Positions 1 through 64,000 of a DNA stretch of 64,000 bases are shown piece by piece. Each line of letters begins with the position of its first letter. Position 1 is the first letter of the stretch. A program made the position numbers and the translations under genes. A model generated the notes under the pieces. The model made no database searches. It had not been told where the DNA came from and saw nothing but the letters and a program-made list of their open reading frames with translations. Source of the DNA: Amia ocellicauda (taxonomy: Eukaryota; Chordata; Actinopteri; Amiiformes; Amiidae); the NCBI RefSeq assembly GCF_036373705.1, contig NW_027102661.1:62001-126000 (forward strand), written 5' to 3'.

Positions 1-40
1 AACAACAACAACAACAATAACATCATCATCAGATTTTAAT
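1..40. repeat. ACA/CAT microsatellite (partial)
   Basis: Short AAC repeats followed by CAT repeats and the motif AGATTTTAATTAAAAGTG that precedes each tRNA-Val unit. Cut by the window edge. Confidence 0.85.
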
Positions 41-195
41 TAAAAGTGACTACACCAGCATTTACAATTTCAACCTGTCGATTGACGGACGCTCTGAGTG
101 CACCAATTTCGGGCACTCCAATGAAGAAAAGCCACCTACCGCCTCCGGGGAACCACGAGGGCAAGCAGGACGAAAAGGGCCGGCCCACAGCAGGC

Positions 196-268
196 TGTTT
201 CCGCCCGGTTTCAAACCGGGGACCTTTCGTGCGTTAGGCGAACATGATAACCGCTACACTTCGGAAAC
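196..268 (-). tRNA. tRNA-Val(AAC)-like gene, mildly degenerate
   Basis: Read on the minus strand this is a 73-nt cloverleaf with acceptor GTTTCCG paired to CGGAAAC, a discriminator A and anticodon AAC. The T-loop carries GGTTTGAAACC where intact B boxes have GGTTCGAAACC, so the internal promoter is altered. It may be a tRNA pseudogene. No CCA is encoded, as expected for a eukaryote. Confidence 0.7.
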
Positions 269-671
269 TGACACCGTCACCTCTTGCTTAGAACGGTTAC
301 CGTTGGAGACTGCTGGTAAAACCGACCCGTCCTGGCGTTTCGAATGGCTCCCATCGAAGCCGGCTGGTAAAACGCGCACAGGGGTTTCCCGTGGGCCAGC
401 CTGTGAGATAAAGGTTTCTATTTTCACTGACCTATTTTGCATTGCTCAAGGGCACATCAGGACACTTTGGAAACTCTTTCAAAGGAAGAACGCCCTGAGC
501 TATGACAAGACTTACACTTACCCCAACAAGGTGATGCTCAATGGCTTGTTCAAACAGCTGCTGCTCGTCTTGTGCCACCATCAGACAATCACTGAGCTAT
601 TGTACCTTCTACACCTGACGGTAGCAACAAATCTAACTACTGCTTTACTTTAACAATAATAATGACGGCGA

Positions 672-750
672 CCACGACGACAACAAGAAAAACAAGAACA
701 ACAACAACAACAAGAACAAGAACAACAACATCATCATCATATTTTAATTA
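672..750. repeat. ACA/AGA and CAT microsatellite
   Basis: Imperfect AAC/AAG triplets followed by CAT triplets, ahead of the next repeat unit start at about 754. Confidence 0.85.
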
Positions 751-1202
751 AAAGTGGCTACACCAGCGTTTACAATTTCAACCTGTCGACGGACGGACGC
801 TCTGAGTGCACCGATTTCGGGACACTTAGGAAACTCTATCAAAGGCAGGTCGCCCTGCGCTCTGACAGTGCCTGCACTTAGCCCAACAAGGTGATGCTGA
901 ATGGCTTGTTCAAACGGCTGGAGGTCCTCCGTCACCACCAGACTATCAGAGCTATACTGCGCCTTCGACTACATAAGAGTAACAGCAATGTCGCTGATCC
1001 TGCTACGGTCGTATTGTAACAGCTACAACATGTATCGATTTTAAAAGTGTGAGTTCCAGCGCCTCGCAAAGCTACCCTTCTGCGACCGTTTGTTCTCAAG
1101 GTCAGGATTTCTTGCCACTCCGAGGAAGAGAAAACGACGGCCGGCCTTGGGGCAGAGAGATGGCGACGGGTAACATGGCACTGGCACGAGTGCACCGCAG
1201 GT

Positions 1203-1275
1203 TGATTCCGCCCGGTTTCGAACCGGGGACTTTTCGCGTGTGAGGCAAACGTGATAGCCACTACACTACGGAAAA
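1203..1275 (-). tRNA. tRNA-Val(CAC)-like sequence, probably degenerate
   Basis: Minus-strand tRNA with the Val-type body, B box GGTTCGAAACC and anticodon CAC instead of the AAC seen in all the others. The first two acceptor pairs are mismatched, and the anticodon/D region differs from the AAC copies at several bases. It lies in a diverged unit whose spacer (about 940-1190) is unlike the other units. Val isoacceptor identity is fairly sure; function is doubtful. Confidence 0.55.
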
Positions 1276-1610
1276 CGACCCGTCCTGGCGTTTCGAATGG
1301 CTCCCATCGAAGCAGGCTGATAAAACACGCACAGGCGTTTCCCGTGGGCCAGCCTGTGAGATAAAGGTTTCTATTTTCACTGACCTATTTTGCATTGCTA
1401 AAGGGCACATCAGGACACTTTGGAAACTCTTTCAAAGGCAGGACGCCCTGCGCTCTGACAGTGCCTGCACTTAGCCCAACAAGGTGATGCTGAATGGCTT
1501 GTTCAAACGTCTGGTGGTCTTCCTTCACCACCAGACTATCAGAGCTATTGTGCCTTCTACACCTTACGGTAGCAACAAATCTAACTACTGCTTTACTTTA
1601 ACAATAATAA

Positions 1611-1681
1611 TGACGGCGACTACGACGACAACAAGAACAACAAGAACAACAACAACAACATCATCATCATCATCATCAGAT
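1611..1681. repeat. ACA/AGA and CAT microsatellite
   Basis: Same composite microsatellite as at the other unit junctions, ending in the AGATTTTAATTAAAAGTG motif. Confidence 0.85.
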
Positions 1682-1842
1682 TTTAATTAAAAGTGGCTAC
1701 ACCAGCGTTTACAATTTCAACCTGTCGACGGACGGACGCTCTGAGAGCACCGATTTCGGGCACTCCAATGAAGAAAAGCCACCCACCGCCTGCAGGGAAC
1801 CACGAGGGCAAGCAGGACGAAAAGGGCCGGCCCAAAGCAGGC

Positions 1843-1915
1843 TGTTTCCGCCCGGTTTCGAACCGGGGACCTTTCGCGCGTTAGGCAAATGTGATAACCG
1901 CTACACTACAGAAAC
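1843..1915 (-). tRNA. tRNA-Val(AAC)-like gene
   Basis: 73-nt minus-strand tRNA-Val with intact B box and AAC anticodon. One acceptor pair is weakened (GTTTCTG rather than GTTTCCG at the 5' end). It sits about 320 bp from the left end of viral copy 1. Confidence 0.7.
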
Positions 1916-2238
1916 TGACAACGCCGCCTCTTGCTTCAAACGGTTACCGTTGGAACCTGCTGGTAAAACGGGCTCAGGCGTTTCAGGTCGGCTAGACTGT
2001 GAGATGGCGTCTGAAGTGCCGCGAAAGGATGCCATTTTCACAGACCTGTTTGGCATTGCTAAAGGGCACATCAGGACACTTCGGAAACTCTTTCAAAGGC
2101 AGGACGCCCTGCGCTCTGACAGTGCCTGCACTTAACCCAACAAGGTGATGCTGAATGGCTTGTTCAAACGGCTGGTGGTCTTCCGTCACCACCAGACTAT
2201 GAGAGCTATACTGCGCCTTCAACTACATAAGAGTAGAT

Positions 2239-2534
2239 AGTAGGGTTTTTTGGGCGCGGCCTATTTTGTTATGACGTATGCCCTAAGCTTATTAATATTC
2301 CTACGTCATAATTGGGGGGCGTGATTTTAGGTAGAGTTATTTCCTTAATTATTCCTACGTCATATCCGTCAGAAAGTGTGCACCCATAAAACCCTGAACA
2401 ACAAGGCCACCCATAAATACCCCCACCCCTCTGAAGGCAACGCCCCGAAACTCTCCTCTCTATTTAAGAACCCGCGCTTCTTTTAGGCAATACCTCTTTA
2501 ATTCTCAGCTTCTGAAACATCCCGCTTCTTCAAC
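2239..2534 (+). promoter_or_regulatory. Left-end early promoter with ATF/CREB-type sites
   Basis: Three TGACGTA/TACGTCA heptamers lie at 2272-2278, 2302-2308 and 2356-2362, two of them inside a repeated ATTCCTACGTCATA context. A TATA-like TATTTAA follows at 2461-2467, about 70 bp before the first ATG. TGACGT is the ATF/CREB core; clustering near a genome end recalls adenovirus early promoters. Activity is inferred. Confidence 0.65.
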
Positions 2535-2939
2535 ATGTCCAGCGACATCAACATGAAACCCCGCAAGAAACAATCCCGGGCAAGGGTTCCTGTACTCACC
2601 AATTTGAAGATTGAACGCTCCTGGGTGTTGTTCTGGGGGGCTCGACGGGGTTACCGCTTTAAAAGGGATCCCAGCTATGTTGGAGTGGAGCTTCTTGCTT
2701 TGGGAGAGAAGGAGGGTACGTTGGAACCTTTTGAGACGGTAATTGAATACTCTTATGAGGACTGGTTGAAGGTGATGGCCTGGAGAGATCTGGGGCTTGT
2801 GGATAAGACTCTAGAAGGCTTGCAAGAGGGTCCAAGAGAATGCGAAATGGAGTCTCCGACTCAGGGTTTTGAAAGGTGTGAATGGGAAAGCTTGCAGAAC
2901 TACGACAGACGACGTGTGGGGTTTTGGAGGGGGGTCTGA
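2535..2939 (+). pseudogene. Early gene 1, internal deletion (copy 1)
   Basis: The first about 122 codons match the intact copy at 18487. A deletion of about 281 bp after GCAGAACTACG then joins to the GACGACGTGTGG segment out of frame, so the acidic tail is lost and the frame ends early. The start is the ATG in CAACATGTCC behind the TATTTAA promoter. Function is unrecognised; see the intact copy for a description. Confidence 0.75.
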
Positions 2940-2974
2940 CGGCTCAGGGGCTACTCTCTTCTAAGAGGGCGGTG

Positions 2975-3042
2975 TGTCGTGACGTAGTGAAGAGATAGGA
3001 TAAAAGGTGCAACAATTCATTCATGGTTTAAAATTAAAGAGA
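2975..3042 (+). promoter_or_regulatory. Promoter of early gene 2
   Basis: A fourth TGACGTA site (2980-2986) stands 14 bp before a TATA-like ATAAAAG (3000-3006), with the ATG 37 bp further on. The arrangement is kept in all four copies (ATG at 3043, 19276, 34585, 50619), supporting a separate start for this gene. Confidence 0.6.
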
Positions 3043-3891
3043 ATGTCTTACCCGAAAGCTGCGGACGTCGACAGGCTCTACAGGCCTCTTCAAACCCGGG
3101 ATCACCCCTGGTTCTATTCCCCAGATTTTGTATACACTCTGGAACCCTTTGACTGTGGTTACTCTCCAAGACCTCAGACCCCGGTCCCTCAGGACGAAAC
3201 AACATGCGGTGCGATGGATGTCCAAATGAGTCTCGGGGATCCCCAGCCTCTGGAGCTCATGGAGGGCCTCGATTTTGCCGAACTGTCTACCGTCTGTGCG
3301 TCTCAGGAGGGGGTCAGTCCAATGGATGGAGAAACACCCCACAAACCACCAGGCGACCCAATGAGCATCGGACTGTCCCGGGGGCGTGATGAAGACGCAG
3401 GATTTATGCCCGGGGTATGTGACCAAGTAAGCAGAGTGGTTAAAAGCACCCTGGTGTATATTCTGAGTGCTCTCATCGACCGAGCTCTGAAAGAAGTCTG
3501 TCGGGGGTGTGAAGTGAATCACCCCAGTCAGTTGAGACACAGTTGTTTGTTTGAACCAGACCGTTACTATTTCCTGTTCTATTTCAACGTGTTTTACAGA
3601 AGACTGAACAAACCGTGGCTGAAACCGGCACTAATCAAGGCGCTCTCTTACTCCCACATACATGTCACTGTGGGACAAGTCCAGAAAATCATAGATGAGA
3701 TTTTGCTGGAGCTGAAAAAGGAGCCGTTTATAATAGAGAAACTTGGGCAGCTGCTCAATGACCTGGATGAGCCGAGTAGAAAAACCGCTGGCAAGCTAAA
3801 AGCTTATTTCTTCCGTAAAGAAGTTAAAGCTGGGGGCAGCGACGAAGAATTCGACATCTACGCCACTGATTCAGACTCTGACCTGAACTAA
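3043..3891 (+). CDS. Early gene 2: C/H-motif acidic protein, function unknown
   Basis: An intact 282-residue frame starting MSYPKAADVDRLYRPL. I do not recognise the family with certainty. The N-terminal half is Pro/Asp/Glu-rich and low complexity. Around residues 160-180 there is a C-x2-C-x3-H-x5-H-x-C cluster (CRGCEVNHPSQLRHSC) that could bind zinc. It is followed by helical, Leu/Lys-rich sequence and an acidic Ser/Asp tail (DEEFDIYATDSDSDLN) resembling a CK2 target. No LxCxE motif was seen. Its position behind an ATF-type promoter at the left end, before the late block, suggests an early regulatory role; that is inference. The only other uninterrupted copy is at 50619. Confidence 0.7.
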   Translation: MSYPKAADVDRLYRPLQTRDHPWFYSPDFVYTLEPFDCGYSPRPQTPVPQDETTCGAMDVQMSLGDPQPLELMEGLDFAELSTVCASQEGVSPMDGETPHKPPGDPMSIGLSRGRDEDAGFMPGVCDQVSRVVKSTLVYILSALIDRALKEVCRGCEVNHPSQLRHSCLFEPDRYYFLFYFNVFYRRLNKPWLKPALIKALSYSHIHVTVGQVQKIIDEILLELKKEPFIIEKLGQLLNDLDEPSRKTAGKLKAYFFRKEVKAGGSDEEFDIYATDSDSDLN

Positions 3892-3903
3892 GGGACTTTG
3901 AAC

Positions 3904-4296
3904 ATGGGGAATGTTCTGGACTGCTTCTGCAACTGGTTCTGTCATCAACACTCTGCAGCTAACCTGAGAGCGCTATTACACCATGTGCTTGACAGAAAAG
4001 TAGCCAACGCGAGCCTTTTCTCTACAGATTTAACCATCGATGAGGATCAACTTTCAAACCTGGAAAAGTGAATGGCTGCTGTAACAAAGACCGGGGGGTA
4101 CGAACACTGGGATGAAGGGCTCAAGGGGGCCAAGAATGATATTAGGCCATTTCATCAACATCTGTATGACCTTTTACTGAGCCTGTTTAATACACCTCTG
4201 TTTAATTTTAAAATAGGTCATAATGTTGTTTTATTTACATATGTAACTGAGGTGTGTGCCTACAAGATAAAGAAACAGGTATATTTGTTGATATAG
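3904..4296 (+). pseudogene. Early gene 3: Bcl-2/BH1-like small protein, in-frame TGA (copy 1)
   Basis: The frame opens MGNVLDCFCNWFCHQ: Gly-2 and several nearby Cys are typical of N-myristoylation plus palmitoylation, suggesting membrane attachment. A TGA at 4069-4071 interrupts it after 55 codons, immediately followed by an ATG in the same frame that continues to 4296. The downstream part has a segment (FKIGHNVVLFTYVTEV) resembling a Bcl-2 BH1 motif, here with N replacing I in GHIVVLF. A BH2-like segment is not visible; a possible splice donor (CAG/GTATAT) lies near the end, so a later exon may be missing. Bcl-2 similarity is tentative; a different membrane protein is possible. Confidence 0.5.
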
Positions 4297-4468
4297 ATCA
4301 AGTAACCAATCATCTGATTTCATTTTGTCTGGACCGTAGAAAAAATTGTTGTGTATGTTATACTTTTCTCAAATGTCTTAAAAGGGGTATCTGCTCTCCT
4401 GAAGTTGAATAAAAAACCTTGTATAAAAACTTTGCGCATAGTGTGGGTCTGTGTGGTTATTTGACAGA
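4297..4468 (+). promoter_or_regulatory. Early poly(A) signal and late-block TATA box
   Basis: An AATAAA at 4408-4413 can end the early transcripts. Ten bases later a TATAAAA (4422-4428) stands 41-47 bp before the integrase ATG. The close pairing of terminator and promoter is identical in all four copies. Confidence 0.65.
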
Positions 4469-5560
4469 ATGACTCGGCAAGCTCCCCAAATGCAGGAACT
4501 ATACTACAACCCAGCCAAGATTGGGGGTTTGGCGGGTAAGAAGGGTTTTCAAAGAGGACTCGCTGAGGCCGGAGTGAAGGTTAATGATGTGGTTGTTTCA
4601 GAATGGTTACGGGAACAAGACGCCTATACCTTACATAAACCTCTCAGGATTAACTTTAAAAGAAACCGCGTATATGCAACTGACATAGACTCACAATGGC
4701 AAATGGATCTAGTCGATATGTCAAATTTATCAAAACATAACAATGGTCACAAATTGATGTTGATGTGTATCGATGTGTTATCAAAATATGCCTGGGCTCG
4801 CATTCTACATAATAAAACAGGTCGGGCGGTGACAAGGGCCTTTGAGGATATATTGTCCCAGGGTCGATGTCCTAAAAAACTGCAGACTGATAAAGGAAAA
4901 GAGTTTCTCAACAGAGAATTTCAGAATCTACTGAAGAGACACAAAATACATCATTTCACCACCGGTAATGAGCTTAGGGCATCGGTAGTGGAGAGGTTTA
5001 ACCGCACCATAAAGACCAAAATGTGGAGATATTTTACAGCGGTCAACACGTTCAAGTATTTTGATAAAGTTCAGGATTTTATCGATGCTTACAACCAAGG
5101 GTATCACACCAGTATTAAAATGAAGCCTATAGATGTTGATCAAAGTAATTCTTTTAAGGTCTATAAAAAATTATACGGACCATTTATTAAGAAGGGAAAA
5201 ACTACTTATAAGTTCAACATCGGTGATGTGGTTCGCGTTTCAAAGCTAAGGAGTACTTTTGCCAAAGGTTATGAAGAAACATTTTCTGACGAATATTTTA
5301 CAGTTACCGAACAGTTGGCTAGAGACCCACCCGTGTACCGGTTAAAAGACTATGACGGGGAGGATATAGAAGGAACGTTTTACGAAGCCGAGTTACAAAA
5401 AATTATTGTGGGTAAAGACAGTGTATACAGAGTTGAAAAGATATTAGCTGAAAAAACCCAGAACCGGAAAAAATATGTGTTGATGAAATGGCTTGGATGG
5501 CCTGAAAAGTTCAATAGTTGGGTCCCGGAACAACAGGTTTGCGATATTCAATCCTTATAA
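4469..5560 (+). CDS. Polinton-type retroviral-like integrase with chromodomain
   Basis: Uninterrupted 363-residue frame, the only complete integrase in the array. The N-terminal region contains LREQDAYTLHKP, typical of Polinton integrases. The rve-type catalytic core shows Asp80 (WQMDLVDM), Asp141 (QTDKGKEF) and Glu175 (VVERFNRT), the DDE triad. The last about 55 residues (YRVEKILAEK...VLMKWLGWP...SWVPE) form a chromodomain with aromatic residues placed to bind methyl-lysine. The enzyme would join viral DNA ends to host chromatin. I chose the ATG at 4469 rather than an upstream GTG because it follows the TATA box directly. Identity is firm; activity in this decayed setting is untested. Confidence 0.93.
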   Translation: MTRQAPQMQELYYNPAKIGGLAGKKGFQRGLAEAGVKVNDVVVSEWLREQDAYTLHKPLRINFKRNRVYATDIDSQWQMDLVDMSNLSKHNNGHKLMLMCIDVLSKYAWARILHNKTGRAVTRAFEDILSQGRCPKKLQTDKGKEFLNREFQNLLKRHKIHHFTTGNELRASVVERFNRTIKTKMWRYFTAVNTFKYFDKVQDFIDAYNQGYHTSIKMKPIDVDQSNSFKVYKKLYGPFIKKGKTTYKFNIGDVVRVSKLRSTFAKGYEETFSDEYFTVTEQLARDPPVYRLKDYDGEDIEGTFYEAELQKIIVGKDSVYRVEKILAEKTQNRKKYVLMKWLGWPEKFNSWVPEQQVCDIQSL

Positions 5561-5606
5561 CAACTTGCCCGCGGGTGTGTTGTGGGCATTACTTTCGATA
5601 CTCAAG

Positions 5607-6339
5607 ATGGAATCAGGAGGCTTCTACGTGACTCTACCCAGTAACGCCTCTCTCGATATATACCCTAAAAATGAAATATCCAGTTACACGGTACAATTTG
5701 GAAAATCTATAGATCTAAGGGGGTCGTGGGAAGTGGGGTTGGCGGAAATACAGTATCCTTACACTTGGGCTGTATTACAAGATAAGGATGCCACCTTCGC
5801 CATTTTTGATGATGTTAAAAAGAGTCAATGGACATTCACGATACAAGGAGGTTATTATGACAATGTGGATAAAATATTAGATGAGATGCATAAACAGTTC
5901 TCAGAAGGCACCCCCAACATCAAGCTATATTACAACCCTATTAAAAACAGAGTGTACAAGGTGTCAAAACCAGGTATTAGCATTCAAACCAGCGGCCAAC
6001 TGGGGCGTATATTTGGGATCTATTCTGACACAGAGAGCAGGTTCTCAGAAGTGGTGGGGCGGCTTTTACACTCTTTATGTGTATACGGATATCATAACCC
6101 ACCAGAGGATCGGGGATAGTTATGTCCCCCTTTTGAGAAATGTACTTATTAAAGGTAAAAGCAATGACATGGTCACAATTACTTATGACAAGCCACACTA
6201 CGTACCAGTCTCAAAGACCCAATTTGACAACATCACGATCGAAGTAAAATCGGATCAGAATATCAACGTACCCTTCCGCTTCAGTAAAGTTATTGTCAAA
6301 CTACATTTTCGACCCCTGAAACAGTTTGTACATTATTAA
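5607..6339 (+). pseudogene. Penton-like/minor capsid candidate, shared frameshift (copy 1)
   Basis: The frame starts MESGGFYVTLPSNASLDIYP, a signature of the conserved Polinton/adintovirus protein usually taken as the minor (penton-type) capsid protein. The first frame runs 5607-6119; similarity-like sequence moves to the next frame near 6050-6065 and then runs to 6339. The same frame change is present in all four copies, so it was inherited or is a recoding site. No canonical slippery heptamer was recognised there. The 3' end is one base from the core ATG. The penton assignment is from motif memory and moderately sure. Confidence 0.65.
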
Positions 6340-6340
6340 A

Positions 6341-6829
6341 ATGGCTACCTCGAGGGGTTATGTAGATCCTAGCGCCTATGTGGATTATTACAAGATGCAA
6401 GCCGGGAACGGCTTGCCCGGTTTTGTAGGAGCCCCCACAATGTATGGCGCCGGTCTAGGAGGACTCTTTCATGGTCTCTTTAGAATGGCCGTACCCCTGC
6501 TTAAGAGAGGCTTTGCTATAGCCAGACCCCACTTGAAATCAGCGGCTAAAAATATTGTTAGTGACGTGTTCACCAATGTTATGAACCGGGCAGCTAGCCA
6601 TGAGCATCAGGAGGGTTCGGGTCTCATGGTAATGGCGAGGAGGGGGGGTAAAAGAAGAAACAGCATGTGTCCACCAGGGCGACGAAGATCCGTGGCTAAC
6701 AAAAAACGAAGAATCTCTCATTCTCCAACATATCGTGGAAACACTCGGAGAAGGAAGCAGCACAAGAAAAAACCTGCAAAAAGAAAGTCTCAAAGAAAGA
6801 AAAATAGAGCCTCAGGATACATCTTTTAA
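6341..6829 (+). CDS. Basic virion core protein candidate
   Basis: Intact 162-residue frame starting MATSRGYVDPSAYVDYY. After a Gly-rich middle (GAPTMYGAGLGGLF) and a helical stretch, the C-terminal third is extremely Arg/Lys-rich (RRRKQHKKKPAKRKSQRKK). This suits a DNA-condensing core protein like adenovirus pVII/pX types, acting inside the capsid. The ATG follows the upstream stop by one base (TAAAATG), pointing to coupled translation or a spliced late mRNA. This is the only undamaged copy: copies 2 and 4 share a 1-bp loss and copy 3 is cut by a deletion. Confidence 0.75.
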   Translation: MATSRGYVDPSAYVDYYKMQAGNGLPGFVGAPTMYGAGLGGLFHGLFRMAVPLLKRGFAIARPHLKSAAKNIVSDVFTNVMNRAASHEHQEGSGLMVMARRGGKRRNSMCPPGRRRSVANKKRRISHSPTYRGNTRRRKQHKKKPAKRKSQRKKNRASGYIF

Positions 6830-6831
6830 AC

Positions 6832-8113
6832 ATGTCTTTTGTCCACAGTCTATCGGAAGAATGCGTCAAATCAGAACTGGATCTGTTTACAGTTCCATAC
6901 ACTCAAACGAGTATAGATAAGATCATATATGTAGAGATTCCCCCTCTTTCTGCAATTTCAGACACGGCCCCTCTGGAGTTTTTTATAGCTGGCAATGGCG
7001 AGGATTATATTGATTTGAATAACACATTTATTTTAATGAACTGTAAAGTGACTGATTAGGATGGCGATGCAGTCGAGAAGACGGCCAACGCTGGGGTCAT
7101 CAATTTTCACAGGTGGATGTGACCCTGGGAGATCGGCTCATTAGTCAAAGCAGCAATACTTACCCCTATAGAGCCATGATGGAGTGTATCCTTAATTATA
7201 ATGAGGAGACCCTAAGCAAACAGTTCAGCCTTTCGTCAAAGACATCCCGGAAGCTATGGACGACAAGGATCCAGAGGGACTCAATAAGGGTTTGCAAAAA
7301 AGAACGGCCTCTTCAACAGAAGGGAGGACCTTTGAGCTAATGGGGCATATCCATGCAGACATATTTTTCCAAGAAAAACTCATGCTCAACGGGGTAGACA
7401 TTAAAATTAAAATGATCCGTAGTAAAAGTGCTTTTTGTCTGATGACCCCTGATACTGAACAATATAAACTGACCATATTATCGGCCTCGCTGTTTGTGAA
7501 AAAAGTGTCCGTCTCCCCGGCGGTTAAACTAGGATACGCGCAGGCGTTAATGACGGCAAACGCCAAGTACCCGATCGAAAGAGTCTATATGAAAGTCCAC
7601 AGTATCCCCGCAGTGACACGGGTGATGAACCAGGAAAATCTGTTTCTAGGACAGCTCCCAAAACAGGTTATTATAGGTCTCGTGGATAATGATGCATTTA
7701 CCGGGGTTTACAACAAGAACCCCTTTAACTTTAAACATTATAACGCGGAATTTATAGCGTTGTACGTCGATGGTGTGCAGGTTCCATCCAGACCTTTTCA
7801 ACCTGACTTTGAAAACGGCAATGCGGTTCGTGAATATTACAGTCTAGTACTGGCTACGGGTCGCCATCTCAAGGATCAAACTCTGCTGATCGATCGCCGG
7901 GAATACTGCAGCGGTTACACCCTGTACGGTTTCAACCTGACCCCTGACGAAGAGTGTGGACAACATATTTCACTGATGATGACGGGCAATATGCGTTTGG
8001 AGATGCGTTTCAAGCAGCCTCTACCACACACTGTAAATATGGTCGTGTATGCTGTGTTTGACAACATTATTGAGGTGAATCAGAGGAGAAACGTTCCGTA
8101 TGATTATTATTAA
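6832..8113 (+). pseudogene. Major capsid (hexon-like) gene, stop plus two deletions (copy 1)
   Basis: Expected length is about 435 residues from MSFVHSLSEECVKSEL to the RRNVPYDYY end. This copy has a TAG at 7057-7059, a 19-bp deletion near 7112 and a 7-bp net loss near 7230, so the second half is in another frame (7256-8113). Position between core protein and protease, size, and wording such as LNGVDIKIKMIRSKSAFCLM and the TPDEECGQH region fit the double-jelly-roll major capsid of adintoviruses. The TAG is shared with copy 2 only. Confidence 0.8.
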
Positions 8114-8114
8114 A

Positions 8115-8672
8115 ATGAACACCAGAGAGCTCAACCACATCATGAATGCCCTGGCCGGCTCACGGAAACTGTTTCAAGGAGTCTACGCCTGCGATCAGCT
8201 GCCTAAATTTAAGATCAAGAATTTACCTGCAATGTACATAATCAACACACACCCTAAAAATATGCCCGGAGAACATTGGCTGGCTATTTATCTAAGGGAG
8301 GACCACCGTGGTGAATTTTTTGATTCCTATGCAAACCCCCCGGATTTCAGACCTTTCCCTCGGAAGATCAATAACTTTCTGCTCAACAACTGTCAAGAAA
8401 CCATTTACAGCGGTCGTCAAGTACAAAGTCTTCAGACCTTCACTTGTGGTCAGCACTGTGTGTTTTTCTTATATCATAGATCTAAAGGAAGGTCATACCC
8501 CGATATTATGGCCTTGTACAGTGAGGATTTAGGCCAAAATGATAAAAAAGTGGCAGAGTTTGTCAGGACACTGTGGACCCCCCCTTATAACACAATGACT
8601 TACAACCCTAGCCAGCCATGTATACAGATGGGGTGTTCTTGTGAGGATTTTAAAAGATGTCATGCATGTTAA
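8115..8672 (+). CDS. Adenain-type cysteine protease
   Basis: Intact 185-residue frame. His54 (GEHWLAIY), Asp70 (FFDSYA) and Cys115 (TCGQHCVFF) give the His-acid-Cys triad of the adenovirus protease family, with Gln107 as a likely oxyanion residue; order and spacing match adenain closely. The C-terminus is Cys-rich (CSCEDFKRCHAC). It would mature core and capsid precursors during assembly. The ATG follows the capsid stop by one base (TAAAATG); an in-frame ATG at 8100 is less favoured. The gene is intact in copies 1, 2 and 4 and lacks only its tail in copy 3, one of the best preserved genes. Confidence 0.92.
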   Translation: MNTRELNHIMNALAGSRKLFQGVYACDQLPKFKIKNLPAMYIINTHPKNMPGEHWLAIYLREDHRGEFFDSYANPPDFRPFPRKINNFLLNNCQETIYSGRQVQSLQTFTCGQHCVFFLYHRSKGRSYPDIMALYSEDLGQNDKKVAEFVRTLWTPPYNTMTYNPSQPCIQMGCSCEDFKRCHAC

Positions 8673-8851
8673 GGTGAAAAAATAATGAAAACAGCCTTTG
8701 AATCATTAGTTTTGTTTTTATTCAACACAATTCTTATACAAAGCAGAGGTTATGTTATAAATAAATGTACAACATTTGAAAATAAAAAAAATAAAAAATA
8801 AAATTGTTTGTCGGGTCATTATTTACAGGGGAGACAAATAAAAACATGAGA
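8673..8851. terminator. Convergent poly(A) region
   Basis: The rightward late block and leftward block end face to face here. A plus-strand AATAAA lies at 8760-8765 and a minus-strand AATAAA (TTTATT at 8717-8722) serves the opposite block, so the transcripts would overlap by tens of bases. The rest is A/T-rich with an A-rich run that varies in length between copies. Confidence 0.65.
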
Positions 8852-9595
8852 TTAATAAGCTTCCCAACGATGGATAGATCCTGAGGATGGTCGCTCAGCA
8901 CGGTCAGAGTAATGAGATATCGGAGTCAGATCAGGCTCCACCTCTTTACACAGACAGATTTTTTGTCGCGTTACCTGGTTAGGAACTGTGGATTGGGGCA
9001 TGTTCAGACAGGCCATCGCCTGTAGGAAAGCATTCCAGCCTACAGGTCGGCGACTATCGGGTACCTTATTAGTGCTAGTGACACTCTTCAACAAATCAAA
9101 CATGTGTGAACCTTTGATCAGTTGTCCTTTAAAAACAAATTCACCCTGTTCATTCCAAGCCGTTACCCGCGGTTTCTGAACCATTTTGTGCAGGATATAT
9201 TGTGCATGTCTTTTGCTTCTGGCCGGCATGTTTCTCAAAACATCCGTTACAACATCTCCCTCTGAACTCTCAACAGGTTCGGTCACCGCAACATCTTTAT
9301 CAACCGTACCCCCCGCATCAGCCCCAGAACCATTTTCTTGAGAGGCCATGGTTAAAGTTAAAATGTTTTGATCTTTTTCACCCTGTCTAACCAGACGGAG
9401 GTAGCGCTGTAACGTGTTGGTATACAACTGGGCTTTGGAATACTGATTTAAATCGGCCCTGGCCTGTATAGCTTTCATTTCAGAGTCCAGGTTGTTTTCG
9501 GCCGTTTGTCTAATGGGCTCTGGCCCGACAACATTTTTTCTCAGTTTCTCAAGCTGCTCCTGAGGGATCAAGAACATTTTCTGAGCATATTCCAT
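8852..9595 (-). CDS. Conserved virion-associated candidate, function unknown
   Basis: Intact 247-residue frame starting MEYAQKMFLIPQEQLEKL. The N-terminal third is charged and helical, then comes a Ser/Gly/Glu linker (ENGSGADAGGTVDKD), then a compact domain with WNEQGEFVFKGQLIKGSHMFDLLK and SRRPVGWNAFLQAM. I recall similar frames beside the ATPase in other Polinton-like viruses but cannot name a function. It is first downstream of the small basic protein, whose stop is two bases before its ATG. A structural or morphogenesis role is inferred from the neighbours only. Confidence 0.65.
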   Translation of the reverse strand: MEYAQKMFLIPQEQLEKLRKNVVGPEPIRQTAENNLDSEMKAIQARADLNQYSKAQLYTNTLQRYLRLVRQGEKDQNILTLTMASQENGSGADAGGTVDKDVAVTEPVESSEGDVVTDVLRNMPARSKRHAQYILHKMVQKPRVTAWNEQGEFVFKGQLIKGSHMFDLLKSVTSTNKVPDSRRPVGWNAFLQAMACLNMPQSTVPNQVTRQKICLCKEVEPDLTPISHYSDRAERPSSGSIHRWEAY

Positions 9596-9597
9596 TA

Positions 9598-9933
9598 TTA
9601 ACCCACTCTGGAAGCTAGAAGACTGGTTAGGAAAGGCACGGATTGGCTCAACAGCGGTCCTATAAAACCCCCGGTTTGATTAATCTTCTTTCTTTTTCTT
9701 TTAATAGAATACTTCTTATTAGCGATGATCTTGATAACCACTTTTTGTTTTTTGAGTTTAGAATGTTGAGAAGGGGTTAGGGGTATATAACCGCGTAAGA
9801 TGTTAAAAGCTATTTCACACAGGGTCTCGATCAAATCCGAGGGGGCCCCTGCCAGCACAGCTTTCCTATGGCGCGGGCTCCCCTCAAATAACATTTGCAA
9901 AAGCGGCAGATTTCTTTTAATCCGAACAGACAT
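9598..9933 (-). CDS. Small basic conserved protein
   Basis: 111 residues. The N-terminal half is helical; the middle is very basic (KYSIKRKRKKINQTGGF) and the C-terminus hydrophobic (GPLLSQSVPFLTSLLASRVG). The KKINQxGGF signature recurs in Polinton-like viruses next to the ATPase. A basic segment plus a hydrophobic, possibly amphipathic tail suggests a capsid-internal DNA- or membrane-interacting protein; this is inference. It lies six bases from the ATPase stop. Confidence 0.65.
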   Translation of the reverse strand: MSVRIKRNLPLLQMLFEGSPRHRKAVLAGAPSDLIETLCEIAFNILRGYIPLTPSQHSKLKKQKVVIKIIANKKYSIKRKRKKINQTGGFIGPLLSQSVPFLTSLLASRVG

Positions 9934-9939
9934 TCTTAT

Positions 9940-10611
9940 TTATTTCCTTTTCTTTAGCACATACACTGCCGGCGAATCGGGCGGGCACAAACCTGTTCTG
10001 AGGCGAAAGTCTTCTGGGGTTTGTGCTTTTAAGTCCGCAATCAAGTACCCGTAGGGTTTTTTGGTGGCATCCTCAAATGCCTCCAAAAAGAACTTGGTCT
10101 GGTTAGGGTACATTTGACGAGCCAAGACGGTGACCTGTAGTTTATCTCTGGGGTTTTTAAAAAGAATTATATAATTGGCATTTAAATTAATAGTGCGGCT
10201 TTTTTTACCTTGAAAAAATAGATTTTGAACTAAATAAATAATACTTAAATTCCTATGATGAGTGTACTTTGTGAAAGCTTTTTCCACTTCACTGTTGTCA
10301 CCGGCCTGCTCCATCAGGTCATCAAGGATCACTAGATTAGTTTGACCGGGCGGGAACAAGTCATCGTCACACAACGAGGCGGGGAGACCTTGCACAAATT
10401 TCAGATTATTTTTTTTCGAAGCCAAATCATCGTAGAGAGGTTGCCAGCAAGTGAAACACCACACTATGTTGTCAAGAGCTTGGGACACGGTTGCGTCCAC
10501 ATCTTCTATGATGTTCTTTATAAGATAGCTCTTCCCCGAATTGGAGGGACCGGCTATAATACAGGAGAAAGGGTGTTGAAGTTTGTTTTCAAAACCACCG
10601 CTAATATCCAT
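9940..10611 (-). CDS. DNA-packaging ATPase (FtsK/HerA, A32-like)
   Basis: Intact 223-residue frame. Walker A is GPSNSGKS at residues 21-28 and Walker B is LVILDD at 93-98, followed by a conserved Gln-containing strand (IIYLVQNLFF) typical of the HerA/FtsK clade. It would pump the genome into capsids. The start overlaps the PolB stop by 11 bp, so the two are translated from overlapping frames. It is uninterrupted in copies 1, 3 and 4, and in copy 2 fused to its downstream neighbour. Confidence 0.92.
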   Translation of the reverse strand: MDISGGFENKLQHPFSCIIAGPSNSGKSYLIKNIIEDVDATVSQALDNIVWCFTCWQPLYDDLASKKNNLKFVQGLPASLCDDDLFPPGQTNLVILDDLMEQAGDNSEVEKAFTKYTHHRNLSIIYLVQNLFFQGKKSRTINLNANYIILFKNPRDKLQVTVLARQMYPNQTKFFLEAFEDATKKPYGYLIADLKAQTPEDFRLRTGLCPPDSPAVYVLKKRK

Positions 10612-13600
10612 AAGGCAGAGTGGTATAATCAGTCTTCAACACTCTTTTATTGTACACCACCCTGAACCGTTTGTTTAGTGATCTATTTTCCAACGTGTAC
10701 CCCTTTTTATTGCGATAGATCTGATTTCCGGCTGTAATAATCTCACGAGGAGGCGCGTCTTTCTCGGTTACAAAACTTTCTACCAGGGTCGTCAGAGACT
10801 TGATGTTAATGAGCTTGTTGTTACAATGGTTCAGAGTGAAACCCTTAACTTTCATACAGGTCTTACCCGCAGCCGTTCTGTATGCGTAAGTCTTAGGACC
10901 CCCTGAAACAAACTCCACTATGTGGTCCTGAGGATCTAGTTCGCTCGTTAACTCCCCAAGGTAGTCCCCGAGGGGAGGGACCCAATCCCCTGGCCTGGTG
11001 ACAAAGATTACAGAGTCAGTATCATGATAGAGCGTGCGTTCCTGCAACTGATCCATTAAGTTGTACAGTTCAAGCCGGGCGTAAGCCGTGGTAAAAACCG
11101 CTATGAAAACATTAACGTTCCCCTGTTTGGTGGGGAAATCTTTAGGGGCCCTCCACTGGACCTGTGCCACATGGTCATTTAAGAATTGAAAGTGTGATAC
11201 TGCATGTTGTTTGGAAAACATAAATTCTATAAACTGTTCAGGGGTTTTAATCAAGGTTGTGTTTAGACGGTAATTTCTTTCCCCAAACTTACCCCACAGA
11301 CTGTTTAAAATCAGTTTGGACATTTGTCTCTTGGCGGGGTTTACAGTTATGTTCCCCAGCTCTAGACGGATCCCTTCCTTTTCAAAATATTGCTAAACGT
11401 ATCGCTCTTTGGCCGCGGAGACAACACACCATGAGGGATAGCCCGATGCCTCCTGTTTCCCTTTCAGATGGGTCATAATGTAATCAGCAAAAAGAGTATC
11501 AGATTTTTCAGAAAAATGCCAAACCTCATACACCTTACCGACTCTGTAACCTTTCTCCACCGCCTTGTCAAGCTCAATGCTACACCAGACACCCGTCAGC
11601 GCTCTCTCTTCATCACTGTGCAGACAAGAGGTAGTTTTATTTTCAGTTTCCACACACGTTCTACACAGAGGGAACATCAATTTTCCCGAACACCTGTAAG
11701 GCAACACGGGTAAGAACAGCTCGCGAGGAGGGTACATGGTGACTTTGATCAAACCAAAGTAATGTCCGATTTCGAGAAAGTCACGATAAACAATGGTTGG
11801 ACGCCCCACCGGGTACATTTTGGTCTTGTTGACATAAGGGTACAGACTGGTGAAATCATAGTAATCTACTCTCTCACCCTCCTTTACCTCATAATGTAAA
11901 CAGAGGGCGTTGGTACGACCCCCAAATAACGCATCCCGGGGCTCAAGACGTTCAGGAAAGTCCAAGGTTTCCATAAACCGTTGTACCCCCGCATCCTGTT
12001 GCTTCAGGGTCGTCCACTCGTGTTCCCAAATCACCAGCACGTTCAAACCATAGGTGTTTTTTAAAGTTTCAATTCGTTCCTGGAAATCATAGTACATATC
12101 ACTGCAGAGTTTTTGTGTTACGGGGTTAAAGGTGTTTGGGTCGAAGCACTGAGGACAGCCATGCTAAATACAACCTGCAAACTCATAAGCGGTACGCCGC
12201 CCGGACACGTCGCTAAAACCGTCTAAGTAGTAAGGCCCCATTTTGACTTCCCCTTGATTTAAAGCATGTCTGATGAAGATGTTATCCCGGGCACTCAGGT
12301 ATTCCAGCCACTGTATGGAGACAGTCGAAAAGTTCTTTTGTCTAGCACGATAGTTGTCAGAAGTGGTGACCGCTATAGTGTTTTTCTGCAAGAAATTGGA
12401 CCGATACATTTTCATGCAGAGAGACGCTATGGTCACACTTTGCAAAGGGTCGAGACCCGATGTGTTGATAACCTCGGCGCGGAAACGCACACAGGCTTCT
12501 TTAAGGATCACCACATCATTTTTACAATAAGCAGCCATCTCTTCTCGGTCATCAAAAACACCTCCCTTAACCGTATTGTACCATTTAAAGAATTCCTCCC
12601 TCTCATGAGACATCATAGTATCAACCCCATAATAAGTGGCGGGCAGGTAGGACCCTCGATAATTTTGAGTGTCCATAGTATTAAAAAAATGGCAGAACCA
12701 ACCTTTCTTCTGAGCCTCAAAACCCAGAGCCTTAGGCAAAGCGCTCAATTTCATGGGGATGAAATTTAACAAGTCTATGTAACGTTAGTTGAAAGCTTCG
12801 TCGGTGAAACACATGATCTTGCTACCCTGAGCTATTATTTTTGGGGTCACCCCATTTTCCACCAGATACTTCATCAAAATGTAAGAATCATAACCCTTAG
12901 CATTGTGGGCAATAAATGTGTAATTGAGGTATTTTGGACCGCGATACCGCGTAAAGAAATCCCTGACACAACTCTCACCGCTAGCTGACCACTCACGATC
13001 CAACATGTCAATACAGAGTATATAATTAGCAACGTGGACCCCGTTTTCTTGCCTGCATTCAAAAGCAAAAAAGACATAACGGTTGTGCGGCGGCTCCTTT
13101 TTAACCGGCTGAATAAAGCACTGGTGTTCGGACCCCGGGGTTAAATCAGCATTACAGATCCTGCATCTCGGCTCCAGACATTTGTGTGGTTTAACCTCAT
13201 GAAAACGGTACTGGAGGCAACACTGCGGGCAATATTTAGTTTGATCACAATAACTCAGTTTTTTAACCCCCTCAGTAGCGGCCCTCTGTACCTTATGCTC
13301 GGAAAAACAGAACGCTGAGAGACAAATCCTTAAGCAATCTTTACATCGGATGGTAGGGGCCAAACCCTTACGACATTGCGGATTGAAACAGACGTTACAG
13401 TAACCGTCACATCGGTGCTTAAGCTTATCATTGAAGGCCTTATAACACCAATGACAAACATACGAACAACCCAAAAAAGCCGTCAAACTCTTTATTCCAA
13501 AGTAATGACTATCACTTAGGAAGAGAAACAGTGTCTGTGTATGGGTTTCAGGATGTGTCTGAAATTTCACAAATACTTCCTTTACCTCACAACGGTACCA

Positions 13601-13939
13601 CACAACAATTTTTAAAGACAACAACTCCTCAAACTTGGTGATGTCTGAAAAGGCAACCATCTGTTGAGAGTTTAAGCCGGCCCTCTGATGAAGCATTAAA
13701 GCTTCTTGCAGAGCTTGGGGTTCAGGCATGTCGGGGGTGAGTAGTTTTATTAAACTGTAAGCAAAACAGAGCTTATTGTCCCCACTGGAACTCACCACTA
13801 ATTGCCTGAGCTTGGTCCTAATTATGTCGTTCTTCAAGCATTTCGACAGTCTTCTAAGCGCCCCACCCTCAGGGTTACGAACCACATTCATTACCAGAGA
13901 CAGACTTTCATCAGCTATGATGGCTGCGTTACTTTGCAA
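10601..13939 (-). pseudogene. Protein-primed-type DNA polymerase B, three stops (copy 1)
   Basis: From N to C: a helical region, a Cys/His-rich region (CDGYCNVCFNPQC, CPQCC), an exonuclease domain (FFAFECRQ; AHNAKGYDSY; YCKNDVVIL) and polymerase motifs A (DYYDFTSLYP), B (LNSLWGKFG) and C (LYHDTDSVIF). This is the Polinton/adenovirus PolB arrangement. In-frame stops break it at 12785-12787 (TAA, all copies), 12164-12166 (TAG, this copy only) and 11393-11395 (TAG, shared with copy 4). The exonuclease I motif has Ala where DxE is expected. The 5' part probably continues in the overlapping frame at 13915-14733. Not functional as read. Confidence 0.9.
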
Positions 13940-14733
13940 TAACGCTTCGATTTTAGCCAGACGTCTAAATTATCTCCACTCAGCATTACAGATAGGTTGC
14001 TAAACAAATCATCCCCTCTGAGTTCTAACTGTACAACATCTCGAGGTCTGACCCTTTCAGCAACCTGTTCAAGCATTTTCTGCAAGGCCTCGTGTATGTT
14101 GACAAATATTTCTGCATAATTGTCACAATTTAAAAGTTCTGCAAAATTAAAACGTTGAATCATTTCAAAATTGTTATAGGCCGGTCTATCTATAATCACG
14201 GGATCACTGGTACTCTTGGACACATCATCATTTTGAACAAAGCCTTCACCCCCTACATTCTCACAGAGCATGACCTCCACAGCCTTATCAGTCTCAGAAC
14301 ACTCCACATTCCGAACACCCCCACTGCTGACATCTACAAAACCCCCTTTTTGAGGAGGCTCATTTAAAGCCTGTAAAAGTCCTTCAAAGATATCCAACCG
14401 GTTAATGTCAAGACCCTCCTCTATAGTGATGGCTGCTTCTGCCGCCATCCTGTGTTCTAATTGTCTCAAATCATTTATAATAGGGGCAGAATTTGGTCGG
14501 GGTAGCTCCTCCAAAGCCTCCACCATTTCAAACAAATCGGGGTGAACTAGGGGGTGAACCTCTATAAGCGCTACCGGTGGGAGGTGGTTATTTAGATCAT
14601 TGACCATCTGTAACAGGTCGGGGTTCACCGGTAAGTCTGTTAATTCACATTCTATCGGTGGTAATTGGGGGTTATTTAAATCATTTATCATTTGTAATAG
14701 TTCCAGGTTCATTGGGACATCAGAGGAGTTCAC
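13915..14733 (-). CDS. Acidic repeat segment, probable N-terminal part of PolB
   Basis: Open 272-codon frame beginning upstream of the PolB body and overlapping it by 25 bp in another frame, identically in all four copies. It holds a 27-28-residue repeat: NLELLQMINDLNN, NPDLLQMVNDLNN, HPDLFEMVEALEE, with a weaker RLDIFEGLLQALNE. Its last residues (VQLELRGDDLF) resemble a segment found within the N-terminal region of other Polinton polymerases, so I infer one ancestral protein split by a frame change near 13960-13970. A separate small gene is the alternative. The frame has no ATG at 14733 (GTG); the first ATG is near 14712. An upstream ATG at 14829 is followed by TGA two codons later. Confidence 0.55.
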   Translation of the reverse strand: MNSSDVPMNLELLQMINDLNNPQLPPIECELTDLPVNPDLLQMVNDLNNHLPPVALIEVHPLVHPDLFEMVEALEELPRPNSAPIINDLRQLEHRMAAEAAITIEEGLDINRLDIFEGLLQALNEPPQKGGFVDVSSGGVRNVECSETDKAVEVMLCENVGGEGFVQNDDVSKSTSDPVIIDRPAYNNFEMIQRFNFAELLNCDNYAEIFVNIHEALQKMLEQVAERVRPRDVVQLELRGDDLFSNLSVMLSGDNLDVWLKSKRYCKVTQPS

Positions 14734-14895
14734 AACAGGGCCGGGGATGTTCTCTCGGGAAGGTCTTTTTGGGGCCCTAGCTTGTTCATAATCCTTTAGT
14801 TTGTGAGTTCTTTTACCAAGTCAGGACATTTTTTAATTTATTTTTTATTTTTCCAACAACCCACAATAGTAAGGCGTTTTGTGTCTATTAAAACA
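14734..14895 (-). promoter_or_regulatory. Spacer between spliced gene and PolB
   Basis: A/T-rich run holding minus-strand AATAAA signals for the spliced gene just upstream, then ATG-TCC-TGA (ATG at 14827-14829) in frame with the acidic repeat segment. The two-codon frame is conserved in all copies. Confidence 0.5.
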
Positions 14896-16936
14896 TTAAA
14901 TACAGTACAATTCGTTAGTAAGGGTATTAATAAGGGTGTTTTGGCTCTCTATCACCAGGTTTTGCCCCACTAACACAAGTCTTTGATTTTGTAACAAAGT
15001 ATGTAGCAACTCATGCCGACCTTCAGGATGTAGCTCCGGGGGCTGGTGGCCTGGCTCAGCTTCAAAGGATGGTCGCTCCGGTAAATCTCGGTCGAAGGAG
15101 GCAGGGAGCGAGCGTATACTCATGGACGGAGACCAAGAAGGCCTTTGCGGTGACACCCTGGCCAAGCGCGGGGTACTGTTCCGCGTTTCTGTAGCCAAGA
15201 AACGGGTCTGGGGGGACGATGTTGAAACCAGGCCGTCGTTGGGTGGTGTGTCAGCCCTGACTGACGGCGACCCCTGAGGTTGTTGGATGCCTGTATTTGT
15301 TCCGCCTGACAATGCGGCAGGCTGAATCTGGGGTGTTGAATTACTCCCAGAAGGCTGTGGCCTGAGTAGATGTTGGGGGGTCTCCAAGACCACCGTGGGG
15401 GATCCTCTCGGTGATCTCACCGGGGAAGATGTTTGATCCCACTTAGACGGGGTAATTGTCCTCAATAGCTCATTCACAGAATGACTATCCCAAGAGTCTT
15501 GGGAAGAATAAAAATATACATTACATTTACATCTTTAAACGGCGACAGAAATCAAACTTAAAACAACATGTCCAGGACATTCAAAACCTTTAGCTTTTTT
15601 AGACCTTTGAAAATAGCCTTAGACATTCACTACAACGCCTTATTATTTACAGACAATATATTTATTAGGACTTGATAATAAATGTAAAACAGAGAAGCCG
15701 CTGTAAATAAACTGTTTCTTAAATGTTTCTTTAAAAACTGTAATATTGTTAATAAAACACACACACACACAACAACATTTCATTTTTAAACGAACCTTCC
15801 AAGTGTAAACGCTTCCTGATCCCGGGACTTCCTGTTTCACAAACGTTTTCACGATCTGTTTAAATATTAAATACAATGAACACCTTCAAGACTTTTCCTA
15901 CAACCACTTTAAAACAGAAGTATAATAGCGGGATATAAGCCAAACAACTTACTAAACCCTTTCGGACGGCTTTACTTCCTAACCAGACGGTACAGCAATC
16001 GGTCATTTCTAAACACGTTCCCCAGAAACAAGCCTAGACCTGTCCGGACTTCTAAAGATCTTTCCCAGAACCCCCCGCCCTACAGGAAACGGTCACCCAT
16101 CGCTTAAATATTAGCCCTCAACGGGCAAACAAAGCTCTTTTAAAAACATTAAAGTTTGAAAGATCTTACTTACCTCCACAGAATAATCGTTTCTTATGTT
16201 TTTCGGCTGGTTTAGCTTTTTGCACCGCTGTGAAGGTAAGAGACATGTTTAACCTTTAACCACACCGCTTTATAAAAAGCTTTAACCTCTTACAGGCTGC
16301 AGATATATACTCACAGCTATCAGATACCGGGGCTGACGGCCTTTCAGATTCTTGAAAGGTTACGGTTCTCGAAGGTAAAACGAAACAAGCCCTCGATGTG
16401 GAAGGCCTTTCGTTGTCTCGAACCACGTTTCTTAATACTGTTAGACAGGATAATTTTTTTAAATTAACAAAACTGGACTCAAACATCTTACAGAAACGTT
16501 ATACAAACAAACAGGGGTTTAGTTCTTACCCGGTCGGCAGACAGCCTGTCTAGGGACAACCACTTCTCTTGGTCGATCCTCGGAGACATTAATCACAGGC
16601 CTTTCGATAGTTTCTGTGTAATTAAAGAGACCGGCATTATTATATATTAAAACGTTTTCATAACTCTAATGAGCCGCTTCAAAACCACACACACCCATAC
16701 ATAAGAACCCATGAGCGCAAACACAAAAATCTTACCGTCGTTGTTCCAGATGATCTCCTCAGCGTTGGGAATTAACTCCTGTTGACTGGCTGAAAAATAA
16801 TTTTACAGAACTTAAAACAGATGTTATAGCCTTATTTACAATACATGCACACAACACGCTCTGAGTCAATGAAAATAATCTGAAGACTTGCCTAAAAACT
16901 CGTTTAAATCGAATCGCTGATGTTGTTTCCGGACAT
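14896..16936 (-). pseudogene. Right-end spliced gene, at least 7 exons (copy 1; exon-1 deletion)
   Basis: Exons read by splice signals on the minus strand: 16892-16936 (ATG), 16736-16789, 16530-16613, 16315-16437, 16174-16227, 15796-15855 and terminal 14896-15497. Internal exons are 54, 84, 123, 54 and 60 nt, all multiples of three, every join is phase 1, and acceptors such as TTATTTTTCAG and donors such as GAGGTAAGTAAG are strong (exon 1 uses GC). Translated exons share an ERP motif (IERPVI, EDRPRE, NERPST, SERPSA, PERPSF). The last exon encodes a Ser/Pro-rich protein with SP sites. Exon 1 here lacks one base compared with copy 2, giving an early stop. An extra exon near 15950-16130 is possible. 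Family unknown. Confidence 0.65.
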
Positions 16937-17506
16937 TGTTGATCTTTAGTCTTAAATCGAAAGGTCAGTGTGAGTCTGTCGAGCTGAAGACCAGACCTTC
17001 ATACTTATACTGATGGCCACATGCCGGATCTGCTTGTAAGGCATTGTTCTGGTCTGGCCTTTGTGCCACCCTGTTACCAATTAACATATCAAAACCAACC
17101 AATAAAATGACACTGCATCAAATTTCAAATAGAAACCAAGATGGAGACGATCTCTCTCCTCTCTACTCTAAACTTTTATTAGAACCTTTTGGTCTCTCAA
17201 AAAAACATTTTTAAGCATCAAGACCTATAGTCAACAACCACTAAGAATATTTCAGGCCTTTATAAGCGCTAAAAAACAACCTGAGCCTAGAAAATAACTA
17301 TAAAGATCAAAAATAACTAGCGCTTTTACAGTGATTTTTTTATTTATTTTTTATAGCGATGCTTTGTTTGGTATTAAACAAGTCACAAACTACTCAGAAC
17401 AGCGTTTATCCCCGCAAAAGAGATATTTGGGTTTATTTTACAAAGCTTATAAATTATATAGGTTAAAAGTATTCTGAATGTTTTGATATCACACGCCATA
17501 CCTACT
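16937..17506 (-). promoter_or_regulatory. Right terminus with promoter of the spliced gene
   Basis: A minus-strand TATA-like GTATAAGTAT lies at 17001-17010, about 65 bp before the exon-1 ATG. Around it are inverted GGTCTGG/CCAGACC segments (about 16990 and 17050). The outer 400 bp is A/T-rich without any convincing gene and ends CCTACT, complementary to the left-end AGTAGG. Confidence 0.5.
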
Positions 17507-17571
17507 GTTGTCTTCTACACCTTACGGTAGCAACAAATCTAACTACTGCTTTACTTTAACAATAATAATGA

Positions 17572-17631
17572 CGGCGACCACGATGACAACAAGAACAACA
17601 ACAACAACATCATCATCATCATCATCATCAG
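17572..17631. repeat. ACA/CAT microsatellite
   Basis: Composite triplet repeat ending in seven CAT units before the tRNA unit start. Confidence 0.85.
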
Positions 17632-17794
17632 ATTTTAATTAAAAGTGGCTACACCAGCGTTTACAATTTCAACCTGTCGACGGACGGACGCTCTGAGTGC
17701 ATCGATTGCGGGCACTCCAATGAAGAAAAGACACCCACCGCCTCCGGGGAACCACGAGGGCAAGCATGACGAAAAGGGCCAACCCACAGTAGGC

Positions 17795-17867
17795 TGTTTC
17801 CGCCCGGTTTCGAACCGGGGACCTTTCGCGCATTAGGCGAATGTGATAACCGCTACACTACGGAAAC
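17795..17867 (-). tRNA. tRNA-Val(AAC) gene
   Basis: 73-nt minus-strand cloverleaf, acceptor GTTTCCG/CGGAAAC, intact B box GGTTCGAAACC, AAC anticodon. The anticodon stem reads TTCGC/TCGAA-like with one altered pair (CGCGCATTAGGCG on the plus strand), so function is likely but not certain. Confidence 0.75.
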
Positions 17868-18190
17868 TGACAACGCCACCTCTTGCTTCAAACGGTTACC
17901 GTAGGAGCCTGCTGGTAAAACGGGCTCAGGCGTTTCAGGTCGGCTAGACTGTGAGATGGCGTCTGAAGTGCCGCGAAATGATGCCATTTTCACAGACCTG
18001 TTTGGCATTGCTAAAGGGCACATCAGGACACTTCGGAAACTCTTTCAAAGGCAGGACGCCCTGCGCTCTGACAGTGCCTGCACTTAACCCAACAAGGTGA
18101 TGCTGAATGGCTTGTTCAAACGGCTGGTGGTCTTCCGTCACCACCAGACTATGAGAGCTATACTGCGCCTTCAACTACATAAGAGTAGAT

Positions 18191-18486
18191 AGTAGGGTTT
18201 TTTGGGCGCGGCCTATTTTGTTATGACGTATGCCCTAAGCTTATTAATATTCCTACGTCATAATTGGGGGGCGTGATTTTAGGTAGAGTTATTTCCTTAA
18301 TTATTCCTACGTCATATCCGTCAGAAAGTGTACACCCATAAAACCCTGAACAACAAGGCCACCCATAAATACCCCCACCCCTCTGAAGGCAACGCCCCGA
18401 AACTCTCCTCTCTATTTAAGAACCCGCGCTTCTTTTAGGCAATACCTCTTTAATTCTCAGCTTCTGAAACATCCCGCTTCTTCAAC
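18191..18486 (+). promoter_or_regulatory. Left-end early promoter (copy 2)
   Basis: Same three TGACGT-type sites as copy 1 and TATTTAA at 18413-18419. Nearly base-identical, supporting recent duplication. Confidence 0.65.
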
Positions 18487-19197
18487 ATGTCCAGCGACAT
18501 CAACATGAAACCCCGCAAGAAACAATCCCGGGCAAGGGTTCCTGTACTCACCAATTTGAAGATTGAACGCTCCTGGGTGTTGTTCTGGGGGGCTCGACGG
18601 GGTTACCGCTTTAAAAGGGATCCCAGCTATGTTGGAGTGGAGCTTCTTGCTTTGGGAGAGAAGGAGGGTACGTTGGAACCTTTTGAGACGGTAATTGAAT
18701 ACTCTTATGAGGACTGGTTGAAGGTGATGGCCTGGAGAGATCTGGGGCTTGTGGATAAGACTCTAGAAGGCTTGCAAGAGGGTCCAAGAGAATGCGAAAT
18801 GGAGTCTCCGACTCAGGGTTTTGAAAGGTGTGAATGGGAAAGCTTGCAGAACTACGGTAGAGTGGTGAAGAGTCTATCTCTAACTACAGATCGTAAGGTT
18901 TTGTTTAGCAGTACCCTGATTACAAACCCTATTGAAGGGGGTGTGGAGGATCCAGAAAAACAGGTTACTGAAATTATGTTTGACGCCGTGGACTGGCCGT
19001 TCTTGAAAGAGGTCATAAACTGTATAAATGATGGTTTTGACATCTTGACCAAATGTTCGCAACTGGATTTGGTTAGAAGGAGAATATGCTGGATTATGGA
19101 TTATATATCCCCCTTGAATGACGACGACGATGATAAAACAGACGACGTGTGGGGTTTTGGAGGGGGGTCTGACGGCTCAGGGGCTACTCTCTTCTAA
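18487..19197 (+). CDS. Early gene 1, intact, function unknown
   Basis: The only undamaged copy: 236 residues starting MSSDINMKPRKKQSRARVPV. Basic N-terminus (possible nuclear signal), then an Arg/Trp/Tyr-rich stretch (SWVLFWGARRGYRFKRD), a Glu-rich middle, and near the C-terminus a run of five Asp (DDDDDKTDDVWGF) followed by a Gly/Ser end. No family is recognised. It is the first gene at the left end behind ATF-type sites, the place of early regulators in adenovirus-like genomes; that is analogy only. No LxCxE pocket-protein motif or zinc cluster was seen. Copies 1, 3 and 4 are each broken in a different way, so there is no sign of recent selection on the gene. Confidence 0.7.
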   Translation: MSSDINMKPRKKQSRARVPVLTNLKIERSWVLFWGARRGYRFKRDPSYVGVELLALGEKEGTLEPFETVIEYSYEDWLKVMAWRDLGLVDKTLEGLQEGPRECEMESPTQGFERCEWESLQNYGRVVKSLSLTTDRKVLFSSTLITNPIEGGVEDPEKQVTEIMFDAVDWPFLKEVINCINDGFDILTKCSQLDLVRRRICWIMDYISPLNDDDDDKTDDVWGFGGGSDGSGATLF

Positions 19198-19275
19198 GAG
19201 GGCGGTGTGTCGTGACGTAGTGAAGAGATAGGATAAAAGGCGCAACAATTCAATCATGGTTTAAAATTAAAGAGA

Positions 19276-19794
19276 ATGTCTTACCTGAAAGCTGCGGACG
19301 TCGACAGGCTCTACAGGCCTCTTCAAACCCGGGATCACCCCTGGTTCTATTCCCCAGATTTTGTATACACTCTGGAACCCTTTGACTGCGGTTACTCTCC
19401 AAGACCTCAGACCCTGGACTGCTTCTGCAACTGGTTCTGTCATCAACACTCTGCAGCTAACCTGAGAGCGCTATTACACCATGTGCTTGACAGAAAAGTA
19501 GCCAACGCGAGCCTTTTCTCTACAGATTTAACCATCGATGAGGATCAACTTTCAAACCTGGAAAAGTTAATGGCTGCTGTAACAAAGACCGGGGGGTACG
19601 AACACTGGGATGAAGCGCTCAAGGGGGCCAAGAATGATATTAGGCCATTTCATCAACATCTGTATGACCTTTTACTGAGCATGTTTAATACACCTCTGTT
19701 TACTTTTAAAATAGGTCATATTGTTGTTTTATTTACATATGTAACTGAGGTGTGTGCCTACAAGATAAAGAAACAGGTATATTTGTTGATATAG
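19276..19794 (+). pseudogene. Fusion of early genes 2 and 3 (copy 2)
   Basis: The first about 39 codons are early gene 2 (ending PRPQT), then a deletion of about 735 bp, in frame, joins them to codon 5 of early gene 3 (LDCFCNWFCHQ). The C/H cluster of gene 2 and the acylation-type MGNV start of gene 3 are lost. Where the other copies have TGA, this one has TTA (Leu), so 172 codons stay open, including the BH1-like FKIGHIVVLFTYVTEV. It is open and has the gene 2 promoter, so a chimeric product is possible, but its origin is a deletion. Confidence 0.7.
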
Positions 19795-19966
19795 ATCAAG
19801 TAACCAATCATCTGATTTCTTTTTGTCTGGACCGTAGAAAAAATTGTTGTGTATGTTATACTTTTCTCAAATGTCTAAAAAGGGGTATCTGCTCTCCTGA
19901 AGTTGAATAAAAAACCTTGTATAAAAACTTTGCGCATAGTGTGGGTCTGTGTGGTTATTTGACAGA
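19795..19966 (+). promoter_or_regulatory. Early poly(A) and late TATA box (copy 2)
   Basis: AATAAA closely followed by TATAAAA at 19920-19926, ahead of the integrase ATG at 19967. Confidence 0.6.
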
Positions 19967-21039
19967 ATGACTCGGCAAGCTCCCCAAATGCAGGAACTAT
20001 ACTACAACCCAGCCAAGATTGGGGGTTTGGCGGGTAAGAAGGGTTTTCAAAGAGGACTCGCTGAGGCCGGAGTGAAGGTTAATGATGTGGTTGTTTCAGA
20101 ATGGTTACGGGAACAAGACGCCTATACCTTACATAAACCTCTCAGGATTAACTTTAAAAGAAACCGCGTATATGCAACTGACATAGACTCACAATGGCAA
20201 ATGGATCTAGTCGATATGTCAAATTTATCAAAACATAACAATGGTCACAAATTGATGTTGATGTGTATCGATGTGTTATCAAAATATGCCTGGGCTCGCA
20301 TTCTACATAATAAAACAGGTCGGGCGGTGACAAGGGCCTTTGAGGATATATTGTCCCAGGGTCGATGTCCTAAAAAACTGCAGACTGATAAAGGAAAAGA
20401 GTTTCTCAACAGAGAATTTCAGAATCTACTGAAGAGACACAAAATACATCATTTCACCACCGGTAATGAGCTTAGGGCATCGGTAGTGGAGAGGTTTAAC
20501 CGCACCATAAAGACCAAAATGTGGAGATATTTTACAGCGGTCAACACGTTCAAGTATTTTGATAAAGTTCAGGATTTTATCGATGCTTACAACCAAGGGT
20601 ATCACACCAGTATTAAAATGAAGCCTTTAGATGTTGATCAAAGTAATTCTTTTAAGGTCTATAAAAAATTATACGGACCATTTATTAAGAAGGGAAAAAC
20701 TACTTATTAGTTCGCGTTTCAAAGCTAAGGAGTACTTTTGCCAAAGGTTATGAACAAACATTTTCTGACGAATATTTTACAGTTACCGAACAGTTGGCTA
20801 GAGACCCCCCCGTGTACCGGTTAAAAGACTATGACAGGGAGGATATAGAAGGAACGTTTTACGAAGCCGAGTTACAAAAAATTATTGTGGGTAAAGACAG
20901 TGTATACAGAGTTGAAAAGATATTAGCTGAAAAAACCCAGAACCGGAAAAAATATGTGTTGATGAAATGGCTTGGATGGCCTGAAAAGTTCAATAGTTGG
21001 GTCCCGGAACAACAGGTTTGCGATATTCAATCCTTATAA
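19967..21039 (+). pseudogene. Integrase, stop and 17-bp-scale deletion (copy 2)
   Basis: The DDE core is intact, but a TAG at 20708-20710 (Lys codon in copy 1) ends the frame after the catalytic domain. A deletion follows at once, removing the AACATCGGTGATGTGG segment. The chromodomain remains open from 20794. The TAG is shared with copy 4, the deletion is private. Confidence 0.85.
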
Positions 21040-21085
21040 CAACATGCCCGCGGGTGTGTTGGGGGCATTACTTTCGATTCTCAAG

Positions 21086-21818
21086 ATGGAATCAGGAGGC
21101 TTCTACGTGACTCTACCCAGTAATGCCTCTCTCGATATATATCCTAAAAATGAAATATCCAGTTACACGGTACAATTTGGAAAATCTATAGATCTAAGGG
21201 GGTCGTGGGAAGTGGGGTTGGCGGAAATACAGTATCCTTACACTTGGGCTGTTTTACAAGATAAGGATGCCACCTTCGCCATTTTTGATGATGTTAAAAA
21301 GAGTCAATGGACATTCACGATACAAGGAGGTTATTATGACAATGTGGATAAAATATTAGATGAGATGCATAAACAGTTCTCAGAAGGCACCCCCAACATC
21401 AAGCTATATTACAACCCTATTAAAAACAGAGTGTACAAGGTGTCAAAACCAGGTATTAGCATTCAAACCAGCGGCCAACTGGGGCGTATATTAGGGTTCT
21501 ATTCGGACACAGAGAGCAGGTTCTCAGAAGTGGTGTGGCGGCTTTTACACTCTTTATGTGTATACGGATATCATAACCCACCAGAGGGTCTGGGATAGTT
21601 ATGTCCCCCTTTTGAGAAATGTACTTATTAAAGGTAAAAGCAATGACATGGTCACAATTACTTATGACAAACCACACTACGTACCAGTCTCAATGACCCA
21701 CTTTGACAACATCACGATCGAAGTAAAATCGGATCAGAATATCAACGTACCCTTCCGCTTCGGTAAAGTTAATGTCAAACTACATTTTCGACCCCTGAAA
21801 CAGTGTGTACATTATTAA
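21086..21818 (+). pseudogene. Penton-like gene, shared frameshift (copy 2)
   Basis: Frame 21086-21598, with the continuation in the next frame to 21818, as in copy 1. A private G-to-T change near 21536 replaces Gly by Trp just at the frame-change site (GGTGTGGCGG). Confidence 0.65.
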
Positions 21819-21819
21819 A

Positions 21820-22307
21820 ATGGCTACCTCGAGGGGTTATGTAGATCCTAGCGCCTATGTGGATTATTACAAGATGCAAGATGGAACGGCTTGCCCGGTT
21901 TTGTAGGAGCCCCCACAATGTATGGCGCCGGTCTAGGAGGACTCTTTCATGGTCTCTTTAGAATGGCCGTACCCCTGCTTAAGAGAGGCTTTGCTATAGC
22001 CAGACCCCACTTGAAATCAGCGGCTAAAAATATTGTTAGTGACGTGTTCACCAATGTTATGAACCGGGCAGCTAGCCATGAGCATCAGGAGGGTTCGGGT
22101 CTCATGGTAATGGCGAGGAGGGGGGGTAAAAGAAGAAACAGCATGTGTCCACCAGGGCGACGAAGATCCGTGGCTAACAAAAAACGAAGAATCTCTCATT
22201 CTCCAACATATCGTGGAAACACTCGGAGAAGGAAGCAGCACAAGAAAAAACCTGCAAAAAGAAAGTCTCAAAGAAAGAAAAATAGAGCCTCAGGATACAT
22301 CTTTTAA
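21820..22307 (+). pseudogene. Core protein gene, 1-bp loss (copy 2)
   Basis: The ATG and first about 21 codons are present, but AAGCCGGGAACGG is AAGATGGAACGG here, shifting the frame. The Arg/Lys-rich C-terminal part stays open from 21891. The lesion is shared with copy 4. Confidence 0.75.
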
Positions 22308-22309
22308 AC

Positions 22310-23614
22310 ATGTCTTTTTTCCACAGTCTATCGGAAGTATGCGTCAAATCAGAACTGGATCTGTTTACAGTTCCATACACTCAAACGAGTATAGATAAGA
22401 TCATATATGTAGAGATTCCCCCTCTATCTGCAATTTCAAACACGGCCCCTCTGGAGTTTTTTATAGCTGGCAATGGCGAGGATTATATTGATTTGAATAA
22501 CACATTTATTTTAATGAACTGTAAAGTGACTGATTAGGATGGCGATGCAATCGAGAATACGGCCATCGCTGGGGTCATCAATTACCCGGTGGCCACCATG
22601 TTTTCACAGGTGGATGTGACCCTAAGAGATCGGCTCATTAGTCAAAGCAGCAATACTTACCCCTATAGAGCCATGATGGAGTGTAAACTTAATTATAGTG
22701 AGGAGACCCTAAGCAAACAGTTCAGCCCCGGCCTTTTCTTCAAAGACATCTCGGAAGCTATTGACGACAAGGATCCAGAGGGACTCAATAAGGGTTTGCA
22801 AAAAAGAACGGCCTCTTCAACAGAAGGGAGGACCTTTGAGCTAATGGGGCATATCCATGCAGACATATTTTTCCAAGAAAAACTCATGCTCAACGGGGTA
22901 GACATTAAAATTAAAATGATCCGTAGTAAAAATGCTTTTTGTCTGATGACCCCTGATACGGAAAAATATAAACTGACCATATTATCGGCCTCGCTGTTTG
23001 TGAAAAAAGTGTCCGTCTCCCCGGCGGTTAAACTAGGACACGCGCAGGCGTTAATGACGGCAAACGCCGAGTACCCGATCGAAAGAGTCTATATGAAAGT
23101 CCACAGTATCCCCGCAGGGACACGGGTGATGAACCAGGAAAATCTGTTTCTAGGACAGCTCCCAAAACAGGTTATTATAGGTCTCGTGGATAATGATGCA
23201 TTTACCGGGGTTTACAACAAGAACCCCTTTAACTTTAAACATAACGCGGAATTTATAGCGTTGTACGTCGATGGTGTGCAGGTTCCATCCAGACCTTTTC
23301 AACCTGACTTTGAAAACGGCAATGCGGTTCGTGAATATGACAGTCTAGTACTGGCTACGGGTCGCCATCTCAAGGATCAAACTCTGCTGATCGATCGCCG
23401 GGAATACTGCAGCGGTTACACCCTGTACGGTTTCAACCTGACCCCTGACGAAGAGTGTGGACAACATTTTTCACTGATGAAGACGGGCAATATGCGTTTG
23501 GAGATGCGTTTCAAGCAGCCTCTACCACGCACTGTAAATATGGTCGTGTATGCTGTGTTTGACAACATTATTGAGGTGAATCGGAGGAGAAACGTTCCGT
23601 ATGATTATTATTAA
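22310..23614 (+). pseudogene. Major capsid gene, single TAG (copy 2)
   Basis: Otherwise open from 22310 to 23614, with only a TAG at 22535-22537 (also in copy 1) and loss of one codon in the FKHYNAEF region. It is the least damaged capsid gene after the stop. The 3' end overlaps the protease region as in other copies. Confidence 0.8.
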
Positions 23615-23615
23615 A

Positions 23616-24173
23616 ATGAACACCAGAGAGTTCAACCACAACATGAATGCCCTGGCCGGCTCACGGAAACTGTTTCAAGGAGTCTACGCCTGCGATCAGC
23701 TGCCTAAATTTAAGATCAAGAATTTACCTGCAATGTACATAATCAACACACACCCTAAAAATATGCCCGGAGAACATTGGCTGGCTATTTATCTAAGGGA
23801 GGACCACCGTGGAGAATTTTTTGATTCCTATGCAAACCCCCCGGATTTCAGACCTTTCCCTCGGAAGATCAATAACTTTCTGCTCAACAACTGTCAAGAA
23901 ACCATTTACAGCGGTCGTCAAGTACAAAGTCTTCAGACCTTCACTTGTGGTCAACACTGTGTGTTTTTCTTATATCATAGATCTAAAGGAAGGTCATACC
24001 CCGATATTATGGCCTTGTACAGTGAGGATTTAGGCCAAAATGATAAAAAAGTGGCAGAGTTTGTCAGGACACTGTGGACCCCCCCTTATAACACAATGAC
24101 TTACGACCCTAGCCAGCCATGTATACAGATGGGGTGTTCTTGTGAGGATTTTAAAAGATGTCATGCGTGTTAA
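23616..24173 (+). CDS. Adenain-type cysteine protease (copy 2)
   Basis: Intact 185 residues with the same His54/Asp70/Cys115 triad as copy 1. Few substitutions, such as Phe for Leu near the N-terminus (MNTREFNHNMN). Confidence 0.92.
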   Translation: MNTREFNHNMNALAGSRKLFQGVYACDQLPKFKIKNLPAMYIINTHPKNMPGEHWLAIYLREDHRGEFFDSYANPPDFRPFPRKINNFLLNNCQETIYSGRQVQSLQTFTCGQHCVFFLYHRSKGRSYPDIMALYSEDLGQNDKKVAEFVRTLWTPPYNTMTYDPSQPCIQMGCSCEDFKRCHAC

Positions 24174-24340
24174 GGTGAAAAAATAATGAAAACAGCCTTT
24201 GAATCATTAGTTTTGTTTTTATTCAACACAATTCTTATACAAAGCAGGGTTTATGGTATAAATAAATGAACAACATTTGAAAAAAAAAAAAATTGTTTGT
24301 CGGGTCATTATTTACAGGGGAGACAAATAAAAACATGAGA
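24174..24340. terminator. Convergent poly(A) region (copy 2)
   Basis: Same facing AATAAA signals as copy 1, with a shortened A-rich run (AAAAAAAAAAAATTG). Confidence 0.6.
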
Positions 24341-25084
24341 TTAATAAGCTTCCCAACGATGGATAGATCCTGAGGATGGTCGCTCAGCACGGTCAGAGTA
24401 ATGAGATATCGGAGTCAGATCAGGCTCCACCTCTTTACACAGACGGATTTTTTGTCGCGTTTCCTGGTTAGGAACTGTTGATTGGGGCATGTTCAGACAG
24501 GCCATCGCCTGTAGGAAAGCATTCCAGCCTACAGGTCGGCGACTATCGGGTACCTTATTAGTGCTAGTGACACTCTTCAACAAATCAAACATGTGTGAAC
24601 CTTTGATCAGTTGTCCTTTAAAAACAAATTCACCCTGTTCATTCCAAGCCGTTACCCGCGGTTTCTGAACCATTTTGTGCAGGATATATTCTGCATGTCT
24701 TTTGCTTCTGGCCGGCATGTTTCTCAAATCATCCGTTACAACATCTCCCTCTGAACTCTCAACAGGTTCGGTCACCGCAACATCTTTATCAACCGTACCC
24801 CCCGCATCAGCCCCAGAACCATTTTCTTGAGAGGCCATGGTTAAAGTTAAAATGTTTTGATCTTTTTCACCCTGTCTAACCAGACGGAGGTAGCGCTGTA
24901 ACGTGTTGGTATACAACTGAGCTTTGGAATACTGATTTAAATCGGCCCTGGCCTGTATAGCTTTCATTTCAGAGTCCAGGTTGTTTTCGGCCGTTTGTCT
25001 AATGGGCTCTGGCCCGACAACATTTTTTCTCAGTTTCTCAAGCTGCTCCTGAGGGATCAAAAACATTTTCTGAGCATATTCCAT
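24341..25084 (-). CDS. Conserved virion-associated candidate (copy 2)
   Basis: Intact 247 residues, nearly identical to the copy 1 protein; a few substitutions such as DDLRN for DVLRN. Confidence 0.65.
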   Translation of the reverse strand: MEYAQKMFLIPQEQLEKLRKNVVGPEPIRQTAENNLDSEMKAIQARADLNQYSKAQLYTNTLQRYLRLVRQGEKDQNILTLTMASQENGSGADAGGTVDKDVAVTEPVESSEGDVVTDDLRNMPARSKRHAEYILHKMVQKPRVTAWNEQGEFVFKGQLIKGSHMFDLLKSVTSTNKVPDSRRPVGWNAFLQAMACLNMPQSTVPNQETRQKIRLCKEVEPDLTPISHYSDRAERPSSGSIHRWEAY

Positions 25085-25086
25085 TA

Positions 25087-26100
25087 TTAACCCACTCTGG
25101 AAGCTAGAAGACTGGTTAGGAAAGGCACGGCTATGCTCAACAGCGGTCCTATAAAACCCCCGGTTTGATTAATCTTCTTTCTTTTTCTTTTAATAGAATA
25201 CTTCTTATTAGCGATGATCTTGATAACCGCTTTTTGTTTTTTGAGTTTAGAATGTTGAGAAGTGGTTAGGGGTATATTACCGCGTAAGATGTTAAAAGCT
25301 ATTTCACACAGGGTCTCGATCAAATCCGAGGGGGCCCCTGCCAGCACAGCTTTCCTATGGCGCGGGCTCCCCTCAAATAACATTTGCAAAAGTGGCAGAT
25401 TTCTTTTAATCCGAACAGACATTCTTATGTATTTCCTTTTCTTTAGCACATAGATTGCCGGCCAATCGGGCGGGCACAAACCTGTTCTGAGGCGAAAGTC
25501 TTCTGGGGTTTGTGCTTTTAAGTCCGCAATCAAGTACCCGTAGGGTTTTTTGGTGGCATCCTCAAATGCCTCCAAAAAGAACTTGGTCTGGTTAGGGTAC
25601 ATTTGACGAGCCAAGACGGTGACCTGTAGTTTATCTCTGGGGTTTTTAAAAAGAATTATATAATTGGCATATAAATTAATAGTGCGGCTTTTTTTACCTT
25701 GAAAAAATAGATTTTTAACTAAATAAATAATACTTAAATTCCTATGATGAGTGTACTTTGTGAAAGCTTTTTCCACTTCACTGTTGTCACCGGCCTGCTC
25801 CATCAGGTCATCAAGGATCACTAGGTTAGTTTGACCGGGCGGGAACAAGTCATCGCCACACAACGAGGCGGGGAGACCTTGCACAAATTTCAGATTATTT
25901 TTTTTCGAAGCCAAATCATCGTAGAGAGGTTGCCAGCAAGAGTAACACCACACTATGTTGTCAAGAGCTTGGGACACGGTTGCGTCCACATCTTCTATGA
26001 TGTTCTTTATAAGATAGCTCTTCCCCGAATTGGAGGGACCGGCTATAATACAGGAGAAAGGGTGTTGAAGTCTGTTATCAAAACCACCGCTAATATCCAT
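25087..26100 (-). CDS. ATPase fused to small basic protein by stop loss (copy 2)
   Basis: One 337-residue frame. The ATPase part (residues 1-223) keeps Walker A GPSNSGKS and Walker B LVILDD. Its TAA stop has become TAC (AAATAC at about 25427-25432), so translation would run two codons on into MSVRIKRNLPLL, the start of the small basic protein, and to that protein's natural end. The Gln in the post-Walker B strand is Lys here (IIYLVKNLFF). This is a single-base stop loss, not a designed fusion, but both halves are intact. Confidence 0.85.
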   Translation of the reverse strand: MDISGGFDNRLQHPFSCIIAGPSNSGKSYLIKNIIEDVDATVSQALDNIVWCYSCWQPLYDDLASKKNNLKFVQGLPASLCGDDLFPPGQTNLVILDDLMEQAGDNSEVEKAFTKYTHHRNLSIIYLVKNLFFQGKKSRTINLYANYIILFKNPRDKLQVTVLARQMYPNQTKFFLEAFEDATKKPYGYLIADLKAQTPEDFRLRTGLCPPDWPAIYVLKKRKYIRMSVRIKRNLPLLQMLFEGSPRHRKAVLAGAPSDLIETLCEIAFNILRGNIPLTTSQHSKLKKQKAVIKIIANKKYSIKRKRKKINQTGGFIGPLLSIAVPFLTSLLASRVG

Positions 26101-29100
26101 AAGGCAGAGTGGTATAATCAGTCTTCAACACTCTTTTATTGTACACCACTCTGAACCGTTTGTTTAGTGATCTATTTTCCAACGTGTACCCCTTTTTATT
26201 GCAATAGATCTGATTTCCGGCTGTAATAATCTCACGAGGAGGCGCGTCTTTCTCGTTACAAAACTTTCTACCAGGGTCGTCAGAGACTTGATGTTAATGA
26301 GCTTGTTGTTACAATGGTTCAGAGTGAAACCCTTAACTTTCATACAGGTCTTACCCGCAGCCGTTCTGTATGCATAAGTCTTAGGACCCCCTGAAACAAA
26401 CTCCACTATGTGGTCCTGAGGATCTAGTTCGCTCGTTAACTCCCCAAGGTAGTCCCCGAGGGGAGGGACCCAATCCCCTGGCCTGGTGACAAAGATTACA
26501 GAGTCAGTATCATGATAGAGCGTGCGTTCCTGCAACTGATCCATTAAGTTGTACAGTTCAAGCCGGGCGTAAGCCGTGGTAAAAACCGCTATGAAAACAT
26601 TAACGTTCCCCTGTTTGGTGGGGAAATCTTTAGGGGCCCTCCACTGGACCTGTGCCACATGGTCATTTAAGAATTGAAAGTGTGATACTGCATGTTGTTT
26701 GGAAAACATAAATTCTATGAACAGTTCAGGGGTTTTAATCAAGGTTGTGTTTAGACGGTAATTTCTTTCCCCAAACTTACCCCACAGACTGTTTAAAATC
26801 AGTTTCGACATTTGTCTCTTGGCGGGGTTTACAGTTATGTTCCCCGGCTCTAGACGGATCCCTTCCTTTTCAAAATATTGCTGAACGTATCGCTCTTTGG
26901 CCGCGGAGTCAACACACCATGAGGGAAAGCCCGATGCCTCCTGTTTCCCTTTCAGATGGGTCATAATGTAATCAGCAAAAAGAGTATCAGTTTTTTCAGT
27001 AAAATGCCAAACCTCATACACCTTACCGACTCTGTAACCTTTCTCCACCGCCTTGTCAAGCTCAATGCTACACCAGACACCCGTCAGCGCTCTCTCTTCA
27101 TCACTGTGCAGACAAGAGGTAGTTTGATTTTCAGTTTCCACACACGTTCTACACAGAGGGAACATCAATTTTCCCGAACACCTGTAAGGCAACACGGGTA
27201 AGAACAGCTCGCGAGGAGGGTACATGGTGACTTTGATCAAACTAAAGTAATGTCCGATTTCGAGAAAGTCACGATAAACAATGGTTGGACGCCCCACCGG
27301 GTACATTTTGGTCTTGTTGACATAAGGGTACAGACTGGTGAAATCATAGTAATCTACTCTCTCACCCTCCTTTACCTCATAATGTAAACAGAGGGCATTG
27401 GTACAACCCCCAAATAACGCATCCCGGGGCTCTAGACATTCAGGAAAGTCCAAGGTTTCCATAAACCGTTGTACCCCCGCATCCTGTTGCTTCAGGGTCG
27501 TCCACTCGTGTTCCCAAATCACCAGCACGTTCAAACCATAGGTGTTTTTTAAAGTTTCAATTCGTTCCTGGAAATCATAGTACATATCACCGCAGAGTTT
27601 TAGTGTTACGGGGTTAAAGGTGTTTGGGTCGAAGCACTGAGGACAGCCATGGTAAATACAACCGGCAAACTCATAAGCGGTACGCCGCCCGGACACGTCG
27701 CTAAAACCGTCTAAGTAGTAAGGCCCCATTTTGACTTCCCCTTGATTTAAAGCATGTCTGATGAAGATGTTATCCCGGGCACTCAGGTATTCCACCCACT
27801 GTATGGAGACAGTCGAAAAGTTCTTTTGTCTAGCACGATAGTTGTCAGAAGTGGTGACCGCTATAGTGTTTTTCTGCAAGAAATTGGACCGATACATTTT
27901 CATGCAGAGAGACGCTATGGTCACACTTTGCAAAGGGTTGAGACCCGATGTGTTGATAACCTCGGCGCAGAAACGCACACAGGCTTCTTTAAGGATCACC
28001 ACATCATTTTTACAATAAGCGGCCATCTCTTCTCGGAAATCAAAAACACCTCCCTTAACCGTATTGTACCATTTAAAGAATTCCTCCCTCTCATGAGACA
28101 TCATAGTATCAACCCCATAATAAGAGGCGGGCGGGTAGGACCCTTGATAATTTTGAGTGTCCTTAGTATTAAAAAAATGGCAGAACCAACCTTTCTTCTG
28201 AGCCTCAAAACCCAGAGCCTTAGGCAAAGCGCTCAATTTCATGGGGAGGAAATTTAACAAGTCTATGTAACGTTAGTTGAAAGCTTCGTCGGTGAAACAC
28301 ATGATCTTGCTACCCTGAGCTATTATTTTTGGGGTCACCCCATTTTCCACCAGATACTTCATCAAAATGTAAGAATCATAACCCTTAGCATTGTGGGCAA
28401 TAAATGTGTAATTGAGGTATTTTGGACCTCGATACCGCGTAAAGAAATCCCTGACACAACTCTCACCGCTAGCTGACCACTCACGATCCAACATGTCAAT
28501 ACAGTGTATATAATTAGCAACGTGGACCCCGTTTTCTTGCCGGCATTCAAAAGCAAAAAAGACATACCAGTTGTGCGGCGGCTCCTTTTTAACCGGCTGA
28601 ATAAAGCACTGGTGTTCGGACCCCGGGGTTAAATCAGCATTACAGATCCTGCATCTCGGCTCCAGACATTTGTGTGGTTTAACCTCATGAAAACGGTACT
28701 GGAGGCAACACTGCGGGCAACATTTAGTTTGATCACAATAACTCCATTTTTTAACCCCTCTCAGCAGCGGCCCTCTGTACCTTATGCTCGGAAAAACAGA
28801 ACGCTGAGAGACAAATCCTTAAGCAATCTTTACATCGGATGGTAGGGGCCAAACCCTTACGACATTGCGGATTGAAACAGACGTTACAGTAACCGTCACA
28901 GCGGTGCTTAAGCTTATCATTGAAGGCCTTTTAACACCAATGACAAACATACGAACAACCCAAAAAAGCCGTCAAACTCTTTATTCCAAAGTAATGACTA
29001 TCACTTAGGAAGAGAAACAGTGTCTGTGTATGGGTTTCAGGATGTGTCTGAAATTTCACAAATACTTCCTTTACCTCACAACGGTACCACACAACAATTT

Positions 29101-29428
29101 TTAAAGACAACAACTCCTCAAACTTGGTGATGTCTGAAAAGGCAACCATCTGTTGAGAGTTTAAGCCGGCCCTCTGATGAAGCATTAAAGCCTCTTGCAG
29201 AGCTTGGGGTTCAGGCATGTCGGGGGTGAGTAGTTTTATTAAACTGCAAGCAAAACAGAGCTTATTGTCCCCACTGGAACTCACCACTAATTGCCTGAGC
29301 TTGGTCCTAATTATGTCGTTCTTCAAGCATTTCGACAGTCTTCTAAGTGCCCCACCCTCAGGGTTACGAACCACATTCATAACCAGAGACAGACTTTCAT
29401 CAGCTAAGATGGCTGCGTTACTTTGCAA
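26090..29428 (-). pseudogene. DNA polymerase B, several lesions (copy 2)
   Basis: Motifs A, B and C and exonuclease III are in an open frame 26164-28260. Damage: a 1-bp loss near 26254 shifts the last about 60 codons; the shared TAA lies at 28273-28275; a 1-bp gain around 28755 shifts the Cys/His region; and a Tyr codon is TAA at 28931-28933. The resulting pieces are 28931-29428, 28273-28494 and 26164-28260. Confidence 0.88.
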
Positions 29429-30222
29429 TAACGCTTCGATTTTTGGCAGACGTCTAAATTATCTCCACTCAGCATTACAGATAGGTTGCTAAACAAATCA
29501 TCCCCTCTGAGTTCTAACTGTACAACATCTCGAGGTCTGACCCTTTCAGCAACCTGTTCAAGCATTTTCTGCAAGGCCTCGTGTATGTTGACAAATATTT
29601 CTGCATAATTGTCACAATTTAAAAGTTCTGCAAAATTAAAACGTTGAATCATTTCAAAATTGTTATAGGCCGGTCTATCTATAATCACGGGATCACTGGT
29701 ACTCTTGGACACATCATCATTTTGAACAAAGCCTTCACCCCCTACATTCTCACAGAGCATGTCCTCCACAGCCTTATCAGTCTCAGAACCCTCCACATTC
29801 CGAACACCCCCACTGCTGACATCTACAAAACCCCCTTTTTGAGGAAGCTCATTTAAAGCCTGTAAAAGTCCTTCAAAGATATCCAACCGGTTAATGTCAA
29901 GACCCTCCTCTATAGTGATGGCTGCTTCTGCCGCCATCCTGTGTTCTAATTGTCTCAAATCATTTATAATAGGGGCAGAATTTGGTCGGGGTAGCTCCTC
30001 CAAAGCCTCCACCATTTCAAACAAATCGGGGTGAACTAGGGGGTGAACCTCTATAAGCGCTACCGGTGGGAGGTGGTTATTTAGATCATTGACCATCTGT
30101 AACAGGTCGGGGTTCACCGGTAAGTCTGTTAATTCACATTCTATCGGTGGTAATTGGGGGTTATTTAAATCATTTATCATTTGTAATAGTTCCAGGTTCA
30201 TTGGGACATCAGAGGAGTTCAC
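29404..30222 (-). CDS. Acidic repeat segment, probable N-terminal part of PolB (copy 2)
   Basis: 272 open codons with the same three 27-28-residue repeats as copy 1 and the same 25-bp overlap with the PolB body. The last ten or so codons differ (NLDVCQKSKRY). Confidence 0.55.
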   Translation of the reverse strand: MNSSDVPMNLELLQMINDLNNPQLPPIECELTDLPVNPDLLQMVNDLNNHLPPVALIEVHPLVHPDLFEMVEALEELPRPNSAPIINDLRQLEHRMAAEAAITIEEGLDINRLDIFEGLLQALNELPQKGGFVDVSSGGVRNVEGSETDKAVEDMLCENVGGEGFVQNDDVSKSTSDPVIIDRPAYNNFEMIQRFNFAELLNCDNYAEIFVNIHEALQKMLEQVAERVRPRDVVQLELRGDDLFSNLSVMLSGDNLDVCQKSKRYCKVTQPS

Positions 30223-30384
30223 AACAGGGCCGGGGATGTTCTCTCGGGAAGGTCTTTTTGGGGCCCTAGCTTGTTCATAATCCTTTAGTTTGTGAGTTCT
30301 TTTACCAAGTCAGGACATTTTTTAATTTATTTTTTATTTTTCCAACAACCCACAATAGTAAGGCGTTTTGTGTCTATTAAAACA

Positions 30385-32426
30385 TTAAATACGGTACAAT
30401 TCGTTAGTAAGGGTATTAATAAGGGTGTTTTGGCTCTCTATCACCAGGTTTTGCCCCAGTAACACAAGTCTTTGATTTTGTAACAAAGTATGTAGCAACT
30501 CATGCCGACCTTCAGGAAGTAGCTCCGGGGGCTGGTGGCCTGGCTCAGCTTCAAAGGATGGTCGCTCCGGTAAATCTCGGTCGAAGGAGGCAGGGAGCGA
30601 GCGTATACTCATGGACGGAGACCAAGAAGGCCTTTGCGGTGACACCCTGGCCAAGCGCGGGGTACTGTTCCGCGTTTCTGTAGCCAAGAAACGGGTCTGG
30701 GGGGACGATGTTGAAACCAGGCCGTCGTTGGGTGGTGTGTCAGCCCTGACTGACGGCGACCCCTGAGGTTGTTGGATGCCTGTATTTGTTCCGCCCGACA
30801 ATGCGGCGGGCTGAATCTGGGGTGTTGAATTACCCCCAGAAGGCTGTGGCCTGAGTAGATGTTGGGGGGTCTCCAAGACCACCGTGGGGGATCCTCTCGG
30901 TGATCTCACCGGGGAAGATGTTTGATCCCACTTAGACGGGGTAATTGTCCTCAATAGCTCATCCACAGAATGACTATCCCAAGAGTCTTGGGAAGAATAA
31001 AAATATACATTACATTTACATCTTTAAACGGCGACAGAAATCACACTTAAAACAACATGTCCAGGACATTCAAAACCTTTAGCTTTTTTAGACCTTTGAA
31101 AATAGCCTTAGACATTCACTACAACGCCTTATTATTTACAGACAATATATTTATTAGGACTTGATAATAAATGTAAAACAGAGAAGCCGCTGTAAATAAA
31201 CTGTTTCTTAAATGTTTCTTTAAAAACTGTAATATTGTTAATAAAACACACACACACACAACAACATTTCATTTTTAAACGAACCTTCCAAGTGTAAACG
31301 CTTCCTGATCCCGGGACTTCCTGTTTCACAAACGTTTTCACGATCTGTTTAAATATTAAATACAATGAACACCTTCAAGCCTTTTCCTACAACCACTTTA
31401 AAACAGAAGTATAATAGCGGGAGATAAGCCAAACAACTTACTAAACCCTTTCAGACGGCTTTACTTCCTAACCAGACGGTACGGCAATCGGTCATTTCTA
31501 AACACGTTCCCCAGAAACAAGCCTAGACCTGTCCGGACTTCTAAAGATCTTTCCCAGAACCCCCCGCCCTACAGGAAACGGTCACCCATCGCTTAAATAT
31601 TAGCCCTCAACGGGCAAACAAAGCCCTTTTAAAAACATTAAAGTTTGAAAGATCTTACTTACCTCCACAGAATAATCGTTTCTTATGTTTTTCGGCTGGT
31701 TTAGCTTTTTGCACCGCTGTGAAGGTAAGAGACATGTTTAACCTTTAACCACACCGCTTTATAAAAAGCTTTAACCTCTTACAGGCTGCAGACATATACT
31801 CACAGCTATCAGATACCGGGGCTGACGGCCTTTCAGATTCTTGAAAGGTTACGGTTCTCGAAGGTAAAACGAAACAAGCCCTCGATGTGGAAGGCCTTTC
31901 GTTGTCTCGAACCACGTTTCTTAATACTGTTAGACAGGATAATTTTTTTAAATTAACAAAACTGGACTCAAACATCTTACAGAAACGTTATACAAACAAA
32001 CAGGGGTTTAGTTCTTACCCGGTCGGCAGACAGCCTGTCTAGGGACAACCACTTCTCTTGGTCGATCCTCGGAGACATTAATCACAGGCCTTTCGATAGT
32101 TTCTGTGTAATTAAAGAGACCGGCATTAATATATATTAAAACGTTTTCATAACTCTAATGAGCCGCTTCAAAACCACACACACCCATACATAAGAACCCA
32201 TGAGCGCAAACACAAAAATCTTACCGTCGTTGTTCCAGATGATCTCCTCAGCGTTGGGAATTAACTCCTGTTGACTGGCTGAAAAATAATTTTACAGAAC
32301 TTAAAACAGATGTTATAGCCTTATTTACAATACATGCACACAACACGCTCTGAGTCAATGAAAATAATCTGAAGACTTGCCTAAAAACTCGTTTAAATCG
32401 AAGTCGCTGATGTTGTTTCCGGACAT
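30385..32426 (-). CDS. Right-end spliced gene, full exon set (copy 2)
   Basis: Exons at 32381-32426 (starts MSGNNISDFDLNEFL), 32225-32278, 32019-32102, 31804-31926, 31663-31716, 31285-31344 and 30385-30986. Exon 1 is 46 nt here, leaving phase 1; each internal exon is a multiple of three and opens without a stop in that phase, and the last exon enters the Ser/Pro-rich frame in the right phase (DSWDSHS). Exon 1 is acidic, exon 2 contains EEIIWNND, exons 3-4 carry ERP motifs, exon 5 is basic (KHKKR, nuclear-signal-like). Six donors and acceptors agreeing in phase is unlikely by chance. Family unknown; I infer an early, possibly nuclear regulator. Confidence 0.68.
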
Positions 32427-32995
32427 TGTTGATCTTTAGTCTTAAATCGAAAGGTCAGTATGAGTCTGTCGAGCTGAAGACCAGACCTTCATACTTATAC
32501 TGATGGCCACATGCCGGATCTGCTTGTAAGGCATTGTTCTGGTCTTGCCTTTGTGCCACCCTGTTACCAATTAACATATCAAAACCAACCAATAAAATGA
32601 CACTGCATCAAATTTCAAATAGAAACCAAGATGGAGACGATCTCTCTCCTCTCTACTCTAAACTTTTATTAGAACCTTTTGGTCTCTCAAAAAAACATTT
32701 TTAAGCATCAAGACCTATAGTCAACATCCACTAAGAATATTTCAGGCCTTTATAAGCGCTAAAAAACAACCTGAGCCAAGAAAATAACTATAAAGATCTA
32801 AAATAACAAGCGCTTATACAGTGATTCTTTTTTTTTTTTTTATAGCGATGCTTTGTTTGGTATTAAACAAGTTACAAACTACTCAGAACAGCGTTTATCC
32901 CCGCAAAAGAGATATTTGGGTTTATTTTACAATGCTTATATTTTTTATAGGTTAAAAGAATTCTGAATGTTTTGATATCACACGCCATACCTACT
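32427..32995 (-). promoter_or_regulatory. Right terminus and spliced-gene promoter (copy 2)
   Basis: Same TATA-like GTATAAGTAT upstream of exon 1, then A/T-rich terminal sequence with several private differences (a T-run at about 32827-32840) and terminal CCTACT at 32990-32995. Confidence 0.5.
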
Positions 32996-33062
32996 GTTGT
33001 CTTCTACACCTTACGGTAGCAACAAATCTAACTACTGCTTTACTTTAACAATAATAATGACG

Positions 33063-33117
33063 GCGACCACGATGACAACAAGAACAACAACAAGAACAAC
33101 AACATCAACATCATCAG
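33063..33117. repeat. ACA/AGA/CAT microsatellite
   Basis: Composite triplet repeat, shorter CAT part than elsewhere. Confidence 0.85.
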
Positions 33118-33280
33118 ATTTTAATTAAAAGTGGCTACACCAGCGTTTACAATTTCAACCTGTCGACGGACGGACGCTCTGAAAGCACCGATTTCGGGCA
33201 CTCCAATGAAGAAAAGCCACCCACCGCCTCCGGGGAACCACGAGGGCAAGCAGGACGAAAAGGGCCAGCCCACAGCAGGC

Positions 33281-33354
33281 TGTTTCCGCCCGGTTTCGAA
33301 CCCGGGGACCTTTCGCGCGTTAGGCGAACGTGATAACCGCTACACTACGGAAAC
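33281..33354 (-). tRNA. tRNA-Val(AAC)-like gene with extra T-arm base
   Basis: Minus-strand tRNA-Val with AAC anticodon. One extra C/G in the T-arm (CGAACCCGGGG on the plus strand) makes it 74 nt and would unbalance the T-stem; probably a pseudogene. Confidence 0.65.
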
Positions 33355-33677
33355 TGACACCGCCGCCTCTTGCTTCAAACGGTTACCGTTGAAGCCTGCT
33401 GGTAAAACGGGCTCAGGCGTTTCAGGTCGGCTAGGCTGTAAGATGGCGTCTGAAGTGCCGCGAAAGGATGCCATTTTCACAGACCTGTTTGGCATTGCTA
33501 AAGGGCACATCAGGACACTACGGAAACTCTTTCAAAGGCAGGACGCCCTGCGCTCTGACAGTGCCTGCACTTAGCCCAACAAGGTGATGCTGAATGGCTT
33601 GTTCAAACGGCTGGTGGTCTTCCGTCACCACCAGACTATCAGAGCTATACTGCGCCTTCAACTACATAAGAGTAGAT

Positions 33678-33973
33678 AGTAGGGTTTTTTGGGCGCGGCC
33701 TATTTTGTTATGACGTATGCCCTAAGCTTATTAATATTCCTACGTCATAATTGGAGGGCGTGATTTTAGGTAGAGTTATTTCCTTAATTATTCCTACGTC
33801 ATATCCGTCAGAAAGTGTACACCCATAAAACCCTGAACAACAAGGCCACCCATAAATACCCCCACCCCTCTGAAGGCAACGCCCCGAAACTCTCCTCTCT
33901 ATTTAAGAACCCGCGCTGCTTTTAGGCAATACCTCTTTAATTCTCAGCTTCTGAAACATCCCGCTTCTTCAAC
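33678..33973 (+). promoter_or_regulatory. Left-end early promoter (copy 3)
   Basis: Same TGACGT-type sites and TATTTAA at 33900-33906. Confidence 0.65.
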
Positions 33974-34506
33974 ATGTCCAGCGACATCAACATGAAACCC
34001 CGCAAGAAACAATCCCGGGCAAGGGTTCCTGTACTCACCAATTTGAAGATTGAACGCTCCTGGGTGTTGTTCTGGGGGGCTCGACGGGGTTACCGCTTTA
34101 AAAGGGATCCCAGCTATGTTGGAGTGGAGCTTTTTGCTTTGGGAGAGAAGGAGGGTACGTTGGAACCTTTTGAGACGGTAATTGAATACTCTTATGAGGA
34201 CTGGTTGAAGGTGATGGCCTGGAGAGATCTGGGGCTTGGGGATAAGACTCTAGAAGGCTTGCAAGAGGGTCCAAGAGAATGCGAAATGGAGTCTCCGACT
34301 CAGGGTTTTGAAAGGTGGTGAATGGGAAAGCTTGCAGAACTACGGTAGAGTGGTGAAGAGTCTATCTCTAACTACAGATCGTAAGGTTTTGCTTAGCAGT
34401 ACCCTGATTACAAACCCTATTGAAGGGGGTGTGGAGGATCCAGAAAAACAGGTTACTGAAATTATGTTTGACGCCGTCTGACGGCTCAGGGGCTACTCTC
34501 TTCTAA
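33974..34506 (+). pseudogene. Early gene 1, frameshift and deletion (copy 3)
   Basis: An extra G in GAAAGGTGGTGAATGG ends the frame at 34321. Further on a deletion joins GACGCCGT to CTGACGGCTC, removing the hydrophobic region and the Asp run. Confidence 0.75.
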
Positions 34507-34584
34507 GAGGGCGGTGTGTCGTGACGTAGTGAAGAGATAGGATAAAAGGCGCAACAATTCATTCATGGTTTAAAATTAAAGAGA

Positions 34585-35433
34585 ATGTCTTACCCGAAAG
34601 CTGCGGACGTCGACAGGCTCTACAGGCCTCTTCAAACCCGGGATCACCCCTGGTTCTATTCCCCAGATTTTGTATACACTCCGGAACCCTCTGACTGCGG
34701 TTACCCTCCAAGACCTCAGACCCCGGTCCCTCAGGACGAAACAACATGAGGTGCGATGGATGACCAAATGAGTCTCGGGGATCCCCAGCCTCTGGAGCTC
34801 ATGGAGGGCCTCGATTTTGCCGAACTGTCTACCTTCTGTGCGTCTCAGGAGGGGGTCAGTCCAATGGATGTAGAAACACCCCACAAACCACCAGGCGACC
34901 CAATGAGCATCGGACTGTCCCGGGGGCGTGATGAAGACGCAGGATTTATGCCCGGGGTATGTGACCAAGTAAGCAGAGTAGTTAAAAGCACCCTGGTGTA
35001 TATTCTGAGTGCTCTCATCGACCGAGCTCTGAAAGAAGTCTGTCGGGGGTGTGAAGTGAATCACCCCAGTCAGTTGAGACACAGTTGTTTGTTTGAACCA
35101 GACCGTTACTATTTCCTGTTCTATTTCAACGTGTTTTACAGAAGACTGAACAAACCGTGGCTGAAACCGGCACTAATCAAGGCGCTGTCTTACTCCCACA
35201 TACATGTCACTGCGGGACAAGTCCAGAAAATCATAGATGAGATTTTGCTGGAGCTGAAAAAGGAGCCGTTTATAATAGAGAAACTTGGGCAGCTGCTCAA
35301 TGACCTGGATGAGCCGAGTAGAAAAACCGCTGGCAAGCTAAAAGCTTATTTCTTCCGTAAAGAAGTTAAAGCTGGGGGCAGCGACGAAGAATTCGACATC
35401 TACGCCACTGATTCAGACTCTGACCTGAACTAA
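34585..35433 (+). pseudogene. Early gene 2, TGA at codon 55 (copy 3)
   Basis: The TGC codon of copy 1 is TGA at 34747-34749. The rest, including the C/H cluster, stays open from 34756 (ATGGATGACC) to 35433. Confidence 0.75.
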
Positions 35434-35445
35434 GGGACTTTGAAC

Positions 35446-35838
35446 ATGGGGAATGTTCTGGACTGCTTCTGCAACTGGTTCTGTCATCAACACTCTGTAG
35501 CTAACCTGAGAGCGCTATTACACCATGTGCTTGACAGAAAAGTAGCCAACGCGAGCCTTTTCTCTACAGATTTAACCATCGATGAGGATCAACTTTCAAA
35601 CCTGGAAAAGTGAATGGCTGCTGTAACAAAGACCGGGGGGTACGAACACTGGGATGAAGCGCTCAAGGGGGCCAAGAATGATATTAGGCCATATCATCAA
35701 CATCTGTATGACCTTTTGCTGAGCATGTTTAATACACCTCTGTTTACTTTTAAAATAGGTCATATTGTTGTTTTATTTACATATGTAACTGAGGTGTGTG
35801 CCTACAAGATAAAGAAACAGGTATATTTGTTGATATAG
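35446..35838 (+). pseudogene. Early gene 3, in-frame TGA (copy 3)
   Basis: MGNVLDCFCNWFCHQ start, TGA at 35611-35613 as in copies 1 and 4, then open to 35838 with BH1-like FKIGHIVVLFTYVTEV. Confidence 0.5.
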
Positions 35839-36010
35839 ATCAAGTAACCAATCATCTGATTTCTTTTTGTCTGGACCGTAGAAAAAATTGTTGTGTATGT
35901 TATACTTTTCTCAAATGTCTAAAAAGGGGTATCTGCTCTCCTGAAGTTGAATAAAAAACCTTGTATAAAAACTTTGCGCATAGTGTGGGTCTGTTTGGTT
36001 ATTTGACAGA
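35839..36010 (+). promoter_or_regulatory. Early poly(A) and late TATA box (copy 3)
   Basis: AATAAA then TATAAAA at 35964-35970, ahead of the integrase ATG at 36011. Confidence 0.6.
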
Positions 36011-37102
36011 ATGACTCGGCAAGCTCCCCAAATGCAGGAACTATACTACAACCCAGCCAAGATTGGGGGTTTGGCGGGTAAGAAGGGTTTTCAAAGAGGA
36101 CTCGCTGAGGCCGGAGTGAAGGTTAATGATGTGGTTGTTTCAGAATGGTTACGGGAACAAGACGCCTATACCTTACATAAACCTCTCAGGATTAACTTTA
36201 AAAGAAACCGCGTATATGCAACTGACATAGACTCACAATGGCAAATGGATCTAGTCGATATGTCAAATTTATCAAAACATAACAATGGTCACAAATTGAT
36301 GTTGATGTGTATCGATGTGTTATCAAAATATGCCTGGGCTCGCATTCTACATAAAAAAACAGGTCGGGCGGTGACAAGGGCCTTTGAGGATATATTGTCC
36401 CAGGGTCGATGTCCTAAAAAACTGCAGACTGATAAAGGAAAAGAGTTTCTCAACAGAGAATTTCAGAATCTACTGAAGAGACACAAAATACATCATTTCA
36501 CCACCGGTAATGTGCTTAAGGCATTGGTAGTGGAGAGGTTTAACCGCACCATGAAGACCAAAATCTGGAGATATTTTACAGCGGTCAACACGTTCAAGTA
36601 TTTTGATAAAGTTCAGGATTTTATCGATGCTTACAACCAAGGGTATCACACCAGTATTAAAATGAAGCCTATAGATGTTGATCAAAGTAATTCTTTTAAG
36701 GTCTATAAAGAATTATACGGACCATTTATTAAGAAGGGAAAAACTACTTATAAGTTCAACATCGGTGATGTGGTTCGCGTTTCAAAGCTAAGGAGTACTT
36801 TTGCCAAAGGTTATGAACAAACATTTTCTGACGAATATTTTACAGTTACCGAACAGTTGGCTTGAGACCCCCCCGTGTACCGGTTAAAAGACTATGACGG
36901 GGAGGATATAGAAGGAACGTTTTACGAAGCCGAGTTACAAAAAATGATTGTGGGTAAAGACAGTGTATACAGAGTTGAAAAGATATTAGCTGAAAAAACC
37001 CAGAACCGGAAAAAATACGTGTTGGTGAAATGGCTTGGATGGCCTGAAAAGTTCAATAGTTGGGTCCCGGAACAACAGGTTTGCGATATTCAATCCTTAT
37101 AA
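36011..37102 (+). pseudogene. Integrase, TGA before chromodomain (copy 3)
   Basis: Catalytic core open with the DDE residues, but an Arg codon is TGA at 36863-36865, separating the chromodomain (open from 36875). Several substitutions cluster around the catalytic Glu (NVLKALVVERFNRTMKTKI), suggesting an old sequence tract of different origin. Confidence 0.85.
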
Positions 37103-37148
37103 CAACATGCCCGTGGGTGTGTTGGGGGCATTACTTTCGGTACTCAAG

Positions 37149-37877
37149 ATGGAATCAGGAGGCTTCTACGTGACTCTACCCAGTAACGCCTCTCTCGATA
37201 TATACCCTAAAAATGAAATATCCAGTTACACGGTACAATTTGGAAAATCTATAGATCTAAGGGGGTCGTGGGAAGTGGGGTTGGCGGAAATACAGTATCC
37301 TTACACTTGGGCTGTTTTACAAGATAAGGATGCCACCTTCGCCATTTTTGATGATGTTAAAATCAATGGATATTCACGATACAAGGAGGTTATTATGACA
37401 ATGTGGATAAAATATTAGATGAGATTCATAAACAGTTCTCAGAAGGCACCCCCAACATCAAGCTATATTACAACCCTATTAAAAACAGAGTGTACAAGGT
37501 GTCAAAACCAGGTATTAGCATTCAAACCAGCGGCCAACTGGGGCGTATATTAGGGTTCTATTCTGACACAGAGAGCAGGTTCTCAGAAGTGGTGGGGCGG
37601 CTTTTACACTCTTTATGTGTATACGGATATCATAACCCACCAGAGGGTCGGGGATAGTTATGTCCCCCTTTTGAGAAATGTACTTATTAAAGGTAAAAGC
37701 AATGACATGGTCACAATTACTTATGACAAGCCACACTACGTACCAGTCTCAAAGACCCACTTTGACAACATCACGATCGAAGTCAAATCGGATCAGAATA
37801 TCAACGTACCCTTCCGCTTCGGTAAAGTTATTGTCAAACTACATTTTCGACCCCTGAAACAGTGTGTACATTATTAA
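37149..37877 (+). pseudogene. Penton-like gene, two frame changes (copy 3)
   Basis: A private 4-bp loss near 37362 (GTTAAAATCAATGG) ends the first frame at 37418. The middle part is open 37403-37657, then the shared frame change leads to 37617-37877. Confidence 0.65.
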
Positions 37878-37878
37878 A

Positions 37879-38337
37879 ATGGCTACCTCGAGGGGTTATG
37901 TAGATCCTAGCGCCTATGTGGATTATTACAAGATGCAAGCCGGGAACGGCTTGCCCGGTATTGTAGGAGCCCCCACAATGTATGGCGCCGGTCTAGGAGG
38001 ACTCTTTCGTGGTCTCTTTAGAATGGCCGTACCCCTGCTTAAGAGAGGCTTTGCTATAGCCAGACCCCACTTGAAATCAGCGGCTAAAAATATTGTTAGT
38101 GACGTGTTCACCAATGTTATGAACCGGGCAGCTAGCCATGAGCATCAGGAGGGTTCGGGTCTCATGGTAATGGCGAGGAGGGGGGGTAAAAGAAGAAACA
38201 GCATGTGTCCACCAGGGCGACGAAGATCCGTGGCTAACAAAAAACGAAGAATCTCTCATTCTCCAACATATCGTGGAAATTTCAGACACGGCCCCTCTGG
38301 AGTTTTTTATAGCTGGCAATGGCGAGGATTATATTGA
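37879..38337 (+). pseudogene. Core protein gene, 3' end deleted (copy 3)
   Basis: The first about 133 codons are intact. A deletion of about 215 bp then joins CATATCGTGGAAA to TTTCAGACACGG inside the capsid gene. The extremely basic tail is replaced by a short out-of-frame end (FRHGPSGVFYSWQWRGLY). Confidence 0.75.
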
Positions 38338-39463
38338 TTTGAATAACACATTTATTTTAATGAACTGTAAAGTGACTGATGAGGATGGCGATGCAATCGA
38401 GAAGACGGCCAACGCTGGGGTCATCAATTACCCGGTGGCCACCATGTTTTCACAGGTGGATGTGACCCTGGGAGATTGGCTCATTAGTCAAAGCAGCAAT
38501 ACTTACCCCTATAGAGCCATGATGGAGTGTATCCTTAATTATAGTGAGGAGACCCTGAGCAAACAGTTCAGCCCCGGCCTTTTCTTCAAAGACATCCCGG
38601 AAGCTATGGACGACAAGGATCCAGAGGGACTCAATAAGGGTTTTCAAAAAAGAACGGCCTCTTCAACAGAAGGGAGGACCTTTGAGCTAATGGGGCATAT
38701 CCATGCAGACATATTTTTCCAAGAAAAACTCATGCTCAACGGGGTAGACATTAAAATTAAAATGATCCGTAGTAAAAGTGCTTTTTGTCTGATGACCCCT
38801 GATACTGAAAAATATAAACTGACCATATTATTGGCCTCGCTGTTTGTGAAGAAAGTGTCCGTCTCCCCGGCGGTTAAACTAGGACACACGCAGGCGTTAA
38901 TGACGGCAAACGCCAAGTACCCGATCGAAAGAGTCTATATGAAAGTCCACAGTATCCCCGCAGGGACACGGGTGATGAACCAGGAAAATCTGTTTCTAGG
39001 ACAGCTCCCAAAACAGGTTATTATAGGTCTCGTGGATAATGATGCATTTACCGGGGTTTACAACAAGAACCCCTTTAACTTTAAACATTTTAACGCGGAA
39101 TTTATAGCGTTGTACGTCGATGGTGTGCAGGTTCCATCCAGACCTTTTCAACCTGACTTTGAAAACGGCAATGCGGTTCGTGAATATTACAGTCTAGTAC
39201 TGGCTACGGGTCGTCATCTCAAGGATCAAACTCTGCTGATCGATCGCCGGGAATACTGCAGCGGTTACACCCTGAACGGTTTCAACCTGACCCCTGATGA
39301 AGAGTGTGGACAACATTTTTCACTGATGAAGACGGGCAATATGCGTTTGGAGATGCGTTTCAAGCAGCCTCTACCACGCACTGTAAATATGGTCGTGTAT
39401 GCTGTGTTTGACAACATTATTGAGGTGAATCAGAGGAGAAACGTTCTGTATGATTATTATTAA
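38279..39463 (+). pseudogene. Major capsid gene, 5' deleted (copy 3)
   Basis: The frame is open from the deletion junction through to the normal stop and lacks the TAG of copies 1 and 2, but the ATG and first about 40 codons are gone. Confidence 0.8.
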
Positions 39464-39464
39464 A

Positions 39465-40010
39465 ATGAACACCAGAGAGCTCAACCACATCATGAATGCC
39501 CTGGCCGGCTCACGGAAACTGTTTCAAGGAGTCTACGCCTGCGATCAGCTGCCTAAATTTAAGATCAAGAATTTACCTGCAATGTACATAATCAACACAC
39601 ACCCTAAAAATATGCCCGGAGAACATTGGCTGGCTATTTATCTAAGGGAGGACCACCGTGGTGAATTTTTTGATTCCTATGGAAACCCCCCGGATTTCAG
39701 ACCTTTCCCTCGGAAGATCAATAACTTTCTGCTCAACAACTGTCAAGAAACCATTTACAGCGGTCGTCAAGTACAAAGTCTTCAGACCTTCACTTGTGGT
39801 CAACACTGTGTGTTTTTCTTATATCATAGATCTAAAGGAAGGTCATACCCCGATATTATGGCCTTGTACAGTGATGATTTAGGCCAAAATGATAAAAAAG
39901 TGGCAGAGTTTGTCAGTACACTGTGGACCCCCCCTTATAACACAATGACTTACGACCCTAGCCAGCCATGTATACAGATGGGGTGTTCTTGTGAGGATTT
40001 TAAAAGATGA
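39465..40010 (+). CDS. Adenain-type cysteine protease, tail lost (copy 3)
   Basis: 181 residues, catalytic triad intact. A deletion of about 14 bp removes the last CHAC residues and brings a TGA directly after FKR. The loss of the Cys-rich tail may or may not matter for activity. Confidence 0.88.
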   Translation: MNTRELNHIMNALAGSRKLFQGVYACDQLPKFKIKNLPAMYIINTHPKNMPGEHWLAIYLREDHRGEFFDSYGNPPDFRPFPRKINNFLLNNCQETIYSGRQVQSLQTFTCGQHCVFFLYHRSKGRSYPDIMALYSDDLGQNDKKVAEFVSTLWTPPYNTMTYDPSQPCIQMGCSCEDFKR

Positions 40011-40187
40011 TGAAAAAATAATGAAAACAGCCTTTGAATCATTAGTTTTGTTTTTATTCAAAACAATTCTAATACAAAGCAGGGGTTATGTTATAAATAA
40101 ATGTACAACATTTGAAAATAAAAAAAATTAAATAAAAAATTGTTTGTCGGGTCATTATTTACAGGGGAGACAAATAAAAACATGAGA
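40011..40187. terminator. Convergent poly(A) region (copy 3)
   Basis: As in copies 1 and 2; facing AATAAA signals and an A-rich run of different length. Confidence 0.6.
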
Positions 40188-40593
40188 TTAATAAGCTTCC
40201 CAACGATGGATTGATCCTGAGGATGGTCGCTCAGCACGGTCAGAGTAATGAGATATCGGAGTCAGATCAGGCTCCACCTCTTTACACAGATGGAATTTTT
40301 GTCGCGTTTCCTGGTTAGGAACTGTGGATTGGGGCATGTTCAGACAGGCCATCGCCTGTAGGAAAGCATTCCAGCCTACAGGTCGGCGACTATCGGGTAC
40401 CTTATTAGTGCTAGTGACACTCTTCAACAAATCAAACATGTGTGAACCTTTGATCAGTTGTCCTTTAAAAACAAATTCACCCTGTTCATTCCAAGCCGTT
40501 ACCCGCGGTTTCTGAACCATTTTGTGCAGGATATATTCTGCATTTCTCAAGCTGCTCCTGAGGGATCAAAAACATTTTCTGAGCATATTCCAT
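40188..40593 (-). pseudogene. Virion-associated candidate, internal deletion (copy 3)
   Basis: The first about 19 codons (MEYAQKMFLIPQEQLEK) join out of frame to the C-terminal domain (AEYILHKMVQK) after loss of about 340 bp; the Ser/Gly linker is gone. Confidence 0.75.
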
Positions 40594-40595
40594 TA

Positions 40596-40930
40596 TTAAC
40601 CCACTCTGGAAGCTAGAAGACTGGTTAGGAAAGGCACGGCTATGCTCAACAGCGGTCCTATAAAACCCCCGGTTTGATTAATCTTCTTTCTTTTTCTTTT
40701 AATAGAATACTTCTTATTAGCGATGATCTTGATAACCGCTTTTTGTTTTTTGAGTTTAGAATGTTGAGAAGGGGTTAGGGGTATATTACCACGTAAGATG
40801 TTAAAAGCTATTTCACACAGGGTCTCGATCAAATCCGAGGGGCCCCTGCCAGCACAGCTTTCCTATGGCGCGGGCTCCCCTCAAATAACATTTGCAAAAG
40901 TGGCAGATTTCTTTTAATCCGAACAGACAT
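40596..40930 (-). pseudogene. Small basic protein gene, 1-bp loss (copy 3)
   Basis: One G is missing in the GAGGGGCCCC run near 40840, shifting the frame after about 28 codons. The KKINQTGGF part stays open from 40832. Confidence 0.75.
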
Positions 40931-40936
40931 TCTTAT

Positions 40937-41608
40937 TTATTTCCTTTTCTTTAGCACATACACTGCCGGCCAATCGGGCGGGCACAAACCTGTTCTGAGG
41001 CGAAAGTCTTCTGGGGTTTGTGCTTTTAAGTCTGCAATCAAGTACCCGTAGGGTTTTTTGGTGGCATCCTCAAATGCCTCCAAAAAGAACTTGGTCTGGT
41101 TAGGGTACATTTGACGAGCCAAGACGGTGACCTGTAGTTTATCTCTGGGGTTTTTAAAAAGAATTATATAATTGGCATTTAAATTAATAGTGCGGCTTTT
41201 TTTACCTTGAAAAAATAGATTTTGAACTAAATAAATAATACTTAAATTCCTATGATGAGTGTACTTTGTGAAAGCTTTTTCCACTTCACTGTTGTCACCG
41301 GCCTGCTCCATCAGGTCATCAAGGATCACTAGATTAGTTTGACCGGGCGGGAACAAGTCATCGTCACACAACAAGGCGGGGAGACCTTGCACAAATTTCA
41401 GATTATTTTTTTTCGAAGCCAAATCATCGTAGAGAGGTTGCCAGCAAGTGAAACACCACACTATGTTGTCAAGAGCTTGGGACACGGTTGCGTCCACATC
41501 TTCTATGATGTTCTTTATAAGATAGCTCTTCCCCGAATTGGAGGGACCGGCTATAATACAGGAGAAAGGGTGTTGAAGTTTGTTTTCAAAACCACCGCTA
41601 ATATCCAT
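40937..41608 (-). CDS. DNA-packaging ATPase (copy 3)
   Basis: Intact 223 residues with Walker A GPSNSGKS and Walker B LVILDD. Sequence variants (NKLQ, CDDDL, NLNANY) group it with copy 1 rather than copies 2 and 4. Confidence 0.92.
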   Translation of the reverse strand: MDISGGFENKLQHPFSCIIAGPSNSGKSYLIKNIIEDVDATVSQALDNIVWCFTCWQPLYDDLASKKNNLKFVQGLPALLCDDDLFPPGQTNLVILDDLMEQAGDNSEVEKAFTKYTHHRNLSIIYLVQNLFFQGKKSRTINLNANYIILFKNPRDKLQVTVLARQMYPNQTKFFLEAFEDATKKPYGYLIADLKAQTPEDFRLRTGLCPPDWPAVYVLKKRK

Positions 41609-44600
41609 AAGGCAGAGTGGTATAATCAGTCTTCAACACTCTTTTATTGTACACCACCCTGAACCGTTTGTTTAGTGATCTATTTTCCAACGTGTACCCC
41701 TTTTTATTGCGATAGATCTGATTTCCGGCTGTAATAATCTCACGAGGAGGCGCGTCTTTCTCGGTTACAAAACTTTCTACCAGGGTCGTCAGAGACTTGA
41801 TGTTAATGAGCTTGTTGTTACAATGGTTCAGAGTGAAACCCTTAACTTTCATACAGGTCTTACCCGCAGCCGTTCTGTATGCGTAAGTCTTAGGACCCCC
41901 TGAAACAAACTCCACTATGTGGTCCTGAGGATCTAGTTCGCTCGTTAACTCCCCAAGGTAGTCCCCGAGGGGAGGGACCCAATCCCCTGGCCTGGTGACA
42001 AAGATTACAGAGTCAGTATCATGATAGAGCGTGCGTTCCTGCAACTGATCCATTAAGTTGTACAGTTCAAGCCGGGCGTAAGCCGTGGTAACACCCGTCA
42101 GCGCTCTCTCTTCATCACTGTGCAGACAAGAGGTAGTTTGATTTTCAGTTTCCACACACGTTCTACACAGAGGGAACATCAATTTTCCCGAACACCAGTA
42201 AGGCAACACGGGTAAGAACAGCTCGCGAGGAGGGTACATGGTGACTTTGATCAAACCAAAGTAATGTCCGATTTCGAGAAAGTCACGATAAACAATGGTT
42301 GGACGCCCCACCGGGTACATTTTGGTCTTGTTGACATAAGGGTACAGACTGGTGAAATCATAGTAATCTTTAGGGGCCCTCCACTGGACCTGTGCCACGT
42401 GGTCATTTAAGAATTGAAAGTGTGATACTGCATGTTGTTTGGAAAACATAAATTCTATAAACTGTTCAGGGGTTTTAATCAAGGTTGTGTTTAGACGGTA
42501 ATTTCTTTCCCCAAACTTACCCCACAGACTGTTTAAAATCTGTTTGGACATTTGTCTCTTGGCGGGGTTTACAGTTATGTTCCCCGGCTCTAGACGGATC
42601 CCTTCCTTTTCAAAATATTGCTGAACGTATCGCTCTTTGGCCGCGGAGTCAACACACCATGAGGGATAGCCCGATGCCTCCTGTTTCCCTTTCAGATGGG
42701 TCATAATGTAATCAGCAAAAAGAGTATCAGATTTTTCAGAAAAATGCCAAACCTCATTCACCTTACCGACTCTGTAACCTTTCTCCACCGCCTTGTCAAG
42801 CTCAATGCTACACCAGACACCCGTCAGCGCTCTCTCTTCATCACTGTGCAGACAAGACGTAGTTTGATTTTCAGTTTCCACACACGTTCTACACAGAGGG
42901 AACATCAATTTTCCCGAACACCTGTAAGGCAACATGGGTAAGAACAGCTCGCGAGGAGGGTACATGGTGACTTTGATCAATCCAAAGTAATGTCCGATTT
43001 CGAGAAAGTCACGATAAACAATGGTTGGACGCCCCACCGGGTACATTTTGGTCTTGTTGACATAAGGGTACAGACTGGTGAAATCATAGTAATCTACTCT
43101 CTCACCCTCCTTTACCTCATAATGTAAACAGAGGGCGTTGGTACGACCCCCAAATAACGCATCCCGGGGCTCTAGACGTTCAGGAAAGTCCAAGGTTTCC
43201 ATAAACCGTTGTACCCCCGCTTCCTGTTGCTTCAGGGTCGTCCACTCGTGTTTCCAAATCACCAGCACGTTCAAACCATAGGTGTTTTTTAAAGTTTCAA
43301 TTCGTTCCTGGAAATCATAGTACATATCACCGCAGAGTTTTTGTGTTACGGGGTTAAAGGTGTTTGGGTCGAAGCACTGAGGACAGCCATGGTAAATACA
43401 ACCTGCAAACTCATAAGCGGTACGCCGCCCGGACACGTCGCTAAAACCGTCTAAGTAGTAAGGCCCCATTTTGACTTCCCCTTGATTTAAAGCATGTCTG
43501 ATGAAGATGTTATCCCGGGCACTCAGGTATTCCAGCCACTGTATGGAGACAGTCGAAAAGTTCTTTTGTCTAGCACGATAGTTGTCAGAAGTGGTGACCG
43601 CTATAGTGTTTTTCTGCAAGAAATTGGACCGATACATTTTCATGCAGAGAGACGCTATGGTCACACTTTGCAAAGGGTCGAGACCCGATGTGTTGATAAC
43701 CTCGGCGCAGAAACGCACACAGGCTTCTTTAAGGATCACCACATCATTTTTACAATAAGCGGCCATCTCTTCTCGGAAATCAAAAACACCTCCCTTAACC
43801 GTATTGTACCATTTAAAGAATTCCTCCCTCTCATGAGACATCATAGTATCAACCCCATAATAAGAGGCGGGCGGGTAGGACCCTCGATAATTCTGAGTGT
43901 CCTTAGTATTAAAAAAATGGCAGAACCAACCTTTCTTCTGAGCCTCAAAACCCAGAGCCTTAGGCAAAGCGCTCAATTTCATGGGGAGGAAATTTAACGA
44001 GTCTATGTAACGTTAGTTGAAAGCTTCGTCGGTGAAACACATGATCTTGCTACCCTGAGCTATTATTTTTGGGGTCACCCCATTTTCCACCAGATACTTC
44101 ATCAAAATGTAAGAATCATAACCCTTAGCATTGTGGGCAATAAATGTGTAATTGAGGTATTTTGGACCGCGATACCGCGTAAAGAAATCCCTGACACAAC
44201 TCTCACCGCTAGCTGACCACTCACGATCCAACATGTCAATACAGTGTATATAATTAGCAACGTGGACCCCGTTTTCTTGCCGGCATTCAAAAGCAAAAAA
44301 GACATACCGGTTGTGTGGCGGCTCCTTTTTAACCGGCTGAATAAAGCACTGGTGTTCGGACCCCGGGGTTAAATCAGCATTACAGATCCTGCATCTCGGC
44401 TCCAGACATTTGTGTGGTTTAACCTCATGAAAACGGTACTGAAGGCAACACTGCGGGCAATATTTAGTTTGATCACAATAACTCCGTTTTTTAACCCCCT
44501 CAGCAGCGGCCCTCTGTACCTTATGCTCGGAAAAACAGAACGCTGAGAGACAAATCCTTAAGCAATCTTTACATCGGATGGTAGGGGCCAAACCCTTATG

Positions 44601-45167
44601 ACATTGCGGATTGAAACAGACGTTACAGTAACCGTCACAGCGGTGCTTAAGCTTATCATTGAAGGCCTTATAACACCAATGACAAACATACGAACAACCC
44701 AAAAAAGCCGTCAAACTCTTTATTCCAAAGTAATGACTATCACTTAGGAAGAGAAACAGTGTCTGTGTATGGGTTTCAGGATGTATCTGAAATTTCACAA
44801 ATACTTCCTTTACCTCACAACGGTACCACACAACAATTTTTAAAGACAACAACTCCTCAAACTTGGTGATGTCTGAAAAGGTAACCATCTGTTGAGAGTT
44901 TAAGCCGGCCCTCTGATGAAGCATTAAAGCCTCTTGCAGAGCTTGGGGTTCAGGCATGTCGGGGGTGAGTAGTTTTATTAAACTGTAAGCAAAACAGAGC
45001 TTATTGTCCCCACTGGAACTCACCACTAATTGCCTGAGCTTGGTCCTAATTATGTCGTTCTTCAAGCATTTCGACAGTCTTCTAAGCGCCCCACCCTCAG
45101 GGTTACGAACCACATTCATTACCAGAGACAGACTTTCATCAGCTAAGATGGCTGCGTTACTTTGCAA
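41598..45167 (-). pseudogene. DNA polymerase B, shared TAA and internal copied segment (copy 3)
   Basis: N-terminal and Cys/His parts are open 44013-45167, ending at the shared TAA. Downstream all is open to 41598. Between motif B and motif C, however, about 280 bp (about 42091-42367) repeats the motif A region (about 42815-43090) and replaces about 45 bp of normal sequence, so the motif A segment DYYDFTSLYP occurs twice and the piece ahead of TTAYARLELYNL is lost. The product could not fold normally. Confidence 0.9.
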
Positions 45168-45961
45168 TAACGCTTCGATTTTAGCCAGACATCTAAATTA
45201 TCTCCACTCAGCATTACAGATAGGTTGCTAAACAAATCATCCCCTCTGAGTTCTAACTGTACAACATCTCGAGGTCTGACCCTTTCAGCAACCTGTTCAA
45301 GCATTTTCTGCAAGGCCTCGTGTATGTTGACAAATATTTCTGCATAATTGTCACAATTTAAAAGTTCTGCAAAATTAAAACGCTGAATCATTTCAAAATT
45401 GTTATAGGCCGGTCTATCTATAATCACGGGATCACTGGTACTCTTGGACACATCATCATTTTGAACAAAGCCTTCACCCCCTACATTCTCACAGAGCATG
45501 TCCTCCACAGCCTTATCAGTCTCAGAACCCTCCACATTCCGAACACCCCCACTGCTGACATCTACAAAACCCCCTTTTTGAGGAGGCTCATTTAAAGCCT
45601 GTAAAAGTCCTTCAAAGATATCCAACCGGTTAATGTCAAGACCCTCCTCTATAGTGATGGCTGCTTCTGCCGCCATCCTGTGTTCTAATTGTCTCAAATC
45701 ATTTATAATAGGGGCAGAATTTGGTCGGGGTAGCTCCTCCAAAGCCTCCACCATTTCAAACAAATCGGGGTGAACTAGGGGGTGAACCTCTATAAGCGCT
45801 ACCGGTGGGAGGTGGTTATTTAGATCATTGACCATCTGTAACAGGTCGGGGTTCACCGGTAAGTCTGTTAATTCACATTCTATCGGTGGTAATTGGGGGT
45901 TATTTAAATTATTTATCATTTGTAATAGTTCCAGGTTCATTGGGACATCAGAGGAGTTCAC
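45143..45961 (-). CDS. Acidic repeat segment, probable N-terminal part of PolB (copy 3)
   Basis: 272 open codons as in copies 1 and 2; Asn for Asp in the first repeat (MINNLNN). Confidence 0.55.
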   Translation of the reverse strand: MNSSDVPMNLELLQMINNLNNPQLPPIECELTDLPVNPDLLQMVNDLNNHLPPVALIEVHPLVHPDLFEMVEALEELPRPNSAPIINDLRQLEHRMAAEAAITIEEGLDINRLDIFEGLLQALNEPPQKGGFVDVSSGGVRNVEGSETDKAVEDMLCENVGGEGFVQNDDVSKSTSDPVIIDRPAYNNFEMIQRFNFAELLNCDNYAEIFVNIHEALQKMLEQVAERVRPRDVVQLELRGDDLFSNLSVMLSGDNLDVWLKSKRYCKVTQPS

Positions 45962-46123
45962 AACAGGGCCGGGGATGTTCTCTCGGGAAGGTCTTTTTGG
46001 GGCCCTAGCATGTTCATAATCCTTTAGTTTGTGAGTTCTTTTACCAAGTCAGGACATTTTTTAATTTATTTTTTATTTTTCCAACAACCCACAATAGTAA
46101 GGCGTTTTGTGTCTATTAATACA

Positions 46124-48157
46124 TTAAATACGGTACAATTCGTTAGTAAGGGTATTAATAAGGGTGTTTTGGCTCTCTATCACCAGGTTTTGCCCCACTA
46201 ACACAAGTCTTTGATTTTGTAACTAAGTATGTAGCAACTCATGCCGACCTTCAGGAAGTAGCTCCGGGGGCTGGTGGCCTGGCTCAGCTTCAAAGGATGG
46301 TCGCTCCGGTAAATCTCGGTCGAAGGAGGCAGGGAGCGAGCGTATACTCATGGACGGAGACCAAGAAGGCGTTTGCGGTAACACCCTGGCCAAGCGCGGG
46401 GTACTGTTCCGCGTTTCTGTAGCCAAGAAACGGGTCTGGGGGGACGATGTTGAAACCAGGCCGTCGTTGGGTGGTGTGTCAGCCCTGACTGACGGCGACC
46501 CCTGAGGTTGTTGGATGCCTGTATTTGTTCCGCCCGACAATGCGGCGGGCTGAATCTGGGGTGTTGAATTACCCCCAGAAGGCTGTGGCCTGAGTAGATG
46601 TTGGGGGGTCTCCAAGACCACCGTGGGGGATCCTCTCGGTGATCTCACCGGGGAAGATGTTTGATCCCACTTAGACGGGGTAATTGTCCTCAATAGCTCA
46701 TCCACAGAATGACTATCCCAAGAGTCTTGGGAAGAATAAAAATATACATTACATTTACATCTTTAAACGGCGACAGAAATCAAACTTAAAACAACATGTC
46801 CAGCACATTCAAAACCTTTAGCTTTTTTAGACCTTTGAAAATAGCCTTAGACATTCACTACAACGCCTTATTATTTACAGACAATATATTTATTAGGACT
46901 TGATAATAAATGTAAAACAGAGAAGCCGCTGTAAATAAACTGTTTCTTAAATGTTTCTTTAAAAACTGTAATATTGTTAATAAAACACACACACACACAA
47001 CAACATTTCATTTTTAAACGAACCTTCCAAGTGTAAACGCTTCCTGATCCCGGGACTTCCTGTTTCACAAACGTTTTCACGATCTGTTTAAATATTAAAT
47101 ACAATGAACACCTTCAAGCCTTTTCCTACAACCACTTTAAAACAGAAGTATAATAGCGGGAGATAAGCCAAACAACTTACTAAACCCTTTCGGACGGCTT
47201 TACTTCCTAACCAGACGGTACGGCAATCGGTCATTTCTAAACACGTTCCCCAGAAACAAGCCTAGATCTGTCCGGACTTCTAAAGATCTTTCCCAGAACC
47301 CCCCGCCCTACAGGAAACGGTCACCCATCGCTTAAATATTAGCCCTCAACGGGCAAACAAAGCCCTTTTAAAAACATTAAAGTTTGAAAGATCTTACTTA
47401 CCTCCACAGAATAATCGTTTCTTATGTTTTTCGGCTGGTTTAGCTTTTTGCACCGCTGTGAAGGTAAGAGACATGTTTAACCTTTAACCACACCGCTTTA
47501 TAAAAAGCTTTAACCTCTTACAGGCTGCAGACATATACTCACAGCTATCAGATACCGGGGCTGACGGCCTTTCAGATTCTTGAAAGGTTACGGTTCTCGA
47601 AGGTAAAACGAAACAAGCCCTCGATGTGGAAGGCCTTTCGTTGTCTCGAACCACGTTTCTTAATACTGTTAGACAGGATAATTTTTTTAAAATTAACAAA
47701 ACTGGACTCAAACATCTTACAGAAACGTTATACAAACAAACAGGGGTTTAGTTCTTACCCGGTCGGCAGACAGCCTGTCTAGGGACAACCACTTCTCTTG
47801 GTCGAGACATTAATCACAGGCCTTTCGATAGTTTCTGTGTAATTAAAGAGACCGGCATTAATATATATTAAAACGTTTTCATAACTCTAATGAGCCGCTT
47901 CAAAACCACACACACCCATGCATAAGAACCCATGAGCGCAAACACAAAAATCTTACCGTCGTTGTTCCAGATGATCTCCTCAGCGTTGGGAATTAACTCC
48001 TGTTGACTGACTGAAAAATAATTTTACAGAACTTAAAACAGATGTTATAGCCTTATTTACAATACATGCACACAACACGCTCTGAGTCAATGAAAAGAAT
48101 CTGAAGACTTGCCTAAAAACTCGTTTAAATCGAATCGCTGATGTTGTTTCCGGACAT
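46124..48157 (-). pseudogene. Right-end spliced gene, three lesions (copy 3)
   Basis: Exons at 48113-48157 (1-bp loss as in copy 1), 47957-48010, 47759-47834 (8 bp missing from GATCCTCG region, so 76 not 84 nt), 47543-47665, 47402-47455, 47024-47083 and 46124-46725. The last exon has a TAG (46223-46225) in place of a Leu codon after ELLHT. Confidence 0.65.
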
Positions 48158-48727
48158 TGTTGATCTTTAGTCTTAAATCGAAAGGTCAGTGTGAGTCTGT
48201 CGAGCTGAAGACCAGACCTTCATACTTATACTGATGGCCACATGCCGGATCTGCTTGTAAGGCATTGTTCTGGTCTGGCCTTTGTGCCACCCTGTTACCA
48301 ATTAACATATCAAAACCAACCAATAAAATGACACTGCATCAAATTTCAAATAGAAACCAAGATGGAGACGATCTCTCTCCTCTCTACTCTAAACTTTTAT
48401 TAGAACCTTTTGGTCTCTCAAAAAAACATTTTTAAGCATCAAGACCTATAGTCAACAACCACTAAGAATATTTCAGGCCTTTATAAGCGCTAAAAAACAA
48501 CCTGAGCCTAGAAAATAACTATAAAGATCAAAAATAACTAGCGCTTTTACAGTGATTTTTTTATTTATTTTTTATAGCGATGCTTTGTTTGGTATTAAAC
48601 AAGTCACAAACTACTCAGAACAGCGTTTATCCCCGCAAAAGAGATATTTGGGTTTATTTTACAAAGCTTATAAATTATATAGGTTAAAAGTATTCTGAAT
48701 GTTTTGATATCACACGCCATACCTACT
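48158..48727 (-). promoter_or_regulatory. Right terminus and spliced-gene promoter (copy 3)
   Basis: Matches the copy 1 terminus closely (same TTTATTTATTTTTTATAGCG variant), unlike copy 2. Ends CCTACT at 48722-48727. Confidence 0.5.
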
Positions 48728-48794
48728 GTTGTCTTCTACACCTTACGGTAGCAACAAATCTAACTACTGCTTTACTTTAACAATAATAATGACG

Positions 48795-48851
48795 GCGACC
48801 ACGATGACAACAAGAACAAAACAACAACATCATCATCATCATCATCATCAG
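48795..48851. repeat. ACA/CAT microsatellite
   Basis: Composite triplet repeat with seven CAT units. Confidence 0.85.
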
Positions 48852-49008
48852 ATTTTAATTAAAAGTGGCTACACCAGCGTTTACAATTTCAACCTGTCGA
48901 CGGACGGACGCTCTGAGTGCATCGATTGCGGGCACTCCAATGAAGAAAAGACACCCACCGCCTCCGGGGAACCACGAGGGCAAGCATGACGAAAAGGGCA
49001 CAGTAGGC

Positions 49009-49081
49009 TGTTTCCGCCCGGTTTCGAACCGGGGACCTTTCGCGCGTTGGGCGAACGTGATAACCGCTACACTACGGAAAC
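49009..49081 (-). tRNA. tRNA-Val(AAC)-like gene with C at position 33
   Basis: 73-nt minus-strand tRNA with intact acceptor and B box. The base before anticodon AAC, almost always U33, is C (GCGTTGGGCG on the plus strand), so it is likely impaired. Confidence 0.7.
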
Positions 49082-49445
49082 TGACACCGCTGCCTCTTGC
49101 TTCAAATGGTTACCGTTAAAGCCTGCTGGTAAAACGGGCTCAGGTGTTTCAGGTCGGCTAGGCTGTGAGATGTCGTCTGAAGTGCGGCGAAAGGATGCCA
49201 TTTTCACTGACCTGTTTGGCATTGCTAAAGGGCACATCAGGACACTTTGGAAACTCTTTCAAAGGAAGAACGCCCTGAGCTATGACAAGACTTACACTTA
49301 CCCCAACAAGGTGATGCTCAATGGCTTGTTCAAACAGCTGCTGCTTGTCTTGTGCCACCATCAGACAATCACAGAGCTATTGTGCCTTCTGCACCTTACG
49401 GTAGCAACAAATCTAACTACTGCTTTACTTTAACAATAATAATGA

Positions 49446-49516
49446 CGGCGACCACGATGACAACAAGAACAACAACAAGAACAACAACAACAACATCATC
49501 ATCATCATCATCATCA
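49446..49516. repeat. ACA/AGA/CAT microsatellite
   Basis: Composite triplet repeat ahead of the second tRNA unit. Confidence 0.85.
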
Positions 49517-49680
49517 GATTTTAATTAAAAGTGGCTACACCAGCGTTTACAATTTCAACCTGTCGACGGACGGACGCTCTGAGAGCACCGATTTCGGGCA
49601 CTCCAATGAAGAAAAGCTACCCACCGCCTCCGGGGAACCACGAGGGCAAACAGGATGAAATGGACCGGCCCACAGCAGGC

Positions 49681-49753
49681 TGTTTCCGCCCGGTTTCGAA
49701 CCGGGGACCTTTCGCGTGTTAGGCGAACGTGATAACCGCTACACTACGGAAAC
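49681..49753 (-). tRNA. tRNA-Val(AAC) gene
   Basis: 73 nt on the minus strand, all stems paired, U33, anticodon AAC, B box GGTTCGAAACC. The most canonical tRNA in the window; likely functional. Confidence 0.85.
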
Positions 49754-49952
49754 TGACACCGCCACGTCTTGCTTCAAACGGTTACCGTTGAAGCCTGCTG
49801 GTAAAACGGGCTCACGCATTTCAGGTCGGCTAGACTGTGAGATGGCGTCTGAAGTGCCGCGAAAGGATGCCATTTTCACAGACCTGTTTGGCATTGCTAA
49901 AGGGCACATCAGGACACTTTGGAAACTCTTTCAAAGGCAGGTCGCCCTGCGC

Positions 49953-50540
49953 TTTAAAAGGGATCCCAGCTATGTTGGAGTGGAGCTTTTTGCTTTGGGA
50001 GAGAAGGAGGGTACGTTGGAACCTTTTGAGACGGTAATTGAATACTCTTATGAGGACTGGTTGAAGGTGATGGCCTGGAGAGATCTGGGGCTTGTGGATA
50101 AGACTCTAGAAGGCTTGCAAGAGGGTCCAAGAGAATGCGAAATGGAGTCTCCGACTCAGGGTTTTGAAAGGTGTGAATGGGAAAGCTTGCAGAACTACGG
50201 TAGAGTGGTGAAGAGTCTATCTCAAACTACAGATCGTAAGGTTTTGTTTAGCAGTACCCTGATTACAAACCCTATTGAAGGGGGTGTGGAGGATCCAGAA
50301 AAACAGGTTACTGAAATTATGTTTGACGCCGTGGACTGGCCGTTCTTGAAAGAGGTCATAAACTGTATAAATGATGGTTTTGACATCTTGACCAAATGTT
50401 CGCAACTGGATTTGGTTAGAAGGAGAATATGCTGGATTATGGATTATATATCCCCCTTGAATGACGACGACGATGATAAAACCGACGACGTGTGGGGTTT
50501 TGGAGGGGGGTCTGACGGCTCAGGGGCTACTCTCTTCTAA
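49953..50540 (+). pseudogene. Early gene 1, 5' deleted and joined to tRNA repeat (copy 4)
   Basis: From TTTAAAAGGGATCCC the sequence is early gene 1, complete to its stop with the DDDDDKTDD tail. Upstream bases belong to the tRNA-Val repeat (CAGGTCGCCCTGCGCT). The join is in frame: an ATG at 49842 in the repeat opens a 232-codon chimeric frame. No promoter with the viral TGACGT sites remains. Confidence 0.75.
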
Positions 50541-50618
50541 GAGGGCGGTGTGTCGTGACGTAGTGAAGAGATAGGATAAAAGGCGCAACAATTCATTCAT
50601 GGTTTAAAATTAAAGAGA

Positions 50619-51467
50619 ATGTCTTACCCGAAAGCTGCGGACGTCGACAGGCTCTACAGGCCTCTTCAAACCCGGGATCACCCCTGGTTCTATTCCCCAG
50701 ATTTTGTATACACTCTGGAACCCTCTGACTGCGGTTACCCTCCAAGACCTCAGACCCCGGTCCCTCAGGACGAAACAACATGCGGTGCGATGGATGTCCA
50801 AATGAGTCTCGGGGATCCCCAGCCTCTGGAGCTCATGGAGGGCCTCGATTTTGCCGAACTGTCTACCGTCTGTGCGTCTCAGGAGGGGGTCAGTCCAATG
50901 GATGTAGAAACACCCCACAAACCACCAGGCGACCCAATGAGCATCGGACTGTCCCAGGGGCGTGATGAAGACGCAGGATTTATGCCCGGGGTATGTGACC
51001 AAGTAAGCAGAGTGGTTAAAAGCACCCTGGTGTATATTCTGAGTGCTCTCATCGACCGAGCTCTGAAAGAAGTCTGTCGGGGGTGTGAAGTGAATCACCC
51101 CAGTCAGTTGAGACACAGTTGTTTGTTTGAACCAGACCGTTACTATTTCCTGTTCTATTTCAACGTGTTTTACAGAAGACTGAACAAACCGTGGCTGAAA
51201 CCGGCACTAATCAAGGCGCTGTCTTACTCCCACATACATGTCACTGCGGGACAAGTCCAGAAAATCATAGATGAGATTTTGCTGGAGCTGAAAAAGGAGC
51301 CGTTTATAATAGAGAAACTTGGGCAGCTGGTCAATGACCTGGATGAGCCGAGTAGAAAAACCGCTGGCAAGCTAAAAGCTTATTTCTTCAGTAAAGAAGT
51401 TAAAGCTGGGGGCAGCGACGAGGAATTCGACATCTACGCCACTGATTCAGACTCTGACCTGAACTAA
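50619..51467 (+). CDS. Early gene 2: C/H-motif acidic protein (copy 4)
   Basis: Intact 282 residues, differing from copy 1 by a few substitutions (EPSDCGYPP; QLVNDLDE). Its ATAAAAG and TGACGTA promoter is present upstream. See copy 1 for motifs. Confidence 0.7.
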   Translation: MSYPKAADVDRLYRPLQTRDHPWFYSPDFVYTLEPSDCGYPPRPQTPVPQDETTCGAMDVQMSLGDPQPLELMEGLDFAELSTVCASQEGVSPMDVETPHKPPGDPMSIGLSQGRDEDAGFMPGVCDQVSRVVKSTLVYILSALIDRALKEVCRGCEVNHPSQLRHSCLFEPDRYYFLFYFNVFYRRLNKPWLKPALIKALSYSHIHVTAGQVQKIIDEILLELKKEPFIIEKLGQLVNDLDEPSRKTAGKLKAYFFSKEVKAGGSDEEFDIYATDSDSDLN

Positions 51468-51479
51468 GGGACTTTGAAC

Positions 51480-51872
51480 ATGGGGAATGTTCTGGACTGC
51501 TTCTGCAACTGGTTCTGTCATCAACACTCTGTAGCTAACCTGAGAGCGCTATTACACCATGTGCTTGACAGAAAAGTAGCCAACGCGAGCCTTTTCTCTA
51601 CAGATTTAACCATCGATGAGGATCAACTTTCAAACCTGGAAAAGTGAATGGCTGCTGTAACAAAGACCGGGGGGTACGAACACTGGGATGAAGCGCTCAA
51701 GGGGGCCAAGAATGATATTAGGCCATATCATCAACATCTGTATGACCTTTTGCTGAGCATGTTTAATACACCTCTGTTTACTTTTAAAATAGGTCATATT
51801 GTTGTTTTATTTACATATGTAACTGAGGTGTGTGCCTACAAGATAAAGAAACAGGTATATTTGTTGATATAG
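51480..51872 (+). pseudogene. Early gene 3, in-frame TGA (copy 4)
   Basis: Same MGNV start and TGA (51645-51647) as copies 1 and 3; open again to 51872 with BH1-like FKIGHIVVLFTYVTEV. Confidence 0.5.
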
Positions 51873-52044
51873 ATCAAGTAACCAATCATCTGATTTCTTT
51901 TTGTCTGGACCGTAGAAAAAATTGTTGTGTATGTTATACTTTTCTCAAATGTGTAAAAAGGGGTATCTGCTCTCCTGAAGTTGAATAAAAAACCTTGTAT
52001 AAAAACTTTGCGCATAGTGTGGGTCTGTTTGGTTATTTGACAGA
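51873..52044 (+). promoter_or_regulatory. Early poly(A) and late TATA box (copy 4)
   Basis: AATAAA then TATAAAA at 51998-52004, before the integrase ATG at 52045. Confidence 0.6.
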
Positions 52045-53136
52045 ATGACTCGGCAAGCTCCCCAAATGCAGGAACTATACTACAACCCAGCCAAGATTGG
52101 GGGTTTGGCGGGTAAGAAGGGTTTTCAAAGAGGACTCGCTGAGGCCGGAGTGAAGGTTAATGATGTGGTTGTTTCAGAATGGTTACGGGAACAAGACGCC
52201 TATACCTTACATAAACCTCTCAGGATTAACTTTAAAAGAAACCGCGTATATGCAACTGACATAGACTCACAATGGCAAATGGATCTAGTCGATATGTCAA
52301 ATTTATCAAAACATAACAATGGTCACAAATTGATGTTGATGTGTATCGATGTGTTATCAAAATATGCCTGGGCTCGCATTCTACATAATAAAACAGGTCG
52401 GGCGGTGACAAGGGCCTTTGAGGATATATTGTCCCAGGGTCGATGTCCTAAAAAACTGCAGACTGATAAAGGAAAAGAGTTTCTCAACAGAGAATTTCAG
52501 AATCTACTGAAGAGACACAAAATACATCATTTCACCACCGGTAATGAGCTTAGGGCATCGGTAGTGGAGAGGTTTAACCGCACCATAAAGACCAAAATGT
52601 GGAGATATTTTACAGCGGTCAACACGTTCAAGTATTTTGATAAAGTTCAAGATTTTATCGATGCTTACAACCAAGGGTATCACACCAGTATTAAAATGAA
52701 GCCTTTAGATGTTGATCAAAGTAATTCTTTTAAGGTCTATAAAAAATTATACCGACCATTTATTAAGAAGGGAAAAACTACTTATTAGTTCAACATCGGT
52801 GATGTGGTTCGCGTTTCAAAGCTAAGGAGTACTTTTGCCAAAGGTTATGAACAAACATTTTCTGACGAATATTTTACAGTTACCGAACAGTTGGCTAGAG
52901 ACCCCCCCGTGTACCGGTTAAAAGACTATGACAGGGAGGATATAGAAGGAACGTTTTACGAAGCCGAGTTACAAAAAATTATTGTGGGTAAAGACAGTGT
53001 ATACAGAGTTGAAAAGATATTAGCTGAAAAAACCCAGAACCGGAAAAAATATGTGTTGATGAAATGGCTTGGATGGCCTGAAAAGTTCAATAGTTGGGTC
53101 CCGGAACAACAGGTTTGCGATATTCAATCCTTATAA
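52045..53136 (+). pseudogene. Integrase, TAG after catalytic core (copy 4)
   Basis: DDE core open. A Lys codon is TAG at 52786-52788, the same change as in copy 2; the rest including the chromodomain is open to 53136. Confidence 0.85.
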
Positions 53137-53182
53137 CAACATGCCCGCGGGTGTGTTGGGGGCATTACTTTCGATTCTCAAG

Positions 53183-53915
53183 ATGGAATCAGGAGGCTTC
53201 TACGTGACTCTACCCAGTAATGCCTCTCTCGATATATATCCTAAAAATGAAATATCCAGTTACACGGTACAATTTGGAAAATCTATAGATCTAAGGGGGT
53301 CGTGGGAAGTGGGGTTGGCGGAAATACAGTATCCTTACACTTGGGCTGTTTTACAAGATAAGGATGCCACCTTCGCCATTTTTGATGATGTTAAAAAGAG
53401 TCAATGGACATTCACGATACAAGGAGGTTATTATGACAATGTGGATAAAATATTAGATGAGATGCATAAACAGTTCTCAGAAGGCACCCCCAACATCAAG
53501 CTATATTACAACCCTATTAAAAACAGAGTGTACAAGGTGTCAAAACCAGGTATTAGCATTCAAACCAGCGGCCAACTGGGGCGTATATTTGGGTTCTATT
53601 CTGACACAGAGAGCAGGTTCTCAGAAGTGGTGGGGCGGCTTTTACACTCTTTATGTGTATACGGATATCATAACCCACCAGAGGGTCGGGGATAGTTATG
53701 TCCCCCTTTTGAGAAATGTACTTAATAAAGGTAAAAGCAATGACATGGTCACAATTACTTATGACAAACCACACTACGTACCAGTCTCAAAGACCCACTT
53801 TGACAACATCACGATCGAAGTAAAATCGGATCAGAATATCAACGTACCCTTCCGCTTCGGTAAAGTTAATGTCAAACTACATTTTCGACCCCTGAAACAG
53901 TTTGTACATTATTAA
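53183..53915 (+). pseudogene. Penton-like gene, shared frameshift (copy 4)
   Basis: First frame 53183-53695, continuation in the next frame to 53915, as in copy 1; no private break seen. Confidence 0.65.
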
Positions 53916-53916
53916 A

Positions 53917-54405
53917 ATGGCTACCTCGAGGGGTTATGTAGATCCTAGCGCCTATGTGGATTATTACAAGATGCAAGATGGAACGGCTTGCCCGGTATTG
54001 TAGGAGCCCCCACAATGTATGGCGCCGGTCTAGGAGGACTCTTTCGTGGTCTCTTTAGAATGGCCATACCCCTGCTTAAGAGAGGCTTTGCTATAGCCAG
54101 ACCCCACTTGAAATCAGCGGCTAAAAATATTGTTAGTGACGTGTTCACCAATGTTATGAACCGGGCAGCTAGCCATGTGCATCAGGAGGGTTCGGGTCTC
54201 ATGGTAATGGCGAGGAGGGGGGTAAAAGAAGAAACAGCATGTGTCCACCAGGGGGCGACAAAGATCCGTGGCTAACAAAAAACGAAGAATCTCTCATTCT
54301 CCAACATATCGTGGAAACACTCGGAGAAGGAAGCAGCACAAGAAAAAACCTGCAAAAAGAAAGTCTCAAAGAAAGAAAAATAGAGCCTCAGGATACATCT
54401 TTTAA
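53917..54405 (+). pseudogene. Core protein gene, shifted (copy 4)
   Basis: Carries the 1-bp loss of copy 2 (CAAGATGGAACGG) and further indels near 54215 (one G fewer) and 54252 (one G more) that move the frame again. Confidence 0.75.
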
Positions 54406-54407
54406 AC

Positions 54408-55717
54408 ATGTCTTTTGTCCACAGTCTATCGGAAGAATGCGTCAAATCAGAACTGGATCTGTTTACAGTTCCATACACTCAAACGAGTATAGATAAGATC
54501 ATATATGTAGAGATTCCCCCTCTTTCTGCAATTTCAGACACGGCCCCTCTGGAGTTTTTTATAGCTGGCAATGGCGAGGATTATATTGATTTGAATAACA
54601 CATTTATTTTAATGAACTGTAAAGTGACTGATGAGGATGGCGATGCAATCGAGAAGACGACCAACGCTGGGGTCATCAATTACCCGGTGGCCACCATGTT
54701 TTCACAGGTGGATGTGACCCTGGGAGATCGGCTCATTAGTCAAAGCAGCAATACTTACCCCTATAGAGCCATGATGGAGTGTATCCTTAATTATAGTGAG
54801 GAGACCCTAAGCAAACAGTTCAACCCCGGCCTTTTCTTCAAAGACATCCCGGAAGCTATGGACGACAAGGATCCAGAGGGACTCAATAAGGGTTTGCAAA
54901 AAAGAACGGCCTCTTCAACAGAAGGGAGGACCTTTGAGCTAATGGGGCATATCCATGCAGACATATTTTTCCAAGAAAAACTCATGCTCAACGGGGTAGA
55001 CATTAAAATTAAAATGATCCGTAGTAAAAGTGCTTTTTGTCTGATGACCCCTGATACTGAAAAATATAAACTGACCATATTATCGGCCTCGCTGTTTGTG
55101 AAAAAAGTGTCCGTCTCCCCGGCGGTTAAACTAGGACACGCGCAGGCGTTAATGACGGCAAACGCCAAGTACCCGATCGAAAGAGTCTATATGAAAGTCC
55201 ACAGTATCCCCGCAGGGACACGGGTGATGAACCAGGAAAATCTGTTTCTAGGACAGCTCCCAAAACAGGTTATTATAGGTCTCGTGGATAATGATGCATT
55301 TACCGGGGTTTACAACAAGAACCCCTTTAACTTTAAACATTATAACGCGGAATTTATAGCGTTGTACTTCGATGGTGTGCAGGTTCCATCCAGACCTTTT
55401 CAACCTGACTTTGAAAACGGCAATGTGGTTCGTGAATATGACAGTCTAGTACTGGCTACGGGTCGCCATCTCAAGGATCAAACTCCCGGCTGATCGATCG
55501 CCGGGAATACTGCAGCGGTTACACCCTGTACGGTTTCAACCTGACCCCTGACGAAGAGTGTGGACAACATTTTTCACTGATGAAGATGGGCAATATGCGT
55601 TTGGAGATGCGTTTCAAGCAGCCTCTACCACGCACTGTAAATATGGTCGTGTATGCAGTGTTTGACAACATTATTGAGGTGAATCAGAGGAGAAACGTTA
55701 TGTATGATTATTATTAA
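54408..55717 (+). pseudogene. Major capsid gene, 2-bp gain (copy 4)
   Basis: Open from the ATG through about 360 codons, with GAG where copies 1 and 2 have TAG. Two extra bases in ACTCCCGGCTG (others ACTCTGCTG) near 55485 end the frame at 55493; the last quarter follows in another frame. Confidence 0.82.
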
Positions 55718-55718
55718 A

Positions 55719-56276
55719 ATGAACACCAGAGAGCTCAACCACATCATGAATGCCCTGGCCAGCTCACGGAAACTGTTTCTAGGAGTCTACACCTGCGATC
55801 AGCTGCCTAAATTTAAGATCAAGAATTTACCTGCAATGTACATAATCAACACACACCCTAAAAATATGCCCGGAGAACATTGGCTGGCTATTTATCTAAG
55901 GGAGGACCACCGTGGTGAATTTTTTGATTCCTATGCAAACCCCCCGGATTTCAGACCTTTCCCTTGGAAGATCAATAACTTTCTGCTCAACAACTGTCAA
56001 GAAACCATTTACAGCGGTCGTCAAGTACAAAGTCTTCAGACCTTCACTTGTGGTCAACACTGTGTGTTTTTCTTATTTCATAGATCTAAAGGAAGGTCAT
56101 ACCCCGATATTATGGCCTTGTACAGTGAGGATTTAGGCCAAAATGATAAAAAAGTGGCAGAGTTTGTCAGGACACTGTGGACCCCCCCTTATAACACAAT
56201 GACTTACGACCCTAGCCAGCCGTGTATACAGATGGGGTGTTCTTGTGAGGATTTTAAAAGATGTCATGCGTGTTAA
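55719..56276 (+). CDS. Adenain-type cysteine protease (copy 4)
   Basis: Intact 185 residues with the triad and the Cys-rich tail; substitutions such as Trp for Arg (RPFPWKINN) away from the active site. Confidence 0.92.
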   Translation: MNTRELNHIMNALASSRKLFLGVYTCDQLPKFKIKNLPAMYIINTHPKNMPGEHWLAIYLREDHRGEFFDSYANPPDFRPFPWKINNFLLNNCQETIYSGRQVQSLQTFTCGQHCVFFLFHRSKGRSYPDIMALYSEDLGQNDKKVAEFVRTLWTPPYNTMTYDPSQPCIQMGCSCEDFKRCHAC

Positions 56277-56455
56277 GGTGAAAAAATAATGAAAACAGCC
56301 GTTGAATCATTAGTTTTGTTTTTATTCAACACAATTCTTATACAAAGCAGGGGTTATGGTATAAATAAATGTACAACATTTGAAAAATAAAAAATAAAAA
56401 TAAAAAATTGTTTGTCGGGTCATTATTTACAGGGGAGACAAATAAAAACATGAGA
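56277..56455. terminator. Convergent poly(A) region (copy 4)
   Basis: Facing AATAAA signals as in the other copies, A-rich run again of different length. Confidence 0.6.
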
Positions 56456-57199
56456 TTAATAAGCTTCCCAACAATGGATAGATCCTGAGGATGGTCGCTC
56501 AGCATGGTCAGAGTAATGAGATATCGGAGTCAGATCAGGCTCCACCTCTTTACACAGACGGATTTTTTGTCGCGTTTCCTGGTTAGGAACTGTTGATTGG
56601 GGCATGTTCAGACAGGCCATCGCCTGTAGGAAAGCATTCCAGCCTACAGGTCGGCGACTATCGGGTACCTTATTAGTGCTAGTGACACTCTTCAACAAAT
56701 CGAACATGTGTGAACCTTTGATCAGTAGTCCTTTAAAAACAAATTCACCCTGTTCATTCCAAGCCGTTACCCGCAGTTTCTGAACCATTTTGTGCAGGAT
56801 ATATTGTGCATGTCTTTTGCTTCTGGCCGGCATGTTTCTCAAAACATCCGTTACAACATCTCCCTCTGAACTCTCTACAGGTTCGGTCACCGCAACATCT
56901 TTATCAACCGTTCCCCCCGCATCAGCCCCAGAACCATTTTCTTGAGAGGCCATGGTTAAAGTTAAAATGTTTTGATCTTTTTCACCCTGTCTAACCAGAC
57001 GGAGGTAGCGCTGTAACGTGTTGGTATACAACTGGGCTTTGGAATACTGATTTAAATCGGCCCTGGCCTGTATAGCTTTCATTTCAGAGTCCAGGTTGTT
57101 TTCGGCCGTTTGTCTAATGGGCTCTGGCCCGACAACATTTTTTCTCAGTTTCTCAAGCTGCTCCTGAGGGATCAAAAACATTTTCTGAGCATATTCCAT
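56456..57199 (-). CDS. Conserved virion-associated candidate (copy 4)
   Basis: Intact 247 residues; minor substitutions (KLRVTAWNEQ, SIHCWEAY). Confidence 0.65.
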   Translation of the reverse strand: MEYAQKMFLIPQEQLEKLRKNVVGPEPIRQTAENNLDSEMKAIQARADLNQYSKAQLYTNTLQRYLRLVRQGEKDQNILTLTMASQENGSGADAGGTVDKDVAVTEPVESSEGDVVTDVLRNMPARSKRHAQYILHKMVQKLRVTAWNEQGEFVFKGLLIKGSHMFDLLKSVTSTNKVPDSRRPVGWNAFLQAMACLNMPQSTVPNQETRQKIRLCKEVEPDLTPISHYSDHAERPSSGSIHCWEAY

Positions 57200-57201
57200 T
57201 A

Positions 57202-57537
57202 TTAACCCACTCTGGAAGCTAGAAGACTGGTTAGGAAAGGCACGGCTATGCTCAACAGCGGTCCTATAAAACCCCCGGTTTGATTAATCTTCTTTCTTTT
57301 TCTTTTAATAGAATACTTCTTATTAGCGATGATCTTGATAACCGCTTTTTGTTTTTTGAGTTTAGAATGTTGAGAAGGGGTTAGGGGTATATTACCGCGT
57401 AAGATGTTAAAAGCTATTTCACACAGGGTCTCGATCAAATCCGAGGGGGCCCCTGCCAGCACAGCTTTCCTATGGCGCGGGCTCCTCTCAAATAACATTT
57501 GCAAAAGCGGCAGATTTCTTTTAATCCGAACAGACAT
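57202..57537 (-). CDS. Small basic conserved protein (copy 4)
   Basis: Intact 111 residues with the KRKRKKINQTGGF signature and hydrophobic C-terminus. Confidence 0.65.
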   Translation of the reverse strand: MSVRIKRNLPLLQMLFERSPRHRKAVLAGAPSDLIETLCEIAFNILRGNIPLTPSQHSKLKKQKAVIKIIANKKYSIKRKRKKINQTGGFIGPLLSIAVPFLTSLLASRVG

Positions 57538-57543
57538 TCTTAT

Positions 57544-58215
57544 TTATTTCCTTTTCTTTAGCACATAGACTGCCGGCCAATCGTGCGGGCACAAACCTGT
57601 TCTTAGGCGAAAGTCTTCTGGGGTTTGTGCATTTAATTCCGCAATTAAGTACCCGTAGGGTTTTTTGGTGGCATCCTCAAATGCCTCCAAAAAGAACTTG
57701 GTCTGGTTAGGGTACATTTGACGAGCCAAGACGGTGACCTGTAGTTTATCTCTGGGGTTTTTAAAAAGAATTATATAATTGGCATATAAATTAATAGTGC
57801 GGCTTTTTTTACCTTGAAAAAATAGATTTTGAACTAAATAAATAATACTTAAATTCCTATGATGAGTGTACTTTGTGAAAGCTTTTTCCACTTCACTGTT
57901 GTCACCGGCCTGCTCCATCAGGTCATCAAGGATCACTAGGTTAGTATTACCGGGCGGGAACAAGTCATCGCCACACAACGAGGCGGGGAGACCTTGCACA
58001 AATTTCAGATTATTTTTTTTCGAAGCCAAATCATCGTAGAGAGGTTGCCAGCAAGAGAAACACCACACTATGTTGTCAAGAGCTTGGGACACGGTTGCGT
58101 CCACATCTTCTATGATGTTCTTTATAAGATAGCTCTTCCCCGAATTGGAGGGACCGGCTATAATACAGGAGAAAGGGTGTTGAAGTCTGTTTTCAAAACC
58201 ACCGCTAATATCCAT
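57544..58215 (-). CDS. DNA-packaging ATPase (copy 4)
   Basis: Intact 223 residues with both Walker motifs. Its variants NRLQ, CGDDL and NLYANY pair it with copy 2. Confidence 0.92.
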   Translation of the reverse strand: MDISGGFENRLQHPFSCIIAGPSNSGKSYLIKNIIEDVDATVSQALDNIVWCFSCWQPLYDDLASKKNNLKFVQGLPASLCGDDLFPPGNTNLVILDDLMEQAGDNSEVEKAFTKYTHHRNLSIIYLVQNLFFQGKKSRTINLYANYIILFKNPRDKLQVTVLARQMYPNQTKFFLEAFEDATKKPYGYLIAELNAQTPEDFRLRTGLCPHDWPAVYVLKKRK

Positions 58216-61200
58216 AAGGCAGAGTGGTATAATCAGTCTTCAACACTCTTTTATTGTACACCACCCTGAACCGTTTGTTTAGTGATCTATTTTCCAACGT
58301 GTACCCCTTTTTATTGCGATAGATCTGATTTCCGGCTGTAATAATCTCACGAGGAGGCGCGTCTTTCTCGGTTACAAAACTTTCTACCAGGGTCGTCAGA
58401 GACTTGATGTTAATGAGCTTGTTGTTACAATGGTTCAGAGTGAAACCCTTAACTTTCATACAGGTCTTACCCGCAGCCGTTCTGTATGCGTAAGTCTTAG
58501 GACCCCCTGAAACAAACTCCACTATGTGGTCCTGAGGATCTAGTTCGCTCGTTAACTCCCCAAGGTAGTCCCCGAGGGGAGGGACCCAATCCCCTGGCCT
58601 GGTGACAAAGATTACAGAGTCAGTATCATGATAGAGCGTGCGTTCCTGCAACTGATCCATTAAGTTGTACAGTTCAAGCCGGGCGTAAGCCGAGGTAAAA
58701 ACCGCTATGAAAACATTAACGTTCCCCTGTTTGGTGGGGAAATCTTTAGGGGCCCTCCACTGGACCTGTGCCACGTGGTCATTTAAGAATTGAAAGTGTG
58801 ATACTGCATGTTGTTTGGAAAACATAAATTCTATAAACTGTTCAGGGGTTTTAATCAAGGTTGTGTTTAGACGGTAATTTCTTTCCCCAAACTTACCCCA
58901 CAGACTGTTTAAAATCAGTTTGGACATTTGTCTCTTGGCGGGGTTTACAGTTATGTTCCCCAGCTCTAGACGGATCCCTTCCTTTTCAAAATATTGCTAA
59001 ACGTATCGCTCTTTGGCCGCGGAGTCAACACACCATGAGGGATAGCCCGATGCCTCCTGTTTCCCTTTCAGATGGGTCATAATGTAATCAGCAAAAAGAG
59101 TATCAGATTTTTCAGAAAAATGCCAAACCTCATACACCTTACCGACTCTGTAACCTTTCTCCACCGCCTTGTCAAGCTCAATGCTACACCAGACACCCGT
59201 CAGCGCTCTCTCTTCATCACTGTGCAGACAAGAGGTAGTTTGATTTTCAGTTTCCACACACGTTCTACACAGAGGGAACATCAATTTTCCCGAACACCTG
59301 TAAGGCAACACGGGTAAGAACAGCTCGCGAGGAGGGTACATGGTGACTTTGATCAAACCAAAGTAATGTCCGATTTCGAGTAAGTCACGTTAAACAATGG
59401 TTGGACGCCCCACCGGGTACATTTTGGTCTTGTTGACATAAGGGTACAGACTGGTGAAATCATAGTAATCTACTCTCTCACCCTCCTTTACCTCATAATG
59501 TAAACAGAGGGCGTTGGTACGACCCCCAAATAACGCATCCCGGGGCTCAAGACGTTCAGGAAAGTCCAAGGTTTCCATAAACCGTTGTACCCCCGCTTCC
59601 TGTTGCTTCAGGGTCGTCCACTCGTGTTCCCAAATCACCAGCACGTTCAAACCATAGGTGTTTTTTAAAGTTTCAATTCGTTCCTGGAAATCATAGTACA
59701 TATCACTGCAGAGTTTTTGTGTTACGGGGTTAAAGGTGTTTGGGTCGAAGCACTGAGGACAGCCATGGTAAATACAACCTGCAAACTCATAAGCGGTACG
59801 CCGCCCGGACACGTCGCTAAAACCGTCTAAGTAGTAAGGCCCCATTTTGACTTCCCCTTGATTTAAAGCATGTCTGATGAAGATGTTATCCCGGGCACTC
59901 AGGTATTCCAGCCACTGTATGGAGACAGTCGAAAAGTTCTTTTGTCTAGCACGATAGTTGTCAGAAGTGGTGACCGCTATAGTGTTTTTCTGCAAGAAAT
60001 CGGACCGATACATTTTCATGCAGAGAGACGCTATGGTCACACTTTGCAAAGGGTCGAGACCCGATGTGTTGATAACCTCGGCGCGGAAACGCACACAGGC
60101 TTCTTTAAGGATCACCACATCATTTTTACAATAAGCAGCCATCTCTTCTCGGTCATCAAAAACACCTCCCTTAACCGTATTGTACCATTTAAAGAATTCC
60201 TCCCTCTCATGAGACATCATAGTATCAACCCCATAATAAGTGGCGGGCAGGTAGGACCCTCGATAATTTTGAGTGTCCATAGTATTAAAAAAATGGCAGA
60301 ACCAACCTTTCTTCTGAGCCTCAAAACCCAGAGCCTTAGGCAAAGCGCTCAATTTCATGGGGATGAAATTTAACGAGTCTATGTAACGTTAGTTGAAAGC
60401 TTCGTCGGTGAAACACATGATCTTGCTACCCTGAGCTATTATTTTTGGGGTCACCCCATTTTCCACCAGATACTTCATCAAAATGTAAGAATCATAACCC
60501 TTAGCATTGTGGGCAATAAATGTGTAATTGAGGTATTTTGGACCGCGATACCGCGTAAAGAAATCCCTGACACAACTCTCACCGCTAGCTGACCACTCAC
60601 GATCCAACATGTCAATACAGAGTATATAATTAGCAACGTGGACCCCGTTTTCTTGCCGGCATTCAAAAGCAAAAAAGACATACCGGTTGTGCGGCGGCTC
60701 CTTTTTAACCGGCTGAATAAAGCACTGGTGTTCGGACCCCGGGGTTAAATCAGCATTACAGATCCTGCATCTCGGCTCCAGACATTTGTGTGGTTTAACC
60801 TCATGAAAACGGTACTGGAGGCAACACTGCGGGCAATATTTAGTTTGATCACAATAACTCCGTTTTTTAACCCCCTCAGCAGCGGCCCTCTGTACCTTAT
60901 GCTCGGAAAAACAGAACGCTGAGAGACAAATCCTTAAGCAATCTTTACATCGGATGGTAGGGGCCAAACCCTTACGACATTGCGGATTGAAACAGACGTT
61001 ACAGTAACCGTCACATCGGTGCTTAAGCTTATCATTGAAGGCCTTATAACACCAATGACAAACATACGAACAACCCAAAAAAGCCGTCAAACTCTTTATT
61101 CCAAAGTAATGACTATCACTTAGGAAGAGAAACAGTGTCTGTGTATGGGTTTCAGGATGTGTCTGAAATTTCACAAATACTTCCTTTACCTCACAACGGT

Positions 61201-61543
61201 ACCACACAACAATTTTTAAAGACAACAACTCCTCAAACTTGGTGATGTCTGAAAAGGCAACCATCTGTTGAGAGTTTAAGCCGGCCCTCTGATGAAGCAT
61301 TAAAGCCTCTTGCAGAGCTTGGGGTTCAGGCATGTCGGGGGTGAGTAGTTTTATTAAACTGTAAGCAAAACAGAGCTTATTGTCCCCACTGGAACTCACC
61401 ACTAATTGCCTGAGCTTGGTCCTAATTATGTCGTTCTTCAAGCATTTCGACAGTCTTCTAAGCGCCCCACCCTCAGGGTTACGAACCACATTCATTACCA
61501 GAGACAGACTTTCATCAGCTATGATGGCTGCGTTACTTTGCAA
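58205..61543 (-). pseudogene. DNA polymerase B, three stops (copy 4)
   Basis: Same frame throughout, interrupted at 60389-60391 (TAA, all copies), 59390-59392 (TAA for Tyr, this copy only) and 58997-58999 (TAG, shared with copy 1). Cys/His region and motifs A, B and C are present between the stops. Sequence variants in the exonuclease region (NTMDTQ, DDREEM, RFRAEV) group it with copy 1. Confidence 0.9.
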
Positions 61544-62337
61544 TATCGCTTCGATTTTAGCCAGACGTCTAAATTATCTCCACTCAGCATTACAGATAGG
61601 TTGCTAAACAAATCATCCCCTCTGAGTTCTAACTGTACAACATCTCGAGGTCTGACCCTTTCAGCAACCTGTTCAAGCATTTTCTGCAAGGCCTCGTGTA
61701 TGTTGACAAATATTTCTGCATAATTGTCACAATTTAAAAGTTCTGCAAAATTAAAACGCTGAATCATTTCAAAATTGTTATAGGCCGGTCTATCTATAAT
61801 CACGGGATCACTGGTACTCTTGGACACATCATCATTTTGAACAAAGCCTTCACCCCCTACATTCTCACAGAGCATGTCCTCCACAGCCTTATCAGTCTCA
61901 GAACCCTCCACATTCCGAACACCCCCACTGCTGACATCTACAAAACCCCCTTTTTGAGGAGGCTCATTTAAAGCCTGTAAAAGTCCTTCAAAGATATCCA
62001 ACCGGTTAATGTCAAGACCCTCCTCTATAGTGATGGCTGCTTCTGCCGCCATCCTGTGTTCTAATTGTCTCAAATCATTTATAATAGGGGCAGAATTTGG
62101 TCGGGGTAGCTCCTCCAAAGCCTCCACCATTTCAAACAAATCGGGGTGAACTAGGGGGTGAACCTCTATAAGCGCTACCGGTGGGAGGTGGTTATTTAGA
62201 TCATTGAACATCTGTAACAGGTCGGGGTTCACCGGTAAGTCTGTTAATTCACATTCTATCGGTGGTAATTGGGGGTTATTTAAATAATTTATCATTTGTA
62301 ATAGTTCCAGGTTCATTGGGACATCAGAGGAGTTCAC
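61519..62337 (-). CDS. Acidic repeat segment, probable N-terminal part of PolB (copy 4)
   Basis: 272 open codons with the 27-28-residue repeats; small changes (MINYLNN, MFNDLNN). Confidence 0.55.
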   Translation of the reverse strand: MNSSDVPMNLELLQMINYLNNPQLPPIECELTDLPVNPDLLQMFNDLNNHLPPVALIEVHPLVHPDLFEMVEALEELPRPNSAPIINDLRQLEHRMAAEAAITIEEGLDINRLDIFEGLLQALNEPPQKGGFVDVSSGGVRNVEGSETDKAVEDMLCENVGGEGFVQNDDVSKSTSDPVIIDRPAYNNFEMIQRFNFAELLNCDNYAEIFVNIHEALQKMLEQVAERVRPRDVVQLELRGDDLFSNLSVMLSGDNLDVWLKSKRYCKVTQPS

Positions 62338-62499
62338 AACAGGGCTGGGGATGTTCTCTCGGGAAGGTCTTTTTGGGGCCCTAGCTTGTTCATAATCCTT
62401 TAGTTTGTGAGTTCTTTTACCAAGTCAGGACATTTTTTAATTTATTTTTTATTTTTCCAACAACCCACAATAGTAAGGCGTTTTGTGTCTATTAAAACA

Positions 62500-64000
62500 T
62501 TAAATACGGTACAATTCGTTAGTAAGGGTATTAATAAGGATGTTTTGGCTCTCTATCACCAGGTTTTGCCCCACTAACACAAGTCTTTGATTTTGTAACA
62601 AAGTATGTAGCAACTCATGCCGACCTTCAGGATGTAGCTCCGGGGGCTGGTGGCCTGGCTCAGCTTCAAAGGATGGTCGCTCCGGTAAATCTCGGTCGAA
62701 GGAGGCAGGGAGCGAGCGTACACTCATGGACGGAGACCAAGAAGGCCTTTGCGGTGACACCCTGGCCAAGCGCGGGGTACTGTTCCGCGTTTCTGTAGCC
62801 AAGAAACGGGTCTGGGGGGACGATGTTGAAACCAGGCCGTCGTTGGGTGGTGTGTCAGCCCTGACTGACGGCGACCCCTGAGGTTGTTGGATGCCTGTAT
62901 TTGTTCCGCCCGACAATGCGGCGGGCTGAATCTGGGGTGTTGAATTACCCCCAGAAGGCTGTGGCCTGAGTAGATGTTGGGGGGTCTCCAAGACCACCGT
63001 GGGGGATCCTCTCGGTGATCTCACCGGGAAAGATGTTTGATCCCACTTAGACGGGGTAATTGTCCTCAATAGCTCATTCACAGAATGACTATCCCAAGAG
63101 TCTTGGGAAGAATAAAAATATACATTACATTTACATCTTTAAACGGCGACAGAAATCAAACTTAAAACAACATGTCCAGGACATTCAAAACCTTTAGCTT
63201 TTTTAGACCTTTGAAAATAGCCTTAGACATTCACTACAACGCCTTATTATTTACAGACAATATATTTATTAGGACTTGATAATAAATTTAAAACAGAGAA
63301 GCCGCTGTAAATAAACTGTTTCTTAAATGTTTCTTTAAAAACTGTAATATTGTTAATAAAACACACACACACACAACAACATTTCATTTTTAAACGAACC
63401 TTCCAAGTGTAAACGCTTCCTGATCCCGGGACTTCCTGTTTCACAAACGTTTTCACGATCTGTTTAAATATTAAATACAATGAACACCTTCAAGCCTTTT
63501 CCTACAACCACTTTAAAACAGAAGTATAATAGCGGGAGATAAGCCAAACAACTTACTAAACCCTTTCGGACGGCTTTACTTCCTAACCAGACGGTACGGC
63601 AATCGGTCATTTCTAAACACGTTCCCCAGAAACAAGCCTAGACCTGTCCGGACTTCTAAAGATCTTTCCCAGAACCCCCCGCCCTACAGGAAACGGTCAC
63701 CCATCGCTTAAATATTAGCCCTCAACGGGCAAACAAAGCCCTTTTAAAAACATTAAAGTTTGAAAGATCTTACTTACCTCCACAGAATAATCGTTTCTTA
63801 TGTTTTTCGGCTGGTTTAGCTTTTTGCACCGCTGTGAAGGTAAGAGACATGTTTAACCTTTAACCACACCGCTTTATAAAAAGCTTTAACCTCTTACAGG
63901 CTGCAGATATATACTCACAGCTATCAGATACCGGGGCTGACGGCCTTTCAGATTCTTGAAAGGTTACGGTTCTCGAAGGTAAAACGAAACAAGCCCTCGA
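62500..64000 (-). CDS. Right-end spliced gene, 3' exons (copy 4, runs off window)
   Basis: Exons 63919-64000 (partial), 63778-63831, 63400-63459 and terminal 62500-63101, at the same relative places and phases as in copy 2. No break is seen in these parts; exons 1-3 lie outside the window. Confidence 0.6.

What the first reader, a model, noticed from the sequence alone, without database searches (positions are those of the whole stretch)
14896..17010. Undescribed multi-exon right-end gene with all introns in phase 1
Seen on the minus strand: a TATA-like box, an ATG exon, five internal exons of 54, 84, 123, 54 and 60 nt, and a large Ser/Pro-rich terminal exon, every junction in phase 1 with good donor and acceptor sequences. 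All internal exons can be skipped or shuffled without changing frame, allowing many isoforms. I know no family for it. Viral early genes with seven short symmetric exons are unusual.
Basis: partly seen in the sequence, partly recalled or inferred. Interest (0 to 1): 0.85.

Follow-up and report, generated by a model that had tools for sequence, protein, structure and literature searches.

The report
Seven-exon orphan gene of bowfin adintovirus
Virus-derived elements repeated through the bowfin fish genome carry a gene that looks split into seven small pieces and has no known relatives, although genes of such elements are described as unsplit, and two of the pieces hold short motifs like those that bind cell-division regulators.

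Summary
The window is four head-to-tail adintovirus/Maverick units in the bowfin (Amia ocellicauda) genome. The minus-strand gene holds up as an evolved gene model: TATA box, exons of 46/54/84/123/54/60/602 nt, all junctions phase 1, polyadenylation signal. At the coordinates given (unit 1) exon 1 meets a stop before its donor; it is open in unit 2, in 6 of 41 array loci, and in 39 of 40 copies outside this array (the other reads N). Of those 40, 35 are open in all seven exons. Ten copies of an older subfamily keep all seven modal exon lengths while introns drift. NCBI models of two bowfin copies use the last three junctions exactly, but neither contains exons 1-3. Exon skipping is possible but untested; there were no RNA data. 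No homologue was found outside bowfin. A survey of vertebrate Mavericks saw no introns in intact elements, so this accessory gene is unusual. Mechanistic guess (about 0.35): a mostly disordered nuclear regulator docking cyclin-CDK through two basic RxL motifs, one on each of two frame-neutral exons, before a stretch rich in S/T-P sites. Against it: amino-acid selection is weak and binding rests on motifs chosen after reading the sequence.

The parts
17004..17009 (-). Unit 1 TATA-like box (TATAAG), 73 nt before the ATG
   Evidence: TATAAG in 67 of 68 sequences (the other reads N) and in 7 of 10 older copies
16892..16936 (-). Unit 1 exon 1 (ATG exon); in this unit the frame meets a stop before the donor
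16736..16789 (-). Unit 1 exon 2, 54 nt
16530..16613 (-). Unit 1 exon 3, 84 nt
16315..16437 (-). Unit 1 exon 4, 123 nt
   Evidence: also in NCBI models P0001 and P0002
16174..16227 (-). Unit 1 exon 5, 54 nt; codes KKRLF (RxL-type motif)
15796..15855 (-). Unit 1 exon 6, 60 nt; codes RKRLHL (RxL-type motif)
14896..15497 (-). Unit 1 exon 7, 602 nt, Ser/Pro-rich with a C-terminal helix
14844..14849 (-). Unit 1 polyadenylation signal AATAAA
   Evidence: AATAAA within 90 nt of the stop in 68 of 68 sequences
32494..32499 (-). Unit 2 TATA-like box
32381..32426 (-). Unit 2 exon 1, 46 nt, ends at a GC donor
32225..32278 (-). Unit 2 exon 2, 54 nt
32019..32102 (-). Unit 2 exon 3, 84 nt
31804..31926 (-). 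Unit 2 exon 4, 123 nt
31663..31716 (-). Unit 2 exon 5, 54 nt
31285..31344 (-). Unit 2 exon 6, 60 nt
30385..30986 (-). Unit 2 exon 7, 602 nt
30333..30338 (-). Unit 2 polyadenylation signal
46124..48157 (-). Unit 3 copy (approximate span, taken from the BLAST offsets); broken in exons 1, 3 and 7
62500..64000 (-). Unit 4 copy, cut by the window end; read whole as L022, where exon 1 is broken

Best explanation
An accessory gene at the right end of a bowfin adintovirus/Maverick, just outside and in the same direction as its DNA polymerase frame, with its own TATA box, seven small exons and its own polyadenylation signal (gene model: about 0.85). Inferred: it makes a mostly disordered nuclear protein of about 340 residues with an acidic front (exons 1-2), two basic patches that each hold an RxL/Cy-type cyclin-docking motif (exon 5 KKRLF, exon 6 RKRLHL), a stretch with many S/T-P sites and a C-terminal helix that may oligomerise. 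It would bind cyclin-CDK and be phosphorylated by it, or divert it, tying early viral expression or DNA replication to the host cell cycle. Because the exons are symmetric, either docking motif could be left out without a frame change. Shown: exon lengths, frames, motif retention, position. Inferred: transcription, splicing, nuclear location, cyclin binding. The confidence given is for the whole statement, mechanism included.
For: Gene model: sites rank near the top of the region and shuffles do not reach the chain; all seven frames open in 35 of 40 copies outside the array; all seven modal exon lengths equal in older and younger copies while introns 2, 4, 5, 6 differ; exons 4|5|6|7 joined identically in P0001 and P0002; TATA and AATAAA kept. 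In 10 older copies true sites are kept somewhat more often than other intronic AG/GT: AG 55 of 57 against 482 of 538, GT 42 of 46 against 778 of 947. Mechanism: two basic RxL motifs (shuffle mean 0.15, fraction reaching 2: 0.011), 13 S/T-P (mean 6.5, 0.005), 3 S/T-P-x-K/R (mean 0.7, 0.028); KKRLF and RKRLHL each in 67 of 68 sequences and 8 of 10 older copies; HCMV pUL21a RRLFQ binds cyclin A2 (PMC4231158, passages); the E2F1 peptide PVKRRLDL acts on CDK2/cyclin A/E (PMC4381256, passages).
Against: No transcript evidence. NCBI's model for L056, a copy with all seven exons open, starts at an ATG in intron 3, not in exon 1. Fixed changes are 35 non-synonymous to 17 synonymous, close to the neutral share; in-array changes look neutral; pairwise dN/dS 0.47-1.58 over 24 chosen pairs, 22 below 1. 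Fixed changes at donors (1 of 36) and acceptors (0 of 18) are too few to differ from introns (52 of 948). The loose RxL pattern is not enriched (4 against 2.0, fraction 0.13), and the stricter patterns were chosen after reading the sequence. The basic stretches may be plain nuclear localisation signals. The model is low-confidence (mean pLDDT 41.5).
Confidence: 0.35

Rival explanations
1. The gene is real and spliced, but codes for an early transcription or chromatin regulator (acidic activation region, nuclear localisation signals, oligomerising helix) with no cyclin link; the RxL-like stretches are only basic localisation signals.
For: Acidic exons 1-2 and basic exon 5; C-terminal helix; the loose RxL pattern is not enriched.
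Against: Both basic stretches carry L plus a bulky hydrophobic residue at +1 or +2, the pattern given for validated RXL/Cy motifs, and S/T-P sites are about twofold enriched.
Confidence: 0.35
2. The working gene is shorter: transcription starts in or before intron 3 and only exons 4-7 are used; exons 1-3 are remnants or belong to a rare isoform.
For: P0001 starts at an ATG in intron 3 of L056 although exons 1-3 are open there; neither NCBI model contains exons 1-3.
Against: Exons 1-3 keep modal lengths across subfamilies and are open in nearly all of the 40 copies; TATA kept; exon 2 and 3 sites rank high.
Confidence: 0.12
3. The gene is a captured host gene that kept its introns.
For: Vertebrate-like exon sizes and splice sites; other genes of these elements here are long frames.
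Against: No host or other homologue among the candidates scored, nothing convincing in Pfam or PDB sequences. The bowfin searches scored only the best candidates, so a distant host copy could be missed.
Confidence: 0.12
4. The exons are a chance pattern in non-coding terminal DNA.
For: In-array changes look neutral; non-exon AG and GT sites are also unchanged among the young copies.
Against: No shuffle of 1000 gave more than 3 cassettes against 6; exon lengths fixed across subfamilies while introns drift; NCBI models share three junctions.
Confidence: 0.03

Closest known systems
Vertebrate Mavericks / adintoviruses with accessory regions (PMC8097293; PMC11071296)
   Same: Integrase with chromodomain, PolB, C5-type protease, PolB 46-52% identical to two named adintovirus PolB-C proteins; the gene sits beyond the PolB frame, where accessory regions are described.
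   Different: The accessory gene has six introns, whereas intact vertebrate Mavericks are described with intronless ORFs and no introns seen; array units show no long inverted repeats.
NCBI LOC136721633 and LOC136717369, uncharacterized proteins [Amia ocellicauda]
   Same: Copies of this gene: exons 4-7 joined at the same borders.
   Different: Database models without exons 1-3; their names do not mark them as viral.
Viral and cellular RxL/Cy cyclin-docking proteins (HCMV pUL21a; E2F1 peptide PVKRRLDL)
   Same: Basic RxL core with a bulky hydrophobic residue at +1 or +2.
   Different: Two motifs on two separate frame-neutral exons and many S/T-P sites, where pUL21a is reported to have one; no sequence homology was found and binding is untested.

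Membership tests
Adintovirus / Maverick (the element) | Type B DNA polymerase of the adintovirus kind | tested here: met
   DNA_pol_B_2 1.3e-38; 'Pimephales minnow adintovirus' 52% over 79% and 'Rhodactis coral adintovirus' 46% over 94%. The OTU-like front domain was not tested.
Adintovirus / Maverick (the element) | rve integrase with C-terminal chromodomain | tested here: met
   rve 2e-12 and Chromo 4.4e-8 in one frame, both above the cut-offs
Adintovirus / Maverick (the element) | Capsid proteins recognisable by sequence | tested here: inconclusive
   Peptidase_C5 just above cut-off (23.1 against 21.3); Pox_A32-like ATPase below cut-off; no capsid family matched in Pfam
[quoted passage not shown]
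Adintovirus / Maverick (the element) | Genes without introns | tested here: not met
   For this one accessory gene, as a gene model: six introns. Stated of intact vertebrate Mavericks in PMC8097293.
RxL/Cy cyclin-docking proteins | Basic RxL core with hydrophobic residue at +1 or +2 | tested here: met
   KKRLF and RKRLHL; the looser pattern is not enriched
RxL/Cy cyclin-docking proteins | Binding to the cyclin hydrophobic patch | not testable with these tools
   needs a pull-down
LxCxE (Rb-binding) viral oncoproteins | LxCxE motif | tested here: not met
   no match in the 340 residues

The most novel reading that the evidence does not exclude
A vertebrate DNA virus lineage uses symmetric phase-1 cassette exons as a combinatorial early gene: from one promoter, exon skipping makes isoforms with none, one or both cyclin-docking motifs, with or without the acidic front, so that the virus can tune its hold on the host cell cycle.
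Probability: 0.12. Interest if true: 0.8.

Novelty: new variant of a known kind. Interest (0 to 1): 0.56.

Why it matters
It runs against the statement that no introns were seen in genes of intact vertebrate Mavericks, shows how an accessory gene can be missed when only long frames are annotated, and offers a testable link between an endogenous adintovirus and the host cell cycle. Bowfin, with at least 262 loci that match exon 7 (133 and 129), is a natural place to test expression.

Tried and rejected
Relatives outside bowfin: exon 7 (2 hits, both bowfin, among 329 candidates) and a three-row alignment (the same 2; only the 7997 candidates sharing most words were scored). Viral contigs with PolB: nothing confirmed. 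Pfam, PHROGs, PDB sequences: only weak hits (Arterivirus envelope 0.015 in one of three members; UBE2Z 0.019 to 0.067), taken as chance. Splicing into the polymerase frame: not favoured, as in four loci read (L049, L050, L053, L055, nearly alike) that frame starts with its own ATG behind the polyA signal. Exon duplication as origin of the cassettes: best match 10 nt, E 0.018 (exons 3 and 4), not convincing. LxCxE: absent. Strong purifying selection: not found. Splice dinucleotides among young copies as proof: rejected, since most other high-scoring sites are unchanged too. NCBIfam and PADLOC were not searched; fold search was not run on the low-confidence model.

Counting notes. One search has 42 rows but 41 loci, since L047 is unit 2 again. 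The 68 sequences are 28 array sequences after identical ones were dropped (unit 2 still twice) plus 40 from outside the array. Those 40 were picked by hand from the 133 rows: the first 20 rows, then 20 further down; the one row with a listed stop was not taken, and a few lie in other arrays. The 10 older copies were picked by hand from the 129 exon-7 rows, all from rows without a listed stop (28 of the 129 rows have one). So exon 7 is biased towards open in both sets. Many young copies are nearly identical, so their counts are not independent. One search compared 7 young with 10 old sequences.

Full report
What the window is. It lies at G000:C14:62001-126000 of a 988-Mb genome in 385 contigs. 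Two NCBI bowfin proteins found with exon 7 come from contigs of 233,638 and 23,551,355 bases, the lengths of C49 and C27, and the exons of P0001 were found in the C49 stretch; so the host is the bowfin Amia ocellicauda (taxonomy). The window holds four head-to-tail units about 15.5-16.6 kb apart. Unit genes include an integrase with chromodomain, a C5-type protease, a weak ATPase match below cut-off and a type B polymerase. The best PolB relatives are fish and frog proteins and, by name, PolB-C of the Pimephales minnow and Rhodactis coral adintoviruses (120 of 866 hits listed).

The observation. Over 41 array loci (42 rows, one locus twice) exon 1 is open in 6, exon 2 in 41, exon 3 in 40, exon 4 in 38, exons 5 and 6 in 41 and exon 7 in 34. 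The exon 1 donor is GC in the array and GT in the 39 readable of 40 copies elsewhere. Chance is an unlikely source, with the reservations that thresholds were set from the observed sites and the matrix was recalled.

Comparative evidence. Forty copies outside the array are 94.7-97.1% identical to unit 2 over their BLAST pieces. In 35 of 40 all seven frames are open: L069 and L084 (exon 2), L078 (exon 5) and L086 (exon 4) are broken, and exon 1 of L087 reads N. L070 and L072, counted as open, have in-frame length changes; L085, counted as open, has lost the exon 5 donor dinucleotide. Ten copies of an older subfamily, 89-95% identical to unit 2 over their pieces, are mostly damaged, each in its own way, but show the same exons. 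All seven modal exon lengths equal those of the young copies, while introns 2, 4, 5 and 6 have shifted. Fixed differences: coding 52 of 1023, deep intron 52 of 948, donor positions 1 of 36, acceptor positions 0 of 18; 35 non-synonymous and 17 synonymous, against an expected synonymous share of 0.31. So frame and borders are kept, but the amino-acid sequence, exon 7 above all, changes about as fast as introns. Pairwise dN/dS was 0.47-1.58 over 24 chosen pairs, 22 below 1. Inside the array, changes in exons 2-7 are 19 non-synonymous, 5 synonymous and 3 to stop, about neutral.

Independent gene models. P0001 and P0002 join exons 4|5|6|7 at these borders. P0001 belongs to L056, where all seven exons are open, yet its model starts at an ATG in intron 3. 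Whether transcripts support these models is unknown to me.

Place in the element. In four loci read downstream (nearly alike), the polymerase N-terminal frame starts with its own ATG just behind this gene's polyadenylation signal; in the window's units it is split into two frames. The gene is thus the outermost one seen on the polymerase side. [quoted passage not shown]). PMC11071296 (passages) says most mammal-associated adintoviruses seem to encode anti-apoptotic homologues or candidate oncogenes; no passage seen describes a spliced adintovirus gene. The founding adintovirus paper is not held. Searches of print; nothing seen there describes this gene, but most of those papers were seen as listings only, the one paper holding both bowfin and Maverick (PMC7599744) among them.

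How it may work. The protein has an acidic front, a basic exon 5 with KKRLF, exon 6 with SPGIRKRLHLE and 13 S/T-P sites, three of them S/T-P-x-K/R. The motifs are kept in nearly all copies read, as expected in part from close kinship. The structure model is disordered but for a C-terminal helix (residues 254-294 of P0001; mean pLDDT 41.5 overall). [quoted passage not shown] Cyclin docking is therefore the most specific guess, held at about 0.35 because short motifs arise easily and were chosen after reading the sequence. That each motif lies on its own frame-neutral exon is a fact of the gene model; that the cell uses this is not shown.

Verdict. A conserved multi-exon orphan accessory gene of a bowfin adintovirus/Maverick lineage, broken in exon 1 at the coordinates given; unusual against the published picture I could read; function inferred only.

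Noticed in passing
G000 contigs C11 (first 0.9 Mb), C12-C17, C63, C68, C89; the window is part of C14: The tandem array reaches far beyond the window: matches lie along almost the whole of several contigs of 0.5-1 Mb and the end of a 38-Mb contig. By inference an array of several Mb of an endogenous adintovirus; total copy number was not measured.
   Followed up: partly
G000:C6:49.4-50.6 Mb, C25:1.3-2.2 Mb, C42, C55, C78, C117, C143, C372: Further clusters of the same gene at other places, besides copies scattered over many large contigs: 133 exon-7 loci and 129, without overlap by eye, both capped.
   Followed up: partly
window 17010-18487 and the matching junctions: No long inverted repeats at the unit junction, so array units seem to have been joined with loss of at least one terminal repeat; how the array arose is open.
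   Followed up: partly
window 12785-14733 and the matching stretch of unit 2: The polymerase N-terminal frame is split in the array but is one open frame in four loci elsewhere.
   Followed up: partly
window 42091-42369 and 42817-43095: A short tandem duplication inside the polymerase frame of unit 3.
   Followed up: no
window 48820-49119 and 49486-49785; also 1-300 and 1648-1947: Left-end repeats duplicated at unit starts.
   Followed up: no
window 12266-12769, 27754-28257, 43494-43997, 59870-60373 (+): A 167-codon open frame antisense to the polymerase region in all four units; may be chance.
   Followed up: no
L096 / P0002: NCBI's second model has a front part (about 32 residues) not found in the 2.6 kb fetched at its locus; it may be a fusion with a distant exon.
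   Followed up: partly
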